Shown here: positions 1 through 54,497 of the stretch, one piece after another
Layout of the letters: the number at the start of each line of letters is the position of its first letter
Position numbering within the stretch: the stretch's first letter is position 1
Source of the DNA: Bacteroidales bacterium
Lineage (GTDB): Bacteria; Bacteroidota; Bacteroidia; Bacteroidales; UBA932
Length of the DNA: 54,497 bases
NCBI GenBank assembly: GCA_017519185.1
Contig: JAFWSX010000003.1
Span: 1 to 54,497 of the forward strand
Direction: 5' to 3'
Program-made: the position numbers and the translations under genes
The notes under the pieces: model-generated
What the model was told of the DNA's origin: nothing
Seen by the model: only the letters and a program-made list of their open reading frames with translations
Database searches by the model: none

Positions 1-1910
1 GGGGCTTCGATTCAATGCTTCGTTTCATTGCTTCCACTAACATCCCCTCTTAACCTTCCGGCACCGGGCAGGTGTCAGGCCTTATACCTCTTCTTTCGAA
101 TTTGCAAAGCCATGTGTTTTTGGTAAACAGTCGCCTGAGCCATTTCTCTGCGCCCTGTGTTGCAGGGTCCCCTTCTCCCGAAGTTACGGGGTCATCTTGC
201 CGAGTTCCTTGGCCATGATTCACTCGAACACCTTAGGATTCTCTCCTCACCCACCTGTGTCGGTTTACGGTACGGGCTGTATGAAATATATCTCGTGAAG
301 CTTTTCTTGGGAGTCTACTTACCGCGGCTGTCGCTTCGTCCGAAGACTCGGCGTACTGTCAGATCTCGCCACGGACCAGCTCTTAACCTGTCCGTCTAGC
401 TACCTCCTTCAACCTGCTATTCCGTCAGCAGGCGCGCGTGCCATTCCTCCGTCCCTCCTATCGAATCTTTCATACAGGTAACGGAATATTAACCGTTTGT
501 CCATCGGCTTCGCCTGTCGGCTTATCCTTAGGCCCCGACTTACCCTGATCCGTTTAACGTTGTTCAGGAAACCTTGGGTTTTCGGTGTGGATGTTTCTTC
601 ATCCATTATCGTTACTTATGCCTACATCTTCTTTTCCGGACGCTCCAGCATACCTTACGGTACACCTTCTACGCCGACCGGAATGCTCCCCTACCACTCA
701 ATATCACTATTAAGTCCATAGCTTCGGCGATGACCTTGATACCCGTTTATCATCCACGCAACGCCGCTCGACTAGTGAGCTGTTACGCACTCTTTAAATG
801 ATTAGCTGCTTCCAAGCTAACATCCTAGCTGTCTCTGCGACGTCACTTCGTTCTGTTAACTTAGGCCATGCTTGAGGGCCTTAGCTGTTGGGCTGGGCTA
901 TTTCCCTTTCGCCACCGGACATTAGCACCCGGCGACTCACTCCCGGGAAACACTTCACGGCATTCGGAGTTTGTCAGGAATTGATAGGCGATGAAGCCCT
1001 CGCATCCTATCAGTCGCTCTACCTCCATGAAGCTATCCCGAGGCTGTCCCTAAAGACATTTCGGGGAGTACGAGCTATCTCCCAGTTTGATTGGCCTTTC
1101 ACTCCTACCCTCAACTCATCCAAACCCTTTTCAACGGATACTGGTTCGGCCCTCCATCACCTGTCACGGTGACTTCAGCCTGGTCAAGGGTAGATCACTA
1201 GGTTTCGCGTCTATTCATACCAACTTCCCGCCCTTGTCAGACTCGCTTTCGCTCCGGCTCCTGTCCCTGAAGGACTTAACCTCGCTGGCATGAAATAACT
1301 CGTAGGCTCATTATGCAAAAGGCACGCCGTCGCACCGCAGTGCTCCGACAGCTTGTAAACGGACGGTTTCAGGTTCTCTTTCACTCCCCTGTTCGGGGTC
1401 CTTTTCACCTTTCCCTCACGGTACTGGTCCTCTATCGGTCTTTTGGGAGTATTTAGCCTTGCGGGATGGTCCCCGCGAATTCAGACAGGATTCCTCGTGT
1501 CCCGCCCTACTCAGGATTCTGCTCGCGAACCGCCTCTCTTACCCGTACGGGCCTGTCACCCTCTGCGGAAGACCTTTCCAGATCCTTCCGGTTCGATGAC
1601 GGCTGCTTCTCGCAGTCCTACAACCCCGGCATTGCCTCAACAACACCGGTTTGGGCTCTTTCCGTTTCGCTCGCCACTACTCGGGAAATCGATCGTTTCT
1701 TTCTTTTCCTGCAGGTACTAAGATGTTTCAGTTCCCTGCGTTGACTCACTTCTAAGTGTGCATGGCCTTCAGCCATGCGGGTTCCCCCATTCGGACATCC
1801 CCGGATCACAACCCGTTTGCGGTTCCCCGGGGCTTTTCGCAGCTTTCCACGTCCTTCCTCGTCTCCAAAAGCCTAGGCATCCTCCATCCGCTCTTCTTCG
1901 CTTCGCTATA
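1..1910 (-). rRNA. rrl: 23S ribosomal RNA, 5' part (3' end outside window)
   Basis: The minus strand reads as large-subunit rRNA throughout. The 5' block GGATGCCTAGGC followed by GGAGACGAGGAAGG (complement of about 1855-1882) matches the first 60 nt of bacterial 23S rRNA. The other end of the window, around 61-95, corresponds to roughly E. coli position 1840, so about two thirds of the gene is present. The 5' end is placed near 1910 by counting back from GGATGCC (about nt 26 in E. coli) and is uncertain by about 20 nt. All short open frames in this stretch are spurious. No 16S rRNA, tRNA-Ile or tRNA-Ala lies upstream: the next gene is pepT, only about 270 bp away, and a separate promoter sits in between. 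Confidence 0.97.
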
Positions 1911-2143
1911 CCTTATTGCTTATCTTACTGTTCTAGCTCTTCTTCTGTAACGCTTTCGTGAACCACTTCAGACTTTCATCTTCCATGTGTTCTCTTTGAA
2001 ATTGCAGTCCCTAATCCTTGTTTTGAATTACAGACTATCTATTTCTTTCTACAGTAAATTTTCTTTACCTCGTTATCTCTCTCATTAAGTCAATGAACTT
2101 TCCCCCTTTCTCATCAACCCTCGGCTGATTCCCAAAGGGACCG
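1911..2143 (-). other. 23S rRNA leader region, no gene
   Basis: This AT-rich non-coding stretch lies between the promoter at 2144-2174 and the 23S gene. It contains GTTCATTGACTT at 2087-2098 (minus strand), which resembles the boxA-like sequence found in Bacteroidetes rRNA leaders and spacers. That resemblance is from memory. I see no tRNA gene and no open frame of interest. Confidence 0.6.
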
Positions 2144-2174
2144 CAAAGATATAAACCTTTTTCTTTCCGACAAA
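2144..2174 (-). promoter_or_regulatory. canonical Bacteroidetes promoter driving 23S rRNA
   Basis: On the minus strand a -33 element TTTG (2171-2174) and a -7 element TATCTTTG (2144-2151) are separated by exactly 19 nt. This is the textbook Bacteroides arrangement (TTTG, about 19-21 nt, TAnnTTTG). It lies immediately after the pepT stop codon and about 235 nt before the 23S gene, so it should make the rRNA independently of pepT. Confidence 0.8.
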
Positions 2175-2176
2175 TT

Positions 2177-3400
2177 TTATTCGGATTTTTTTGAAAAAAT
2201 CTTCAAAATATTTAAAATTACCTGCGTGGCCTTCTCCATACTTTCCACAGGAACAAATTCAAGTCTGCCGTGGAAATTGTGGCCTCCGGCAAAGATATTA
2301 GGGCAAGGCAATCCCATGAAAGACAGGTTGGCGCCGTCTGTACCGCCACGGATCGGCTGCACCTTGGGCTGCACGCCAGCCATCTTCAGGGCCTCGATGG
2401 CAGTTTCCACAACCTCGAAATGAGGCTCCACCATCTCCCTCATATTGCGATATTGATTTTTGATTTCAGCCGTCGCTACGTTTCCGTATTTGCAATTGAT
2501 GAAATCGACGCACTGCTGAACCATCTCCTTCTTGCGCTCGAAGAGAGCGGCGTCGTGGTCGCGGATGATATAGGCGATGTCCGACTCCTCCACAGTTCCC
2601 TTGAAAGATATAAGATGTATGAAACCCTCATACCCTTCCGTATATTCAGGACGCTGCTCGACGGGAAGCATAGCATTCAGCTCCATAGCCACGAGCATCG
2701 AGTTGATCATCTTGTTCTTGGCGTAACCAGGGTGTATGTTGCGGCCCTGGATGTGGATCTTGGCAGAAGCGGCGTTGAAATTCTCATACTCCAGCTCACC
2801 TACCATACCTCCGTCCATAGTATAGGCGAAGTCGGCACCGAACTTCTTGACATCGAAAGCCACGACACCCCGTCCGATCTCCTCGTCGGGAGTGAAAGCG
2901 ATCTTCACAGGCCCGTGCTTGAATTCGGGATGAGTCATAATATACTCGGCGGCACACATTATCTCAGCCACTCCGGCCTTGTCGTCGGCGCCGAGAAGCG
3001 TGCTTCCGTCAGTCGTGATGATTGTCTGCCCCTTATAGTTGAGCAACTCGGGAAATTCGGCCACAGTCAGCACGCGGCCTTCGCCGAGCACGATGTCAGA
3101 GCCGTCGTAATCATTGACGAACTGAGGATGGATGTCGTTGCCTGGAGCGTCGGGACTGGTATCCACGTGTGCTATGAAGCCGATGGCGGGCACCTTGCCT
3201 TCCACATTTGAATCTATGGAAGCCATAACGTAGCCGTCCTTGTCCATTTCGGCATTGGCGATGCCCATAGCGCGGAGCTCGTCCACAAGCTGCCTCAGCA
3301 GCACGAGCTGTTTGTTGGTAGAAGGCTGGCTCTCGCTGTTCTCGTCTGACTGGGTGTCATACGAAACGTATCTCAGGAATTTGTCTGTTATCTTCTCCAT
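2177..3400 (-). CDS. pepT: peptidase T (tripeptide aminopeptidase)
   Basis: A 407-residue M20-family zinc metallopeptidase that removes the N-terminal residue of tripeptides in the cytoplasm. Visible motifs are FIAHVDTSPDAPG (first zinc ligand and catalytic Asp), LLGADDKAGVAEI (bridging Asp), FTPDEEIGRG (catalytic Glu pair) and YTMDGG. The length is the family norm. The start codon is 3 nt after the stop of the upstream OPT transporter gene, so the two are translated from one message: peptides imported by the transporter would be cut by PepT. This is the last gene of the leftward operon and is followed by the 23S promoter. Confidence 0.95.
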   Translation of the reverse strand: MEKITDKFLRYVSYDTQSDENSESQPSTNKQLVLLRQLVDELRAMGIANAEMDKDGYVMASIDSNVEGKVPAIGFIAHVDTSPDAPGNDIHPQFVNDYDGSDIVLGEGRVLTVAEFPELLNYKGQTIITTDGSTLLGADDKAGVAEIMCAAEYIMTHPEFKHGPVKIAFTPDEEIGRGVVAFDVKKFGADFAYTMDGGMVGELEYENFNAASAKIHIQGRNIHPGYAKNKMINSMLVAMELNAMLPVEQRPEYTEGYEGFIHLISFKGTVEESDIAYIIRDHDAALFERKKEMVQQCVDFINCKYGNVATAEIKNQYRNMREMVEPHFEVVETAIEALKMAGVQPKVQPIRGGTDGANLSFMGLPCPNIFAGGHNFHGRLEFVPVESMEKATQVILNILKIFSKKSE

Positions 3401-3403
3401 ATA

Positions 3404-5404
3404 TTATTCCTCCACTTTTTTAATCTGAAGGCACTTGAATATCATATAAGCGATGATGGCGATGTATGCGACAAGAGCGATGCCCTGTGCTGCAGACGAG
3501 TTCTGCCATTCCACATTGAGCACGTTGATTCCGGCGAAACGAAGGATAGCACTCACCACGCCCATCAATGCACCGCCTGCGATGAAACCGCTGGCGAGCA
3601 GGGTTCCGCGTTCCTTGCGGGCGTTGTTGAGCTTCTCGTCCTTGCTGCGGGTGCTGACATACCACGAAACTGCACCGCCCACGAGCAGCGGGAGGTTCAG
3701 CTCCATCGGAATGAACATACCGAGAGAGAATGCCAGAGCCGGCACCTTGAATATGGTAAGGATTATTGCGATGACTGCGCCGATGCCATAAAGCAGCCAG
3801 GGTGCGCCGCCGCCTGACATCAGGGGTTCGATGACGGCAGCCATAGCGTTAGCCTGAGGAGCCACGAGGGCATTCTCACCGGTGAAGCCGTAAGTCTTGT
3901 TGAGAACGATGATAACACCTCCTACGGTAGCTGCTGCAACGAGGGTTCCGAGAAACTTCCAGGTTTCCTGCACCTTCGGCGTGGTACCGATCCAGTAGCC
4001 GATCTTCAGGTCGGTGATGAAGGCACCGGCCACGGAAAGTGCGGTGCAGACAACGCCGCCGATGATCAGGGCTGCCGTCATACCTGCGGTGCCGTTAAGG
4101 CCGGCAGCCACGAGGATGACAGAAGTAAGGATGAGGGTCATCAGGGTCATTCCGCTGACAGGGTTGGTACCCACGAGGGCGATGGCCTGAGCGGCAACTG
4201 TGGTGAAGAGGAATGCAATGATTCCGACAACCAGCAGGGCGATGACTGCGTGCCAGATGTTGCCGACGACTCCGAATATGAAGAACAGGAAGGTCACCAG
4301 AAGGGCCAGCAGGATGCCGATGACGACAACCTTCATCGAGAGGTCTCGCTGGGTGCGCAGGACTTCAGTGTCAGCACTGCCTTTCTTGCTCTTTATTTCT
4401 TTAGCCGCCAGACCTACGGCACTCTTGATGACGCCGGCCGACTTGATGATGCCGATAATGCCGGCAGTGGCGATACCGCCGATGCCGATGTGCCTTGCGT
4501 AGGTAGTGAATATGGTCTCGGGGGGCATTGAGCCGACAGTCTGGGTCACGTTGCTTACGATGTTAAGCACATCCGGCCCCCAGATGAGGTTCATCAGAGG
4601 GATGATGACCAGCCATACGAGGAACGAGCCGCAGCAGATTATGAAAGCGTATTTGAGACCGACGATGTAGCCGAGGCCAGCCACTGCCGCACCCACATTG
4701 AGTTTGAGCACCAGCTTGGCCTTGTCTGCAACGGCAGCGCCCCAGGGCAGCACCTTGGTGGAAATGGTCTCAGCCCACCAGCCGAAGGTCGAAACTATGA
4801 AATCGTAGATACCTCCGATGAGGCCGCTGACGAGCAGCAGCTTGGCGTCCTTGCCGCCGTTCTGTCCGCTGACAAGCACCTGTGTGGTGGCTGTAGCCTC
4901 GGGGAACGGATATTCACCGTGCATATCCTTGACGAAGTATTTCCTGAAAGGAATCAGGAACAGGATGCCGAGCACACCGCCCAACAGGGAACTGAAAAAC
5001 ACCTTGCCGAAATCGACGGTCAGCTCGGGGAACTTAGCCTGAAGGATGTAGAGTGCCGGGAGGGTGAAGATGGCACCGGCGACGATGGAGCCGCTGCAGG
5101 CACCGATCGACTGGATAATGACGTTCTCCGACAGGGCGTTCTTGCGCTTGCAGGCACTTGACAGGCCGACGGCGATGATGGCGATGGGAATCGCGGCTTC
5201 GAACACCTGCCCTACCTTGAGTCCAAGATAGGCAGCGGCGGCAGAAAAGATTATTGTCATCAGGACACCGATAGTCACGCTCCAGGCATTGGCCTCGGGA
5301 TACTTCTTCTTTGGAGACAGGACAGGCTCATAGCTCTCCCCCTCCTTGAGCTTCCGGTAGGCGTTCTCCGGCAAGCCCTTGGGTTGCATTTCTTTATCTT
5401 CCAT
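3404..5404 (-). CDS. OPT-family oligopeptide transporter
   Basis: A 666-residue polytopic inner-membrane protein with about 15 hydrophobic segments. It is preceded by a short cytoplasmic tail carrying GLPENAYRKLKEGESYEPVL, the typical start of bacterial OPT-family (oligopeptide or peptide-metal) symporters. The sequence GEYPFPEATATTQVL at about residues 166-180 and the repeated Gly-rich helices are characteristic of the family. It sits between a DUF308 membrane protein gene (18 nt upstream) and pepT (3 nt downstream), which supports a role in oligopeptide uptake. The exact substrate cannot be read from sequence, and some family members carry metal chelates. Confidence 0.9.
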   Translation of the reverse strand: MEDKEMQPKGLPENAYRKLKEGESYEPVLSPKKKYPEANAWSVTIGVLMTIIFSAAAAYLGLKVGQVFEAAIPIAIIAVGLSSACKRKNALSENVIIQSIGACSGSIVAGAIFTLPALYILQAKFPELTVDFGKVFFSSLLGGVLGILFLIPFRKYFVKDMHGEYPFPEATATTQVLVSGQNGGKDAKLLLVSGLIGGIYDFIVSTFGWWAETISTKVLPWGAAVADKAKLVLKLNVGAAVAGLGYIVGLKYAFIICCGSFLVWLVIIPLMNLIWGPDVLNIVSNVTQTVGSMPPETIFTTYARHIGIGGIATAGIIGIIKSAGVIKSAVGLAAKEIKSKKGSADTEVLRTQRDLSMKVVVIGILLALLVTFLFFIFGVVGNIWHAVIALLVVGIIAFLFTTVAAQAIALVGTNPVSGMTLMTLILTSVILVAAGLNGTAGMTAALIIGGVVCTALSVAGAFITDLKIGYWIGTTPKVQETWKFLGTLVAAATVGGVIIVLNKTYGFTGENALVAPQANAMAAVIEPLMSGGGAPWLLYGIGAVIAIILTIFKVPALAFSLGMFIPMELNLPLLVGGAVSWYVSTRSKDEKLNNARKERGTLLASGFIAGGALMGVVSAILRFAGINVLNVEWQNSSAAQGIALVAYIAIIAYMIFKCLQIKKVEE

Positions 5405-5422
5405 AATAAAAATAATTGTCGC

Positions 5423-6103
5423 TTAGTCGTCCGGATGGTCGGAGTGGCCGGGAATTTCCTCCGGCACTACAGAATCATCCACATCCGCATCCTCTGACAG
5501 GGGTCTGCTCTCGATGACTTCTGCCTCGACGGCATCAGCCTTGGCAGCTTCGAAAGCAGCCTCCTCTTCGGCAGCCTTGAAGACCTTCTTGAAGCGTACT
5601 GACATGATAAACTCGCAAATGGCATAGAGTATCAGGGCGATGCCGAAGATGATGAATACGGTCTTGATGGCTTCCGCGGGATTGAGGATCATAAAGATAC
5701 CTCCGAGGAATATGAGTATAGGGATAATGTAGAATGCAAATTTGACTTTGGTATACTTGCCTGCAGACAGCAGCGTGGCAATCTCACCGATGCTGAAGAT
5801 CAGCATAAGGATGCCGAAGAGATATGACAGCAGGTTGACGAAGAAATCCGGGAACGCAAGCAGGATGATACCGAAAACGACGGCGATGATACCGGAGAAG
5901 GCAAACATGAAGCCGAGCCTTTCCTTTCCGAGGAAGTTGATGCCGAGCGAAACGCCGCCGACAAGAATCATTGCTGCTCCGAGGACTCTGACGAACGCAT
6001 CCACTGCCACACCTGGCCAGATGACTATGGCAAGACCCAGAAGCATTGCAATAAGGCTCCGGATAATACCGTATGTAGGGTTGAAAAGACTTGAGAATTT
6101 CAT
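5423..6103 (-). CDS. DUF308 / HdeD-family membrane protein
   Basis: About 226 residues. It has six hydrophobic helices in three hairpins, with the pattern of DUF308/HdeD proteins (LGLAIVIWPG, LGAAMILVGGVSL, FGIILLAFPDFFV, FGIALILYAICEFIM). A hydrophilic acidic C-terminal tail of about 50 residues ends in HSDHPDD. The open frame extends to 6160, but the start is placed at the internal ATG at 6103 because a TAnnTTTG -7 box lies at 6129-6136 and the longer version would overlap the divergent sirtuin gene. Function in this family is poorly defined (HdeD is linked to acid resistance in E. coli). First gene of the OPT-pepT operon. Confidence 0.8.
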   Translation of the reverse strand: MKFSSLFNPTYGIIRSLIAMLLGLAIVIWPGVAVDAFVRVLGAAMILVGGVSLGINFLGKERLGFMFAFSGIIAVVFGIILLAFPDFFVNLLSYLFGILMLIFSIGEIATLLSAGKYTKVKFAFYIIPILIFLGGIFMILNPAEAIKTVFIIFGIALILYAICEFIMSVRFKKVFKAAEEEAAFEAAKADAVEAEVIESRPLSEDADVDDSVVPEEIPGHSDHPDD

Positions 6104-6128
6104 ATTCCAATAATTAGCGTAAGGATTC

Positions 6129-6136
6129 CAAATATA
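6129..6136 (-). promoter_or_regulatory. -7 promoter element for the DUF308-OPT-pepT operon
   Basis: TATATTTG on the minus strand matches TAnnTTTG and lies 25 nt before the chosen ATG at 6103. I see no clear TTTG at -33. The element decides the start codon of the DUF308 gene. Confidence 0.6.
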
Positions 6137-6148
6137 GCACAAAAAAGT

Positions 6149-6156
6149 TAAATTTG
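6149..6156 (+). promoter_or_regulatory. -7 promoter element for the sirtuin operon
   Basis: TAAATTTG on the plus strand matches TAnnTTTG and ends 4 nt before the sirtuin ATG at 6161. Transcription would start at or next to the start codon, implying a leaderless or nearly leaderless message. It lies 12 bp from the divergent -7 element at 6129-6136. Confidence 0.55.
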
Positions 6157-6160
6157 CCAT

Positions 6161-6862
6161 ATGAAGAAACTCGCAGTACTATCAGGAGCAGGCATCAGCA
6201 AGGAAAGCGGCCTGAGCACTTTCAGGGATAGCGACGGTCTCTGGGAGAACTACTCCGCCCAGGAAGTGGCATCCATCGAAGGATGGTATCGCAACAAGTC
6301 GCTGATGCTCAAATTCTATAACGAACGCCGCCGTCAGATAGAGCATACTGAGCCTAACGAGGCCCACAGGATCCTGGCCCAGATGGAGAAAGACTGGGAC
6401 GTGGACATAATCACACAGAACATCGACAACCTTCACGAGAGGGCCGGCAGCACGAAGGTCATCCACCTTCACGGCCTCATCACCCAGGCACGCGGCGAGA
6501 ACCACGAAAACAAGATATACGACATCGGCTACAAGGACATCCATCTGGGTGACCTTGCCCCCACCGGCGACCAGCTGCGTCCCCACATCGTGTGGTTCGG
6601 CGAGGCCGTGCCGATGATAGAACCGGCCATCCGCATCGTGGAGAAAGCCGACATACTGCTTGTCGTAGGAACATCGCTCAACGTCTACCCTGCAGCCGGA
6701 CTGATACAGTACATCTCCCCGGGCACTCCGATCTATCTTGTGGATCCGACTCCGATGAACCTGCACTATGACCGCTACACCCAGATCCAGGATGTAGCCA
6801 CCAAGGGCGTTGCCAAATTCGCAGAGATGGTCGCCCCCTATGCCAGCAAATCAAGCCGATGA
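6161..6862 (+). CDS. cobB: NAD-dependent protein deacylase (sirtuin, CobB type)
   Basis: A 233-residue cytoplasmic sirtuin that removes acyl groups from lysines using NAD+. Motifs in order: [15 protein letters not shown] (NAD binding), [12 protein letters not shown], the catalytic His in [16 protein letters not shown] and VGTSLNVYP. The start is fixed by the N-terminal [13 protein letters not shown], which aligns with the family. The small domain between HLHG and RPHIVWF has no cysteines, so the zinc site of most sirtuins is absent. As I recall, this is also seen in other Bacteroidetes CobB proteins. Its stop overlaps the ATG of the glycosyltransferase (ATGA). Confidence 0.93.
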
Positions 6863-8262
6863 AAACCATAACCTGTTTCATTCTCAACGGCGCCGACGCA
6901 GCTGCCACCAGCGAAAACCTGAAGAAATGTCCCCTCGTGGGTAAAGTGGCTGTAACGGACAGTCTGCGTTCTTCGGTTTCCATCCGCAGGATTGCCGAAG
7001 AATCTTCCACCGAATTCACACTCCTCTACACCAAGACCTTCCGTCTCGACTGGGTGCACTGGTCGCTCGAAAGGATGGTGCAGGTGGCAAGGGACACCGG
7101 AGCCGCGATGCTCTACTCCGACCATTTCATCAAGATTGAAGGCGAAGTGCGCAACGCTCCTGTGATTGACTGCCAGAGCGGCTCGCTCCGTGACGATTTC
7201 GACTTCGGAAGCGTGCTCCTCTTCAGGACTGACGTGCTGAAGGCCGCTGCCGCCACGATGACCGAAAACTACATCCACGCAGGCCTCTATGACCTGAGGC
7301 TAAAGGTTTCGCGCATCGGAAGGCTCGAACATATCAACGAATATCTCTACTACGAAGTGGAGACCGACTCCCGCAAGAGCGGCGAGAAGCAGTTCGACTA
7401 CGTAGACCCCAGGAACCGCGAGGTCCAGATAGAGATGGAAAAGGCCTGCACAGAACACCTAAAGGCAGTCGGAGGATGGCTGGCCCCCGTGTTCAAGGAC
7501 ATCGACATAGACCAAGGCAGTTTCAAATACGAAGCTTCAGTCATCATACCCTGCCGCAACAGGGTCCGCACCATAGAAGATGCCATTAAGTCCGCCCTCA
7601 GCCAGAAGACCGATTTCAGATATAACGTGTTCGTGGTAGACGACAACTCCACCGACGGGACCGTCGACATAATCCGCAAGTACGCTGACGACAGCAGGCT
7701 GGTCTATATCGCCCAGGATCCTACGTGGCACGCAATCGGAGGCAACTGGAACGCCGCCCTGCACCATCCCGACTGCGGCCGTTTCGCACTGCAGCTAGAC
7801 AGCGATGATATCTACAGCGACGAGAACACAGTGCAGAAGTTCGTCGACGCGTTCCGGAAGATCCGCTGCGCAATGGTCATCGGCACCTACCGGATGACCG
7901 ACTTCGAAGGCAACCCTCTGCCTCCTGGCATCATCGACCACCGCGAGTGGACCGAAGACAACGGACGAAACAACGCACTGCGCATCAACGGACTCGGGGC
8001 ACCGCGCGGATTCTGGACTCCGCTTGTCCGTGAACTCAACTTCCCCACTACAAAATATGGAGAAGACTATGCAGTTGCCCTGCGCATCAGCCGCGAATAC
8101 CGCATCGGCCGCATCTACGACGTGATGTACTGCTGCAGACGCTGGGAAGGCAACAGCGACTCCGACCTTGACATAGAGAAAGTCAATCTGAACAACACCT
8201 ACAAGGACCGCATCCGCAGCTGGGAACTTGCCGCCAGGATTGCGGCGAACAAGAATGGATAG
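6859..8262 (+). CDS. family 2 glycosyltransferase, two-domain
   Basis: A 467-residue protein without signal peptide. The GT-A catalytic domain starts near residue 228 ([17 protein letters not shown]), continues with [10 protein letters not shown], and has the metal- and nucleotide-sugar-binding acidic motif LDSDD near 313-317. The first 210 residues look like a second, partial GT2-like domain ([14 protein letters not shown] ... MLYSDHF ... [12 protein letters not shown]). Translation is coupled to cobB upstream (4-nt overlap) and to the SpoIID gene downstream (8-nt overlap). The acceptor is unknown; the partnership with a SpoIID/LytB protein suggests an envelope glycan. Family assignment is secure, substrate is not. 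Confidence 0.85.
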
Positions 8263-9475
8263 ACCTCAACGACATATATCGGTCGGCATCCTCACTGCCG
8301 ACAGGGTGGAATTCATCCTGACGGGCGGCTACCGCTGCAACGGCGAAGTTGCCGACGGGCAGATGAACGCAGTGCTGGACAACGGTATGGTGGAATGCTG
8401 CGGACGCAAGGCTGACACCCTGCGCTTCGAAGCCGCCGGCGAAGATTCATTTTTCACACTGAAAGACGTCACCATCGGCGTCGACTTCCACTGGGAACGC
8501 AGGGAAAACCAGAGCTTCAAGGGCAACCTGATTCTGCTTGCCAAGCCTGAAGGCATCATAGTCATAAACGACATCGGCATAGAGGATTACCTCACCTGCG
8601 TCATTTCTTCGGAGATGAGCGCCGAGGCACCACTGGAGTTCCTCAAGGCTCACGCGGTGATTTCCCGTTCGTGGCTTCTGGCCCAGATATGCGGCACGAA
8701 ACAAGCCACGGGAGAAGGCAAGAAGGACACACCCAAGGAACTGATCACCTGGCAGGACCACGAGGACCACGAATTCTTCGACGTCTGCGCCGACGACCAC
8801 TGCCAGCGCTATCAGGGCATCACGAAAGTCAGCACCGCAACTGCCCGCGAAGCCATCGAAGCCACCTGGGGCGAAGTGCTCGCCTATGAAGGCCAGGTAT
8901 GCGACGCCCGGTTCAGCAAGTGCTGCGGTGGCAAGACTGAAATCTTCTCTACCTGCTGGGAAGACACCGACGTGCCGTACCTGCGTTCTTTCAAGGACAA
9001 GTTCTGCGACACCGAAGACGCGGCGATCCTCGCCAACATACTGCCGAATTTCGACCAGGAAACCAAAGATTTCTACAGATGGGAAGTGCGCTACACCTTT
9101 GCCGAACTGTCCGACATAGTCCGCGAGCGCACCGGAATGAACTTCGGCAAGGTCGTGGACCTGCGCCCCATCGAGAGAGGTCCTTCAGGCAGGATCAAGA
9201 AGCTGAAGATAGTGGGCAGCCGCAAGTCCCGCATTATCGGCAAAGAACTGGAAATCCGCCGCACTCTTTCCCGCAGCCATCTATACAGTTCAGCGTTCGA
9301 AGTAGAGAAAACCCCTGAGGGATTCATCCTCCACGGAAAGGGATGGGGCCACGGCGTAGGAATGTGCCAGATCGGCGCCGCAGTTATGGGTCATCTCGGA
9401 TATCTGTATAAAGATATCCTCCTGTACTATTACCGCGGGGCGGAAATCGTACAGGAGGACAGTCTTTCTATCTGA
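8255..9475 (+). CDS. SpoIID/LytB domain protein
   Basis: About 406 residues. SpoIID-type domains in sporulating bacteria are lytic transglycosylases acting on denuded peptidoglycan. Here the domain starts near residue 95 ([18 protein letters not shown]); the Glu in [23 protein letters not shown] corresponds to the SpoIID catalytic Glu. The C-terminal [15 protein letters not shown] near 360 is the second family hallmark. No signal peptide is visible, which is odd for a peptidoglycan enzyme. The frame opens at a TTG (8228), but the ATG at 8255 is preferred because it gives a normal short overlap with the glycosyltransferase stop. Many cysteines occur between 180 and 260. Convergent with ppdK. 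Confidence 0.85.
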
Positions 9476-9491
9476 TCAGGTCAGAAACTCT

Positions 9492-12236
9492 TTATTTCTT
9501 TTCCTGCTTCTTCTCGAGTTCTTCCTTGAGGGCGGCCTGTGCAGCTGCGAGGCGTGCGATAGGCACCCTGAAAGGAGAGCAAGACACGTAGTTCATACCG
9601 ATCTTGTGGCAGAATTCCACTGAAGCGGCGTCACCACCGTGCTCACCGCAGATACCGACTTTCAGGTTCTTGCGGGTTGAGCGGCCACCGTCGATACCCA
9701 TCTTGATGAGACGGCCGACAGACTCCTGGTCGATGCTCTGGAACGGATCGAACGGGAGAATCTTGTTGTCAAGATAATCATTCATGAAAGAACCGATGTC
9801 GTCGCGGCTGAAGCCATAGGTCATCTGGGTAAGGTCGTTGGTACCGAATGAGAAGAACTGTGCGGTGCGAGCCATACGGTCGGCGAGCAGAGCGGCACGC
9901 GGAATCTCGATCATAGTACCGAACATATACGGGATGTCCATATCGAACTTCTCTTCAACTTCCTTGTGTACCCTTTCACAGATGCGTTTCTCGAAGTTCA
10001 GCTCGTTTACTGAAATGGTTACGGGGATCATGATCTCTGGATGAGGATCGAAGCCTTCGAGAATCAGTTCTGCAGCAGCTTCGAAGATAGCCTTGAACTG
10101 CATTTCGTTCAGGGTCGGGAAGGTGATGCCCAGACGCACTCCGCGGTGTCCCATCATAGGGTTGATCTCGTGGAGGGCTTTGCCGCGTTTCTTGATCTCG
10201 GCTACGGAAACGCCAAGCTCCTTGGCCAGTTCTTCCTGCTTGTTGCGGGTCTGAGGCACAAACTCGTGCAACGGGGGATCGAGCAGACGGAAGGTAACTG
10301 ACTTGGCGCTCATCACGCGCATTGTGTTCTTGGCAGCTGCCTTTACATAAGGTTCAAGCTCGTTCACAGCAGCAGCGCGTTCTGCTTCAGTAGCGGTGAA
10401 GATTACCTTGCGGAGTTTAGCAAGGGGTTCTTCAGAGTTCTTGCCGTAGAACATATGCTCGATACGGAACAGACCGATACCCTCGGCACCAAATTCGATG
10501 GCCTTCTGGGCATCCTCAGGATTGTCGGCGTTGGTACGCACGCTGAGACGACGGTATTTGTCGACAATCTGCATGAATTTCATATAACGGACATTCTCAG
10601 TAGCATCGATGGTGCTGACTGCAGAGTCGTAAACAAGACCCTTTGTACCGTTGAGCGAGAATATGTCGCCCTCGTGATACTGCTTGCCTGAGATGTTCAG
10701 GATCTTCTCGCCTTTGGCGCCGCTGGTGAAGGTGATGGCCTCGCATCCTACGATGCAGCACTTGCCCCATCCGCGGGCTACCAGAGCGGCGTGTGAAGTC
10801 ATACCTCCGCGGGCGGTAAGCAGACCTACGGCTACTCTCATACCTTCCACGTCCTCAGGAGATGTATCTTCACGGACGAGGATGACGTCTTCCTTGCGGG
10901 CAGCTGCTGCAACAGCTTCGGCCGGAGTGAAGACTATCTTGCCGACAGCGCCGCCGGGACCTGCGGGAAGTCCGTGGGCAATCACTGCAGCATTCTTTTC
11001 TGAGTTGGGATTCAGGATCGGGTGAAGCAACTCTTCAAGCTGGCTCGGGCTGACGCGCAGAACGGCAGTCTTGTCGTTGATGAGTCCTTCCTCGATCATA
11101 TCCATAGCCATATTCAGGGCAGCCAGACCGGTGCGCTTGCCGACACGGCACTGGAGCATCCAGAGCTTGCCTTCCTGAATTGTGAACTCTATATCCTGCA
11201 TATCCTTGAAGTGGTTCTCAAGCCTCTGACGGATGTCATCAAGTTCCTTGTAGACATCAGGCATTGCAACTTCCAAAGACTTCAGGTGCTTGTTGTGGGC
11301 ATTCTTGGTAGCCTCGTTCAGAGGGTTGGGGGTGCGGATACCTGCAACCACGTCTTCACCCTGGGCGTTGATGAGCCACTCACCGTAGAAGTTGTTGTCA
11401 CCGGTGGCAGGGTTGCGTGAGAATGCAACGCCTGTGGCTGATGTGTCACCCATATTACCGAATACCATTGACTGCACGTTTACTGCAGTACCCCAGTTGT
11501 CGGGAATACCCTCGATGCGGCGGTATGCAACGGCGCGCTTACCGTTCCAAGATTTGAAAACGGCTCCGATTCCACCCCAGAGCTGATCGTGGGCATTGTC
11601 AGGGAATTCAACGTGAAGAACTTCCTTGATCTTCTTCTTGAATGCCTCGCAAAGGTCGATGAGATCCTTCTCTTTGAGGTCGGTATCGCTCTTGTATCCT
11701 TTTTGGGCCTTAAGGTCGGCCAGCATGTTTTCAAGTTGTTCGCGTATTCCTTGTCCGTCTGCAGGCTCGATGCCTTCTGCTTTCTCCATAACGACGTCTG
11801 AGTACATCATTATCAGACGGCGGTATGCGTCATATACGAACCTAGGATTCTTGGTCTTGGCAATAAGACCGGGGATTGTGGCGGTGCACAAACCGATGTT
11901 GAGGACAGTGTCCATCATACCCGGCATTGAACTTCTGGCGCCGGAACGGCAAGATACGAGCAGAGGATCCTTGGCGTCTCCGAACTTCTTGCCCATAGTT
12001 TTTTCAGTGGCTGCAAGGGCTGCCTTCACATCGGCCTCAAGCCCTGCGGGGAACTGACCACCCAGATTGAAATACTCAGTGCAGCACTCGGTAGTAATAG
12101 TGAAACCTGCGGGAACAGGCATTCCAAGTGTACACATTTCGGCAAGGTTCGCTCCCTTGCCACCCAACAAATTCCGCATTGAGCCGTTGCCTTCGGCTTT
12201 CTTGCCACCGAACAAATAAACTCGTTTAGTTGTCAT
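9492..12236 (-). CDS. ppdK: pyruvate, phosphate dikinase
   Basis: A 914-residue cytoplasmic enzyme interconverting pyruvate + ATP + phosphate and PEP + AMP + PPi. It has the N-terminal ATP-grasp region (LGGKGANLAEM, SCRSGARSSMPGMMDTVLNIG), the swivelling phosphohistidine domain with GGMTSHAALVARGWGKCCIVG, and the C-terminal PEP/pyruvate barrel (GLFRIEHMF, MGHRGVRLG, EIMIPV, SFGTNDLTQMTYGFSRDD, GICGEHGGD). Length is standard and the motifs are intact. Monocistronic: it converges on the SpoIID gene and is divergent from umuD, with its own -7 element at 12281-12288. Confidence 0.97.
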   Translation of the reverse strand: MTTKRVYLFGGKKAEGNGSMRNLLGGKGANLAEMCTLGMPVPAGFTITTECCTEYFNLGGQFPAGLEADVKAALAATEKTMGKKFGDAKDPLLVSCRSGARSSMPGMMDTVLNIGLCTATIPGLIAKTKNPRFVYDAYRRLIMMYSDVVMEKAEGIEPADGQGIREQLENMLADLKAQKGYKSDTDLKEKDLIDLCEAFKKKIKEVLHVEFPDNAHDQLWGGIGAVFKSWNGKRAVAYRRIEGIPDNWGTAVNVQSMVFGNMGDTSATGVAFSRNPATGDNNFYGEWLINAQGEDVVAGIRTPNPLNEATKNAHNKHLKSLEVAMPDVYKELDDIRQRLENHFKDMQDIEFTIQEGKLWMLQCRVGKRTGLAALNMAMDMIEEGLINDKTAVLRVSPSQLEELLHPILNPNSEKNAAVIAHGLPAGPGGAVGKIVFTPAEAVAAAARKEDVILVREDTSPEDVEGMRVAVGLLTARGGMTSHAALVARGWGKCCIVGCEAITFTSGAKGEKILNISGKQYHEGDIFSLNGTKGLVYDSAVSTIDATENVRYMKFMQIVDKYRRLSVRTNADNPEDAQKAIEFGAEGIGLFRIEHMFYGKNSEEPLAKLRKVIFTATEAERAAAVNELEPYVKAAAKNTMRVMSAKSVTFRLLDPPLHEFVPQTRNKQEELAKELGVSVAEIKKRGKALHEINPMMGHRGVRLGITFPTLNEMQFKAIFEAAAELILEGFDPHPEIMIPVTISVNELNFEKRICERVHKEVEEKFDMDIPYMFGTMIEIPRAALLADRMARTAQFFSFGTNDLTQMTYGFSRDDIGSFMNDYLDNKILPFDPFQSIDQESVGRLIKMGIDGGRSTRKNLKVGICGEHGGDAASVEFCHKIGMNYVSCSPFRVPIARLAAAQAALKEELEKKQEKK

Positions 12237-12280
12237 AACAGGTCAGTGATAATTTTTATAATACATCTTAAGAATGGGCG

Positions 12281-12288
12281 CAAATTTA
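12281..12288 (-). promoter_or_regulatory. -7 promoter element of ppdK
   Basis: TAAATTTG on the minus strand matches TAnnTTTG and lies 44 nt before the ppdK ATG at 12236. Confidence 0.5.
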
Positions 12289-12315
12289 AGCAATTATTTA
12301 ACAAATAGAAATTTA

Positions 12316-12338
12316 TACATTTGTAAAAATTTACAAAT
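12316..12338 (+). promoter_or_regulatory. umuDC promoter with overlapping operator-like palindrome
   Basis: TACATTTG (12316-12323) matches the -7 element TAnnTTTG, 19 nt before the umuD ATG. Overlapping it is a perfect inverted repeat, ATTTGTAAA (12319-12327), 2-nt spacer, TTTACAAAT (12330-12338). A protein bound here would cover the -7 box and the transcription start, so the site is well placed to be a damage-responsive operator. The cognate repressor is not in this window. Confidence 0.6.
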
Positions 12339-12342
12339 TGAA

Positions 12343-12723
12343 ATGGAAGAAGACAAAATAGCCCTTATCAACGCCGGGTTCCCATCACCCGCGGAAGACT
12401 TCATGGACGTTGCGCTCGACCTCAACAAAGTTCTCGTCCATAATCCTGCCGCCACATTTTTCGCACGCGTCAAGGGGCTTTCAATGATAGAAGACGGAGT
12501 GGATGACGGAGACCTGCTCATCATAGACAAGAGCACCGAACCTTACGACGGCTGCCTGGCAGTCTGCTTCGTGGACGGAGAGTTCACTCTCAAGAAATAC
12601 AAAAGTATGGGAGACTATGCCCTGCTTATGCCGGCCAACAAGGATTTCCAGCCCATCCGCGTCGACGAGAACAACCAGTTCGCCATCTGGGGCGTGGTCA
12701 GGTATCTTATCAAGAAAATGTAG
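12343..12723 (+). CDS. umuD: UmuD-type autoprotease subunit of translesion polymerase
   Basis: About 126 residues, S24 peptidase family without a DNA-binding domain. The N-terminal arm holds the self-cleavage site NAGFPSPAEDF (Ala-Gly in place of the Cys-Gly of E. coli UmuD). The catalytic serine is in GLSMIEDGV and the lysine in DGEFTLKKY. RecA-stimulated cleavage would produce UmuD', the partner of UmuC in the error-prone polymerase. The frame is open upstream from 12274, but the ATG at 12343 gives the family start (MEEDKIALINAGFPSP) and leaves room for the promoter. umuC follows 13 nt downstream. Confidence 0.9.
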   Translation: MEEDKIALINAGFPSPAEDFMDVALDLNKVLVHNPAATFFARVKGLSMIEDGVDDGDLLIIDKSTEPYDGCLAVCFVDGEFTLKKYKSMGDYALLMPANKDFQPIRVDENNQFAIWGVVRYLIKKM

Positions 12724-12736
12724 AGCACGGGGAACG

Positions 12737-13996
12737 ATGATAGGCCTTTGCGACTGCAACAACTTCTTCGCAAGCTGCGAGAGAGTCTTCCGTCCCGACC
12801 TGGACGGCAAGCCTGTTGTAGTGCTGTCGAACAACGACGGCTGCATAATAGCCCGCAGCAACGAGGCAAAGGCCCTCGGAATCAAGATGGGCACTCCCCT
12901 TTTCCAGGCCAGGGACGTCATCGAGCAGAACAATGTCTCAGTCTTCTCGTCGAACTACCAACTGTACGGCGATATGAGCAACCGGGTGATTTCCATCCTG
13001 AAGGAGACTGTACCGGCAATCGAGGTATATTCCATCGACGAAGCTTTCCTCAACCTGGAAGGACTGCCGCTGGACGGCCTGCAGCAGAAAGGAAGAGACC
13101 TTTCGGCGAGGATAAAGAAGGACACCGGCATTCCTGTAAGCATCGGCATCGCCCCCACGAAGACACTTGCCAAGATAGCCAGCAAGCTCTGCAAGCAGTA
13201 TCCCAAACTGCGGGGCTGCTGCCTTATGTACCGCCCGCAGGACATAGAGAAGGTGCTCCGCAAATTCCCCGTCGGGGATGTCTGGGGCATCGGCCGCAAA
13301 TACCGCAGGAAACTCCAGCTAATGGGCGTATCCTCCGCCTGGGACTTCTGTTCTCTCCCAAGGGCTGAAGTCAGCCGCCTGATGAGCGTCACCGGCGTCA
13401 AGACCTGGATGGAACTGCACGGAGAGCCCTGCATAGGATTTGATGAAGTGCCCCAGGACAGGCAGACCATATGCGTCTCACGCTCTTTCGCCCACGATAT
13501 GACTGACCTCGGCCAGCTTGACGCTGCAGTCGCCACGTTCACCTCGAAAGTTGCAGAAAAACTGCGGGCCCGCAAATTGAAAGCATCGGTGATTCACGTC
13601 TTCATACTTACTAACCGCCACAGGGACGAGAAGCCGCAGGACTACAGCATCCGCACCACCGGCTTCGAGGTGGCCACAAACAGCACCATCGAATTGACTG
13701 AAGCCGCTTCCGAAGCCCTGAAATACATCTACAAGAAAGGCTTCGGCTACAAGAGAGCCGGCGTGATGGTGACGGACCTGGTGGACAGCGACAAGGTGCA
13801 AGGTGTGTTTTTCGACACCGTAGACCACGAGAAGCAGGACAGGCTGATGAAAGTGATCGACAGCATCAACTCCGTCAGCGGCAGATCGACCGTCCGGATA
13901 GCCTCCAACGGAGAAATGGACGATTTCTCCACCCGTTCCCGCGTTTCGAAAAGATATACTACCCGCTGGGACGAACTGATGGAAGTTGTGGTCTAG
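12737..13996 (+). CDS. umuC: UmuC-type Y-family DNA polymerase
   Basis: A 419-residue translesion DNA polymerase catalytic subunit. It has the first metal-binding motif IGLCDCNNFFASCERVF at the N-terminus, YSIDEAFLNLEG with the catalytic Asp-Glu near residue 100, the HhH region around VGDVWGIGRKYRRKL, and a UmuC-type little-finger and C-terminal region. The start at ATG 12737 follows a purine-rich CGGGGA; the frame is open further upstream inside umuD but that part is not homologous. Cotranscribed with umuD and expected to be under the same damage control. Confidence 0.94.
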   Translation: MIGLCDCNNFFASCERVFRPDLDGKPVVVLSNNDGCIIARSNEAKALGIKMGTPLFQARDVIEQNNVSVFSSNYQLYGDMSNRVISILKETVPAIEVYSIDEAFLNLEGLPLDGLQQKGRDLSARIKKDTGIPVSIGIAPTKTLAKIASKLCKQYPKLRGCCLMYRPQDIEKVLRKFPVGDVWGIGRKYRRKLQLMGVSSAWDFCSLPRAEVSRLMSVTGVKTWMELHGEPCIGFDEVPQDRQTICVSRSFAHDMTDLGQLDAAVATFTSKVAEKLRARKLKASVIHVFILTNRHRDEKPQDYSIRTTGFEVATNSTIELTEAASEALKYIYKKGFGYKRAGVMVTDLVDSDKVQGVFFDTVDHEKQDRLMKVIDSINSVSGRSTVRIASNGEMDDFSTRSRVSKRYTTRWDELMEVVV

Positions 13997-14039
13997 CGCT
14001 TTTTTTACTAACTTGTAGCCCGATTGAGCGATCAAGAAA

Positions 14040-15332
14040 ATGAAACTCTCAAAAGGCTGGACATGGATACCCACCCTCTATTTCGCAGAGGGGCTTCCCT
14101 ACGTCGCCGTGATGACTGTCGCGGTGGTGATGTACAAGAAGCTCGGGCTTTCAAATACCGAAATAGCACTCTACACTTCGTGGCTCTATCTTCCGTGGGT
14201 CATCAAGCCCCTGTGGAGCCCGTTCGTCGACCTCATAAAGACCAAGCGCTGGTGGATCAATGCAATGCAGACCCTTATGGCCGCGGCGTTCGCCGGTGTT
14301 GCGTTCTTCATTCCGGCTGACCATTACGTGCAGATAACGCTGGCGTTCTTCTGGCTGCTGGCTTTTGCCTCCGCAACCCACGACATCGCAGCCGACGGCT
14401 TCTATATGCACGGGCTGGATGAAGGCGGACAGAGTTTCTTCGCCGGAATCCGCAACATTTTCTACCGCGTGGCGATGATTTTCGGCCAGGGTGTGCTGGT
14501 GATGTTCGCCGGATGGATCGAGCAGGGAAAACTCTTTCCAAAGGCGAACGGCAACATCGCCCTGTCGTGGAGCCTCAGTTTCTACCTGCTTGCCGCCATC
14601 TTTATCGCGCTGGCGCTCTGGCACCGCTTCATTCTCCCCAAACCCGCGAGCGACGCTCCCCGCAGCGACATCTCCGCCAAAACCATCTGGAAGGAGTTTG
14701 TCGTCACCTTCGTAACTTTCTTCAAGAAAGACCATATGGGGTTGATTTTCTTCTTCCTGCTGACCTACCGTCTCGGCGAGAGCCAGCTGGTGAAGATTGC
14801 CCAGCCGTTTATGCTTGACAACGCGCAGGCCGGCGGCCTCGAACTCGCCACCGCCACCGTCGGTGGCATCTACGGCACTCTCGGGGTCATAGCGCTGCTT
14901 CTGGGAGGAATGCTCAGCGGAATGGTCATCAGCCGCGGCGGTTTCCGCAAATGGCTCATTCCGATGGCCCTGGCCATCAACCTGCCGGACCTTGTCTACG
15001 TGATAATGTCGCTCCTGGGAACCCGGAGCGTGGCACTGATCTCTTCATTTGTCTTCCTCGAACAATTCGGGTACGGTTTTGGCTTTACTGCCTACACGAT
15101 GTTCCTAATATACATAGCAAAAGGTGAGCACAAGACGGCACACTACGCCATCGGCACGGGATTCATGGCCCTCGGTATGATGCTTCCCGGAATGGTGGCC
15201 GGATGGATTGCCGACTCCATCGGCTACACGATGTTCTTTGTCTGGGTGTGCATCTGCACAATCCCCGGCATCGTGGCGTCGTTTCTGGTGAGAGAAAAAA
15301 TCCCTGCTGAGTTCGGGCAGAAAAAAGACTGA
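14040..15332 (+). CDS. MFS transporter, AmpG-like
   Basis: A 430-residue protein with 12 predicted membrane helices. The start WTWIPTLYFAEGLPYVAVMTVAVVMYKKLG, with LYLPWVIKPLWSPFVDLIK after helix 2, is the signature of AmpG-type permeases that bring muropeptides or anhydro-sugars into the cytoplasm. The gene is 4 nt upstream of a NamZ-type muramidase, which supports import of peptidoglycan fragments or amino sugars. It begins 43 nt after umuC with no terminator in between, so some read-through from umuDC is possible. The exact substrate is inferred. Confidence 0.82.
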   Translation: MKLSKGWTWIPTLYFAEGLPYVAVMTVAVVMYKKLGLSNTEIALYTSWLYLPWVIKPLWSPFVDLIKTKRWWINAMQTLMAAAFAGVAFFIPADHYVQITLAFFWLLAFASATHDIAADGFYMHGLDEGGQSFFAGIRNIFYRVAMIFGQGVLVMFAGWIEQGKLFPKANGNIALSWSLSFYLLAAIFIALALWHRFILPKPASDAPRSDISAKTIWKEFVVTFVTFFKKDHMGLIFFFLLTYRLGESQLVKIAQPFMLDNAQAGGLELATATVGGIYGTLGVIALLLGGMLSGMVISRGGFRKWLIPMALAINLPDLVYVIMSLLGTRSVALISSFVFLEQFGYGFGFTAYTMFLIYIAKGEHKTAHYAIGTGFMALGMMLPGMVAGWIADSIGYTMFFVWVCICTIPGIVASFLVREKIPAEFGQKKD

Positions 15333-15336
15333 TGAG

Positions 15337-16587
15337 ATGAAGAAGTTTCTTGCAACAATCATATTCCTGACAGCGGCCCTCAGCGCTGCGGCAACGGTAA
15401 AGACCGGCATTGAAGTGCTGGTTGAGAACAATTTCTCCGTGCTGCAGGGCAAGCGTGTAGGGCTTGTCACAAACCCGACCGGAGTGGACCGAAACCTCAA
15501 CAGTACGGTCGACATCCTCTATTCGGCTCCAGGAGTGAAGCTGGTAGCCCTCTTCGGCCCCGAGCACGGAGTCCGCGGCGACATCCAGGCCGGAGGCTAT
15601 GTGGCCCAGAGCACCGACAAGAAGACCGGACTGCCTATCTATTCACTCTACGGAAGCACCCGCAAGCCCACTGCAAATATGCTTAAAGGCCTGGACGCCG
15701 TGGTCTATGACATACAGGACAACGGCTGCCGCTCATACACTTTCATAAGCACACTCGGGCTGGTGATGCAGGCCTGCGCCGACCTCGGCATCGAGGTGAT
15801 CGTGCTTGACAGGCCCAACCCGCTCGGAGGCCGCAAGGTAGAGGGAAGTTTCGTCGAGCCCGGCTATTTCTCTTTCGTAAGTATGTACGAAATCCCTTAT
15901 GTCTACGGCCTGACCGTCGGCGAGCTGGCCTATATGCTGAACGAAGAAGGGATGGTCCGCGGCCAGAACGGCAAGGAAACGGCCAAAAGGTGCAAACTGA
16001 CAGTAGTGCCGATGGAAGGCTGGGAGCGCGACATGACATTCCCTGACACGGGACTTCCCTGGGTTCCGACCTCCCCGAACATTCCTCATCCCCAGACAGC
16101 ATTCTGCTATCCGGCCTCCGGAATCATCGGTGAACTGGGCGGATACCTCAACATCGGCGTTGGATATACCCTTCCCTTCGAATGTTTCGGTGCGACGTGG
16201 ATCACCGATGCCGACAAGTTTGCGGCAGCTCTGAACGCCCTCGAACTCCCAGGAGTCAGCTTCCGTCCCACCTATTACCAGCCTACTTCCGGTTCTTCCG
16301 CTGGCAAGACCGTAGGCGGCGTGCAGATATTTTTCACAGACTATGCGGCAGCCAGGCTCACTGAAATCCAGTTCCACGTGATGCAGGTGGTTGCCCGCCT
16401 CTACCCTTCCCACAAGCCTCTGGACAGCACCGACGCTTCGAAGTTCTCTATGTTCGACAAGGTGCTCGGCAGCAACCGCATCCGCGAATCTTTCCGCAAG
16501 AACTACCGTTTCGACGACATAAAAGATTATTGGCGAAAGGATGAAGCCTCTTTCAGGGCCAAATCCTCTAAATACTATCTCTACTAA
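15337..16587 (+). CDS. namZ: NamZ-type exo-beta-N-acetylmuramidase (DUF1343, GH171)
   Basis: A 416-residue secreted protein with signal peptide ([19 protein letters not shown]). The DUF1343 signatures are present: [48 protein letters not shown] and [10 protein letters not shown]. Characterised members (Bacillus subtilis NamZ/YbbC and Tannerella homologues) release MurNAc from the non-reducing end of peptidoglycan chains. It sits in one operon with an AmpG-like permease (4 nt upstream) and GH95 (4 nt downstream), consistent with periplasmic cell-wall scavenging. The symbol is by family, not by tested activity. Confidence 0.88.
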
Positions 16588-16591
16588 AACT

Positions 16592-19036
16592 ATGAAACGC
16601 TTTTTATCGGCCGTATTGTGCCTGTTCTGCCTGGGCAACATAATCTGTCAGGCAGACGACAATCTCAAGCTGTGGTACGCCCAGCCTGCTGAGATATGGG
16701 TTGAAGCCCTGCCGCTAGGCAACTCCAAGATGGGTGCGATGATTTTCGGAGGCACCGCTACCGAGCAGATCCAGCTCAATGAAGAAACCATCTGGGGAGG
16801 AAGTCCCCACCGCAACGACAGTCCCAAGGCTCTTGCAGCCCTGCCCGCCGTCCGTGAAGCCATCTTCGCAGGCGAAGGCCGTCTTGCATCACAGCTCCTT
16901 GAGGAAAACTTCATGACCGGCATCCACGGAATGCCCTACCAGACCATCGGCAGCCTGATGCTAGACTTCGAAGGCCACGACCAGGCAAGCGACTACTACC
17001 GCGACCTTGACATCGAGAAAGCCAAGGCTACGGTGCGCTACAAAGTCGGGGACGTGACATACACCAGGGAGTACTTCACATCCTTCCGCAACAACGGAGT
17101 CTATGTAAAAATAACCGCCAGCAAACGCGGAGCCCTGAACTTCAAGGCAAGATATGAGACCCCTTTCAAAGAATATTCTGTATTCTCTGAAGGCAAGGAC
17201 CTGCTTCTGACCGCGAAAGCTTCCGATCACGAAGGTGTGCCCGGAAAGGTACGCTTCGCCAACCGCACCAGGGTGAAAGCCAGGGGCGGAAAGGTCACCG
17301 TCAACAATGACAGCATAGAGGTCAAGGGTGCCAACAGCGTCACCATCTACATCACCGCCGCCACCAACTTCGTCAACTACAATGATATCAGCGCCGACGA
17401 GATGGCCCGCAGCGCTGCTTTGATGAACAAAGCATTCAGGCAGAATTTCAAGCGCGAGTACAAAGCAAGCTACAAGCTCTTCGCACAGCAGTTCGACCGC
17501 GTGAAGCTCGATCTCGGCAAAGGTTCTGACGAGCAGACACATCTCCGCGTGAGCAAGTTCAACGAAGGCGGAGACCAGGCGCTCGTGGCCCTTATGTTCC
17601 AGTACGGAAGGTACCTTCTCATCTGCTCTTCTCAGCCCGGCGGTCAGGCAGCAGGACTCCAGGGCATATGGAACCAGAGCCTGCTGGCCCCCTGGGACGG
17701 CAAATACACCGTGAACATCAACGCCGAGATGAACTACTGGCCTTCTGAAGTCACCAACCTTGTGGAGACTTCGGAACCTATGATACAGATGGTGAAGGAC
17801 CTGTCAGTCACCGGACGCGGAACTGCCAGGACGCTATACGACTGCGACGGATGGGTGGTACACCACAACACCGACATCTGGCGCATCACCGGCCCCGTGG
17901 ACTTCGGAGACTATGTATGGCCAATGGGCGGAGCCTGGCTCAGCCAGCAACTCTGGCAGCATTATCTCTACAGCGGTGACGAGAGCTTCATCGCCGAGAA
18001 CTACGACCTGTTCAAGGGTCTTTCCGATTTCTATATCGACTACCTCATCCCGCATCCCAAGTACGGATGGCTCGTCACAGCTCCTTCCACCTCTCCCGAA
18101 CAGGGGCCTCCCGGCTGGGGAAGTATGATAGTTGCCGGCTGTACGATGGACATACAGCTGCTCCACGACGTATTCACTAATTCCATTGCAGCCACCGAAA
18201 TGGTCCATCCCGAAGACACTGAGTACATCGCCCTGCTGAAGGAGACGATGTCCAAACTTCCTCCTATGCAGATCGGCCACCTTGGCCAGCTTCAGGAATG
18301 GCTTGAAGACGTTGACGACCCGAAGAACGAGCACCGCCACGTATCTCACCTCTACGGCCTTTACCCGGGCAACCAGGTTTCTCCCTACAAGAACCCTCAG
18401 CTGTTCCAGGCAGCCAAGCAGAGCCTCATCTACCGAGGCGATATGGCCACAGGCTGGTCAATCGGCTGGAAAGTCAATCTCTGGGCAAGGCTCCTCGACG
18501 GCAACCACGCCCTCAAGATCATCAACAATATGCTCACCCTGCAGCAGCGTGACGGCTGGGGCCGTGCCAACGGAAGGACCTATCCCAACCTGTTCGACGC
18601 CCATCCCCCGTTCCAGATCGACGGCAACTTCGGTCTCACGGCCGGTGTAGCAGAGATGCTGCTTCAGAGCCACGACGGCGCCTTGCATCTGCTTCCTGCA
18701 CTTCCCGACGCCTGGGCGAAAGGCAGTGTGGAAGGCCTCAAGGCCCGCGGAGGATTTGAAGTCGCCATCAAGTGGGACGACGCCAGGCTCGCCGAGGCTT
18801 CCATCAAGTCGCTCATCGGCGGTAAGGTTCGCATCCGCTCTTATGTTCCCCTTCAGGGCGCAGGCCTCACAGAAGCTTCGGGCAGCAACCCCAACAAGCT
18901 GATGGAAAGTGCCGACATAGCCACTCCGCTTATTGCTGAAGGGTTTGACGCTCCGATGCCGGAACTTCAGAAAGTCTACGAATACGACCTGGACACCAGG
19001 GCCGGCAAGACATACAAGGTGACTGCAGCCCTGTAA
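16592..19036 (+). CDS. GH95 alpha-L-fucosidase (or alpha-L-galactosidase)
   Basis: About 814 residues with a signal peptide ([21 protein letters not shown]). The N-terminal beta domain begins [28 protein letters not shown], and [13 protein letters not shown] is typical of GH95. Catalytic residues match the bifidobacterial AfcA pattern: two Asn in [14 protein letters not shown], Glu in TSPEQG, Asp in QIDGNFG. GH95 enzymes release terminal alpha-1,2-fucose (or L-galactose) by inversion. The start at ATG 16592 gives a clean signal peptide; the frame opens earlier at 16541 inside namZ. Last gene of the MFS-NamZ-GH95 operon; a bidirectional terminator follows. Confidence 0.92.
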
Positions 19037-19056
19037 CGGCACAGTCATAAAACAAC

Positions 19057-19083
19057 AAAGGCTGCATTTTCCATGCAGCCTTT
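19057..19083. terminator. bidirectional intrinsic terminator
   Basis: A perfect 11-bp stem, AAAGGCTGCAT / ATGCAGCCTTT, with a 5-nt loop lies between the stop codons of the convergent GH95 (+) and carboxyltransferase (-) genes. A- and T-rich flanks let it work in both directions. Confidence 0.85.
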
Positions 19084-19107
19084 ATTGTTTCCATATAATC
19101 GGGGAAA

Positions 19108-20892
19108 TTACTCCACGAAAGCGATGATCTCGTTCTTGGCAACCTTGTCGCCCTGCTTGGGATATACGGCAACGATCTTGCCAGCGTAGGCAGCCTTCAC
19201 GTCTTCGAGAGCGTAAGGAGTCTGGATGCGGCAGATCACGTCGCCGGCCTTCACGGCCTTGCCAATGCGAGGAGCCATAGACTTGTCGACAACGTCATAC
19301 TCCCAGATGACCTGACCTTCGGCCTCCGCCTGAACGGCGTGTGCCTTCGGGTGCTCTTCCTGGAACTTCGGTGCGTCGTTCTTCGGAACCTCGACAACGG
19401 GACGGGTCACAACGATCGGAGCGCCGGCCTTGGCCTTTGCAGCCTCGAGATCCTTGTTGAAACGCTCGGCAGCCAGACCGTTCTTGTAGTCGCGGTACTG
19501 AGTAGGGTGCATTGCAAGCTCGAAGAGCTCTTCGTCGTCCTGTCCGAGTTCCCAGCCGTTGTCGGCCATTTCCTTGCGATATACATCCATATCGTCCGGA
19601 TAGAGAGCCTGTACGTCGCCGGTGAAGAATTCCATACCCTGCTTCTCTGCGAGTTCCTTGATTTCAGGAGCAACGGGGCCGGGAAGGACGCCGCTGCGAC
19701 CGAGGATCATACCCCAGATGCTCTTGTCGGTGAGCAGGCTGTAGCGAGGTTTGCCCTGTGCCTCTGCCATGATGTTCATCAGGGCGATGTTCTTCACATA
19801 CTGGCTGAAAGGAGTTACGAGGGGCGGATAACCGACCTTAGGCCATACATATTCAACCTCGTCGAAGAGTTTCACAACCAGGTCGTCGAGAGCGACTTCG
19901 GGTTTGCCGTTGTTGCGCAGGTACATATTGACTGCCGGATGAACGGCTTTGAGGTCAGCCATCATAGAGCCCATCATACCGCCGGGAAGGCCGCAGCCTA
20001 CGAGCAGTGAAGTGAGGTGATGGTTGGTCGGCTCGATGAAGTAGCCCAGGAAGTCGTCGATGAATTTCTGGGTAAGGGCGCGGGCCTCCATATAGGCTTT
20101 CATATTGATGTCTTTCACCTTGAAGCCTGCGTCTTTGAGCATGGCGCGGATGGTGATCACATCGGGATGGATCTTACCCCAGGACAGCGGCTCGATGGCA
20201 ACGTCAAGCACGTCGCAGCCAGCCTTGGCAACTTCGAGCATAGATGCTACTGAGAAGCCGGGGCCGCTGTGGCCGTGATACTGGATAATGATCTCGGGAT
20301 GTTTCTTCTTGATGCCGGCAACGATCTGGCCGAGAGACCAGGGACGTCCGATACCGGCCATATCCTTGAGGGCGATTTCCTGTGCACCTGCCTCGATGAG
20401 CTTGTCAGCGAGGTTGGTGTAATATTCTACTGTGTGGATCGGAGAATAGGTGATGCAGAGGGAAGCCTGGGGAATCATACCGCCTTCAATGGCATATTTG
20501 ATTGAAGGGATGATGTTGTTGGCGTCATTAAGGCCGTCGAAGATACGGGTGATGTCGACACCCTGGGCATGCTTCACCTTGTACATAAGCTTGCGCACGT
20601 CAACCGGGCAGGGATACATACGCAGAGCGTTCAGGCCGCGGTCGAGCATGTGGGTCTGGATGCCAGCCTTGTGGAGGGGAGCAGTGAAGGCACGCACGGC
20701 CTTGTTGGGGTTCTGTCCGTAGAGCAACTGAACCTGCTCGAATGCACCGCCGTTGGTTTCAACGCGGTCGAAACAACCCATGTCGATGATTACGGGAGCA
20801 ATTTCCTCAAGCTGATCGGCGCGGGCGGTGTATTTGCCGGACGATTGCCACATATCTCTGTAAACCAGAGAGAACTTTATTTCTTTTGCCAT
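19108..20892 (-). CDS. OadA/PycB-type carboxyltransferase with degenerate biotinyl domain
   Basis: A 594-residue protein. Residues 1-300 form the carboxyltransferase TIM barrel of oxaloacetate decarboxylase alpha and pyruvate carboxylase subunit B. It keeps SLVYRDMWQS, IFDGLNDANN, the carboxylated Lys in ALKDMAG and the metal ligands in YHGHSGPG. Residues 300-470 form the PYC/OADA domain (VGYPPLVTPFSQYV). After a Pro/Ala-rich linker, residues 520-594 fold as a biotinyl/lipoyl-like domain (VIWEYDVVDKSMAPRIGKAVKAGD ...). Where AMKM should carry the biotinyl lysine the sequence is IQTPYALEDVKA, with no lysine at the tip. A separate biotin carrier elsewhere is therefore likely if the enzyme works in a carboxylation cycle. 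Confidence 0.85.
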   Translation of the reverse strand: MAKEIKFSLVYRDMWQSSGKYTARADQLEEIAPVIIDMGCFDRVETNGGAFEQVQLLYGQNPNKAVRAFTAPLHKAGIQTHMLDRGLNALRMYPCPVDVRKLMYKVKHAQGVDITRIFDGLNDANNIIPSIKYAIEGGMIPQASLCITYSPIHTVEYYTNLADKLIEAGAQEIALKDMAGIGRPWSLGQIVAGIKKKHPEIIIQYHGHSGPGFSVASMLEVAKAGCDVLDVAIEPLSWGKIHPDVITIRAMLKDAGFKVKDINMKAYMEARALTQKFIDDFLGYFIEPTNHHLTSLLVGCGLPGGMMGSMMADLKAVHPAVNMYLRNNGKPEVALDDLVVKLFDEVEYVWPKVGYPPLVTPFSQYVKNIALMNIMAEAQGKPRYSLLTDKSIWGMILGRSGVLPGPVAPEIKELAEKQGMEFFTGDVQALYPDDMDVYRKEMADNGWELGQDDEELFELAMHPTQYRDYKNGLAAERFNKDLEAAKAKAGAPIVVTRPVVEVPKNDAPKFQEEHPKAHAVQAEAEGQVIWEYDVVDKSMAPRIGKAVKAGDVICRIQTPYALEDVKAAYAGKIVAVYPKQGDKVAKNEIIAFVE

Positions 20893-20936
20893 ATGCTGAT
20901 ATTTGTTGTAAATTTCAATTTTGCGGGAAATTCGGA

Positions 20937-20944
20937 CAAATATA
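20937..20944 (-). promoter_or_regulatory. -7 promoter element of the carboxyltransferase gene
   Basis: TATATTTG on the minus strand matches TAnnTTTG, 44 nt before the ATG at 20892. It is divergent from the tRNA-His promoter. Confidence 0.55.
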
Positions 20945-20975
20945 AAAATTGTTTTTCCAAAATGGAAAAGATTAT

Positions 20976-20983
20976 TACCTTTG
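20976..20983 (+). promoter_or_regulatory. -7 promoter element of tRNA-His
   Basis: TACCTTTG matches TAnnTTTG and lies 30 nt before the tRNA. Confidence 0.55.
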
Positions 20984-21013
20984 ACGCCGGAAGCCGATTC
21001 GGCCTCCAGACAT

Positions 21014-21088
21014 GGTGCCCGTAGTTCAGTTGGTTAGAGCGTCAGATTGTGGTTCTGAATGTCGTGGGTTCGAGTCCCACCTGGCACC
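21014..21088 (+). tRNA. tRNA-His (anticodon GTG)
   Basis: A cloverleaf can be drawn with acceptor GTGCCCG/CTGGCAC (one C-U mismatch at pair 6-67), D arm AGTTCAGTTGGTTAGAGC, anticodon loop TTGTGGT with GTG, and T arm GTGGG-TTCGAGT-CCCAC. The extra G at position -1 (21014) faces C73, the identity feature of tRNA-His. A full CCA end does not appear to be encoded. It marks the left edge of the accessory region. Confidence 0.93.
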
Positions 21089-21089
21089 C

Positions 21090-21129
21090 AAAAAGAAAAG
21101 TCACCGATTGCTCGGTGACTTTTCTTTTT
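21090..21129 (+). terminator. intrinsic terminator of tRNA-His
   Basis: A perfect 18-bp stem (21090-21107 with 21112-21129), 4-nt loop TTGC, GC-rich core TCACCGA/TCGGTGA, and a T-rich descending arm. It starts directly behind the tRNA and could act in either direction. Confidence 0.9.
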
Positions 21130-21140
21130 GGATGCCAATC

Positions 21141-21184
21141 TCACCCCCTGTCGCTACGCGACATCCCCCCTCAAGGGGGTCATG
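21141..21184 (+). repeat. dispersed repeat, copy 1 (TCACCCCCTGTCGCTACGCG...)
   Basis: It begins TCACCCCCTGTCGCTACGCG and ends in a CCCCC-TCAA-GGGGG hairpin followed by CATGC. A near-identical copy occurs on the other strand at 54331-54373. Confidence 0.75.
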
Positions 21185-21422
21185 CACCTTCGCTTCGCTA
21201 CGGTGGCTGCTCCGCTACCTCAACTTTCCTCCAAAAAGTCTCGGAATCTCCGCAGCAGCGGCTGATGCCGCTCCACGAGGTGTGCGTCGGATGCAAAGCA
21301 TCCTCCTTTTCTGACCCCTCCTTTAAAGGTTCCCTCAGGGAACCAATTGTGTCCGTTTCACGATTTCATTTCGCTTTAAACGTTCGAAACCTTCCACCCC
21401 ACCGCTTTGCGGAGCCACAAAA

Positions 21423-21459
21423 TGTACAAGGTCTGCAAAATTGCGACAGACCTTGCACA
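21423..21459. repeat. hairpin repeat, copy 1
   Basis: Inverted repeat TGTACAAGGTCTG / CAGACCTTGCACA, 13 bp with one mismatch, 11-nt loop. Belongs to a family with stem core CAAGGT/ACCTTG. Confidence 0.65.
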
Positions 21460-21507
21460 CTTGATTTTTGTATATGCTTGATTATTAGGGGTGTGAAATT
21501 TTGAGGT

Positions 21508-21542
21508 GTACAAGGTATGCACTGTTTTAGCAGACCTTGTAC
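21508..21542. repeat. hairpin repeat, copy 2
   Basis: 35-nt unit: GTACAAGGT / ACCTTGTAC stem (9 bp, perfect) around a loop containing TGCACTGTTTTAG. Confidence 0.75.
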
Positions 21543-21592
21543 GCTATAAGCGGTTTTGGAGACAGTTAGCGCCGTGGTAAGGATACGTTTTC

Positions 21593-21627
21593 GGGCAAGG
21601 TGTGCACTGTTTTATCCCACCTTGCCC
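21593..21627. repeat. hairpin repeat, copy 3
   Basis: 35-nt unit: GGGCAAGGTG / CACCTTGCCC stem (10 bp, perfect) around TGCACTGTTTTATCC. The arms are identical to the copy at 54181-54215. Confidence 0.8.
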
Positions 21628-21931
21628 GCTGGAAAAGGTGTGTGGCATCGGAAAGCGGCTGGCTTTTGGCGGCAGGGCAGAGGCTTGGAGGACGCACGTT
21701 CGCTCGGGCGGCAGCATTCGCCTCAATTGCCTGTCGCGACGACCTCCTCCTTTTTAGTCTGCATCTTTCGCTACGCTCAATCTGCGCCTAACCGTCGTCA
21801 AGCAATCGTCGCTCCCGGGCGGCAATCTCAGCTCTGCTGCTATTTCGCCCTCTCTCAAGCGCCCTTAACGCCTCTTGCCCTGCCGCACACTCCGCCATGG
21901 CGCTGATGTGCCTTGTTTTGTAGATGTATTC

Positions 21932-21965
21932 GGGCAAGCTATGCACTGTCTTAGCTCATATTACC
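21932..21965. repeat. hairpin repeat, copy 4 (degenerate)
   Basis: GGGCAAGCT followed by the conserved centre ATGCACTGTCTTAG; the right arm is decayed. It overlaps the 3' end of the small gene at 21951-22136. Confidence 0.5.
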
Positions 21966-22136
21966 CTCTGTAGCTCGTCCTCTTAGTATTCTGCTTATGA
22001 CCTGAATGGCCAAGTTTCGGTCAAACTGCCCCGGATACTCCTGAGTCATTGCATAGTAGATGGATCGTAAATCTGTATATCCTTCAATGTGGATGTAGCA
22101 AAACACAAGGTTTTCAAGTTCTGAGTCTGTCATCAT
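21951..22136 (-). CDS. small hypothetical protein
   Basis: 61 residues (MMTDSELENLVFCYIHIEG...), soluble, mostly helical in appearance, ending RGRATEGNMS. I do not recognise a family. It starts 1 nt after the stop of the upstream 234-residue gene, suggesting translational coupling, and its last codons run into a degenerate hairpin repeat, so the C-terminus may be altered. Last gene of the island. The start could also be the second Met. Confidence 0.5.
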   Translation of the reverse strand: MMTDSELENLVFCYIHIEGYTDLRSIYYAMTQEYPGQFDRNLAIQVISRILRGRATEGNMS

Positions 22137-22137
22137 A

Positions 22138-22842
22138 TTAATGCCATTTCTGCATAAATTCTGTTTTCTCCAGATTCGGAAGCACTTCTCGTTCTTTGTA
22201 ACTGATTACATACAAGTATGCTACGGTGCTATGATAGTTTATATATCTTTTTATCTGAAACGACTGAGCATTTTTATCCCTGAGCAGGTAGCTGAACCCG
22301 GCATCTGGAAAGACGTCTTTAATTATGCTTACGAAGGACTCGACTGATTCTAGCAGTTTGGATTTGACAACCCTATCCATATAGAATAAGGCGTGATTCC
22401 CTTGCTGTTCAGCGTTGAATTGTTGTACTAACCGTGTAGTTAATTCTATATCATCTGATTCCTCAACGAGTGTGTTATCCGCAACTTCCTCCGTGTATGC
22501 CCCTTTGATGTAGAGGTCCGGTCTTAAAGTATCCGCGTGGACCCTTCTTAGACAAAACTCTACATCAGGGAAGCGTAGAGCTATCTTCCTTATAATCTCG
22601 AGAATGTTCACTTCAAAAGACTGAGGGGGCTGCCGCCAATAAAGAGTAGAGTCAGAGCTGCTATAAAAAGCGGGCTCATTGGAATCATGGAAAAACAACG
22701 TCATATCGTATCCCCATTCTTTCACGCTTATTGCCTTGGTCACTCTCTTTGAATACCGAATTAATTCTTTGGGAAAAGAATCTCCTCTTTTGAACGGTTC
22801 AAGTAAGTACCCACCGGAGGCTGTAAAAATAATGTCTCTCAT
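22138..22842 (-). CDS. hypothetical protein, island unit A
   Basis: 234 residues, soluble, no signal peptide or membrane segment (MRDIIFTASGGYLLEPF...). It has a balanced composition with mixed alpha/beta stretches (ILEIIRKIALRFPDVEFCLRR; YHSTVAYLYVISYKEREVLP). I do not recognise the fold. The start ATG at 22842 lies 23 nt after the shared 32-bp upstream element (22866-22897), placing it in the same putative regulon as the ligase/MoxR unit. The downstream 61-residue gene is almost contiguous. Lower GC than the flanking metabolic genes. Confidence 0.65.
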   Translation of the reverse strand: MRDIIFTASGGYLLEPFKRGDSFPKELIRYSKRVTKAISVKEWGYDMTLFFHDSNEPAFYSSSDSTLYWRQPPQSFEVNILEIIRKIALRFPDVEFCLRRVHADTLRPDLYIKGAYTEEVADNTLVEESDDIELTTRLVQQFNAEQQGNHALFYMDRVVKSKLLESVESFVSIIKDVFPDAGFSYLLRDKNAQSFQIKRYINYHSTVAYLYVISYKEREVLPNLEKTEFMQKWH

Positions 22843-22865
22843 ATCATCTGTTTTTATCTTTCACA

Positions 22866-22897
22866 TATAATATGGTATCAAATGCTCTTAAATTCAA
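22866..22897 (-). promoter_or_regulatory. shared 32-bp upstream element, copy A
   Basis: Minus strand begins TTGAATTT (22890-22897) and ends CCATATTATA (22866-22875) with 14 nt between; TTTGAT lies in the middle. The layout is identical to copies B, C and D. It can be read as -35-like TTGAAT and -10-like TATTAT. Confidence 0.7.
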
Positions 22898-22932
22898 TTT
22901 GGAAATCAAAAAATTATTAAAGTAGAGCCTTT

Positions 22933-23586
22933 CTATTGTTTGATAGTAACTTCAATGGTCCCGTCCTCCGCTGTCTTGAAGTCAAATTTCATCTTGTTGA
23001 TGCCGATATGGATCGGACCGGGGACGACGATAATCTCCTCTGTGAATAGACAGTATCCGTCCTTTTCCGCCATGCAGCGGAGTTCCTCTTCCGAACCGGC
23101 CGTCCAGCCGAATCGGCGCCCAAAGAAGCCTGACACTTCCTCCCGGGTCCTGAAAAGGAATGTGTTCTCATCGGAGACCACATAGAAATGAGGAGGTTCA
23201 CTGTCCGGAATCCTGTCGCAGAAGACCGTGATGCGATACGGGAAATACTTCCCTTCATCGTCATTCGTCTCATAGAGATCCGACTCCGAGACAAAGGAAT
23301 AGTAACGTATGTCGCAGATGCCAGAATCCTGCATTTCCTTCAGTTTCCATAGACACCGGCTCTGCTCCCACTTTGCCTCTTCAGTGAAACTGAGCACACC
23401 ATTGTCCATCTCTGCCCCGTACCAGTACGGACATCCTTCTTCCCGGAAACTCAGATCAGAGAGCGGCATTCCCATTTCGGGAAAAATCTCTGTAGCGTTC
23501 CTGCCTTCGCCAATAACTGAGGCCATCTTTTTAAGGGTGTTAACTTCTCCCTCTACCCAATACTTTGTAATACAATAATTTGCCAT
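22933..23586 (-). CDS. hypothetical protein, possibly DUF1281/Api92-like
   Basis: 217 residues. The start MANYCITKYWVEGEVNTLKKM resembles the opening strand of phage Api92-like/DUF1281 ferredoxin-fold proteins (M-N-W/Y-C-x-N pattern); this is a weak family guess. The middle is rich in aromatic and acidic residues, and the C-terminus MKFDFKTAEDGTIEVTIKQ looks like a short beta hairpin. It follows the VWA gene by 4 nt and is the last gene of the MoxR-VWA-ligase operon. Function unknown. Confidence 0.6.
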   Translation of the reverse strand: MANYCITKYWVEGEVNTLKKMASVIGEGRNATEIFPEMGMPLSDLSFREEGCPYWYGAEMDNGVLSFTEEAKWEQSRCLWKLKEMQDSGICDIRYYSFVSESDLYETNDDEGKYFPYRITVFCDRIPDSEPPHFYVVSDENTFLFRTREEVSGFFGRRFGWTAGSEEELRCMAEKDGYCLFTEEIIVVPGPIHIGINKMKFDFKTAEDGTIEVTIKQ

Positions 23587-23590
23587 ATTA

Positions 23591-24724
23591 TTAAGGTTTT
23601 TCCATAAAACATACTCTGCCGGATTCTCTCATCCACTTTCGGTGCTCATTATACTCTTTCTCGCTTCGGAGTATCCACAGCAGCCTCCCTCTCAGTCTGG
23701 CGGGGATCTCCGGCTTCGGTGCGTACCCGTCCGTAAAAATGATCAGGCCGTCGTATTCGCCGTGTTCGGCCATATAATCCACCACCGGCTGGAAATTGGT
23801 TCCGCCGCGCCCCTTGACCTTGAATCCGGCCTTTGCCCTCGTGAGGGTGACGGGTTCTCCCAGGGATGTGTCAAATGTGAGGGCATCGATCTTCTCCACC
23901 CCGTATTTGAAAAAGCGGTTAATGGTGGAAAAGAAAAACTTCAGGTCGTCGTCCGAGACGGATCCGCTCACATCGACCGCCACCAGGTAGTTGGTCCTCA
24001 GCTGCCGGATGCTTCCCATATACTGGAATCCGCTCCGTCGGTTCGGACGCATGCGGGTGAGCTTCCGCTTGGAGCACAGGATGCTGGAACGGAATCCGGA
24101 GAGGACCTTGCGATAGTCCAGCTTTGGTTTGAGTGCAGCCTGGATCTTATCCACGAGTTCTCCCGGCAGCGATCCCCAGGATGATATCTGCTCTACCGCC
24201 TGGCGGATTCCTTCCTGCATCCACTGGTCCTCTTCCCAGAGTTCTGCCTGTCCGCCGTTCGAATCACTTACCTGCTGATCTAAACAACCGGCACCGGTCT
24301 CGTCATCGCTATCTTGAGGAATGGGAGAAACGGGGTTGTTTCCGACGCATCTGTGTGCGTACCATTCGTAGTGTTGTCCTTCGGGGAGGCCACATTGGGA
24401 TGGGGTTATCATTCCGGGGATGCTATAGCACGTGGAGATGGCGAGATCACTTCCTTTCGCACAAGCCGGATCGCCACAACTGACTGGCTTCCGGCAATAT
24501 GGATGGAGCATCAGAGTGCGTATCATCTCTATCCGGAAACTCCTCTCTACATCTTCATACGTCATATTCTGAACCAAGGATGGATTATATTCCAGCCTTC
24601 CTTTCCCAACGCGGACCGGACATTCCATCCCTTCGTTTGGCGTCAGCTTATGGCGGCAGAAGGCGCCGAAGAGTGCAGGTTCGGTGAGGAACCAGATATC
24701 GGTCATCTTACTGATGTAATCCAT
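23591..24724 (-). CDS. VWA-like metallopeptidase-domain protein (DUF2201 type)
   Basis: About 377 residues. The C-terminal half is a von Willebrand factor A-like domain with a complete metal-ion-dependent adhesion site: DVSGSVS at 251-257, GRGGTNF, then the third-loop Asp in IIFTDGY. The N-terminal 200 residues correspond to the metallopeptidase-like half of DUF2201 proteins, but the HExxH zinc motif is absent (LMLHPYCRKP in its place), and there are about ten cysteines. In such pairs the MoxR ATPase acts on or through the VWA protein. The ATG at 24724 is 1 nt after the MoxR stop; an ATG at 24736 would give an 11-nt overlap. Confidence 0.85.
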   Translation of the reverse strand: MDYISKMTDIWFLTEPALFGAFCRHKLTPNEGMECPVRVGKGRLEYNPSLVQNMTYEDVERSFRIEMIRTLMLHPYCRKPVSCGDPACAKGSDLAISTCYSIPGMITPSQCGLPEGQHYEWYAHRCVGNNPVSPIPQDSDDETGAGCLDQQVSDSNGGQAELWEEDQWMQEGIRQAVEQISSWGSLPGELVDKIQAALKPKLDYRKVLSGFRSSILCSKRKLTRMRPNRRSGFQYMGSIRQLRTNYLVAVDVSGSVSDDDLKFFFSTINRFFKYGVEKIDALTFDTSLGEPVTLTRAKAGFKVKGRGGTNFQPVVDYMAEHGEYDGLIIFTDGYAPKPEIPARLRGRLLWILRSEKEYNEHRKWMRESGRVCFMEKP

Positions 24725-24725
24725 G

Positions 24726-25796
24726 CTACAGGCCATTGATGAACTGGGTCATACGGGTGAATACGGGAGCTGCGTCCACGACGATGAAAGCGACGGCTTT
24801 CTTCTGTTTCCCTTCGTTGAACAAGGAGGCAAAGTGCGCCAGCGCCTCTTTCCTGGCCCCCAACATGTCCACATACGAGCAGAGATTCTTTCCGGCAGTC
24901 TTCCGTTTGCGCGTATCGAGGTCGGTGATTTCGAGATAACGGAAAATGGACTCATTGATACCGGCCAGTTGGTGAACTTCCAACCCCGCAAGCTTGTCCT
25001 TGACCTTTGCGAAGCGAAGGAGGACATCTTCGGCTCCGGGGACGGAACTCTTCGATAGATAGGCGGCAAAAGCCGATGCCGCACGGACACCCACAATGCC
25101 GGAGATGACCTTGTAGTCCGTTTCATCTGGGCTTTCCATCCCGGCAAGGACATCCGACACCTTCGTCCAGGCCCTCCGGTCCGGGGTCTTTTCAAGGCCG
25201 GTATCTAACCCGGTCTCCTTGTCGGCTTCTCCATCCAGCCATTCCTGATGGGCCGAAATGAAACCGGTCACCCGCCGGTCCAGCCCGGCTTTCTCCGCCC
25301 ATAACAGCCAATCCTGCACCGAAGGGCGGAACGCATAGACATTGAATCGTGACACAAGCGCCGGATCCAGGTCGGTCAACTGGTATTCCTCGCCATCATT
25401 GACTGCTGAGATAAGGCGGCTCCCTTCAGGAAGACTGCGACCGGCAAGCTTGCGGTTCAGCGCCAGGTCCATAATGGTCTGGAGCACCTCGGGGCGGGCG
25501 CGGTTCAATTCGTCCAGGAAAAGCACTACCGGCTTCCCGTCAGTGGGGAACCAGTAAGGCGGCATGAAGTCGGTTTTGCCCGTTTCTGCGTTCTTGGTGG
25601 GAAGGCCGATGAGGTCGCCCGGATCGGACATCTGGCCCAGGAAGAGCGTGACGACTTTCATTCCCTTTGCTTCGAAGTAGCGGGTGAGAATCTGGGACTT
25701 GCCAATCCCGTGCTTGCCGGTAAGCATGATGTTCTGGGCTGCAGGCATCCTGGAAAGGACGCGCCCGAGTTCTGTAGAATCGATATAGATAGGCAT
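24726..25796 (-). CDS. MoxR-family AAA+ ATPase
   Basis: 356 residues. Walker A GKHGIGKS at 27-34, Walker B VVLFLDELNRA with Asp-Glu at 95-96, sensor 1 in LISAVNDG, and arginine-finger segment DPALVSRF. QMSDPGDLIGLP between Walker A and B is the MoxR-type insert region. MoxR ATPases act as chaperone-like remodelers with VWA-domain partners, and the VWA gene is directly downstream. The upstream neighbour is a leucine-rich-repeat protein (2-nt gap). The target here is unknown, but the operon also holds a polynucleotide ligase. Confidence 0.93.
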   Translation of the reverse strand: MPIYIDSTELGRVLSRMPAAQNIMLTGKHGIGKSQILTRYFEAKGMKVVTLFLGQMSDPGDLIGLPTKNAETGKTDFMPPYWFPTDGKPVVLFLDELNRARPEVLQTIMDLALNRKLAGRSLPEGSRLISAVNDGEEYQLTDLDPALVSRFNVYAFRPSVQDWLLWAEKAGLDRRVTGFISAHQEWLDGEADKETGLDTGLEKTPDRRAWTKVSDVLAGMESPDETDYKVISGIVGVRAASAFAAYLSKSSVPGAEDVLLRFAKVKDKLAGLEVHQLAGINESIFRYLEITDLDTRKRKTAGKNLCSYVDMLGARKEALAHFASLFNEGKQKKAVAFIVVDAAPVFTRMTQFINGL

Positions 25797-25798
25797 AG

Positions 25799-26941
25799 TT
25801 AATTATAAAAGATGAAGCGCAAATGATTGCGACCGTATTTCTTATCAATCTCCTTGACCTGGCGGGTAACGAATGAGATTACTTTTTGGGAAAGGACGAA
25901 GGTCTCTGTCAGTTCCTCCTTTCTTCCTTCCACAGATAGTTCGATATCAACTGCAACATCGTTGAATGCATAGCAGAACATGCATTTTTTGTTTTGGTGA
26001 TTGACCTCTATCCTGCCCAGGCGAATCTTGTCGATATGCTCCGAAAAGGCATTCGTCATTGCTTTGAAACGTAGGGCGATGTCGGCAGCCTGCTCGGCTT
26101 TTTCCTGGGTCATTTTACCTCCGAGCCGGAATACGATGCCATTGCGGTCCCAAAGTTTGACGCTGAGCCACTTGCCATCGTACTGTTTCCGTATTTCCAG
26201 ACCCGTTGGTGAGAATGCGGCGTCAATCTGAGCGTTCCAGGACAGTTCATCCATTTTTTTGAGTTTCTCCTTTTTTTCCTCGAGCAAACTCACCAGTTTA
26301 TCGTCTCTGACAATCAAATAGGGATTCTCAGGAGCAATGGTGATACGATGGACTTTCCAACTACTCGAGTAATGATACCTTGGATGGCATTCCCGCAGAG
26401 TCGACGGGATGTGGAGGTGATCAGTAATTATGCTTTCGGGAGTAAAACTCAGCATGCCTTCCGGGAGGATAATCTCTGCTTTTCCATTCTCGCTTTTAGG
26501 AAGAGAACTGACATTTTTGACCGTAGACGGAAGATGGAAGACTCCGTCGACCTTACAATCCAAAGCATCTGCACAAATCCTTTCCAGCGAATCGGGAAGA
26601 ATCAGGTTTTCCTCGAAATGGCAGTGATAGAAACAACTGTATTTCAGTTTTTTCAAGCCATCCGGAAGCGTGATGGATTTAATCAGCATATCGGAAGGAG
26701 CATCCGAGAATGCTCCAGCCGGAATATAGTCAACGCCTGGCGCGAAGACATATTTCAGGGCATGAACTGGCTTGTCAGACCGAATGGACATATATTGTTT
26801 GATCGGAATGAGATTCCCGTCAATCCATAGTTCCTGGCAGCAACACCCCGCACCTTTCATAACAGCCTGATCCACATCGTAACGGCCGGGGCCGTAACGC
26901 GAAGGCAGTTCCACCACCATCGTCATCACTAAGCCATCCAT
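25799..26941 (-). CDS. BspA-type leucine-rich repeat protein
   Basis: About 380 residues, no signal peptide. Residues about 40-200 contain degenerate LRR_5 units (SITLPDGLKKLKYSCF, NLILPDSLERICADAL, GVFHLPSTVKNVSSLP, EIILPEGMLSF), the BspA/Treponema type common in Bacteroidales. The C-terminal 150 residues do not look like repeats and contain a SWNAQIDAAFSP...GLEIRKQYDGKWLSVKLWDRNGIVFR segment I cannot assign. The start ATG overlaps the ligase stop by 1 nt (TGATG), so it is coupled to it. A cytoplasmic LRR in a ligase/ATPase operon may be a recognition or scaffold subunit (inference). Confidence 0.75.
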   Translation of the reverse strand: MDGLVMTMVVELPSRYGPGRYDVDQAVMKGAGCCCQELWIDGNLIPIKQYMSIRSDKPVHALKYVFAPGVDYIPAGAFSDAPSDMLIKSITLPDGLKKLKYSCFYHCHFEENLILPDSLERICADALDCKVDGVFHLPSTVKNVSSLPKSENGKAEIILPEGMLSFTPESIITDHLHIPSTLRECHPRYHYSSSWKVHRITIAPENPYLIVRDDKLVSLLEEKKEKLKKMDELSWNAQIDAAFSPTGLEIRKQYDGKWLSVKLWDRNGIVFRLGGKMTQEKAEQAADIALRFKAMTNAFSEHIDKIRLGRIEVNHQNKKCMFCYAFNDVAVDIELSVEGRKEELTETFVLSQKVISFVTRQVKEIDKKYGRNHLRFIFYN

Positions 26942-28305
26942 CACGCAACGGCCTCCCAACCCTTTTTGATATTGGAGAGAATCTCCTCCTTGAAGATACT
27001 GCGGATGCCGGCCTCGTCGGGAGCATAGGCCATGTCGCGCTTGAGAATGTCCTTGCGGCCGCTGCTGTAGTCCGTATGGTAGAAGATGTAGGCCGGATAG
27101 CGGCTGGTGGCTTCCTTGTTGGTCTTCCAGATGAGGAACTTGTGGAGCATCACCTTGTCGCCTGAAATCTTGCGGTAGACGCGGCGGTCCAAGATAGTGC
27201 TGGGTGTAAGTTCGCCCTTAAGTCCCTGTACTTCCTCGAAGGGACAGAGGTCGGTGAGCTGACTCACGCGGATGTCGGTCTCGGACGGGGTCTTGTCGGT
27301 CCTTTCGCGAATGAAACTGAGGCCGAAGGCCGATACGCCCGGGGTCATCCCCTCGTGCAGCCACTGGCCGCCATCGAAACTCACCAGGGCGTTCATCCGT
27401 ACCTTGTCGTCATTACCTCTGGCGACGAGTTCAATGACGCTCACTTCCCATACGATCTCCGGGCGGACCATTTGGTAGGCAATGCCGCGGGAGTCGGTAA
27501 GGACATACCGGGACTCCACATTCATCCCCTGCAGGCGCCCTGCAAGGGAGGTGCGGTCCACGTCGGACAGGGCGCCAGAGCCTACGGCAAAGACCTGGAA
27601 CAGCCCGTCCTCGCGCCGTACAGCCAGCATCAAGTCGCGTACGCCCAGTTCGCCGGTGGTGTAGCCGACAATGGCGGCGTCGATGCTGTGGCGCGGTTTC
27701 ACCTTGGCGACGATACTGCTGTCTGAATGGATGACGAGGCCTTCTGCCCCATCGCACTCCACCCATTCGTCGTAGATGGCCTGCACCTCGTCCAGCGAGG
27801 ATGCGTGCATCATCTGGACGGGGCAGACAGAGTCGGCCTTGAATATGTCGGAAAGGGCCTTGTAAGTCTCCTGGTAAGGCACACCTTCGAAGGACTTTCC
27901 GTCCAGCGAGACGATGTCGAAGGGGGCCAGGCAGAGCTGGTCGCGGCGGGTGTCATCTGCCAGGGCCGATGTTACATCTGCACAGCGGGGACGTCCTCCC
28001 TCCCTGGGCATATAGAGCTCTGCTGCAACGATGACGTCCTTTACGCCGGCTTTTTTCAGGCATTCCGCAGCTACTTCGAGGCAGTGCAGTTTTCCGGCCT
28101 TGTCGATGCCGCGAGAGTTGAGCAGTACGGCATCACCGTCCTTGTAGAAGAGGATCTGGAGGTGTCCGTCGATCTTGCGAGTGACGAAGAAGTCGGTTCC
28201 TGCGACTCTGCTGCTAAGCTTCGAGCCTTCCACCAGCATATACTTGCCGGCGATGTTCTTCTTGTAGTCTATAGCTGTCTGGCTGAGTATTTTCGTAATT
28301 TCCAT
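26941..28305 (-). CDS. ATP-dependent polynucleotide ligase
   Basis: About 454 residues. The nucleotidyltransferase motifs are in order: KIDG at 44-47 (the Lys that takes AMP), SRG at 64-66, AELYMP at 95-100, FDIV at 129-132, EGLVI at 188-192, and AKVKP at 200-204 (motif V). An OB-like region follows (VRPEIVWEVSVIEL), as in ATP-dependent DNA ligases. The last 180 residues (from about 275) are an extension I do not recognise. DNA or RNA substrate cannot be decided from sequence. Start at ATG 28305, 4 nt after the upstream stop; the frame is open to 28356. Cotranscribed with MoxR, VWA and LRR genes, which is unusual for a ligase. Confidence 0.85.
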   Translation of the reverse strand: MEITKILSQTAIDYKKNIAGKYMLVEGSKLSSRVAGTDFFVTRKIDGHLQILFYKDGDAVLLNSRGIDKAGKLHCLEVAAECLKKAGVKDVIVAAELYMPREGGRPRCADVTSALADDTRRDQLCLAPFDIVSLDGKSFEGVPYQETYKALSDIFKADSVCPVQMMHASSLDEVQAIYDEWVECDGAEGLVIHSDSSIVAKVKPRHSIDAAIVGYTTGELGVRDLMLAVRREDGLFQVFAVGSGALSDVDRTSLAGRLQGMNVESRYVLTDSRGIAYQMVRPEIVWEVSVIELVARGNDDKVRMNALVSFDGGQWLHEGMTPGVSAFGLSFIRERTDKTPSETDIRVSQLTDLCPFEEVQGLKGELTPSTILDRRVYRKISGDKVMLHKFLIWKTNKEATSRYPAYIFYHTDYSSGRKDILKRDMAYAPDEAGIRSIFKEEILSNIKKGWEAVA

Positions 28306-28309
28306 ATTT

Positions 28310-29002
28310 TTAGAGGGATTTGAGTTCGAGATTGGTGAGACGGAGAATAAGGGCATAGCTGTCGCCCCGGGTACGGCCTTCGAGGAAGGCGCGATAAGGA
28401 GTACCGCCGGTCTGCATCACCAGCGGGCTGATGCCTTTGGCTCCTGCGCCAACGAGCATCATAGACTTGGCATCGGCGAGTTTCTTCGCCATTGCCTGCA
28501 GGAAGTCGAATGTGAGGCCGTTCACGTGGCGGAGCTGGTAGCTCTTCTTGAAGACGAATCTGCGTATAGCGTCCGACTTTGGCATCATCTTGCCAGTCCA
28601 GCGGACGGGCATTCCGTCTACGGCGATATTACCTGTTGTGGAGGCCTCGGGACGGACTTCTTTCTCGGTCCCGTCGGGGTTGAAGACCTGTTCTGTGAGG
28701 GTGACGCCATAAGCGACCTTGCCTTCATCTGTGAGATATACCTTCTTCAAGCCTTCCAGTCTGAGCCCGACCTTCTCCAGGTCGATCTCCGGATCCTCAG
28801 CGACAATGGCTTCGTGAAGGCTGTCGGCATAATGCTCCAACAGGGCTTGCGGTTCGGTTTCCATCGTACTGCGGAGACGTTTCTCGGAGTGGGTTGCGCT
28901 TCCGTCAGCGGTCTTGTAAGTAGTTTTAATGCGGGTGGACTTGGCCTCAAAAGCGACTTCTGCATCGCGCCTTTCTGCATTGGAAATGTTGAACTTTCTC
29001 AT
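28310..29002 (-). CDS. hypothetical protein of the ligase operon
   Basis: About 230 residues, basic N-terminal third (MRKFNISNAERRDAEVAFEAK...) with Thr/Ser-rich RIKTTYKTADGSATHSEKR. Later it has paired charged helices (LLEHYADSLHEAIVAED), then a compact C-terminal part (SMMLVGAGAKGISPLV ... RGDSYALILRLTNLE). No signal peptide or membrane segment. I do not recognise a family. A TTG at 29011 is in frame, but the ATG at 29002 is preferred. It sits between another unknown gene (13 nt upstream) and the ligase (4 nt downstream), so it probably works with the ligase. Confidence 0.7.
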   Translation of the reverse strand: MRKFNISNAERRDAEVAFEAKSTRIKTTYKTADGSATHSEKRLRSTMETEPQALLEHYADSLHEAIVAEDPEIDLEKVGLRLEGLKKVYLTDEGKVAYGVTLTEQVFNPDGTEKEVRPEASTTGNIAVDGMPVRWTGKMMPKSDAIRRFVFKKSYQLRHVNGLTFDFLQAMAKKLADAKSMMLVGAGAKGISPLVMQTGGTPYRAFLEGRTRGDSYALILRLTNLELKSL

Positions 29003-29015
29003 ATCTTTCAAATAA

Positions 29016-29612
29016 TTAAATCATACTGAAATCCAGTTCGTCAATGTCTTCCACAACCTCTTCTTCGGATTCGTCGATCTCGGCCTCTTCGCCGAGCGAC
29101 ACGGGAGTGAAGTCCACCGGACTCCCGGCAAAGAGGAAAAGGCCCGAGGGGCAGTTCATCAGAAAACCATCCAGGAGAGTATTGCCTCCACTGTAACTGA
29201 AAGGAAAAGTGAAAATCTGCGCGCCAACTGAAGCGGATAGATCCATATTCTGTATCTGATAGACAGAAGCCCACTCGTGGTCGAGGAACTCCTCTTCTGT
29301 TGCTGTACAGGTGAGTTCTATCGGAAAATCAAATGAAGAAGGATATGTCTCAAGTTCTTTTCCGTCTGGATCAAAGGCGATCAGATCGGATTTCTTGACG
29401 ATTAGTCCCTCCTCGTCTACAGTAGCCATTTTGGCAGCACCTGAAGGTATCATCAGAGACTCCTCAGGACTGATGTATGCGGCGGTACAGATGCGTCCGT
29501 CGCGATCTGTTGCTACAAGGCTGCTCCAGCCGTAGATCTTCTTGCGCTCCAGTTTAACAGGAGCGGCGGCATAGGCATTGCTGCCAAGGATGAATGATAA
29601 TTCTTTTGCCAT
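29016..29612 (-). CDS. hypothetical protein, first gene of the ligase/MoxR operon
   Basis: 198 residues. It starts MAKELSFILGSNAYAAAPVKLERKKIYGW, then contains short beta-rich repeats around Asp-Gly turns (ATDRDGRICTAAY, TVDEEGLIVKKSDL, AFDPDGKELE). A strongly acidic tail of about 25 residues (EEAEIDESEEEVVEDIDELDF) follows. Acidic tails are often seen on proteins that bind basic partners or mimic nucleic acid; here that is only a suggestion. No family recognised. Directly preceded by copy B of the shared 32-bp element. Confidence 0.7.
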   Translation of the reverse strand: MAKELSFILGSNAYAAAPVKLERKKIYGWSSLVATDRDGRICTAAYISPEESLMIPSGAAKMATVDEEGLIVKKSDLIAFDPDGKELETYPSSFDFPIELTCTATEEEFLDHEWASVYQIQNMDLSASVGAQIFTFPFSYSGGNTLLDGFLMNCPSGLFLFAGSPVDFTPVSLGEEAEIDESEEEVVEDIDELDFSMI

Positions 29613-29646
29613 AGTTATTTGTTTGATTATTCGAATTCGTTACGTT

Positions 29647-29678
29647 TTTAATATAGGATCAAGTGCCTCGAAATTCAT
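29647..29678 (-). promoter_or_regulatory. shared 32-bp upstream element, copy B
   Basis: Minus strand begins ATGAATTT (29671-29678) and ends CTATATTAAA (29647-29656), with ACTTGATC in between. It lies 34 nt before the ATG at 29612 and just after the nucleotidase stop. It would drive the seven-gene unit 29612-22933. Confidence 0.75.
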
Positions 29679-29681
29679 TTC

Positions 29682-30128
29682 TCAGGCATTAAAATGTTTT
29701 AAAACTGTGTTCCAGTCCGGAAACTCCGAACTGCCGAAGTGAATCCATTCACCCTCGAAATGCTCGGCGCCGTGGCCAGAGCGGTCATCAATCAGAAAGT
29801 TTCCTTTGAGGAGACTCTTGTTATGACATAGAATGACTCGTTTTTCATAATACGGGTCCATATGAATCTTGACCCAGTTCACCTTGTCGGACCAGGCCGA
29901 CAGGTTGTCCCATGGTGCGGTTGACAGAAGATAGATGTCGTACTTTTTTCTCAGCCTGTCAAGGGCTTCCAGTGCGCCTGGAATTGGATCCATCAGGGCG
30001 AACACTCCGGGAGCATCCTCGGGATGCGAAGAATATTTTTCCAAGATCTCTGAACTCAAACGATTGATTCCAGTGTTGAAATCCACCAGCACGCCGTCCA
30101 TATCAACATAAAGGGTTTGCTTTCTCAT
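29682..30128 (-). CDS. HAD-family 5'(3')-deoxyribonucleotidase (NT5C type)
   Basis: 148 residues. HAD motifs: I YVDMDGVLVDF (nucleophile Asp and acid/base Asp), II LLSTAPW, III Lys in CHNKSLLKG, IV LIDDRSGHG. The short cap and overall pattern match 5'(3')-deoxyribonucleotidases of the NT5C family. The expected activity is dephosphorylation of nucleoside monophosphates, possibly of nucleotide ends. Single-gene unit: terminator upstream at 30191-30226, own copy C of the shared element 21 nt before the ATG, and copy B directly after its stop. Confidence 0.88.
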   Translation of the reverse strand: MRKQTLYVDMDGVLVDFNTGINRLSSEILEKYSSHPEDAPGVFALMDPIPGALEALDRLRKKYDIYLLSTAPWDNLSAWSDKVNWVKIHMDPYYEKRVILCHNKSLLKGNFLIDDRSGHGAEHFEGEWIHFGSSEFPDWNTVLKHFNA

Positions 30129-30149
30129 AGTCTGTTCTATTAATCACGA

Positions 30150-30181
30150 TATACTATAGAAACAAGGGGCAGCAAATTCAA
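30150..30181 (-). promoter_or_regulatory. shared 32-bp upstream element, copy C
   Basis: Minus strand begins TTGAATTT (30174-30181) and ends CTATAGTATA (30150-30159), with CCTTGTTT in between. It lies 21 nt before the ATG at 30128 and immediately downstream of a terminator. Confidence 0.75.
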
Positions 30182-30190
30182 TAATCTGTC

Positions 30191-30226
30191 AAAAAAAAAT
30201 CCGCAGAGACTATCATCTCTGCGGAT
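30191..30226 (-). terminator. intrinsic terminator
   Basis: Perfect 11-bp stem ATCCGCAGAGA / TCTCTGCGGAT (30199-30209 with 30216-30226), 6-nt loop, followed on the minus strand by a run of T (complement of A at 30191-30199). It ends the unit that includes the small LRR gene. Confidence 0.9.
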
Positions 30227-30247
30227 TCCGTTTCGTCAGGCAGGAAC

Positions 30248-30532
30248 TCAACGCCAGTGGTCCGGATACAGGTCAACTTCCCTGCCCTCTTTCAAATACT
30301 GTGGCAGATCTGTGAATGGGCTGAATAGCGTACTGCTATATGAGTGCTTATCATCACCCCAGCACTCTATTTCAGTGACAGAATCGGGCAGAACTACTTT
30401 CTGCAGGTTAGAGCAACCGATGAAGGCATCCTTTTCTATGCGGATGATGCCTTCAGGAATAACAACCTCAACCAAATCATCGCGATTGGCGAACATCCTG
30501 CTGCTTATGATGCCTTTACTAATCTTCATCAT
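30248..30532 (-). CDS. short leucine-rich repeat protein (LRR_5)
   Basis: 94 residues. One and a half BspA-type repeats are clear (LVEVVIPEGIIRIEKDAFIGCSNLQKVVLPDSVTEIE), flanked by a polar C-terminus ending YPDHWR. It may be a stand-alone small LRR protein or the remnant of a longer one. It follows the Sel1-like gene by 10 nt, and the terminator at 30191-30226 comes next. It is the second LRR_5 protein of the island. Confidence 0.65.
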   Translation of the reverse strand: MMKISKGIISSRMFANRDDLVEVVIPEGIIRIEKDAFIGCSNLQKVVLPDSVTEIECWGDDKHSYSSTLFSPFTDLPQYLKEGREVDLYPDHWR

Positions 30533-30542
30533 CCCTCAGGTT

Positions 30543-31028
30543 TTAATCAAGCATCTTGACAAATGAATCGTAGAGTTCTTGGGAGAATCCGGCTTCGAGA
30601 GCACGGTCGTAGTATTTGCGTGCCTTATCCTTGTCCAATGGGAAGCCACATACCTGTTCTGCATAATTCTCCCCTATATCAACCATAAGAGAAGGCAGAA
30701 CCTCAGGCATATTGTCAAAAGGAATATGGGAGGAAATGAAGGATCCCAGTTTCTGCATTTCGATGGGATCAGGTTCAAAGATATGTTCGTCAGAGTAGCT
30801 ATGCCGCTCGACAGGAACAATTTCGTGCGTGTCTTCGTCTTCGAAGTCTTCGGTCCAGACTTTTTCTATTTTACGTGTAGTTTCTCCAAGAAGGAGTAAT
30901 ATGGCAGCATCAAGGTTTCCGGCATCAGCCAGAGGCTTGATATCATTTTTGGTAAGACCGCTTTTCTGAAGGGCAATGTCAGCTTCCAGACCAGCTGCAA
31001 GAATTTCTTTGAGTGTGTCTTCTATCAT
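30543..31028 (-). CDS. Sel1-like repeat protein
   Basis: 161 residues, acidic and helical. The C-terminal segment GENYAEQVCGFPLDKDKARKYYDRALEAGF resembles a Sel1-like repeat, a tetratricopeptide-type helix pair used for protein contacts. The N-terminus has paired helices with an LLLLGETTRKIEKVW stretch. No enzyme motif. First gene of a two-gene unit preceded by copy D of the shared element (19 nt). Confidence 0.6.
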   Translation of the reverse strand: MIEDTLKEILAAGLEADIALQKSGLTKNDIKPLADAGNLDAAILLLLGETTRKIEKVWTEDFEDEDTHEIVPVERHSYSDEHIFEPDPIEMQKLGSFISSHIPFDNMPEVLPSLMVDIGENYAEQVCGFPLDKDKARKYYDRALEAGFSQELYDSFVKMLD

Positions 31029-31047
31029 AATCCGAATTTGTTTACGC

Positions 31048-31079
31048 TATAATATAGACACATTTTGCCGTAAATTCAT
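31048..31079 (-). promoter_or_regulatory. shared 32-bp upstream element, copy D
   Basis: Minus strand begins ATGAATTT (31072-31079) and ends CTATATTATA (31048-31057), with AATGTGT in between. It lies 19 nt before the ATG at 31028. Confidence 0.75.
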
Positions 31080-31090
31080 GATTCCGCTGA

Positions 31091-31996
31091 CTATTTGATA
31101 TCGTAACGGTCAGATTTACGAATCCAAACACGGCAATCTTCTTGGTTTGTTCTTTCCTCATCGATTTCAAAAACACCAACAAATCGATAGAAATTGAATC
31201 CCAATACATCCTTCTCCTTAAAGAATACGATGCGCTTCTCCTTAGTATTTAATGCGTTAGTTTTAATAACTCGCCTTTCCTCATCGGTTGCTTCATTCTT
31301 TCTTTCCCTAATAAAAAATCTATCTGAAGACAAGGTATTAGTCCAGATTTTATTTATTGAAGCTGGGCACCATACAATTGTATTATCTTCATCAGGTAGA
31401 TTAAACCCTCCAGGTCGTAGAAACCCTCTATGCTTAACTTTTATGCCAAAAATAGCAGCAGCATCATCTATGCTCCTGACATAATCGAACTCGTTAGCCG
31501 AAAAGTATCCTTTTTCTTTATGATACTCTACTGAGAGGAAGTCACCACTCCATATATGGAAAGACCCGTTTTTTTCCTTGTCGGCGATAGCTTCTTTAAT
31601 GAAATCAACCACCTCATCTATTTGCTTATTAATGCCGGATAACGTGTACTTTGCGTCGTTACTAGGATCAATATCTGCAGGATCTTTACATATAGGGATA
31701 CGCCGTATTACTGCACCAGAAACGGCAGTAATCTCTTTGCTTCTTATTGCATCAAGAATCTTGTTATCTTCAATGTTATGCTGCGCTTCATCAATCTCAA
31801 CAATAATGTTTAGTTGAGGGAAAAACAGATCGGCTAGAGCAAAACTTCCGTCTGAACGCTGAAAATACTGTTGAGTGACAAAATGAATCCTATCATCGGA
31901 AAGTTTATTCCAAATCCTCTGTATGGCATATGACTCAAATCTTTTATGAGCTATCTTTCTGAAGAGTCTAGCGATATAATCAAGCTTGTAATCCAT
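31091..31996 (-). CDS. predicted restriction-like endonuclease, possibly PvuRts1I/AbaSI-like
   Basis: 301 residues. An N-terminal Vsr/DUF559-like PD-(D/E)XK nuclease core is visible near residues 50-90: ALADLFFPQLNIIVEIDEAQHN followed by DAIRSKEI, giving D-x(n)-ExDExxH. The C-terminal 140 residues end in KRIVFFKEKDVLGFNFYRFVGVFEID, reminiscent of SRA/PUA-like modified-base readers. An N-terminal Vsr-like nuclease plus C-terminal SRA-like domain at about 300 residues is the architecture of 5hmC-dependent enzymes such as AbaSI; this match is from memory and tentative. AT-rich compared with neighbours. Downstream of, and probably cotranscribed with, the DUF2779 gene (16-nt gap). Confidence 0.65.
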   Translation of the reverse strand: MDYKLDYIARLFRKIAHKRFESYAIQRIWNKLSDDRIHFVTQQYFQRSDGSFALADLFFPQLNIIVEIDEAQHNIEDNKILDAIRSKEITAVSGAVIRRIPICKDPADIDPSNDAKYTLSGINKQIDEVVDFIKEAIADKEKNGSFHIWSGDFLSVEYHKEKGYFSANEFDYVRSIDDAAAIFGIKVKHRGFLRPGGFNLPDEDNTIVWCPASINKIWTNTLSSDRFFIRERKNEATDEERRVIKTNALNTKEKRIVFFKEKDVLGFNFYRFVGVFEIDEERTNQEDCRVWIRKSDRYDIK

Positions 31997-32012
31997 ATAT
32001 AGTTATTTATAG

Positions 32013-33545
32013 TTATTTCGTATATTCTATCAATTTCTCCCACACCTTCACCATGGCGAGGGTATCTAACTCACAGTAGCGGAGCAAGGCTTCGCGGGCG
32101 GCTGCGGCATCGGCCGGGGACATTTTGGCGATGGATGGAAACAGATTCATGGCGTCGCCACCGTTCTGGCAAAGGCCGCTGAGGGCGTGGTAGTCCAGTT
32201 GTGGATCGTCCGGGAAAAGGGCCGGTAGGACGCTCTTGATGCTGAATGAGCCACCCATTGCCGGGACATAGTAGTCGCCGGCACGGAACGGGTCAATGAG
32301 GTCCTGGATGTTGTCGGCTATGTTGCGCAGGTGATCCGCCAGGTCCGGGAAGGAATTGGCCAGTTCCCGCAGGCGACCGCATTCGAACATCTTGTTGTAG
32401 GCCAGCGTGCATACATCCTTCGGGATATCCCGGCATAGGGCTTCGGCAATGTCCCGGCGCGGATCCTGGCCGCTGATGCCCAGGAATTCCTTGTGAAGCA
32501 GAGGACCGCCTTCCTTCTCAATGATGTGCAGTGAATATTGAAAAGGAATCTGCTGATAAGGCGAAGTGCCCGGATACTGCGGAAGGGCATCCTGCTGGGT
32601 TTCGAAGTCCAGGAAGTAGAGCGGATAGGTAAGTTTGTCCAGAAAGGCCTTGATACCCTCCGGGTTGATATGTTCCTTATCCTCCAGCGTACATTCAATC
32701 TGCATGTTCTGGATGGGGCCGATGTCTTCGTCACGAAGTTCTTCGAAAGTGATTATGCCGTTTTTGTAATGCTCCAGCTTCTTGCCGAAGGTAAACCCTC
32801 CGCGGCCCTTTCCGCCATAAACATTGAATACCGATGGCTTAGGCAGATGGCGGGCGCAATACTCCCAGAAAGCGCATCTATACGGATCGTGGCAATGCAG
32901 CCCAAGGTCGATGTCAGGCTCAGTGCCGGCAAGCGTACGCTTAGCGGCAGCAATCATCTGCGGAACGACCTGATATTCCTGCTGGACAAGCTCGGCCAAA
33001 TCTGCCGTGTAGAACAATCCCTTGACATCAAGCTGGTCGCCACGGACATACTCCTTGTCGATGCGGACCAGATAGGTCCCCGTCACCTTGACGCCACATT
33101 GCTCCAGGACATATTTTTGATAAGCTATATCACGTGCATACTTGACGTACTCAGGACCATCCTCCGGCTGGTCAACAGTGCCCGACGAACTCTTTACTTC
33201 ATAGATGGCCCAACCACCGGCAGTCTTATGAAGGATATCCACAGCGCAATAGTTCCCATCCCAAGAGAAAGAAGCTTCAGCGATATTCTCAACGCCTCTA
33301 GCCATGCAGTCCTGGGTACGGCGACACATCTCCGAAAGGTCAAGACCACCGTCAGAAGTGGTGACAGTAACTTCCTCGTAGGGACCGAGGTAACCCATAG
33401 CCAGATCACCGATGACATTACCTTCGGCAAAACGCGCCTCAAGAGCCTTGTCTTCGGTAGCTGCATCCGGATTATTTATCCTCAGCCACAAAGCCTTCGG
33501 ACACTGCCGAAAAAGAGTATAACGGGATTTAGAAAGGTTTTTCAT
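32013..33545 (-). CDS. DUF2779 nuclease (Cas4-like plus DEDD exonuclease)
   Basis: 510 residues. The N-terminus SKSRYTLFRQCPKALWL and the later cluster CHDPYRCAFWEYCARH supply four cysteines in the pattern of Cas4/AddB iron-sulfur nucleases. The PD-(D/E)XK core is in AVDILHKTAGGWAIYEVKSS. From about residue 340 an RNase H-fold exonuclease region carries LDFETQQDALPQYPG, TLAYNKMFECGRLREL and CELDTLAMV, the DEDD-type acidic residues of DUF2779. It is probably a DNA end-processing nuclease, but family function is not established. It lies 3 nt downstream of the PDDEXK_4 gene. Confidence 0.85.
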   Translation of the reverse strand: MKNLSKSRYTLFRQCPKALWLRINNPDAATEDKALEARFAEGNVIGDLAMGYLGPYEEVTVTTSDGGLDLSEMCRRTQDCMARGVENIAEASFSWDGNYCAVDILHKTAGGWAIYEVKSSSGTVDQPEDGPEYVKYARDIAYQKYVLEQCGVKVTGTYLVRIDKEYVRGDQLDVKGLFYTADLAELVQQEYQVVPQMIAAAKRTLAGTEPDIDLGLHCHDPYRCAFWEYCARHLPKPSVFNVYGGKGRGGFTFGKKLEHYKNGIITFEELRDEDIGPIQNMQIECTLEDKEHINPEGIKAFLDKLTYPLYFLDFETQQDALPQYPGTSPYQQIPFQYSLHIIEKEGGPLLHKEFLGISGQDPRRDIAEALCRDIPKDVCTLAYNKMFECGRLRELANSFPDLADHLRNIADNIQDLIDPFRAGDYYVPAMGGSFSIKSVLPALFPDDPQLDYHALSGLCQNGGDAMNLFPSIAKMSPADAAAAREALLRYCELDTLAMVKVWEKLIEYTK

Positions 33546-33548
33546 TAG

Positions 33549-34775
33549 TTATGGAATTGTCTGAATATTTGATTGAATGGACTTAGCGATTTTATGAGCT
33601 TCTCCATAAATATTTATAAAAACATCGGACTTAGCTAAAAACCAAGAAGATGCTTTTCCTCTTTTTGCAATATTCTTATCAAGAGATATCCTAGGTTTGG
33701 CTGTACCCTTTTGTAGATTTTTAGCACTTGCTATACGCCAAGTATTATTACTTAATCGTTTGAACATTTTATTTACATTACTGTTCGGATCGTATAGGAA
33801 CTTCGTGTATTGTGAACTGCTTCGTTGAAGGTAATCCTTGTGATTTATGCCTACCTTAAATGTTCCACCCTGGAACTCAATATTTAATTCATAATCACCA
33901 ATACTACATATAGGAACAACAAACATAGCAACCCCATTCCTTTCATCATACCTCACGTTACTTGTTATAAATTGCGACAATAGGGGAACAATATTATTTG
34001 CAAGATATTGTTTTTGAAAAATGGTTTCCAATCCATTTTCCACGATGAACCGCTCATCCTGGGATATTTGCGTTTGCGTAAGATCTTTTTGAGATTTCTT
34101 TAGTTTGTTGAACACATGAGTGTAACTGCAGGGTTTTGTTGTTTTTAAGAAATTATTTAGTTCATCGATAATCCTTGATATCGAATTACTATACTCTCCG
34201 ATCAGTACATTAGCGCTAAGGTTTTGTCCCTTTAGGAAATTTGATAAATCACTATATGTACATGAACCCCATTTGCTACTTGGACTCTTTGCCTTATCTC
34301 CGCTCAGCGATAAAAGGGTAAAATGAGTTGTTACATTGGAATAAGAATTGTCGATGATATAATCATCAATGATATGCTCATATTTCTCAGTTTGCCATAT
34401 AGTATCTGTGCTGGTATTCCATCTATTCTTTTCTTCAGCGCTAACCATAGACATATGTTCCTGAGACTTGAGTTTATTCTCAATTACCCATACATCTTCC
34501 GCCCCTTGAGTATCTACTGTCTTAATCATAATGTCGATATCATTCCACTCGACATATGTTTTAATGGAATTGAACTGTTTAGTCGGCTGTAACCCGAATA
34601 ATATACATAGCAAATCTGAACGGCATTTAATAGGGAATGTGGCAAACTGACTTGAAGCAATTGTCGTCTTTGACGATATTGACGGATCATTTTCATCATC
34701 AAGAATCCAGGCAATCATCGCCGAATGGACCTTCTCCATGTCAGCAACACCGATGGCATTGAAAAAGTTTTTCAT
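33549..34775 (-). CDS. PD-(D/E)XK nuclease superfamily protein (PDDEXK_4-like)
   Basis: 408 residues. N-terminal EKVHSAMIAWILDD is the helix that opens PDDEXK_4 proteins; the core follows as ...EWNDIDIMIKT...DVWVIENKLKSQEHMS, giving the D and ExK residues. The remainder is rich in Asn, Ser and Lys. Codon use and base composition are markedly more AT-rich than the metabolic genes on either side, a sign of recent transfer. First gene of the block 34775-31091, with a standard Bacteroidetes promoter at 34793-34823 rather than the shared 32-bp element. Confidence 0.8.
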   Translation of the reverse strand: MKNFFNAIGVADMEKVHSAMIAWILDDENDPSISSKTTIASSQFATFPIKCRSDLLCILFGLQPTKQFNSIKTYVEWNDIDIMIKTVDTQGAEDVWVIENKLKSQEHMSMVSAEEKNRWNTSTDTIWQTEKYEHIIDDYIIDNSYSNVTTHFTLLSLSGDKAKSPSSKWGSCTYSDLSNFLKGQNLSANVLIGEYSNSISRIIDELNNFLKTTKPCSYTHVFNKLKKSQKDLTQTQISQDERFIVENGLETIFQKQYLANNIVPLLSQFITSNVRYDERNGVAMFVVPICSIGDYELNIEFQGGTFKVGINHKDYLQRSSSQYTKFLYDPNSNVNKMFKRLSNNTWRIASAKNLQKGTAKPRISLDKNIAKRGKASSWFLAKSDVFINIYGEAHKIAKSIQSNIQTIP

Positions 34776-34792
34776 AAAAATGTCTATTTTAT

Positions 34793-34823
34793 CAAAGATA
34801 GATATTTATGTCTCTATTTTCAA
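34793..34823 (-). promoter_or_regulatory. promoter of the nuclease operon
   Basis: Minus strand: TTG at 34821-34823 and -7 TATCTTTG at 34793-34800, spaced 20 nt, 17 nt before the ATG at 34775. Confidence 0.7.
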
Positions 34824-34861
34824 CCTGACGGAGAAAAACCAGTCGACGATAAGCCGCCCGA

Positions 34862-35011
34862 ACAGACTGACTTGCAGGCGACACTACCGCCCTCGGTAGT
34901 AAAGAGGGAGGGGCCCGTTGAATACGAGTTATCGCGCAGCGATGACGAAGTAGGCAACGGGAGGGTCGGAGTGAGCGTCAGCTCACGGAGGTCGCCGCAA
35001 GTCAGGTCTGT
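34862..35011. repeat. 150-bp nested inverted-repeat element (MITE-like or structured RNA)
   Basis: The outer arms 34862-34882 and 34991-35011 pair over about 20 bp with two single-base bulges. Inside, CCCGTTG (34914-34920) pairs with CAACGGG (34955-34961) and ACTACCG (34883-34889) with CGGTAGT (34894-34900). There is no credible gene. It lies exactly at the right edge of the accessory block. I saw no second copy in this window. Confidence 0.6.
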
Positions 35012-35053
35012 GACACGGCGGCAGTGACAAAGTTTGAAGCAGCGCAGGTGCAG

Positions 35054-35464
35054 TTAATCTGCAAGTTCTGCGTCAGCAGCCTCCGCATTCATCTTTTGTT
35101 CGATGCGGTTCAGGGTGTCGAAGAAGCGATGGGTTGCGATGGCGGGGCCCATCAGCGGCAGACCGAGGGTGTTCCATCCGAACATATGCCACCAGGAAGT
35201 GTATGGACCTTCGATGCCCTTCCCTATCGCTATTGCCTTAAGCTCTTCGGCTATCCGCGCCATCCATATCAAAGGATAGATGAACAGCGTCGGAATTCCG
35301 AGCAGGTAGGCCACCCAGTAACGCTGGGTCCTGCGCCCGAGAATATAATCGAGTTCATCCTGCAGTCCGCCCAGCGGCATATAGAACAGGAAGAACATTC
35401 CGGCCGTGAAAAAATCGATGAAGCCGAACCAGAATCCGGGTCTGTCTGTATGTTTGAATATCAC
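35054..35464 (-). CDS. small membrane protein, DUF4234-like
   Basis: 136 residues with about three hydrophobic segments (FIDFFTAGMFFLFYMPL, VAYLLGIPTLFIYPLIWMARI, GWNTLGLPLMGPAIATHRFF). The spacing and the tail motif HRFFDTLNRIEQKMN resemble DUF4234 membrane proteins. It starts 7 nt after the stop of the GH5-like lipoprotein gene, so it is cotranscribed with it. Function unknown. Confidence 0.65.
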   Translation of the reverse strand: MIFKHTDRPGFWFGFIDFFTAGMFFLFYMPLGGLQDELDYILGRRTQRYWVAYLLGIPTLFIYPLIWMARIAEELKAIAIGKGIEGPYTSWWHMFGWNTLGLPLMGPAIATHRFFDTLNRIEQKMNAEAADAELAD

Positions 35465-35471
35465 CGGACCG

Positions 35472-36674
35472 CTATTGTGCTTTCTTATAAGGTTTCAGCA
35501 GAGCGTACTGCCTGTCAAGCAGAGCCCTGAGCTCCTTCAGGTCCTTGCTTTCCCTCACGCGGTTGACCTGGGCGTTGGGCGCGTCGTGCATCGGAGCCAG
35601 CTGGGCAGACTCGAGCATATTGGCACCGACTTCCGCAATGTGGATACCCTCTGCAAAGTCCTTTCCTCCGGCCTTCTTCCAGGCTTCAGTGCGGCTGAGC
35701 ACGCTGCCGATCTTGTCCTCACGGTCCGGGAATTCAGGGAACGGATTGCTGCGGTTGCGGAAATAGCCCAGGATAGCGGCCGGGATGGACGGATCGCGGA
35801 CAGTGCCGTCACCGTAAAAGACGCCGTGGACAGTGCCCCAGCCTTTCTCGACGATCATAAGCTCCCAGATGCACCAGCCCATTCCGGCTTTCATATGCTC
35901 CTCGAGCGTCACGTCATAGGGATTGGCGCGGGCCACGCAGCCCATCTCACCGTTGAAAACCTTCTTGCCCACCTTGTCGGCAAAAGCCTGGGCGCGGGCT
36001 ATGGTATCGCGCACTTCGTCGCGAGTCTCAGAATAATTGTGGAACTGCAGGATGTCGGCATAGTCGGCCATCTCTATCATACAAGAAACCTTCTCCATTC
36101 CGATAGTCAGAGGAGTTGCCGGATCCATCTCCTTGAACAGACCGTACATAAGCTTGCAATTCTCAAAGTTGCTTTCCTTCATACGCCTGTTGAGGTCGGG
36201 CTCGTTCATCAAGTCCCACATCATCAGGTTCGGCTCGTCCTTAAGCGCAGCCACAAGGAATTCCACCCATTCACGAGCCTGGCTTCTCAGAGTCGTGTCA
36301 CGGGTCCAGCGGCCGCTGCCGACAACCGGCACCATTCCGATGCCGCGCTCGTTGCACTGGCGGGCAAAGTCCTGCAGCCTCGGCGTCAGTTCGTCACCAA
36401 GCTCCGTGAAGCACTGATATGGAACGAACACGCGGGCCATATTCAGCTTCAGCCCCTGGGCCAGGTCGAGGTTGAATGCAGTCTCTTCGGGGTCATAGTT
36501 CACCCAGGTGTCGATGTGGTGCCTGGGCTCGGCCACATATGCAGGAGTATAGTTGAAACCACGGATCTGCGTGCAGTCAATGGCGTACTTGTCAGTCTTG
36601 GGTGCAGGAGCGCTGCAGGAGGCCAATGCGGCGATGCCGGCTAAGGCCAGAAAAAGAAGTCTGAAGGATTTCAT
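35472..36674 (-). CDS. GH5-like glycoside hydrolase lipoprotein
   Basis: 400 residues. Signal peptide with lipobox (FLALAGIAALASCSAP) predicts a lipid-anchored envelope protein. The (beta/alpha)8 clan-A pattern is visible: GFNYTPAYV at the barrel start, MMWDLMNEPD with the acid/base Glu, and VFNGEMGC with the nucleophile Glu. The closest general match is the cellulase/mannanase group (GH5 or a relative); the substrate cannot be decided. A TAnnTTTG element precedes it at 36699-36706. Divergent from the GH3 gene, which suggests shared use of a beta-linked glycan. Confidence 0.8.
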   Translation of the reverse strand: MKSFRLLFLALAGIAALASCSAPAPKTDKYAIDCTQIRGFNYTPAYVAEPRHHIDTWVNYDPEETAFNLDLAQGLKLNMARVFVPYQCFTELGDELTPRLQDFARQCNERGIGMVPVVGSGRWTRDTTLRSQAREWVEFLVAALKDEPNLMMWDLMNEPDLNRRMKESNFENCKLMYGLFKEMDPATPLTIGMEKVSCMIEMADYADILQFHNYSETRDEVRDTIARAQAFADKVGKKVFNGEMGCVARANPYDVTLEEHMKAGMGWCIWELMIVEKGWGTVHGVFYGDGTVRDPSIPAAILGYFRNRSNPFPEFPDREDKIGSVLSRTEAWKKAGGKDFAEGIHIAEVGANMLESAQLAPMHDAPNAQVNRVRESKDLKELRALLDRQYALLKPYKKAQ

Positions 36675-36698
36675 AGTTAAAGAAAGATGGTTCTATCA

Positions 36699-36706
36699 CA
36701 AATTTA
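36699..36706 (-). promoter_or_regulatory. -7 promoter element of the GH5-like operon
   Basis: TAAATTTG on the minus strand matches TAnnTTTG, 24 nt before the ATG at 36674. Confidence 0.55.
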
Positions 36707-36770
36707 ATGAATTAATGCATATCTTTATAGATTGAAAAAAAGTATATCTAATTCAATCCTATTCAAATCA

Positions 36771-39107
36771 ATGAAAAAAATACTGTTATTCGCAGCTGCC
36801 CTTCTTGCAACTGCAACCGTCTTTGCCCAGCCCAAGCTCAACAAGGACAACATTGACGAAGTCCTCAAGGCTATGACCTTGCAGGAGAAAGCCACCCTGC
36901 TGGTCGGCGGAAGCCGCGCAGCAATCGTTAACGGAGTCACCTCCGGCACAACTTCTCTCGTACAGGGTGCTGCCGGCCGTACCCGCGCCATCGACCGCCT
37001 TGGCATTCCTGCCACAGTTCTGGCCGACGGTCCTGCAGGTCTCCGTATCAGCCCTACCCGCGAAGGCACTACCGAGACTTTCTACTGCACCGCATTCCCT
37101 GTAGGCACATCAATGGCATCAAGCTGGGACATCGCCCTCGTCGAGGAGCTGACCACAGCAATGGGTAACGAGGTAAGAGAGTACGGCGTAGACGTGCTCC
37201 TCGCTCCCGGTATGAACATCCACCGCAACATCCTCTGCGGCCGTAACTTCGAGTACTTCTCTGAGGACCCGTTGGTAAGCGGCAAAATGGCTGCTGCATA
37301 TGTACGCGGAATCCAGAGCAACGGTGTCGGAACATCAATCAAACACTTCATGGCCAACAACCAGGAGACCAACCGTAATATGAACGATGCCATCATCAGC
37401 CAGAGAGCTCTCCGCGAGATTTACCTGAAGAACTTCGAAATCGCAGTGAAAGAAGGCAAGCCCTGGACTGTTATGTCATCTTACAACCAGATGAACGGCC
37501 AGTTCACCCAGCAGAACCGCGAACTTCTCACCACCGTCCTCCGCGATGAGTGGGGCTTCGACGGCATCGTAATGACCGACTGGGGCAACAAGGAAGGCAC
37601 AGTGAAAGCTGTCATCGCACAGAACGACCTGATGGAACCCGGCGCCGAGAATGAGATCGAGCGCATTGTCAAGGGCGTCCAGGACGGCACCATCTCACAG
37701 GCCGACCTTGACCGCAACGTACGCAACATGCTCGAGTACATCGTACGCACTCCCCGCTTCGCAGGCTACAAATTCTCAAACAAGCCTGATCTTGCTGCCC
37801 ACGAGGCACTCGTCCGCAAAGCCGCCCCGCAGACAATGGTTCTTCTCAAGAACGACAATGGAGCCCTGCCTCTCAAAGGCACTGAAACCGTAGCCCTCTT
37901 CGGTCTGACTTCATACGATATGATTCCCGGCGGTACCGGTTCAGGAGCCGTAAACAAAAAATATGTCCGCAGCCTCAAGGACGGTCTTGAGATGGACGGA
38001 TTCAAAGTTGACGCAGACCTCGCCAACCTCTATGCGAAATATGTAGACTACCAGAACGCTCTTCAGCTGCGCAACGCAGCCGGCGGCGGAATGTGGGGCC
38101 GTGCTCCTCTGGCAGAAATGGAAGTTCCCGAGAATTATGTAACACGTGAAGTTGCAAACAGCGACGTAGCTGTCATCACTATCGGCCGCAACTCAGGTGA
38201 AGGCGCTGACCGCAAGGCAGTTGCCGGTGACTGGGCACTCACAGATGCCGAGCGCCAGAATATTGAGGCTCTCTGCAACAGTTTCCACGCTGCAGGCAAG
38301 AAAGTCATCGTTGTGCTCAACATCGGCGGTGTGATCGAGACTGCTTCTTGGAAGCATATGCCCGACGCCATCCTTCTCGCTTGGCAGCCCGGTATGGAAG
38401 CAGGTGCTTCTATCGCTGACGTTCTCTGCGGAAAGGCCAACCCTTCAGGCAAGATTGCCACTACTTTCCCTCTGAACTTCTTCGACAGCCCGTCATCAGT
38501 TAACTTCCCCTACAACTACACCCGCAACGCACAGCCTGCCAACGCATTTGGAAGAGGCAACCAGCAGCCCCAGCCTGTAAAGGACGTTGACTACACCGAC
38601 TACAACGAAGGAATCTGGGTAGGTTACCGTTTCTTCGAGACAGCAGGCCAGGAAGTTTCTTATCCGTTCGGCTTCGGTCTTTCATACACCACATTCGAGT
38701 ACAGCAAGCCCGTAGTCAAAGCTACTGCAAACGGCTTCACCGCTACCATCACCGTGAAGAACACCGGTAAGGTTGCAGGCCGCGAAGCTGTCCAGCTTTA
38801 TGTAACTGCTCCTGCTGGAGGTCTTGAGAAACCCGCCAAAGAGCTCAAGGCATTCGCAAAGACCAAAGAACTCGCTCCCGGTGAGAGCCAGACCCTCACA
38901 ATGACCGTTGACAACTATTCTCTCGCTTCATTCAACGAGGCCAAGTCTCAGTGGGAAGCCGCTGCCGGCAACTACACTGTAGCCTTCTCCGCTTCAATCA
39001 AGGATGTACGCGCTACTGCCACCTACAGCCTCAAGAAAGCACAGAGCTGGAAAGTCAACAACGTTCTCGCCCCCACCAAAACACTTGCCGGCATTTCAGT
39101 AAGATAG
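36771..39107 (+). CDS. GH3 beta-glucosidase-type hydrolase
   Basis: About 778 residues with signal peptide (MKKILLFAAALLATATVFAQ). GH3 N-terminal barrel: MTLQEKATLLVGG, ADGPAGLRI, the KHFMANNQETNR motif, and the nucleophile Asp in GIVMTDWGN. The C-terminal alpha/beta sandwich carries a segment with GEGADRK, and a fibronectin-III-like domain follows (from about 660). It is expected to hydrolyse beta-glucosides or related linkages in the periplasm. The frame opens at a TTG (36732), but the ATG at 36771 gives the signal peptide. Terminator at 39131-39160. Confidence 0.94.
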   Translation: MKKILLFAAALLATATVFAQPKLNKDNIDEVLKAMTLQEKATLLVGGSRAAIVNGVTSGTTSLVQGAAGRTRAIDRLGIPATVLADGPAGLRISPTREGTTETFYCTAFPVGTSMASSWDIALVEELTTAMGNEVREYGVDVLLAPGMNIHRNILCGRNFEYFSEDPLVSGKMAAAYVRGIQSNGVGTSIKHFMANNQETNRNMNDAIISQRALREIYLKNFEIAVKEGKPWTVMSSYNQMNGQFTQQNRELLTTVLRDEWGFDGIVMTDWGNKEGTVKAVIAQNDLMEPGAENEIERIVKGVQDGTISQADLDRNVRNMLEYIVRTPRFAGYKFSNKPDLAAHEALVRKAAPQTMVLLKNDNGALPLKGTETVALFGLTSYDMIPGGTGSGAVNKKYVRSLKDGLEMDGFKVDADLANLYAKYVDYQNALQLRNAAGGGMWGRAPLAEMEVPENYVTREVANSDVAVITIGRNSGEGADRKAVAGDWALTDAERQNIEALCNSFHAAGKKVIVVLNIGGVIETASWKHMPDAILLAWQPGMEAGASIADVLCGKANPSGKIATTFPLNFFDSPSSVNFPYNYTRNAQPANAFGRGNQQPQPVKDVDYTDYNEGIWVGYRFFETAGQEVSYPFGFGLSYTTFEYSKPVVKATANGFTATITVKNTGKVAGREAVQLYVTAPAGGLEKPAKELKAFAKTKELAPGESQTLTMTVDNYSLASFNEAKSQWEAAAGNYTVAFSASIKDVRATATYSLKKAQSWKVNNVLAPTKTLAGISVR

Positions 39108-39130
39108 TCTTAGCGTTTTTTGAAGAATAT

Positions 39131-39170
39131 AGTCCTGTCTGCCCCAAAGCAGACAGGACTTTTCTTTTTA
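39131..39170 (+). terminator. intrinsic terminator after GH3
   Basis: 12-bp perfect stem AGTCCTGTCTGC / GCAGACAGGACT, 6-nt loop, then TTTTCTTTTT. It runs directly into the promoter of the next gene. Confidence 0.9.
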
Positions 39171-39176
39171 TCTTTG
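39169..39176 (+). promoter_or_regulatory. -7 promoter element of the GH106 gene
   Basis: TATCTTTG matches TAnnTTTG and ends 6 nt before the ATG at 39183, so the message should have almost no leader. It overlaps the end of the GH3 terminator T-tract. Confidence 0.6.
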
Positions 39177-39182
39177 CATAAG

Positions 39183-41774
39183 ATGAAATTTCTAGTCTCA
39201 TTACTGTTGTTATGCACTTCGGTGGTCGCAGGCGCACAGGACTGGCCTGCCGTCAGGCCCGAGATGCACCCGGCATCCCGTTGGTGGTGGCTGGGAAGTG
39301 CCGTAGATTCGGTCAATCTCGATGCACTGATGAGCGAGTATGCCGCCGCGGGAATAACAGAGCTTGAAATAACACCGATTTACGGTGTGCAGGACAATGA
39401 GGCAGCTGACATAGACTTCCTCTCGCCCGAATGGATGCACGTCCTGCAAATATGCAACACCATCGGAGACAGGGTCGGTATCCGCATAGATATGAACACG
39501 GGCACCGGATGGCCCTTCGGCGGCCCTCAGGTGACCGAGGAAGAGGCTGCGACTAAAGCTGTCGTTCAAAAATCCCAAGATGCTCCGCTTAAAATTACCG
39601 TCACGGCCGGAAAGACCGGACAGATGGTGAAACGTGCAGCCCCCGGAGGAGAAGGCCTGGTCATCGACCATTTCAACAGGGCTGCCGTCAAACATTATCT
39701 TGACAGGTTCTCAAAAGCTTTCAGTGAAAGCGGTGCGAGAGTTCCTTTCAATTTCTTCAACGACTCATATGAAGTGTACGGCGCAGACTGGACGCCCGCG
39801 ATGTTCGACGAGTTCGCCCGCAGGCGTGGGTACAGGCTGGAAGACCACCTGAGAGAATTCTACAGCGAAGAACGGAACGATATCACCTCACGCATCGTGA
39901 GCGACTACCGGGAGACGATGAGCGACCTGCTGCTCGAGAACTTCACCGAGCAGTGGACAGAATGGGCGCACAAGATGGGCTCAAAAACCCGCAACCAGGC
40001 ACACGGCTCCCCCGCCAACCTTCTGGACATATACGCAGCGGTAGACATCCCGGAATGTGAAGGCTTCGGCCTGTCGTTTTTCGGCATCGACGGTCTCAGG
40101 GTGGATTCCCTGGTCAAGGAAAACCAGTGCGACCGCACCTTTATGAAGTACTCTTCTTCCGCCGCCCACGTAACGGGCAAACCGCTTGTCTCATCGGAGA
40201 GCATGACCTGGCTGACGGAACATTTCCGCACCTCGCTGTCACAGTGCAAGCCAGACTTCGACCTTCTCTTCCTTTCCGGCGTGAACCACGTGTTTTTCCA
40301 CGGCACTGCCTACTCCCCTGTTGACGACCCCTGGCCGGGCTGGAAATTCTATGCAAGCATCGATATGTCGCCTACCAATTCCATCTGGAAAGACGCTCCT
40401 GCAATGTTTGACTACATCACCCGCTGCCAGTCCTTCCTTCAGATGGGAAAGCCCGACAACGACCTGCTGACATACTACCCGATCTATGATGTCTGGAATG
40501 ACGTGCCCGGGACATATCTGGCATTCGAGCAGCAAAAGGCCGCCGGGTACACTCCCGTGTTCAAGAAGGCTGTGGAGGACATTCTTGCCAGCGGGCACGA
40601 TACGGACTATATTTCAGACAGATATCTTAAGCAATGCAGGGTTTCCCGTGGCAAAATAGTTTCGGCAGGCACCGAATACAAGGCTCTGGTCGTTCCGCAG
40701 GTGAGACACATCCCTGTCGAAGTGATGGCAAGGATAGAGAAACTTGCAAGGAAGGGTGCCACTGTAGTCTTCGTCGGCGGCTATCCGCAGACCGTTCCCG
40801 GCTACGGCAAGCTTGAGAAGCGCGAGAAGAAACTTGCAAGGATTATCCGCAAACTTCCCGCAGTTTCAGAAGGTCAGTCAGCTGCATCAAAGTATCACAG
40901 GGGCAGGATAATAACCGGCCGTGGATATGCTTCCGCCATAGCCCTGTGCGGCATCCCGGCTGAGGAAATGAGCAATCTCGGCCTCAGTTTCATCCGCCGC
41001 TCCGACGATGGCGGCCATCACTATTTCATTTCTGTTCTCCAGCACGACGGATATGAAGGCTGGGTGAAGCTGGCCGTACCTGCCGAAGATGTAATGTTCT
41101 TCGACCCGATGACTGCCGAAAAAGGCAGAGTGCCTTTCCGGGCCTCAGACGGCTGCACAGAGGTGTTCCTTCAGCTTCGTTCGGGAGAAAGCGTCATAAT
41201 CCAGACTTTCGACCATCCCCTGACCGGTACCGAAGAATGGAAGTACTACGAGACGGACACAGAAACTCAGCGGATAGAGCTGGACAGAGGTTGGAAACTC
41301 ACCTTCACTGCAAGCGAACCTGCCGTAGAGGGCACTTTCGACATAGACAAGCCGGGCTCGTGGACAGACCTGCCCGTTCCTGCTGCAAAAGTCACTATGG
41401 CCACCGGACGGTACTCGAATACCTTCACGATTGATGCTGACGCAGCGGATGAATGGCTGCTAGACCTGGGCGACGTTCGCGAAAGCGCTGTCGTGAGAAT
41501 CAACGGAAAAGATGTCGGGACAGTGTGGGCAGTGCCCTTCACCCTGAGGATTGGCAAATGGCTCCGGGAGGGAGAAAACACTATCGAAATCGACGTGACA
41601 AACCTTCCTGCCAACAGGATAGCCGATCTTGACCGGAAGGGTGTGGAATGGCGCAAGTTCAAGGAGATCAACCTCGTGGACGTTAACTACCAGCACACCA
41701 AGTATGACTGGTGGGCCCCAGTCCCATCCGGACTCAACGGCGCGGTGAGAATCATCCCCCTGCGGATATTCTAA
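39183..41774 (+). CDS. GH106-like alpha-L-rhamnosidase
   Basis: About 863 residues with signal peptide (MKFLVSLLLLCTSVVAGAQ). The start RPEMHPASRWWWLGSAVDSVNLDALMSEYAAAGITELEITP is the characteristic opening of Bacteroidetes GH106 and related large hydrolases. GTGWPFGGP and the long barrel region fit, and a C-terminal galactose-binding-like sandwich (WLLDLGDVRESAVVRINGKDVGTVW ... GENTIEIDVTNLPANRIADLD) ends the protein. GH106 enzymes remove alpha-L-rhamnose from pectic and other glycans. The family call is from overall pattern. The upstream frame extension begins at a TTG inside the terminator and is rejected. Confidence 0.8.
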   Translation: MKFLVSLLLLCTSVVAGAQDWPAVRPEMHPASRWWWLGSAVDSVNLDALMSEYAAAGITELEITPIYGVQDNEAADIDFLSPEWMHVLQICNTIGDRVGIRIDMNTGTGWPFGGPQVTEEEAATKAVVQKSQDAPLKITVTAGKTGQMVKRAAPGGEGLVIDHFNRAAVKHYLDRFSKAFSESGARVPFNFFNDSYEVYGADWTPAMFDEFARRRGYRLEDHLREFYSEERNDITSRIVSDYRETMSDLLLENFTEQWTEWAHKMGSKTRNQAHGSPANLLDIYAAVDIPECEGFGLSFFGIDGLRVDSLVKENQCDRTFMKYSSSAAHVTGKPLVSSESMTWLTEHFRTSLSQCKPDFDLLFLSGVNHVFFHGTAYSPVDDPWPGWKFYASIDMSPTNSIWKDAPAMFDYITRCQSFLQMGKPDNDLLTYYPIYDVWNDVPGTYLAFEQQKAAGYTPVFKKAVEDILASGHDTDYISDRYLKQCRVSRGKIVSAGTEYKALVVPQVRHIPVEVMARIEKLARKGATVVFVGGYPQTVPGYGKLEKREKKLARIIRKLPAVSEGQSAASKYHRGRIITGRGYASAIALCGIPAEEMSNLGLSFIRRSDDGGHHYFISVLQHDGYEGWVKLAVPAEDVMFFDPMTAEKGRVPFRASDGCTEVFLQLRSGESVIIQTFDHPLTGTEEWKYYETDTETQRIELDRGWKLTFTASEPAVEGTFDIDKPGSWTDLPVPAAKVTMATGRYSNTFTIDADAADEWLLDLGDVRESAVVRINGKDVGTVWAVPFTLRIGKWLREGENTIEIDVTNLPANRIADLDRKGVEWRKFKEINLVDVNYQHTKYDWWAPVPSGLNGAVRIIPLRIF

Positions 41775-41819
41775 TAGTTATCCAAAAACACTATATTCGC
41801 GGCCTGATTGAGCCGCGTT

Positions 41820-43154
41820 ATGTCACAGATTCATCTCTCAGACCATTTCACCTACGGCAAACTGATCCGCTTTACTCTGCCGTCTATAGGAATGATGGTG
41901 TTCACCTCACTTTACGGTGTGGTGGACGGGGTGTTCGTCTCGAACTTCGCCGGAAAGGTGCCTTTCGCCGCGGTCAATCTCATCTGGCCCATATTCATGA
42001 TCCTGCAGACACTCGGCTTTATGCTGGGGACCGGAGGCAACGCCATCATCTCGAGGCTACTCGGTCAGAAGAATGACGGAAAAGCCAAGGAGGTGTTTTC
42101 GATGCTTCTTTGGGTCACGGTCGCTGCCGGCATCCTGATCGTCATCACGGGACTCCTGCTGCTCAAACCGCTGCTGGTTTGGATGGGAGTCGAAGGCGAA
42201 CTGCTTGCACAGTCGATGCTGTACGGAAGCATAATGTTTCCCGTCCTCCCCATCGCAATGCTTCAGGTAGAGTTCCAGACCTTTCTGGTGACTGCAGAGA
42301 GGCCGAAGATGGGTTTCCACATCACACTGGCAGCCGGCATAGCCAATATGGTGCTGGATGCACTTTTCATAGGTCTGCTGCGCTGGGGAGTCGTCGGTGC
42401 TGCCGCAGCCACCGTCATAGGCCAGTGCATCGGAGGCATAGTTCCGCTCGTTTATTTCCTCAGGGACAACGGCAGCCTGCTCAGGGTGACTCCTTTCACC
42501 CACGACAGGAAAGCTCTGCTGCATACCCTTGCAAACGGATCCTCAGAGCTGCTCTCCAACGTGTCGATGTCATTCGTGATGACATTGTACAACTGGCAAC
42601 TGATGAGATATATCGGCGAAGACGGCGTGGCCGCCTACGGCGTTCTTATGTACGTCAGCTTCGTCTTCATATCGTGCTTCATCGGATACGGCATCGGCAC
42701 CGCTCCCCTCTTCGGCTATCATTACGGAGCCTGCAACTATACCGAGCTGAAGAACCTGCTGCGCAAGAGTGCGGCAATGGTCGGAATTTTCTCCGTCATC
42801 GTCACTGTACTCGCAGAACTCTTCCCCTATCCTCTTGCACGGGTTTTCGTCGGATATGACCAGGAACTCCTCGACCTGACTGCCGGTGCGTTCCGCATTT
42901 ACAGCATCTCATTCCTGATCTGCGGATTCAACATCTTCGGCAGTTCGCTGTTCACCGCCCTCGGCAATGCTCCGGTTTCGGCCGGAATCGCCTTCTTCCG
43001 AACTATGGTATGCGAAGTGGGCGCAGTGCTGCTTCTTCCCAAATTGCTTGGAATACAAGGGATTTGGCTTGCAGTGCTGGTAGCCGAGGCAGTAGCCTTG
43101 CTGCTGACCGGATTCTTCATCGTAAGGTTCAGAAACAGGTATCAGTACTATTAG
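41820..43154 (+). CDS. MATE-family efflux transporter
   Basis: About 444 residues with 12 predicted helices in two halves. MATE features: TLPSIGMMVFTSLYGVVDGVFVSNFAG in helix 1-2, GTGGNAIISRLLGQKN, and the related second-half region FISCFIGYGIGTAPLFGYHYGA. It exports cationic or drug-like compounds by ion antiport. The ATG at 41820 is preferred over the TTG at 41808. It lies 45 nt downstream of the GH106 gene with no terminator, so it may be cotranscribed. Confidence 0.9.
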   Translation: MSQIHLSDHFTYGKLIRFTLPSIGMMVFTSLYGVVDGVFVSNFAGKVPFAAVNLIWPIFMILQTLGFMLGTGGNAIISRLLGQKNDGKAKEVFSMLLWVTVAAGILIVITGLLLLKPLLVWMGVEGELLAQSMLYGSIMFPVLPIAMLQVEFQTFLVTAERPKMGFHITLAAGIANMVLDALFIGLLRWGVVGAAAATVIGQCIGGIVPLVYFLRDNGSLLRVTPFTHDRKALLHTLANGSSELLSNVSMSFVMTLYNWQLMRYIGEDGVAAYGVLMYVSFVFISCFIGYGIGTAPLFGYHYGACNYTELKNLLRKSAAMVGIFSVIVTVLAELFPYPLARVFVGYDQELLDLTAGAFRIYSISFLICGFNIFGSSLFTALGNAPVSAGIAFFRTMVCEVGAVLLLPKLLGIQGIWLAVLVAEAVALLLTGFFIVRFRNRYQYY

Positions 43155-43174
43155 CAGGCTAATGCCAAAGTTGC

Positions 43175-43182
43175 TATCTTTG
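43175..43182 (+). promoter_or_regulatory. -7 promoter element of the GH43 gene
   Basis: TATCTTTG matches TAnnTTTG, 22 nt before the ATG at 43205. Confidence 0.55.
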
Positions 43183-43204
43183 ACAACAGAATACCCTTTC
43201 AGCT

Positions 43205-45097
43205 ATGAAACGAATCTTCTTGTCCCTCCTTCTGACTGCAGCCTGCCTGTCAATGTCAGCACAATCCATTGCCGGCAATCCCGATCTTTCTGACGACGAA
43301 ACATACGGATATCTGTATTGCCACGAATCTGCCCACGGCGGCTGGACTGCCTATGCAATGTCGCAGGACGGCATCCATTTTCACGATCTGCTGTGCGGTG
43401 ATTCGATTTTTCCCGGTGATGCCGTCGACATCGTCAAGGGGAACAGGCCTTTCGTGTGCAGGGCGCAGGAAGGCGGCTTCCTGATGGCAGCCCGTTCAGG
43501 AGATTCCAGCATCGATATCTTTCGAAGTGAAGACTTTCTGAAATGGACCCGTATCACTACTCTGAATATGCCGAAAGACAACCGTGTCGGAGATCCGGGA
43601 ATCATCTGGGATGACACTTATGGATCGAAAGGAGGCTATCTTGTGTATTTTCCTATGCTCAAATCTGCAAGGAGCTCCCATATGAGCCTGTTCGGAGTGC
43701 ACGCCAACCCGAATATGACGCGATGGACAAGGCCCCGGCCTCTTGCTGACTGGGGATTCGGCATAAAGGATGCAGGATTATATCCTGATTCTGAAGGGGG
43801 ATTCAGCATTTTATTCCAGGAAGAAGGAACAAACACTATTCTTTCGTCAAGGTCCAAATCGCTGAACGGTCCCTGGACTGCACCTGCAGATATAAGCCCA
43901 GAGAGCAATAAGGATGTAGAATGCCCATCTGCTTTCCGTCTCGTCGGAACGAAGGGCTGGCAGGTGGGATATGTACTCCCTGACGGTGGCCCTACAGACG
44001 GTTATCGCATCTGTACGGCCAGCGAGGACTTCTCCGAGATGAGGCGGCCGCAATTCCTTGAAGGAGTTTACGGACCTGGCAAGGGTACCTTCCTGCGCAT
44101 AAGCGAAACCGAGTACAAGCGGCTGCAGGAATGGAGTGACGCCGCCGAACCTGAGCATCTCGCTCCTTCGGTTCACAATCCTGTCTTCCCGGGCCTTCAC
44201 GCCGACCCCGAAGTGCTCTACAGCGAGCAGACCGGCAAATATTACATCTACCCTACAACCGACGGCGCTTTCGGCTGGCACAACCACGACTTCAAATGCT
44301 TCAGCTCCGATGACCTGGTGCACTGGAAGGACGAGGGCGTCATCCTCGACCTTCAGGACCTGGACTGGGGAAAGGAATATGCCTGGGCACCCTGCATCAT
44401 AGAGAAAAAGGTAGGTGACGGATACAAATACTACTATTATTTCGTCGCCAACAAGAGCGTCGGCGTTGCAGTTGCCGACCGGCCGGAAGGGCCTTACCGC
44501 GATGCCCTCGGTCACGCCCTGCTCTCCCAGGAGGAAATCGGTTCTCCCAACCAGGTCATCGACCCGGACGTCTTCCAGGACCCTGCCACAGGCAAGTATT
44601 ACCTCTACTGGGGCAATTCTTACCTCTGGATGGCAGAGCTCGCCGACGATATGATTTCCCTCGTCCCTGGCACGATGCGCGAACTCATCCCCCGCTCAAG
44701 GATCGGAGAGTTCCATTACCTGGAAGGGACTTACGTCTTCGAAAGGAACGGACTGTATTACTTTATGTGGTCGGAAAACATCACGCGTTCTGCACGCTAC
44801 TGCATCAGATACCTGATCTCGGAATCTCCTACCAAGTTCGTCCGCTACGGAAGGCCGGCAAGGGTCGAGGAGCAGATCATCCTGCAGCAGGACCCCTCGC
44901 TCCAGATTTTCGGCACCGGGCACAATTCAGTCCTGAACATACCCGGCACCGACGAATGGTATATGGTATATCACCGTTTCACCCGTCCGGAAGGCATCAA
45001 GATGGGATTGTCCGGAGGCTACAACCGTGAAATATGCATCGACCCGATGTATTTCAATCCTGACGGGACTATAATTCCCGTCAAGCCGACACTCTGA
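43205..45097 (+). CDS. two-part beta-propeller GH43-type hydrolase
   Basis: 630 residues with signal peptide (MKRIFLSLLLTAACLSMSA). Residues about 310-630 form a GH43 domain with general base Asp in FPGLHADPEVLY, Asp in VIDPDVF and catalytic Glu in YLEGTYVF. Residues about 20-300 look like a second, catalytically unassigned propeller (GYLYCHESAHGGWTAYAMSQDG; GDPGIIWDDTYGSKGGYLVYFP; IKDAGLYPD). Such enzymes act on arabinose- or xylose-containing glycans. Convergent with the alpha-2-macroglobulin gene, only 10 nt between stops. Confidence 0.85.
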   Translation: MKRIFLSLLLTAACLSMSAQSIAGNPDLSDDETYGYLYCHESAHGGWTAYAMSQDGIHFHDLLCGDSIFPGDAVDIVKGNRPFVCRAQEGGFLMAARSGDSSIDIFRSEDFLKWTRITTLNMPKDNRVGDPGIIWDDTYGSKGGYLVYFPMLKSARSSHMSLFGVHANPNMTRWTRPRPLADWGFGIKDAGLYPDSEGGFSILFQEEGTNTILSSRSKSLNGPWTAPADISPESNKDVECPSAFRLVGTKGWQVGYVLPDGGPTDGYRICTASEDFSEMRRPQFLEGVYGPGKGTFLRISETEYKRLQEWSDAAEPEHLAPSVHNPVFPGLHADPEVLYSEQTGKYYIYPTTDGAFGWHNHDFKCFSSDDLVHWKDEGVILDLQDLDWGKEYAWAPCIIEKKVGDGYKYYYYFVANKSVGVAVADRPEGPYRDALGHALLSQEEIGSPNQVIDPDVFQDPATGKYYLYWGNSYLWMAELADDMISLVPGTMRELIPRSRIGEFHYLEGTYVFERNGLYYFMWSENITRSARYCIRYLISESPTKFVRYGRPARVEEQIILQQDPSLQIFGTGHNSVLNIPGTDEWYMVYHRFTRPEGIKMGLSGGYNREICIDPMYFNPDGTIIPVKPTL

Positions 45098-45107
45098 TTC
45101 TTACCGG

Positions 45108-48100
45108 CTACTGGACCTCGCACCATCCTCCCGGGACAGATGCGCCGATTCTTTCGTCATACATCGCCTCGCAAACGGTAGACGGACGGTAGAAACGTCC
45201 CTTGTAGGTTGCCGTCATCCGTGTGGTGACAGTGACGCTTGTGCCACGTCTGAGATTGATGTAAGAGTATACGCGGTCATCCCTGAAGTCCTGATACATT
45301 GCATCGGTACGCTCAGCGTGGATTTCCCAGCCTGAAGGGAAGATCTGGGTCAGCGCAACGTTGGTATAGTCCGTAGTCGCACTCGTGTTGGTCACGGTTG
45401 CTGTTACGACGAAATCAGTACCCTGCGGCAGGGATGACGGATCGATCCTCGTACCGTCAGGCAGAGAGTATGTAACAGTCAGCTGCATTCCGTCGGCACG
45501 CGCAATCTCCTCTCCTTTCTCGGGAATACCGGTAGAACTCAGGACTACATATACGGGAGCCTTGGAATTGTTGGCCACTTCGACATCGAGCGACCTGCCG
45601 ACACCTGCATCAAGCGAGCCTTGTGCTATCGCCTTGGAGGTCTTGAGAGTCGTTCCGCCGAATGCCGTCCTGAAGTTCACGTTCAAGCCGTCGACGGAAT
45701 TGTTCTTCATATAGTCAGCCACGGCTCGCAGTGACCACGCAGTGCTCTGGGTGCTCATAAAATGATTACGGTCGTTGAGCCAGCCGGAAAGCCTGTCTAT
45801 GCACTGGAAGGCAGCAGCCTTTTCGCCAAGTGCTGTATAGACCATAGCTGCGATGGCCTGCTCGCGCTCCTCGCTGTCGTAATTGTCAGAGAAGGGGTTG
45901 TTGACCTCACTGCCGACTTTGGTATCCTGCAGTATCTTGCGAGCCACATCCTTCTTTCCGTCAAGGGCATAAGCACCTGAAAGCAGCATCTTGCAGGATT
46001 CCGGCAACTTGGCCAGATCCTCGCGGAGCCTGTTCATATCACCGCGGTCCGCAGAGCCTGCAAGTGCAAGGACATACAGTGCGTACGCACGAGATTCAGC
46101 ATTGTAGCTGCCGCTGGATGCCACAGTCCGCAGGAATGACAGATTTGATTTGCGCAATGCTGCAGGGACTGCATATCCGGCCTTCTGGGCCTCGATCATA
46201 AAGTGGGTAGCATAGACTGTAGCCCAGACATTCGCACCGGAATATGATGACGTTCCGGGCCAGGTAGTCATACCGCCAGATGAAATTGCGAAAGAACTGA
46301 GCCTGTTCAGGGCGGCTTTGACATTGTCTGCTGTCCTGTCTACATCCCTGCTCTCCAGATCTACCAGATCGCCAAGATAGAGCTGCGGGAATGCGGCTGA
46401 CACTGTCTGCTCAAGACAGCCGTGAGGATAGGTCGTCAGGTATGAAAGGCGGTAATCCAGGTCGACGGGAGGTATCGTAGATGCCTCTACAGCGACAAAG
46501 CTGGTACCGGGACGTCCGGCGAGGGTGAAAGGTATCTTGACGGTCTTTCCGCCTTCAACAAGCTTCACCGTAGAATTGGTAGTCATCGGGTTGGGGTCGC
46601 GGACATCTATCTCTAGGTCTTCAGCAGAGCTGTCTCCCGCGCCTTTCGCCACAGTGTGGATCTTGCCGATGCCGGTGGCCGCATCTGCCTTAAGGGTGAA
46701 GTAGGCAAGCGCTTCTCCGGCCTTGGGCAGGTTGACAGTAGCAGTATTGCTGCCGGTGACTGAGAGTGCGCCTTCTGCCTTGAGCTCTACCGTCACTGAG
46801 CCCACGCCATCTTTGTTGGCAAAGACAGTTACGGGAAGTACAACTTCTTCCTCTGTGCCGAGTACCCTCGGCAGGGTGGCCTTGACCATCACGGGTTTTG
46901 TCACCAGAACGCTCTTGTCTGCAGATCCCATTGCGGCTCCGTCAGTAGCGATGACCATCACGCGCATATTGCCGATATACTGCGGCAGTTTAACCGTATG
47001 CTTACCTGTGCCCTTGACCTTCACTGAGAAAGGACCGATAAAGAGAGATACCGGTTTGAAGCGGTCTGCCTTGCTGTTGGGTGTGATGGCTACGTCTCCT
47101 TCAGCGTCACCGCCGATTGCGAATAGCTGCTCCATACGGGCGCCATATGCTCCGAGAATCAGATCGTAGAGGTCCCAGGTGCGAACTCCCAATGCTTCAG
47201 TAGCATAGAAACTCTTCCAGGGGTCGGGAGTCTTGAAGCGTGTGAGGCTCAGAAGGCCCTCATCTACCAGTGCCACGACGTAGCTCATCGGCCTGCCGTC
47301 TTTCTCTTTCACGGTGAAGGAAACTTCCTTCTCAGGCTGGACTTCGGCAGCGATGTCAATGACCGGATTGAGATGGGTAGCCGGCTCCTCCACGAGGATG
47401 CGCTGCACTCCGAAAAGACGGATAGGTGCGTCATTCTCTGTATTGTTGTATGGTTGGATAAGAGTGACGGTTGCATAGACGTTCGGTGCCATTCCAGCTT
47501 CGATAGGAATGGAGATATCGGTCTTTTCGCCCTTGCATTCAACCCAGAAGCTCTTCAGGACACGCTGGCCTTTCTCTATTGACACAAGTGCACGGGCTCC
47601 GCTGGCAGAAGGGATGCTCAACTGCGCGGTCTCGCCGACGTTGAAACGGTCTTTGTTGATAGACATTGCAAGACGGATTGCGGCATCAGAGCTTCCAGTG
47701 CCGGCCGACTCATAGCTGTTGCGTACCATTGTCACGGCCGATGTCGCGTGTCCGCCCTTGGTATCGGTAACCCTGAAGAACCAGAAGCCGCTGTCCTCGC
47801 CGGTGAAGTCCATCCTGAACTCTCCGGTTCCGCCAGCCAGCGTTACTGAAAACTCATTGCTCGGCTGATTGTATGAATCCTTGGCATAAGAAGCCAGACC
47901 GTCGGAAGAAGAGCTCCACCACCAGCTCCAGCCCATCTTGTAGACTTCCACGTTTACCTTGACGTTTCCTTTGACAGGATTTCCCTTGCCATCGACAGCA
48001 ACGAGACGGAAAGTGTGGCTGCGGGCCTTGTCGAGGTAGCTGTCACCCCATTCGTCCTCCGTCTCCGGTACGTTCAGTCCGATATAAGTGTCGAAGGGTG

Positions 48101-50438
48101 AAAGCGTCGTGGTGTAACGGTCGATGCTGAAATCTCCGCTCTTTTCGAACACGCGGGAGGTGAAGGTGGCAGTTATCATACCCGGCACGTCATCGTCGGC
48201 AATGAGAGCCGTATGGAACGAAGTGTGGCCGGTGTCGTTGGTCTTTCCTTTGAAGATTTCCATCTCCTGCGCAGAGAAGCTGCGTGAGCGGTCTTCAAAT
48301 ACATAATCCTTATAGCTGTCAAAGGCTGTCTTGCCTCTGCTGAAGGCGACATCCACGCGGGTTTCCAGATCTACGGCAGGATGGCCGACGAGCCAGCGGG
48401 CATCGATGTCACCGCGGATGTCCTTGCCTTCAAGTACAGGCTTGTCGTTTAGTTTCAGATCTATGACGATATTGTTGGGCTTCACTGTCTCGATCTTGAC
48501 CGTCTTGTACCAGGTGATGCCACCGGCTGTCACGGCTGCCTCCCAGTTGCCAGTAGGTGCGTCTTCGGGCGTCGTAAAAGTAAAGCTGTACATTCCGCTG
48601 TATCCGGTGTTGTTCACCAGGGTGCTGATCACCTGACCCTGGGGGTTGCTGAGAGTTGCTGTCACAGGATGTCCTGCAGGGAGCACACCGTCATCCAGCA
48701 TAGAGATGAACGTCAGGTGGATGTCGTCACCGGGACGCCATACACCGCGCTCTCCGAATATGTAACCTTTCTGTCCCTTGCGGGAAGCGTTGCCGTCCAC
48801 ATCGAAGCCGCTCATTGAAATAGAACTTCCTGCAGCCATCGAGAGATAGCTCTTGTCCTCGCCCTTGGTGATCACTGCAGTCTGCACCTGGTCGTCCTTG
48901 ACTGAGCAGGTGAAACGCCCGCCGTTGCCGGTCGTACCCTCTCCTATCACCTGGTTGACTGAGTTGTAGAGTGTCACTTTAGCGCCTGAGACCGGCTGTG
49001 CTGTGCGTATGTCAGTCACGAATACCGTGTATTCTCCCTTGTCGGAGCCTTTGCCTATGACTGAAAGGTCGGAAACAAGCAGATTGCGCACACGGTTGGA
49101 ATAGTCATCGTAGCTTCCGAAATAGTAATCGCTCTCGTAGTGGTCTTCTCCGAACTCCTTGAGAGGATCCACACCACGTATTTCAAGCTTGTAAATCGCA
49201 CCCCGCTGTACCCTCATCAGGTCTGCCACGTGCAGGCCGTAGGTGCTGAGATTGCGCAGACGTGCCGAATTTGCCTCGCCGAGGACAAGGGTGGTGTCCA
49301 GTATCACTCGTGCGACATTGTCGGTGTAGCTCCAGGCATCGCCAAGTTTGTTGCCCTGCAGGAACTGCAGCACGTTATTTTCGTAGATCTGTTTTACACG
49401 GACCCTTACCTTGCTGTAATTGATAGCCTGGAAAGGTATGTTCATATCGCCTGAAGAAGGAACAACCACACCCTTTGACAGGAATTTCACCATTGGCTCG
49501 CCGCTCGGGATCTCGAGCCAGCTCTCGAAGTCTGCATCCAGCTTGCTGCCTTTTTCGCTGCGGATGCCTTTGCTCACGGAAATGAACTGACGGTCTTCAG
49601 CCTGGATGGCGGGAATGACCGTGAGGACATTCTCAACTGCTATGAAGGAAAGGCGGCCGGCTCCGGGCATAGACACCAGACTGCTGAAATCCTGCTTTGT
49701 ATCCAGAGAAGCGGAGAAAGCGATCTCCACACTATATGGCTCTGCCTTGACCTCACAGTCCACTACTTCGAAGACACCCTTGACTGGGACGGCGAAACTG
49801 CGCGAACCTTCTGCAGCATATTTGGGCCAGCTATGGACCAGTTCTACCTTGCCTTTCCTGTCTGTGGCCTGAATGTCACCGACAGTCACCGTGTGGGTCC
49901 GTCCGTCTTCTGAATGCACCCAGGTCAGCTGGGCGGCGGCACCCTTCACTGAGAATCCGTTCTCGAGGTACTTGCCGTCAAGGGCTTCAGGTGAAGATAT
50001 TTCAAGGTCGACGTGATAGCGGTCCTCGATGCCTGAATAGCAGGTCAGCTTGCTGTAATCAAACAGGAGCACCGGAGCGAGAGTCTTCACTTCGAAACTC
50101 TTCCTGCCTGCAGGCGTACCCGCGATGGCTCCGAAATCCGCTGTCACCTTGTATGTGGTATTGTATTCCAAAGGCTGGACGGGAACGATGCAGAGTGTCT
50201 GATTGTCAACGATCTGGACATTGAAGTCTACCTTTGGCGAGATGGAGATTGCCTTCTTGGCCGCCTGTATGGTCTGGTCGCTGTCTTTCAGGACATATGC
50301 ATCAAACAGACGTACGGTCACGGGATCGTCTACACGTATCTCCTTCGAGATGTCTGCGACACAATCAGCTTTGCTGCCGCAGGACACAAGTATTACTGAT
50401 GCCACAACAAGACTCAGTGCAACGAAAATCTTTTTCAT
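45108..50438 (-). CDS. bacterial alpha-2-macroglobulin lipoprotein
   Basis: About 1776 residues. The lipoprotein signal (MKKIFVALSLVVASVILVSCGS) puts it in the envelope. MG-domain regions include the macroglobulin segment GYIFGERGVWRPGDDIHLTFISML and a bait-like region. The thioester motif GCLEQ is intact, with Cys near residue 1341, in the TED helical domain (YPHGCLEQTVSAAFPQLYL). The family traps proteases covalently to protect the periplasm. Start at ATG 50438 from the signal peptide; the frame is open to 50510. Divergent from pbpC, the classical partner of yfhM-type macroglobulins. Confidence 0.93.
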   Translation of the reverse strand: MKKIFVALSLVVASVILVSCGSKADCVADISKEIRVDDPVTVRLFDAYVLKDSDQTIQAAKKAISISPKVDFNVQIVDNQTLCIVPVQPLEYNTTYKVTADFGAIAGTPAGRKSFEVKTLAPVLLFDYSKLTCYSGIEDRYHVDLEISSPEALDGKYLENGFSVKGAAAQLTWVHSEDGRTHTVTVGDIQATDRKGKVELVHSWPKYAAEGSRSFAVPVKGVFEVVDCEVKAEPYSVEIAFSASLDTKQDFSSLVSMPGAGRLSFIAVENVLTVIPAIQAEDRQFISVSKGIRSEKGSKLDADFESWLEIPSGEPMVKFLSKGVVVPSSGDMNIPFQAINYSKVRVRVKQIYENNVLQFLQGNKLGDAWSYTDNVARVILDTTLVLGEANSARLRNLSTYGLHVADLMRVQRGAIYKLEIRGVDPLKEFGEDHYESDYYFGSYDDYSNRVRNLLVSDLSVIGKGSDKGEYTVFVTDIRTAQPVSGAKVTLYNSVNQVIGEGTTGNGGRFTCSVKDDQVQTAVITKGEDKSYLSMAAGSSISMSGFDVDGNASRKGQKGYIFGERGVWRPGDDIHLTFISMLDDGVLPAGHPVTATLSNPQGQVISTLVNNTGYSGMYSFTFTTPEDAPTGNWEAAVTAGGITWYKTVKIETVKPNNIVIDLKLNDKPVLEGKDIRGDIDARWLVGHPAVDLETRVDVAFSRGKTAFDSYKDYVFEDRSRSFSAQEMEIFKGKTNDTGHTSFHTALIADDDVPGMITATFTSRVFEKSGDFSIDRYTTTLSPFDTYIGLNVPETEDEWGDSYLDKARSHTFRLVAVDGKGNPVKGNVKVNVEVYKMGWSWWWSSSSDGLASYAKDSYNQPSNEFSVTLAGGTGEFRMDFTGEDSGFWFFRVTDTKGGHATSAVTMVRNSYESAGTGSSDAAIRLAMSINKDRFNVGETAQLSIPSASGARALVSIEKGQRVLKSFWVECKGEKTDISIPIEAGMAPNVYATVTLIQPYNNTENDAPIRLFGVQRILVEEPATHLNPVIDIAAEVQPEKEVSFTVKEKDGRPMSYVVALVDEGLLSLTRFKTPDPWKSFYATEALGVRTWDLYDLILGAYGARMEQLFAIGGDAEGDVAITPNSKADRFKPVSLFIGPFSVKVKGTGKHTVKLPQYIGNMRVMVIATDGAAMGSADKSVLVTKPVMVKATLPRVLGTEEEVVLPVTVFANKDGVGSVTVELKAEGALSVTGSNTATVNLPKAGEALAYFTLKADAATGIGKIHTVAKGAGDSSAEDLEIDVRDPNPMTTNSTVKLVEGGKTVKIPFTLAGRPGTSFVAVEASTIPPVDLDYRLSYLTTYPHGCLEQTVSAAFPQLYLGDLVDLESRDVDRTADNVKAALNRLSSFAISSGGMTTWPGTSSYSGANVWATVYATHFMIEAQKAGYAVPAALRKSNLSFLRTVASSGSYNAESRAYALYVLALAGSADRGDMNRLREDLAKLPESCKMLLSGAYALDGKKDVARKILQDTKVGSEVNNPFSDNYDSEEREQAIAAMVYTALGEKAAAFQCIDRLSGWLNDRNHFMSTQSTAWSLRAVADYMKNNSVDGLNVNFRTAFGGTTLKTSKAIAQGSLDAGVGRSLDVEVANNSKAPVYVVLSSTGIPEKGEEIARADGMQLTVTYSLPDGTRIDPSSLPQGTDFVVTATVTNTSATTDYTNVALTQIFPSGWEIHAERTDAMYQDFRDDRVYSYINLRRGTSVTVTTRMTATYKGRFYRPSTVCEAMYDERIGASVPGGWCEVQ

Positions 50439-50458
50439 ATCGACTATATATTTTTGGC

Positions 50459-50466
50459 TAATTTTG
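50459..50466 (+). promoter_or_regulatory. -7 promoter element of pbpC
   Basis: TAATTTTG matches TAnnTTTG, about 30 nt before the TTG start at 50497. Confidence 0.5.
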
Positions 50467-50496
50467 TTTAGGCATACTAATGTAACGAAAATTTCA

Positions 50497-52767
50497 TTGT
50501 CATTGCGCAAGAATATTCACATACTGATCGGCATAGTGGCGGCAGTAGCTTTGCTGGCGCTGGCGCTTCGGCCACGGCCGCTTTTCGACAATCCGGTCAG
50601 CGCAGTTCTGGAGAGCAGCGACGGACGTCTGCTGAGCGCACGCATCGCCGCCGACGGGCAGTGGAGGTTCCCTGCAGCCGACACAGTTCCCGAGAAATTC
50701 GCACGCGCAATAGTACGGTTTGAAGACAAACGATTCTGGCGCCATCCGGGAGTCGACCCTCTGGCTCTGGCAAGGGCGCTGAGGCTCAATCTCAGCAGCG
50801 GCGAAGTCCGCAGCGGCGGAAGCACCATCACGATGCAGACAATCAGGCTGAGCCGCGGCAATCCGCCCCGCACCATAGTCGAGAAGCTGTGGGAGATGGT
50901 TCTTGCGCTCAGGCTGGAACTCTATACCAGCAAGAAGGATATCCTCGCGATGTATGCCTCAAATGCGCCGTTCGGAGGAAATGTCGTCGGAATCGAGGCT
51001 GCCGCCTGGCGTTACTTCGGGATGCCGGCGGACCAGCTTTCCTGGGCCGAGAGCGCTACTCTGGCCGTGCTTCCGAACGCACCGGCAATGATCCATCCCG
51101 GCAGAAGCCGAGACGCACTGCTTGCCAAACGGAACTTCCTGCTCGACCAGCTGTGCGCCTCAGGGGACATCGATTCCCTCTCCTGCGAACTGGCCAAGGA
51201 CGAGCCTCTGCCCGACAAGCCCCATCCCCTTCCGGAACTGGCCTACCACTATCTCGAGACACAGCGTAAGGCGCTCGGAGACACTCGTATAGAGAGCAAT
51301 ATCGATTTTTCACTGCAGCAGCGTGCCGAAGCAGTGCTGCACCGCCACGGTGAGGTATTCGCCACCAACGAAGTGTTTAATGCCGCCGCAGTAATCCTGG
51401 ATGTGCACAGCGGCGAACCCATTGCCTACTGCGGCAACATCGGTCACGAATCGGGAATCCACGGTGACAACGTAGACGTGGTGCAGGCATCCCGCAGCAG
51501 CGGCAGCACCCTCAAGCCACTGCTCTACGGTGCGATGCTCGACGAAGGGCTGATTCTGCCGCAGATGCTGGTTTCGGACATCCCCTTTCACTATAAAGAT
51601 TTCTCGCCCAGCAACTTCAACCATACTTTCGACGGAGCGGTGCCGGCAGCGGATGTGATAAGGCGCTCTCTCAACGTTCCTTCTGTCCGTATGCTGCACG
51701 AATACGGTGTAGAGAAGTTCATACGGTTGCTCCAGCAGGCAGGTTTCACCACAATCACCCGCGGAGCGGACACCTATGGCCTGTCCCTCATCCTGGGTGG
51801 AGCCGAGATCAAGCTATGGGATCTTGCCACGGCCTATGCCAGGATGGCCAATGCGCTGCAGGACACAAAAGCAGCGAAGGCCAGTCCTCTCTCACGCGGG
51901 GCGGTCTGGTGCACATTCGACACCCTGACCGAAGTCAACCGCCCGGAAGAGGAAGGCGACTGGCACACCTTCCACGCAAGTCGCCAGATTGCCTGGAAGA
52001 CCGGCACGAGCTATGGCAACCGTGATGCCTGGGCAGTCGGAGCAACTCCCGACTATGTGGTGGCGGTATGGGTGGGCAACTGCAACGGAGAAGGCCGTCC
52101 CCTGCTCACTGGAGTCGGTTATGCGGCTCCCCTGATGTTCGACCTTTTCGGCCTGCTGCCGTCCACTGGCTGGTTCGAGCAGCCTGACGATTCGCTGGAA
52201 GAAATAATATGCTGCAGCAAGAGCGGCCATCCGGCATCAGACCTCTGCGAGGCCGACGGCACAGTGGCAGTCCTGGTTCCTAATGCTCCACAGAGGCCCG
52301 TTCCCTGCCCTTATCACAAACTTGTCCATCTCAGTCCTGACGGAAAATATCAGGTAGACAGCGACTGCTGGCCGGTATCCGAAATACAGAATGTATCCCG
52401 CTTCGTGCTGTCACCGGCCCAGGAATGGTACTATATGAAGAGCCACAGCGACTACCATCCCCTTCCGCCCTACCACCCGAATTATACAGGTTCAAGGGCT
52501 TCAGGAGTCATAGAGATCATCTATCCGCAGGAAGGTATGCAAGTAGCCGCACCGGTAGCGCTTGATGCCCGCAGCCAGGGCATAGTCTGCTCGGCAGCCC
52601 ACAGCGACCCGCAGGCCACCATCTACTGGCATCTCGACGGCACGTATCTGGGCGAAACATCCCACGGCGAGCACAAGCTCAAGATCATCCCCGAGCACGG
52701 TCCCCACACCCTCACCCTCATCGACGCCAACGGCCACTCCGCCAGTGTAAGGTTCAACGCGATGTAG
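50497..52767 (+). CDS. pbpC: penicillin-binding protein 1C
   Basis: About 756 residues. One N-terminal membrane anchor (ILIGIVAAVALLALAL), then the GT51 glycosyltransferase domain (RFEDKRFWRHPGVDP with catalytic Glu; GGSTITMQ), then the transpeptidase domain with SSGSTLKP (SxxK serine), RSLNVPSV and the KTG motif in WKTGTS. The C-terminal Ig-like domain is as in BiPBP_C. No ATG exists in frame between the divergent gene and the membrane segment, so a TTG at 50497 (or 50503) is the likely start. Pairs with alpha-2-macroglobulin: PBP1C is proposed to repair the wall when macroglobulin traps invading proteases. Its stop is 1 nt from that of the convergent esterase. Confidence 0.92.
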   Translation: MSLRKNIHILIGIVAAVALLALALRPRPLFDNPVSAVLESSDGRLLSARIAADGQWRFPAADTVPEKFARAIVRFEDKRFWRHPGVDPLALARALRLNLSSGEVRSGGSTITMQTIRLSRGNPPRTIVEKLWEMVLALRLELYTSKKDILAMYASNAPFGGNVVGIEAAAWRYFGMPADQLSWAESATLAVLPNAPAMIHPGRSRDALLAKRNFLLDQLCASGDIDSLSCELAKDEPLPDKPHPLPELAYHYLETQRKALGDTRIESNIDFSLQQRAEAVLHRHGEVFATNEVFNAAAVILDVHSGEPIAYCGNIGHESGIHGDNVDVVQASRSSGSTLKPLLYGAMLDEGLILPQMLVSDIPFHYKDFSPSNFNHTFDGAVPAADVIRRSLNVPSVRMLHEYGVEKFIRLLQQAGFTTITRGADTYGLSLILGGAEIKLWDLATAYARMANALQDTKAAKASPLSRGAVWCTFDTLTEVNRPEEEGDWHTFHASRQIAWKTGTSYGNRDAWAVGATPDYVVAVWVGNCNGEGRPLLTGVGYAAPLMFDLFGLLPSTGWFEQPDDSLEEIICCSKSGHPASDLCEADGTVAVLVPNAPQRPVPCPYHKLVHLSPDGKYQVDSDCWPVSEIQNVSRFVLSPAQEWYYMKSHSDYHPLPPYHPNYTGSRASGVIEIIYPQEGMQVAAPVALDARSQGIVCSAAHSDPQATIYWHLDGTYLGETSHGEHKLKIIPEHGPHTLTLIDANGHSASVRFNAM

Positions 52768-52768
52768 A

Positions 52769-54112
52769 CTATTTCAGTTCTTCGATGTAAGGATCGTCGG
52801 CTGTTGAATTCTTCCAGGGGCCGGCGACACCCTTGCCATTTGGATTGCCGAACTTAACGAAGTTGGTCCAGTAATCCATCATTTTGTCGCTGAGTTCGTA
52901 ATCGTGCTCAGTCATAGGACGCCAGCTGCGGCCAAGAGTATGGAACATATACCACAATTCGGCAGAATGGAAAGCTCCCGAATCGTCACCCGGAAGTTTG
53001 CGGTCGAAGAAATAATGATAGACGGGTTCCTTGCTCTGAGTTGAACGCAAAGCGCAGAATGCGCTGATGGCGCCACGCATATCGCCCATATCGTCACCGT
53101 TGCTGCCTATCATATAGGGAATGTCGAGAAGCTGGCCGGCATAGGCTGCCTCGTCGAAACTCTTGGGAATCAGATATCCGTCGGGATGGGTTCCGCCCAT
53201 ACCTGAACGCACTTTAGCGAGATCCTCGAGAGATGCCTTGCGCATATCTGCAAGAGTATACAGGCCAGCATCATCCATCATCTTCTTGCCACGCTCGTCA
53301 TAGGTACTAAGAGGAGTGCTGGAATTGCCTCCGCTGAGGAATTCTCCGAGAACGCCGCCGCTCTGGATTATCGCCTTGCTTACAAGACCTTTGGTGAGAG
53401 GCGAAGCTGCAAGGGTCTTGACGCTGCCGGCGCCTGCGCTCTGTCCCATAATTGTAATCTGCTTCGGATCGCCGCCGAACGCTTCAATATTGTTGTAGAT
53501 CCACTTTATTGCAGCCAGCTGGTCGTAGATGCCTTGGTTTCCCGATCCACCATAGCCGTTCTCAGCAGTCAGTTCGGGGTGTGAGAAAAAGCCGAGCTGT
53601 CCAAGCCTGTAGTTGATGGTCACCAGGATGACGCCTCGAGTGGCCCAGGCCTCTCCGTCAAATGCCATATCGTTGCCGCAACCGCCGGAATAAGCGCCGC
53701 CGTGTATCCACATCGCTACAGGAAGCTTGGCTTCAGGATGGCCGACTGTTTTTGCAGGAGCCCATACGTTGAGAAACAAGCAGTCCTCGCTTGTCGGAGG
53801 AAGGGGTTCCACCTGGAACTCTTTATAATAGAAAGAACCGGGCTGACGGCCGCGCTGCACAGAAGGAGCGCCGAAAGTATCGGCAACTTTTACACCTTCC
53901 CAGGGAATTACGGGTTTGGGAAGAGCCCAGCGAAGATCACCCACAGGTGCGGCGGCATAAGGCACGCCCTTGAAAACCATAACTTCGGGATTTTCCGTCA
54001 GCACACCCTGGAGCATTCCGCCTTCAACCTTTACAGTATCTGTCAACTTAGGTACACAGGCCATCATCATTGATGCCACGACATACAAAAGAGCTAAATT
54101 GTAATTTTTCAT
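52769..54112 (-). CDS. type B carboxylesterase lipoprotein
   Basis: 447 residues. The lipobox in VVASMMMACVP indicates an envelope lipoprotein. Alpha/beta-hydrolase family B features: FKGVPYAAAPVGDLRW, SEDCLFLNVW, oxyanion-hole HGGAYSGG, nucleophile serine in GQSAGAGS, likely acid in GSNGDDMG and His in AFHSAEL. It is about 50-80 residues shorter than typical members. It may deacetylate or de-esterify polysaccharides, but the substrate is not readable. A -7 element lies at 54139-54146. Confidence 0.9.
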   Translation of the reverse strand: MKNYNLALLYVVASMMMACVPKLTDTVKVEGGMLQGVLTENPEVMVFKGVPYAAAPVGDLRWALPKPVIPWEGVKVADTFGAPSVQRGRQPGSFYYKEFQVEPLPPTSEDCLFLNVWAPAKTVGHPEAKLPVAMWIHGGAYSGGCGNDMAFDGEAWATRGVILVTINYRLGQLGFFSHPELTAENGYGGSGNQGIYDQLAAIKWIYNNIEAFGGDPKQITIMGQSAGAGSVKTLAASPLTKGLVSKAIIQSGGVLGEFLSGGNSSTPLSTYDERGKKMMDDAGLYTLADMRKASLEDLAKVRSGMGGTHPDGYLIPKSFDEAAYAGQLLDIPYMIGSNGDDMGDMRGAISAFCALRSTQSKEPVYHYFFDRKLPGDDSGAFHSAELWYMFHTLGRSWRPMTEHDYELSDKMMDYWTNFVKFGNPNGKGVAGPWKNSTADDPYIEELK

Positions 54113-54138
54113 TATTGGTTATTTTAATGATACTTGAA

Positions 54139-54146
54139 CAAAGGTA
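54139..54146 (-). promoter_or_regulatory. -7 promoter element of the carboxylesterase gene
   Basis: TACCTTTG on the minus strand matches TAnnTTTG, 26 nt before the ATG at 54112. Confidence 0.55.
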
Positions 54147-54180
54147 AATATAATTTGCCTCACTTAGTCTTTATGCCAGC

Positions 54181-54215
54181 GGGCAAGGTGTGTCGCATTT
54201 TTGCCCACCTTGCCC
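54181..54215. repeat. hairpin repeat, copy 5
   Basis: 35-nt unit with arms GGGCAAGGTG / CACCTTGCCC, identical to copy 3 at 21593-21627. The loop TGTCGCATTTTTGCC differs. Confidence 0.8.
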
Positions 54216-54230
54216 AAAAGCATAAATAAC

Positions 54231-54373
54231 AGGGCGCATCAGCGCCGTGGCGGAGTGTGGGATGTGTCCGAAGGACACGAGCCACGGAGCCACCCGGGTT
54301 CTGGCTGAGCGACAGCGAAGACAGGTTCCGGCATGTCCCCCTTGAGGGGGATGCGCGTAGCGACAGGGGGTGA
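54231..54373 (-). repeat. dispersed repeat cluster, copy 2
   Basis: Non-coding. 54331-54373 is the reverse complement of the element at 21141-21184 with a few changes, and 54232-54262 matches the complement of 21876-21912. The segment between them is GC-rich and has no credible gene. Confidence 0.7.
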
Positions 54374-54380
54374 GGTATTC

Positions 54381-54425
54381 CCACAAAAAAAGAGGGCGCT
54401 GAATCAGCGTCCTCTTTTTTTGTGG
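54381..54425 (-). terminator. intrinsic terminator of tRNA-Ala
   Basis: Arms 54381-54402 and 54404-54425 are complementary over 22 nt with a single G-T pair. The core GAGGGCGCTGA lies between A and T runs, and on the minus strand the hairpin is followed by T-rich sequence. It reaches into the tRNA 3' end and could also act on the plus strand. Confidence 0.8.
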
Positions 54426-54496
54426 AGAATAAGGGAGTCGAACCCTTGACCCCCTGCTTGCAAGGCAGGTGCTCTAGCCAACTGAGCTAATCCCCC
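54423..54496 (-). tRNA. tRNA-Ala (anticodon TGC)
   Basis: Cloverleaf on the minus strand: acceptor GGGGGAT/ATTCTCC, D arm GCTCAGTTGGCTAGAGC, anticodon arm CCTGC-CTTGCAA-GCAGG with TGC, T arm AAGGG-TTCGACT-CCCTT. CCA is not encoded. Stand-alone here, not inside an rRNA spacer within this window. Confidence 0.95.
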
Positions 54497-54497
54497 A

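Follow-up and report, generated by a model that had tools for sequence, protein, structure and literature searches.

The primary sigma factor of the Bacteroidetes (sigma-ABfr) recognises promoters with TTTG at -33 and TAnnTTTG at -7. ECF-sigma promoters carry an AAC-type -35 element, sigma-54 promoters carry GG/GC elements at -24/-12, and in other bacteria stress-sigma promoters are located at rpoD and clpP, with SigO/RsoA of Bacillus constituting a split sigma factor. Host promoters are often copied by phages, and PvuRts1I-like and GmrSD enzymes attack modified phage DNA. To our knowledge, little has been established on the timing of accessory or defence island expression in Bacteroidales, and few non-canonical promoters have been described for the phylum. 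Motifs SM5 and SM6 of Flavobacterium psychrophilum and PM2 of Bacteroides thetaiotaomicron are presented, in the available text of the respective reports, as non-canonical and are ascribed to alternative sigma factors (PMC9723704, PMC7366714), and the phiKZ promoter is given as TATATTAC in the available part of a further report (PMC7058600).

In the current study, a 30-bp element with the consensus WTGAATTT-N15-YATANTA was analysed, which is present as four ungapped copies, all on the minus strand, in a window of 54,497 nt (the whole stretch of Bacteroidales DNA under study). Based on our findings we conclude, with moderate confidence, that the element is a true promoter belonging to a class of its own, which serves a co-regulated set of genes and which is most likely read by RpoD together with a shared factor. 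The element is not described in the titles and abstract openings of the open-licence papers searched, and a matching string in the accessible portion of PMC11253607 is part of a primer.

Organisation of the island and its element copies

The island comprises the following features, given in the direction of transcription.

34793..34823, minus: canonical sigma-A promoter, TTG at 34823-34821 and -7 box TATCTTTG at 34800-34793; no element
33549..34775, minus: PD-(D/E)XK nuclease (PDDEXK_4), opening the sigma-A-driven operon
32013..33545, minus: DUF2779 protein
31091..31996, minus: PvuRts1I-like modification-dependent endonuclease (N domain plus SRA; PADLOC mREase_II)
31050..31079, minus: element copy 4, ATGAATTT...CTATATTA; ATG of the 161-aa gene 21 nt downstream
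30543..31028, minus: 161-aa protein (g161) without Pfam match
30248..30532, minus: 94-aa LRR_5 protein, in the copy-4 unit
30196..30229, minus: intrinsic terminator, 15-bp stem and T run, just upstream of copy 3
30152..30181, minus: element copy 3, TTGAATTT...CTATAGTA; ATG of the NT5C gene 23 nt downstream
29682..30128, minus: NT5C-type 5'-deoxyribonucleotidase
29649..29678, minus: element copy 2, ATGAATTT...CTATATTA; ATG of g198 36 nt downstream; heads the g198-g233-ligase-LRR-MoxR-VWA-g217 run
29016..29612, minus: g198, conserved protein without assigned function
28310..29002, minus: g233, conserved protein without assigned function
26941..28314, minus: ATP-dependent ligase (DNA_ligase_A_M; NHEJ-ligase-like)
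25799..26959, minus: LRR_5 protein
24726..25796, minus: MoxR-like AAA ATPase
23591..24736, minus: VWA-like DUF2201 protein
22933..23586, minus: 217-aa protein (g217), 28% identity to YubB-like proteins of loci L322 and L324
22868..22897, minus: element copy 1, TTGAATTT...CCATATTA; ATG of the 234-aa gene 25 nt downstream
22138..22842, minus: 234-aa protein without family match and without homolog in the loci examined

The first-pass annotation had reported four ungapped copies of 32 bp, a short gap to an ATG and a TG at a fixed position of the spacer, and each of these observations stood: the copies lie at the positions reported, the 32 bp being the 30-mer with two extra 3' bases, the gap is 21-36 nt when counted from the end of the 30-mer, and the spacer TG is present in 4/4 window copies. 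In 49 copies outside the window G alone is favoured at this position (31/49; T in 23/49). The first block begins with a full TTG in two of the four window copies and with ATG in the other two, one copy reads CATATTA, and the fullest form of the element is TTGAATTTTT-N11-ACTATATTA. Pairwise identity among the window copies is 0.63-0.73 for the elements and 0.23-0.53 for the flanking 40-mers; the copies are absent from the list of window repeats of 18 nt or more, and a duplicated or tandem cassette was ruled out on the basis of the unrelated flanks.

The window holds 6 matches at up to two mismatches, whereas 100 shuffles averaged 0.62 and never exceeded 3. When the scan was extended to the whole genome (2.21 Mb), as the first-pass annotation had proposed, the four copies proved to be the only exact matches, all of them intergenic and in coding-strand orientation. 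Three further sites carry one mismatch (two inside ORFs) and 38 carry two, giving 45 sites at up to two mismatches versus 20 for a reversed-pattern control.

The earlier proposal of a single regulator serving the entire island goes too far, since the PD-(D/E)XK-DUF2779-PvuRts1I operon lies behind an ordinary sigma-A promoter and lacks the element, which heads each of the four other units. At 13 of the 14 island gene starts tested there is no TAnnTTTG within 150 nt. Two of the transcription units are separated by the strong terminator at 30196..30229, which has the longest stem among the matches listed, in a window where the number of terminator-like sites overall is not above the shuffle mean. 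PADLOC assigned a defence family to one of the ten island proteins submitted (a set without the NT5C, 94-aa LRR_5, DUF2779 and PD-(D/E)XK proteins), namely the nuclease behind the sigma-A promoter; the 'defence-like' label of the element-driven units thus rests on their neighbours and relatives. No regulator family was matched among the island proteins searched, and a second copy of the tRNA-His 3' end, considered as an attachment site, is absent from the window. The predicted structures of g198 and g233 (mean pLDDT 63 and 34) were of too low a quality for a fold search.

Recurrence in other genomes

Since the search pattern was derived from the four copies themselves, more weight is carried by an independent set of eight loci (115 kb) that were retrieved purely as homologs of the island ligase, the motif playing no part in their choice. 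These loci contain three exact matches in two of the eight (one in L038, two in L040) and two one-mismatch sites (one each in L040 and L044), of which the L044 site, lacking the C before the -7 box, is probably due to chance; 100 shuffles of the same loci gave no exact match and a mean of 0.17, with a maximum of 2, at up to one mismatch. In the genus of G199, one of the genomes from which these exact-match loci derive, 44 sites of the fuller form were found in 24 of 101 genomes (G199 included) versus one reversed-pattern control, and in the family of G496 two of 15 genomes together carried 5 sites. Across the order, the loose exact form occurs in 14 of 393 genomes and the strict form with one mismatch at 22 sites in 18 of 393, versus 10 controls, indicating that these one-mismatch sites are mostly chance outside a few genomes. 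The strict pattern was not found in 198 other searched genomes of the source organism's own family.

In 32 regions around copies (of 36, all chosen because they hold the element; L223-L226, with single weak matches, were excluded) 54 distinct sites were counted, five of them within an ORF and 40 lying no more than 120 nt from an ORF start on the same strand. The same gene families recur behind them. NT5C homologs follow the element in L219, L331, L334 (at 176 nt), L336 and L339, and as the second gene in L340; the ligase follows it in L038; the orthologous g198 operon stands behind it in L040 and, in L330, behind an AAA gene; and L322 and L324 show MoxR, VWA, an element copy and then the YubB-like relative of g217. 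A WTEDFEDEDTHE-like stretch of g161 is also found in proteins behind element copies elsewhere, by a BLAST match to L266 only and by eye in the other cases, a BLAST search of g161 against L322-L341 having given no match. Of the g198 upstream regions that could be used (13, from relatives and the window), 8 carry a TAnnTT(T/C)G box 28-48 nt upstream of the start, 2 carry the element (window and L040) and 3 have neither. The pair of conserved blocks around a variable spacer, a position upstream of genes on the coding strand and a gene set that recurs elsewhere support the view, already put forward in the first-pass annotation, that this is a promoter-type element.

The strict form was also encountered as seven exact stretches on four viral contigs, and a viral scan with the loose pattern gave one match per stretch among the matches listed. 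The fetched parts of a 193-kb contig hold 10 copies at up to two mismatches and no reversed-control match, while a 410-kb contig holds three exact copies and one with one mismatch, one copy lying just behind a head-protein-like gene related to genes of phage PAU and Prevotella Lak phages. No match at up to two mismatches was obtained in the 150 kb scanned of each of Lak-A2 and LR756500.

Reading of the element and alternative explanations

It is proposed that the element starts four transcription units of a putatively horizontally acquired, defence-like island and that the same promoter class would start the genes of similar islands across Bacteroidales, Prevotella-like members among them; as the class is common to such islands, their genes would form a co-regulated set. 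The RpoD (primary sigma) holoenzyme appears to be the most likely reader because the blocks are spaced as in RpoD promoters and because hybrids such as TTGAATTTTT...CTATATTTG are present in relatives, some of these relatives having hybrids that end in TATATTTG. In 166 canonical boxes TTG lies at exactly the element's offset in 37, and at that or four neighbouring offsets in 63. Without TTTG the element may be weak by itself, and the AATTT after the TG and the C before the -7 box may be what a shared activator, repressor or modified polymerase contacts in order to switch the gene set. The four element-headed units and the related island genes are probably switched on together by such a common factor.

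The -7 boxes of 52 sites end in TTA (43), TTG (6) or otherwise (3); the final A in 43/52 is odd if RpoD prefers TTTG, most loci having been retrieved with patterns that require this A. The combination TTGAATTT-N15-TAnnTTTG is nearly absent (one site, six genomes, the hybrid-bearing G204 and G551 being outside those six), which would also suit a different sigma factor. An alternative sigma factor, either of the ECF type or in some genomes a short region-2-only protein, could indeed confer the C-TATATTA specificity and make the islands its regulon, and two constant blocks at sigma distance around a free spacer would agree with this. Such short proteins, with sigma-70 regions 1.2-2 but without region 4, have their genes no more than about 0.3 kb from copies in G199:C132, G699:C29, G704:C5 and G496:C12, and a fifth region-2 sigma-like protein lies about 9 kb from a copy in G496:C36. 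The element further overlaps, and lies just upstream of, a canonical promoter of rpoD in three genomes, though not at the ten other rpoD regions displayed, and it is carried by clpP (identified by reading the protein) in G496. However, the WW pair of region 2 is no longer present in four of the five short proteins, and the lack of region 4 in these proteins leaves the -33 block unexplained. In the source genome no short region-2-only sigma was found, and its sigma set consists of RpoD, which is the only above-cut-off region-2 match with a frame of more than 200 aa, eight ECF-sized genes and one match below the cut-off; the element is absent from all ten of these loci, and it shows no CGT box such as that of the Flavobacterium ECF motif in the available text (PMC9723704). 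We thus consider a dedicated sigma factor possible but unlikely.

Alternatively, large phages of the host group may use the element, the islands being activated by a phage factor or a phage-modified polymerase, or their genes having come from phages or satellites. The clustering of copies ahead of genes in parts of the 193-kb and 410-kb contigs, the PvuRts1I-like and GmrSD_N genes in the window island and in G496, and the distant PHROG matches of the MoxR, VWA and ligase proteins would be in keeping with this. Against it, by a rough estimate the seven viral matches could arise by chance in AT-rich viral DNA, so that the clustering alone is telling; the sampled 150 kb each of Lak-A2 and LR756500 showed no copy; the 14 island proteins have no match in 13 viral loci; when viral contigs were searched with one pattern for short sigma factors, not one of 98 candidates was confirmed; and the rpoD and clpP copies indicate host use. 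Such a phage-type promoter is accordingly doubtful, and the idea that the ligase operon came recently from a phage was rejected as no close viral relative of the ligase was found, the distant PHROG matches notwithstanding; MoxR matched 431 phage records, all under 60% identity. It seems equally improbable that the element is a strong or favoured constitutive promoter of one Prevotella-like donor lineage carried along with the island, in which case the promoter type, and not regulation, would be what is shared. Its concentration in one lineage, its absence in strict form from the 198 own-family genomes and its use by phages and rpoD fit this reading, but the odd -7 box, the retention of both blocks despite differing spacers and flanks, its rarity genome-wide and the mostly accessory genes behind the fetched copies do not. 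Chance similarity among AT-rich upstream regions, to which the derivation of the pattern from the copies, the weaker matches elsewhere and an order-wide strict count about twice that of the control might point, was rejected as extremely improbable given the ligase-homolog loci and the G199-genus counts. Occurrence at chance frequency, named in the first-pass annotation as grounds for refutation, was not observed, exact copies being confined to four sites in the genome and recurrent in independent loci.

RpoD acting with a shared factor is the reading we retain. A promoter class that can be told from sequence allows co-regulated genes to be listed directly across many unannotated islands and their switch to be sought, and points to several unnamed conserved modules (g198-g233-ligase with MoxR/VWA, NT5C and g161-like genes) as components of one programme. 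A bolder and rather improbable extension is that accessory islands of Bacteroidales are wired to the promoter type of large modified-DNA phages, such that the infection programme, or the islands' region-2-only sigma, would switch on all of a dispersed set simultaneously as a phage-triggered defence regulon. If true, the regulon would have a promoter code of its own, and the modification-dependent nucleases among its members would be directed against large modified-DNA phages.

Comparison with known promoters

A sigma-54 promoter was ruled out as the copies lack -24/-12 elements. The blocks TGAATTT and C-YATANTA likewise do not match an ECF-sigma promoter with an AAC-type -35 and a CGT-type -10 (the latter as in SM6), the comparison covering this ECF type. 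SM5 (TAnnTTGY), SM6 with its CGT box and the near-palindromic PM2 differ from the element, and the TGAATTT/TATATTA pair is not given in the available text on these three motifs, their logos aside (PMC9723704, PMC7366714). Promoters of phiKZ-group jumbo phages share the TATATTA core, but in the relatives listed in the available part of that report an AT-rich block adjoins the core and there is no TTGAATTTTT 11 nt away (PMC7058600). The element resembles SigO/RsoA in that some relatives encode a region-2-only sigma-like protein beside it, and differs in that the source genome lacks this protein and no region-4 partner was seen. Compared with an E. coli-type sigma-70 promoter (TTGACA-17-TATAAT), it can be read as TTGAAT or ATGAAT, a 17-nt spacer and TATATT, TATAGT or CATATT, yet its conserved bases reach past the two hexamers, and the host has an RpoD of Bacteroidetes type.

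A further comparison is with sigma-ABfr promoters, which the first-pass annotation had considered unlike the element. This is correct for the -7 box, which is C-TATATTA-like, TAnnTTTG occurring in none of the four copies and nowhere within 150 nt of their four starts, and the element in addition conserves AATTT as well as the C that precedes the -7 box. It does not apply to the spacing of the blocks: the TG-containing -33 block, with TG so placed in all four copies, stands about 20 nt before the -7 box, just as in promoters of the primary sigma factor, and to that extent the element is not wholly unlike them.

The element and its island

An ungapped 30-bp promoter-like element, WTGAATTT-N15-YATANTA, was confirmed on the coding strand at four places in the window, 21-36 nt before an ATG in each case:

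22868-22897, minus strand: copy 1, before the gene of a 234-aa protein
29649-29678, minus strand: copy 2, before g198
30152-30181, minus strand: copy 3, before NT5C (5'-deoxyribonucleotidase type)
31050-31079, minus strand: copy 4, before g161

The genome-wide scan called for by the first-pass annotation returned these four as the sole exact matches in the 2.21-Mb genome, of which the window is contig C13; a stricter form was found in none of the 198 other genomes of the family that were searched. Recent duplication of the copies is ruled out since their surrounding 40-mers are unrelated to each other. A terminator-like 15-bp stem ends approximately 14 nt ahead of copy 3; copies 2 and 4 begin 3 and 11 nt past the preceding gene, respectively, and it is therefore possible that transcription from upstream reads into their units.

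The island is flanked by a tRNA-His gene (21015-21089) on one side and a GH5-like gene (35472-36674) on the other, and occupies approximately 12.6 kb of the minus strand. In the direction of transcription it encodes PD-(D/E)XK_4, DUF2779, a PvuRts1I-like nuclease, g161, a 94-aa LRR protein, NT5C, g198, g233, an ATP-dependent ligase, an LRR protein, a MoxR ATPase, VWA/DUF2201, a 217-aa protein and, last, the 234-aa protein. Its uneven GC content (34 to 61% in 1-kb windows) and the distribution of its relatives suggest that it was acquired. The tRNA-His gene adjoins the island end, tRNA genes being a usual integration site, but no second copy of the tRNA 3' end occurs within the window; hairpin-forming repeats of the CAAGGT...ACCTTG type, the first copies approximately 85 nt apart, lie between this gene and the island (21423-21978).

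PADLOC analysis of ten window proteins gave a match for the PvuRts1I-like nuclease only, a gene not behind the element; for the element-driven units, their neighbours and relatives suggest a role in defence. The g198, g233 and ligase genes (26941-29612) form a conserved unnamed module, also seen in loci L032-L037, L039-L045 and L330 and accompanied in some cases by MoxR and VWA genes, its order and distances differing in L039 and L330; g198 and g233 had no match in Pfam, NCBIfam or PADLOC.

The earlier proposal of one regulator or sigma factor was not borne out in its extension to the whole island. The first operon (PD-(D/E)XK, DUF2779 and PvuRts1I-like genes) is preceded by an ordinary promoter, TTG at 34823-34821 and TATCTTTG at 34800-34793, and lacks the element, so that the island appears to hold two promoter classes. 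Of the 14 starts tested, the remaining 13 lack TAnnTTTG within 150 nt.

Recurrence in relatives

Eight Bacteroidales loci (115 kb) were fetched by their ligase at 57-68% identity without use of the motif. The window-derived pattern matched exactly three times, in two of the eight loci, with two further matches at one mismatch, while 100 shuffles gave no exact match and a mean of 0.17 with at most one mismatch. One copy precedes the orthologous g198 operon (L040) and another precedes the ligase (L038); six more distant relatives (one genus of the genome's own family) had no exact or near copy. Sufficient DNA upstream of g198 was available in 13 cases, the window included: TAnnTT(T/C)G lies 28-48 nt before the start in eight, the element is present in two (window and L040) and neither in three, a comparison which suggests that the element sits where a promoter belongs.

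Locus L040 belongs to genome G199, and 101 genomes of that genus were searched for a fuller form, TTGAATTTTT-N11-ACYATATTA, with one mismatch allowed. This form gave 44 sites in 24 genomes, often several per contig, against one for the reversed pattern; G199 itself, with six sites, is among the 24. Around copies, 36 regions (16 + 20) were fetched from 28 genomes and 32 were used, L223-L226 (single weak matches) being left out. These held 54 distinct sites with at most two mismatches, five within an ORF; a same-strand ORF begins within 120 nt of 40, at 20-63 nt in 32 of those. Because presence of the element was the criterion for choosing these regions, it is this spacing to genes, not site density, that is taken as evidence.

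NT5C homologs (41-54% identical) lie directly behind copies in five regions (L219, L331, L334, L336 and L339), and one is the second gene behind a copy in L340. L322 and L324 share the order MoxR, VWA, element copy and a relative (28%) of the 217-aa protein, while in L330 a copy is followed by an AAA gene, g198 and g233, with a ligase farther along. Other genes behind copies encode PD-(D/E)XK_4, GmrSD_N, AAA ATPases and small proteins with no family assignment. A g161-like stretch was judged by eye in proteins behind copies in L322, L326 and L340, BLAST support being confined to L266. The element is best read as a genuine and conserved promoter of non-canonical type that serves a recurring accessory gene set.

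A protein of 550-590 aa recurs behind or near copies (L324, L214, L216, L325, L330, L338 and L341). An AAA domain was identified in both proteins that were scanned, those of L324 and L214, and the remaining loci were assigned on similar size and start. DUF2779 homologs (51-63% identical) occur near copies or in ligase-homolog loci (L323, L328, L329, L333, L338, L040, L043 and L045).

Copies in phages

The strict form gave seven exact stretches on four contigs of a viral collection, which by rough reckoning could be chance in bulk AT-rich viral DNA; their clustering is hard to explain in this way. Fetched parts of a 193-kb contig hold ten copies with at most two mismatches. A 12.3-kb stretch (L345) accounts for six of these, which lie mainly before small genes and in some cases end in canonical TATATTTG. 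A 410-kb contig has three exact copies and one with one mismatch, and carries a head-protein-like gene with relatives in phage PAU and Prevotella Lak phages. Lak-A2 and the 462-kb phage LR756500 had no copy with at most two mismatches in 150 kb sampled of each, and 14 window proteins had no match in 13 viral loci.

Candidate sigma factors

The genome encodes RpoD, eight ECF-sized sigma genes and one sub-threshold match, and the element is present at none of these ten loci. A short-sigma query, which does not reach ECF genes, gave one match each in genomes G000, G201, G204 and G206, all in RpoD-length frames. Element or hybrid copies are present in G000, G201 and G204. Together these results favour RpoD, perhaps with a helper, over a dedicated sigma-70 factor. 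Short proteins comprising sigma regions 1.2-2 only are encoded within approximately 0.3 kb of copies on G199:C132, G699:C29, G704:C5 and G496:C12 (genome:contig), and a fifth lies approximately 9 kb from a copy on G496:C36.

Short sigma-70 region 1.2-2 genes (69-152 aa)
L211: 1709-2047
L331: 2070-2420
L325: 10983-11192
L266: 1357-1791
L261: 1387-1845

Three were scanned with Pfam, Sigma70_r2 exceeding the cut-off in two, and the WW pair of region 2 is lost in four of the five; these proteins may contribute to the switch or simply belong to the set. The canonical rpoD promoter is overlapped by the element, lying just upstream and shifted by 11 nt on our reading, in three G199-genus genomes (L327 7791, L337 7013 and L298); ten further rpoD regions did not show it. 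A copy in G496 stands before a gene reading as clpP. RpoD together with a shared factor would, as we infer, read the element.

Consensus and promoter class

Twelve exact window-pattern matches from ligase-relative genomes favour four bases at free positions (T8 in 11, T9 in 10, A21 in nine and C22 in 10), which appear constant in 49 intergenic copies, although the search pattern itself required them; among the four window copies T8 and T9 occur in none and C22 in all. Six sites end in TTG as opposed to 43 in TTA and three others, the hybrid loci being L213, L218 and L222 from genomes G200, G204 and G551. TTGAATTT-N15-TAnnTTTG occurs at one site in six genomes, a count that included G200, whose copy begins with A, and left out G204 and G551. 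With such hybrids, the boundary between the element and canonical classes is a gradual one in some relatives. Among 399 upstream regions from 146 sources, many of them obtained through the motif, 166 TAnnTTTG boxes have a weak TTG 23 nt ahead of them, followed by a T-rich stretch. The element thus resembles the canonical TAnnTTTG promoter in block spacing but differs from it in the -7 box.
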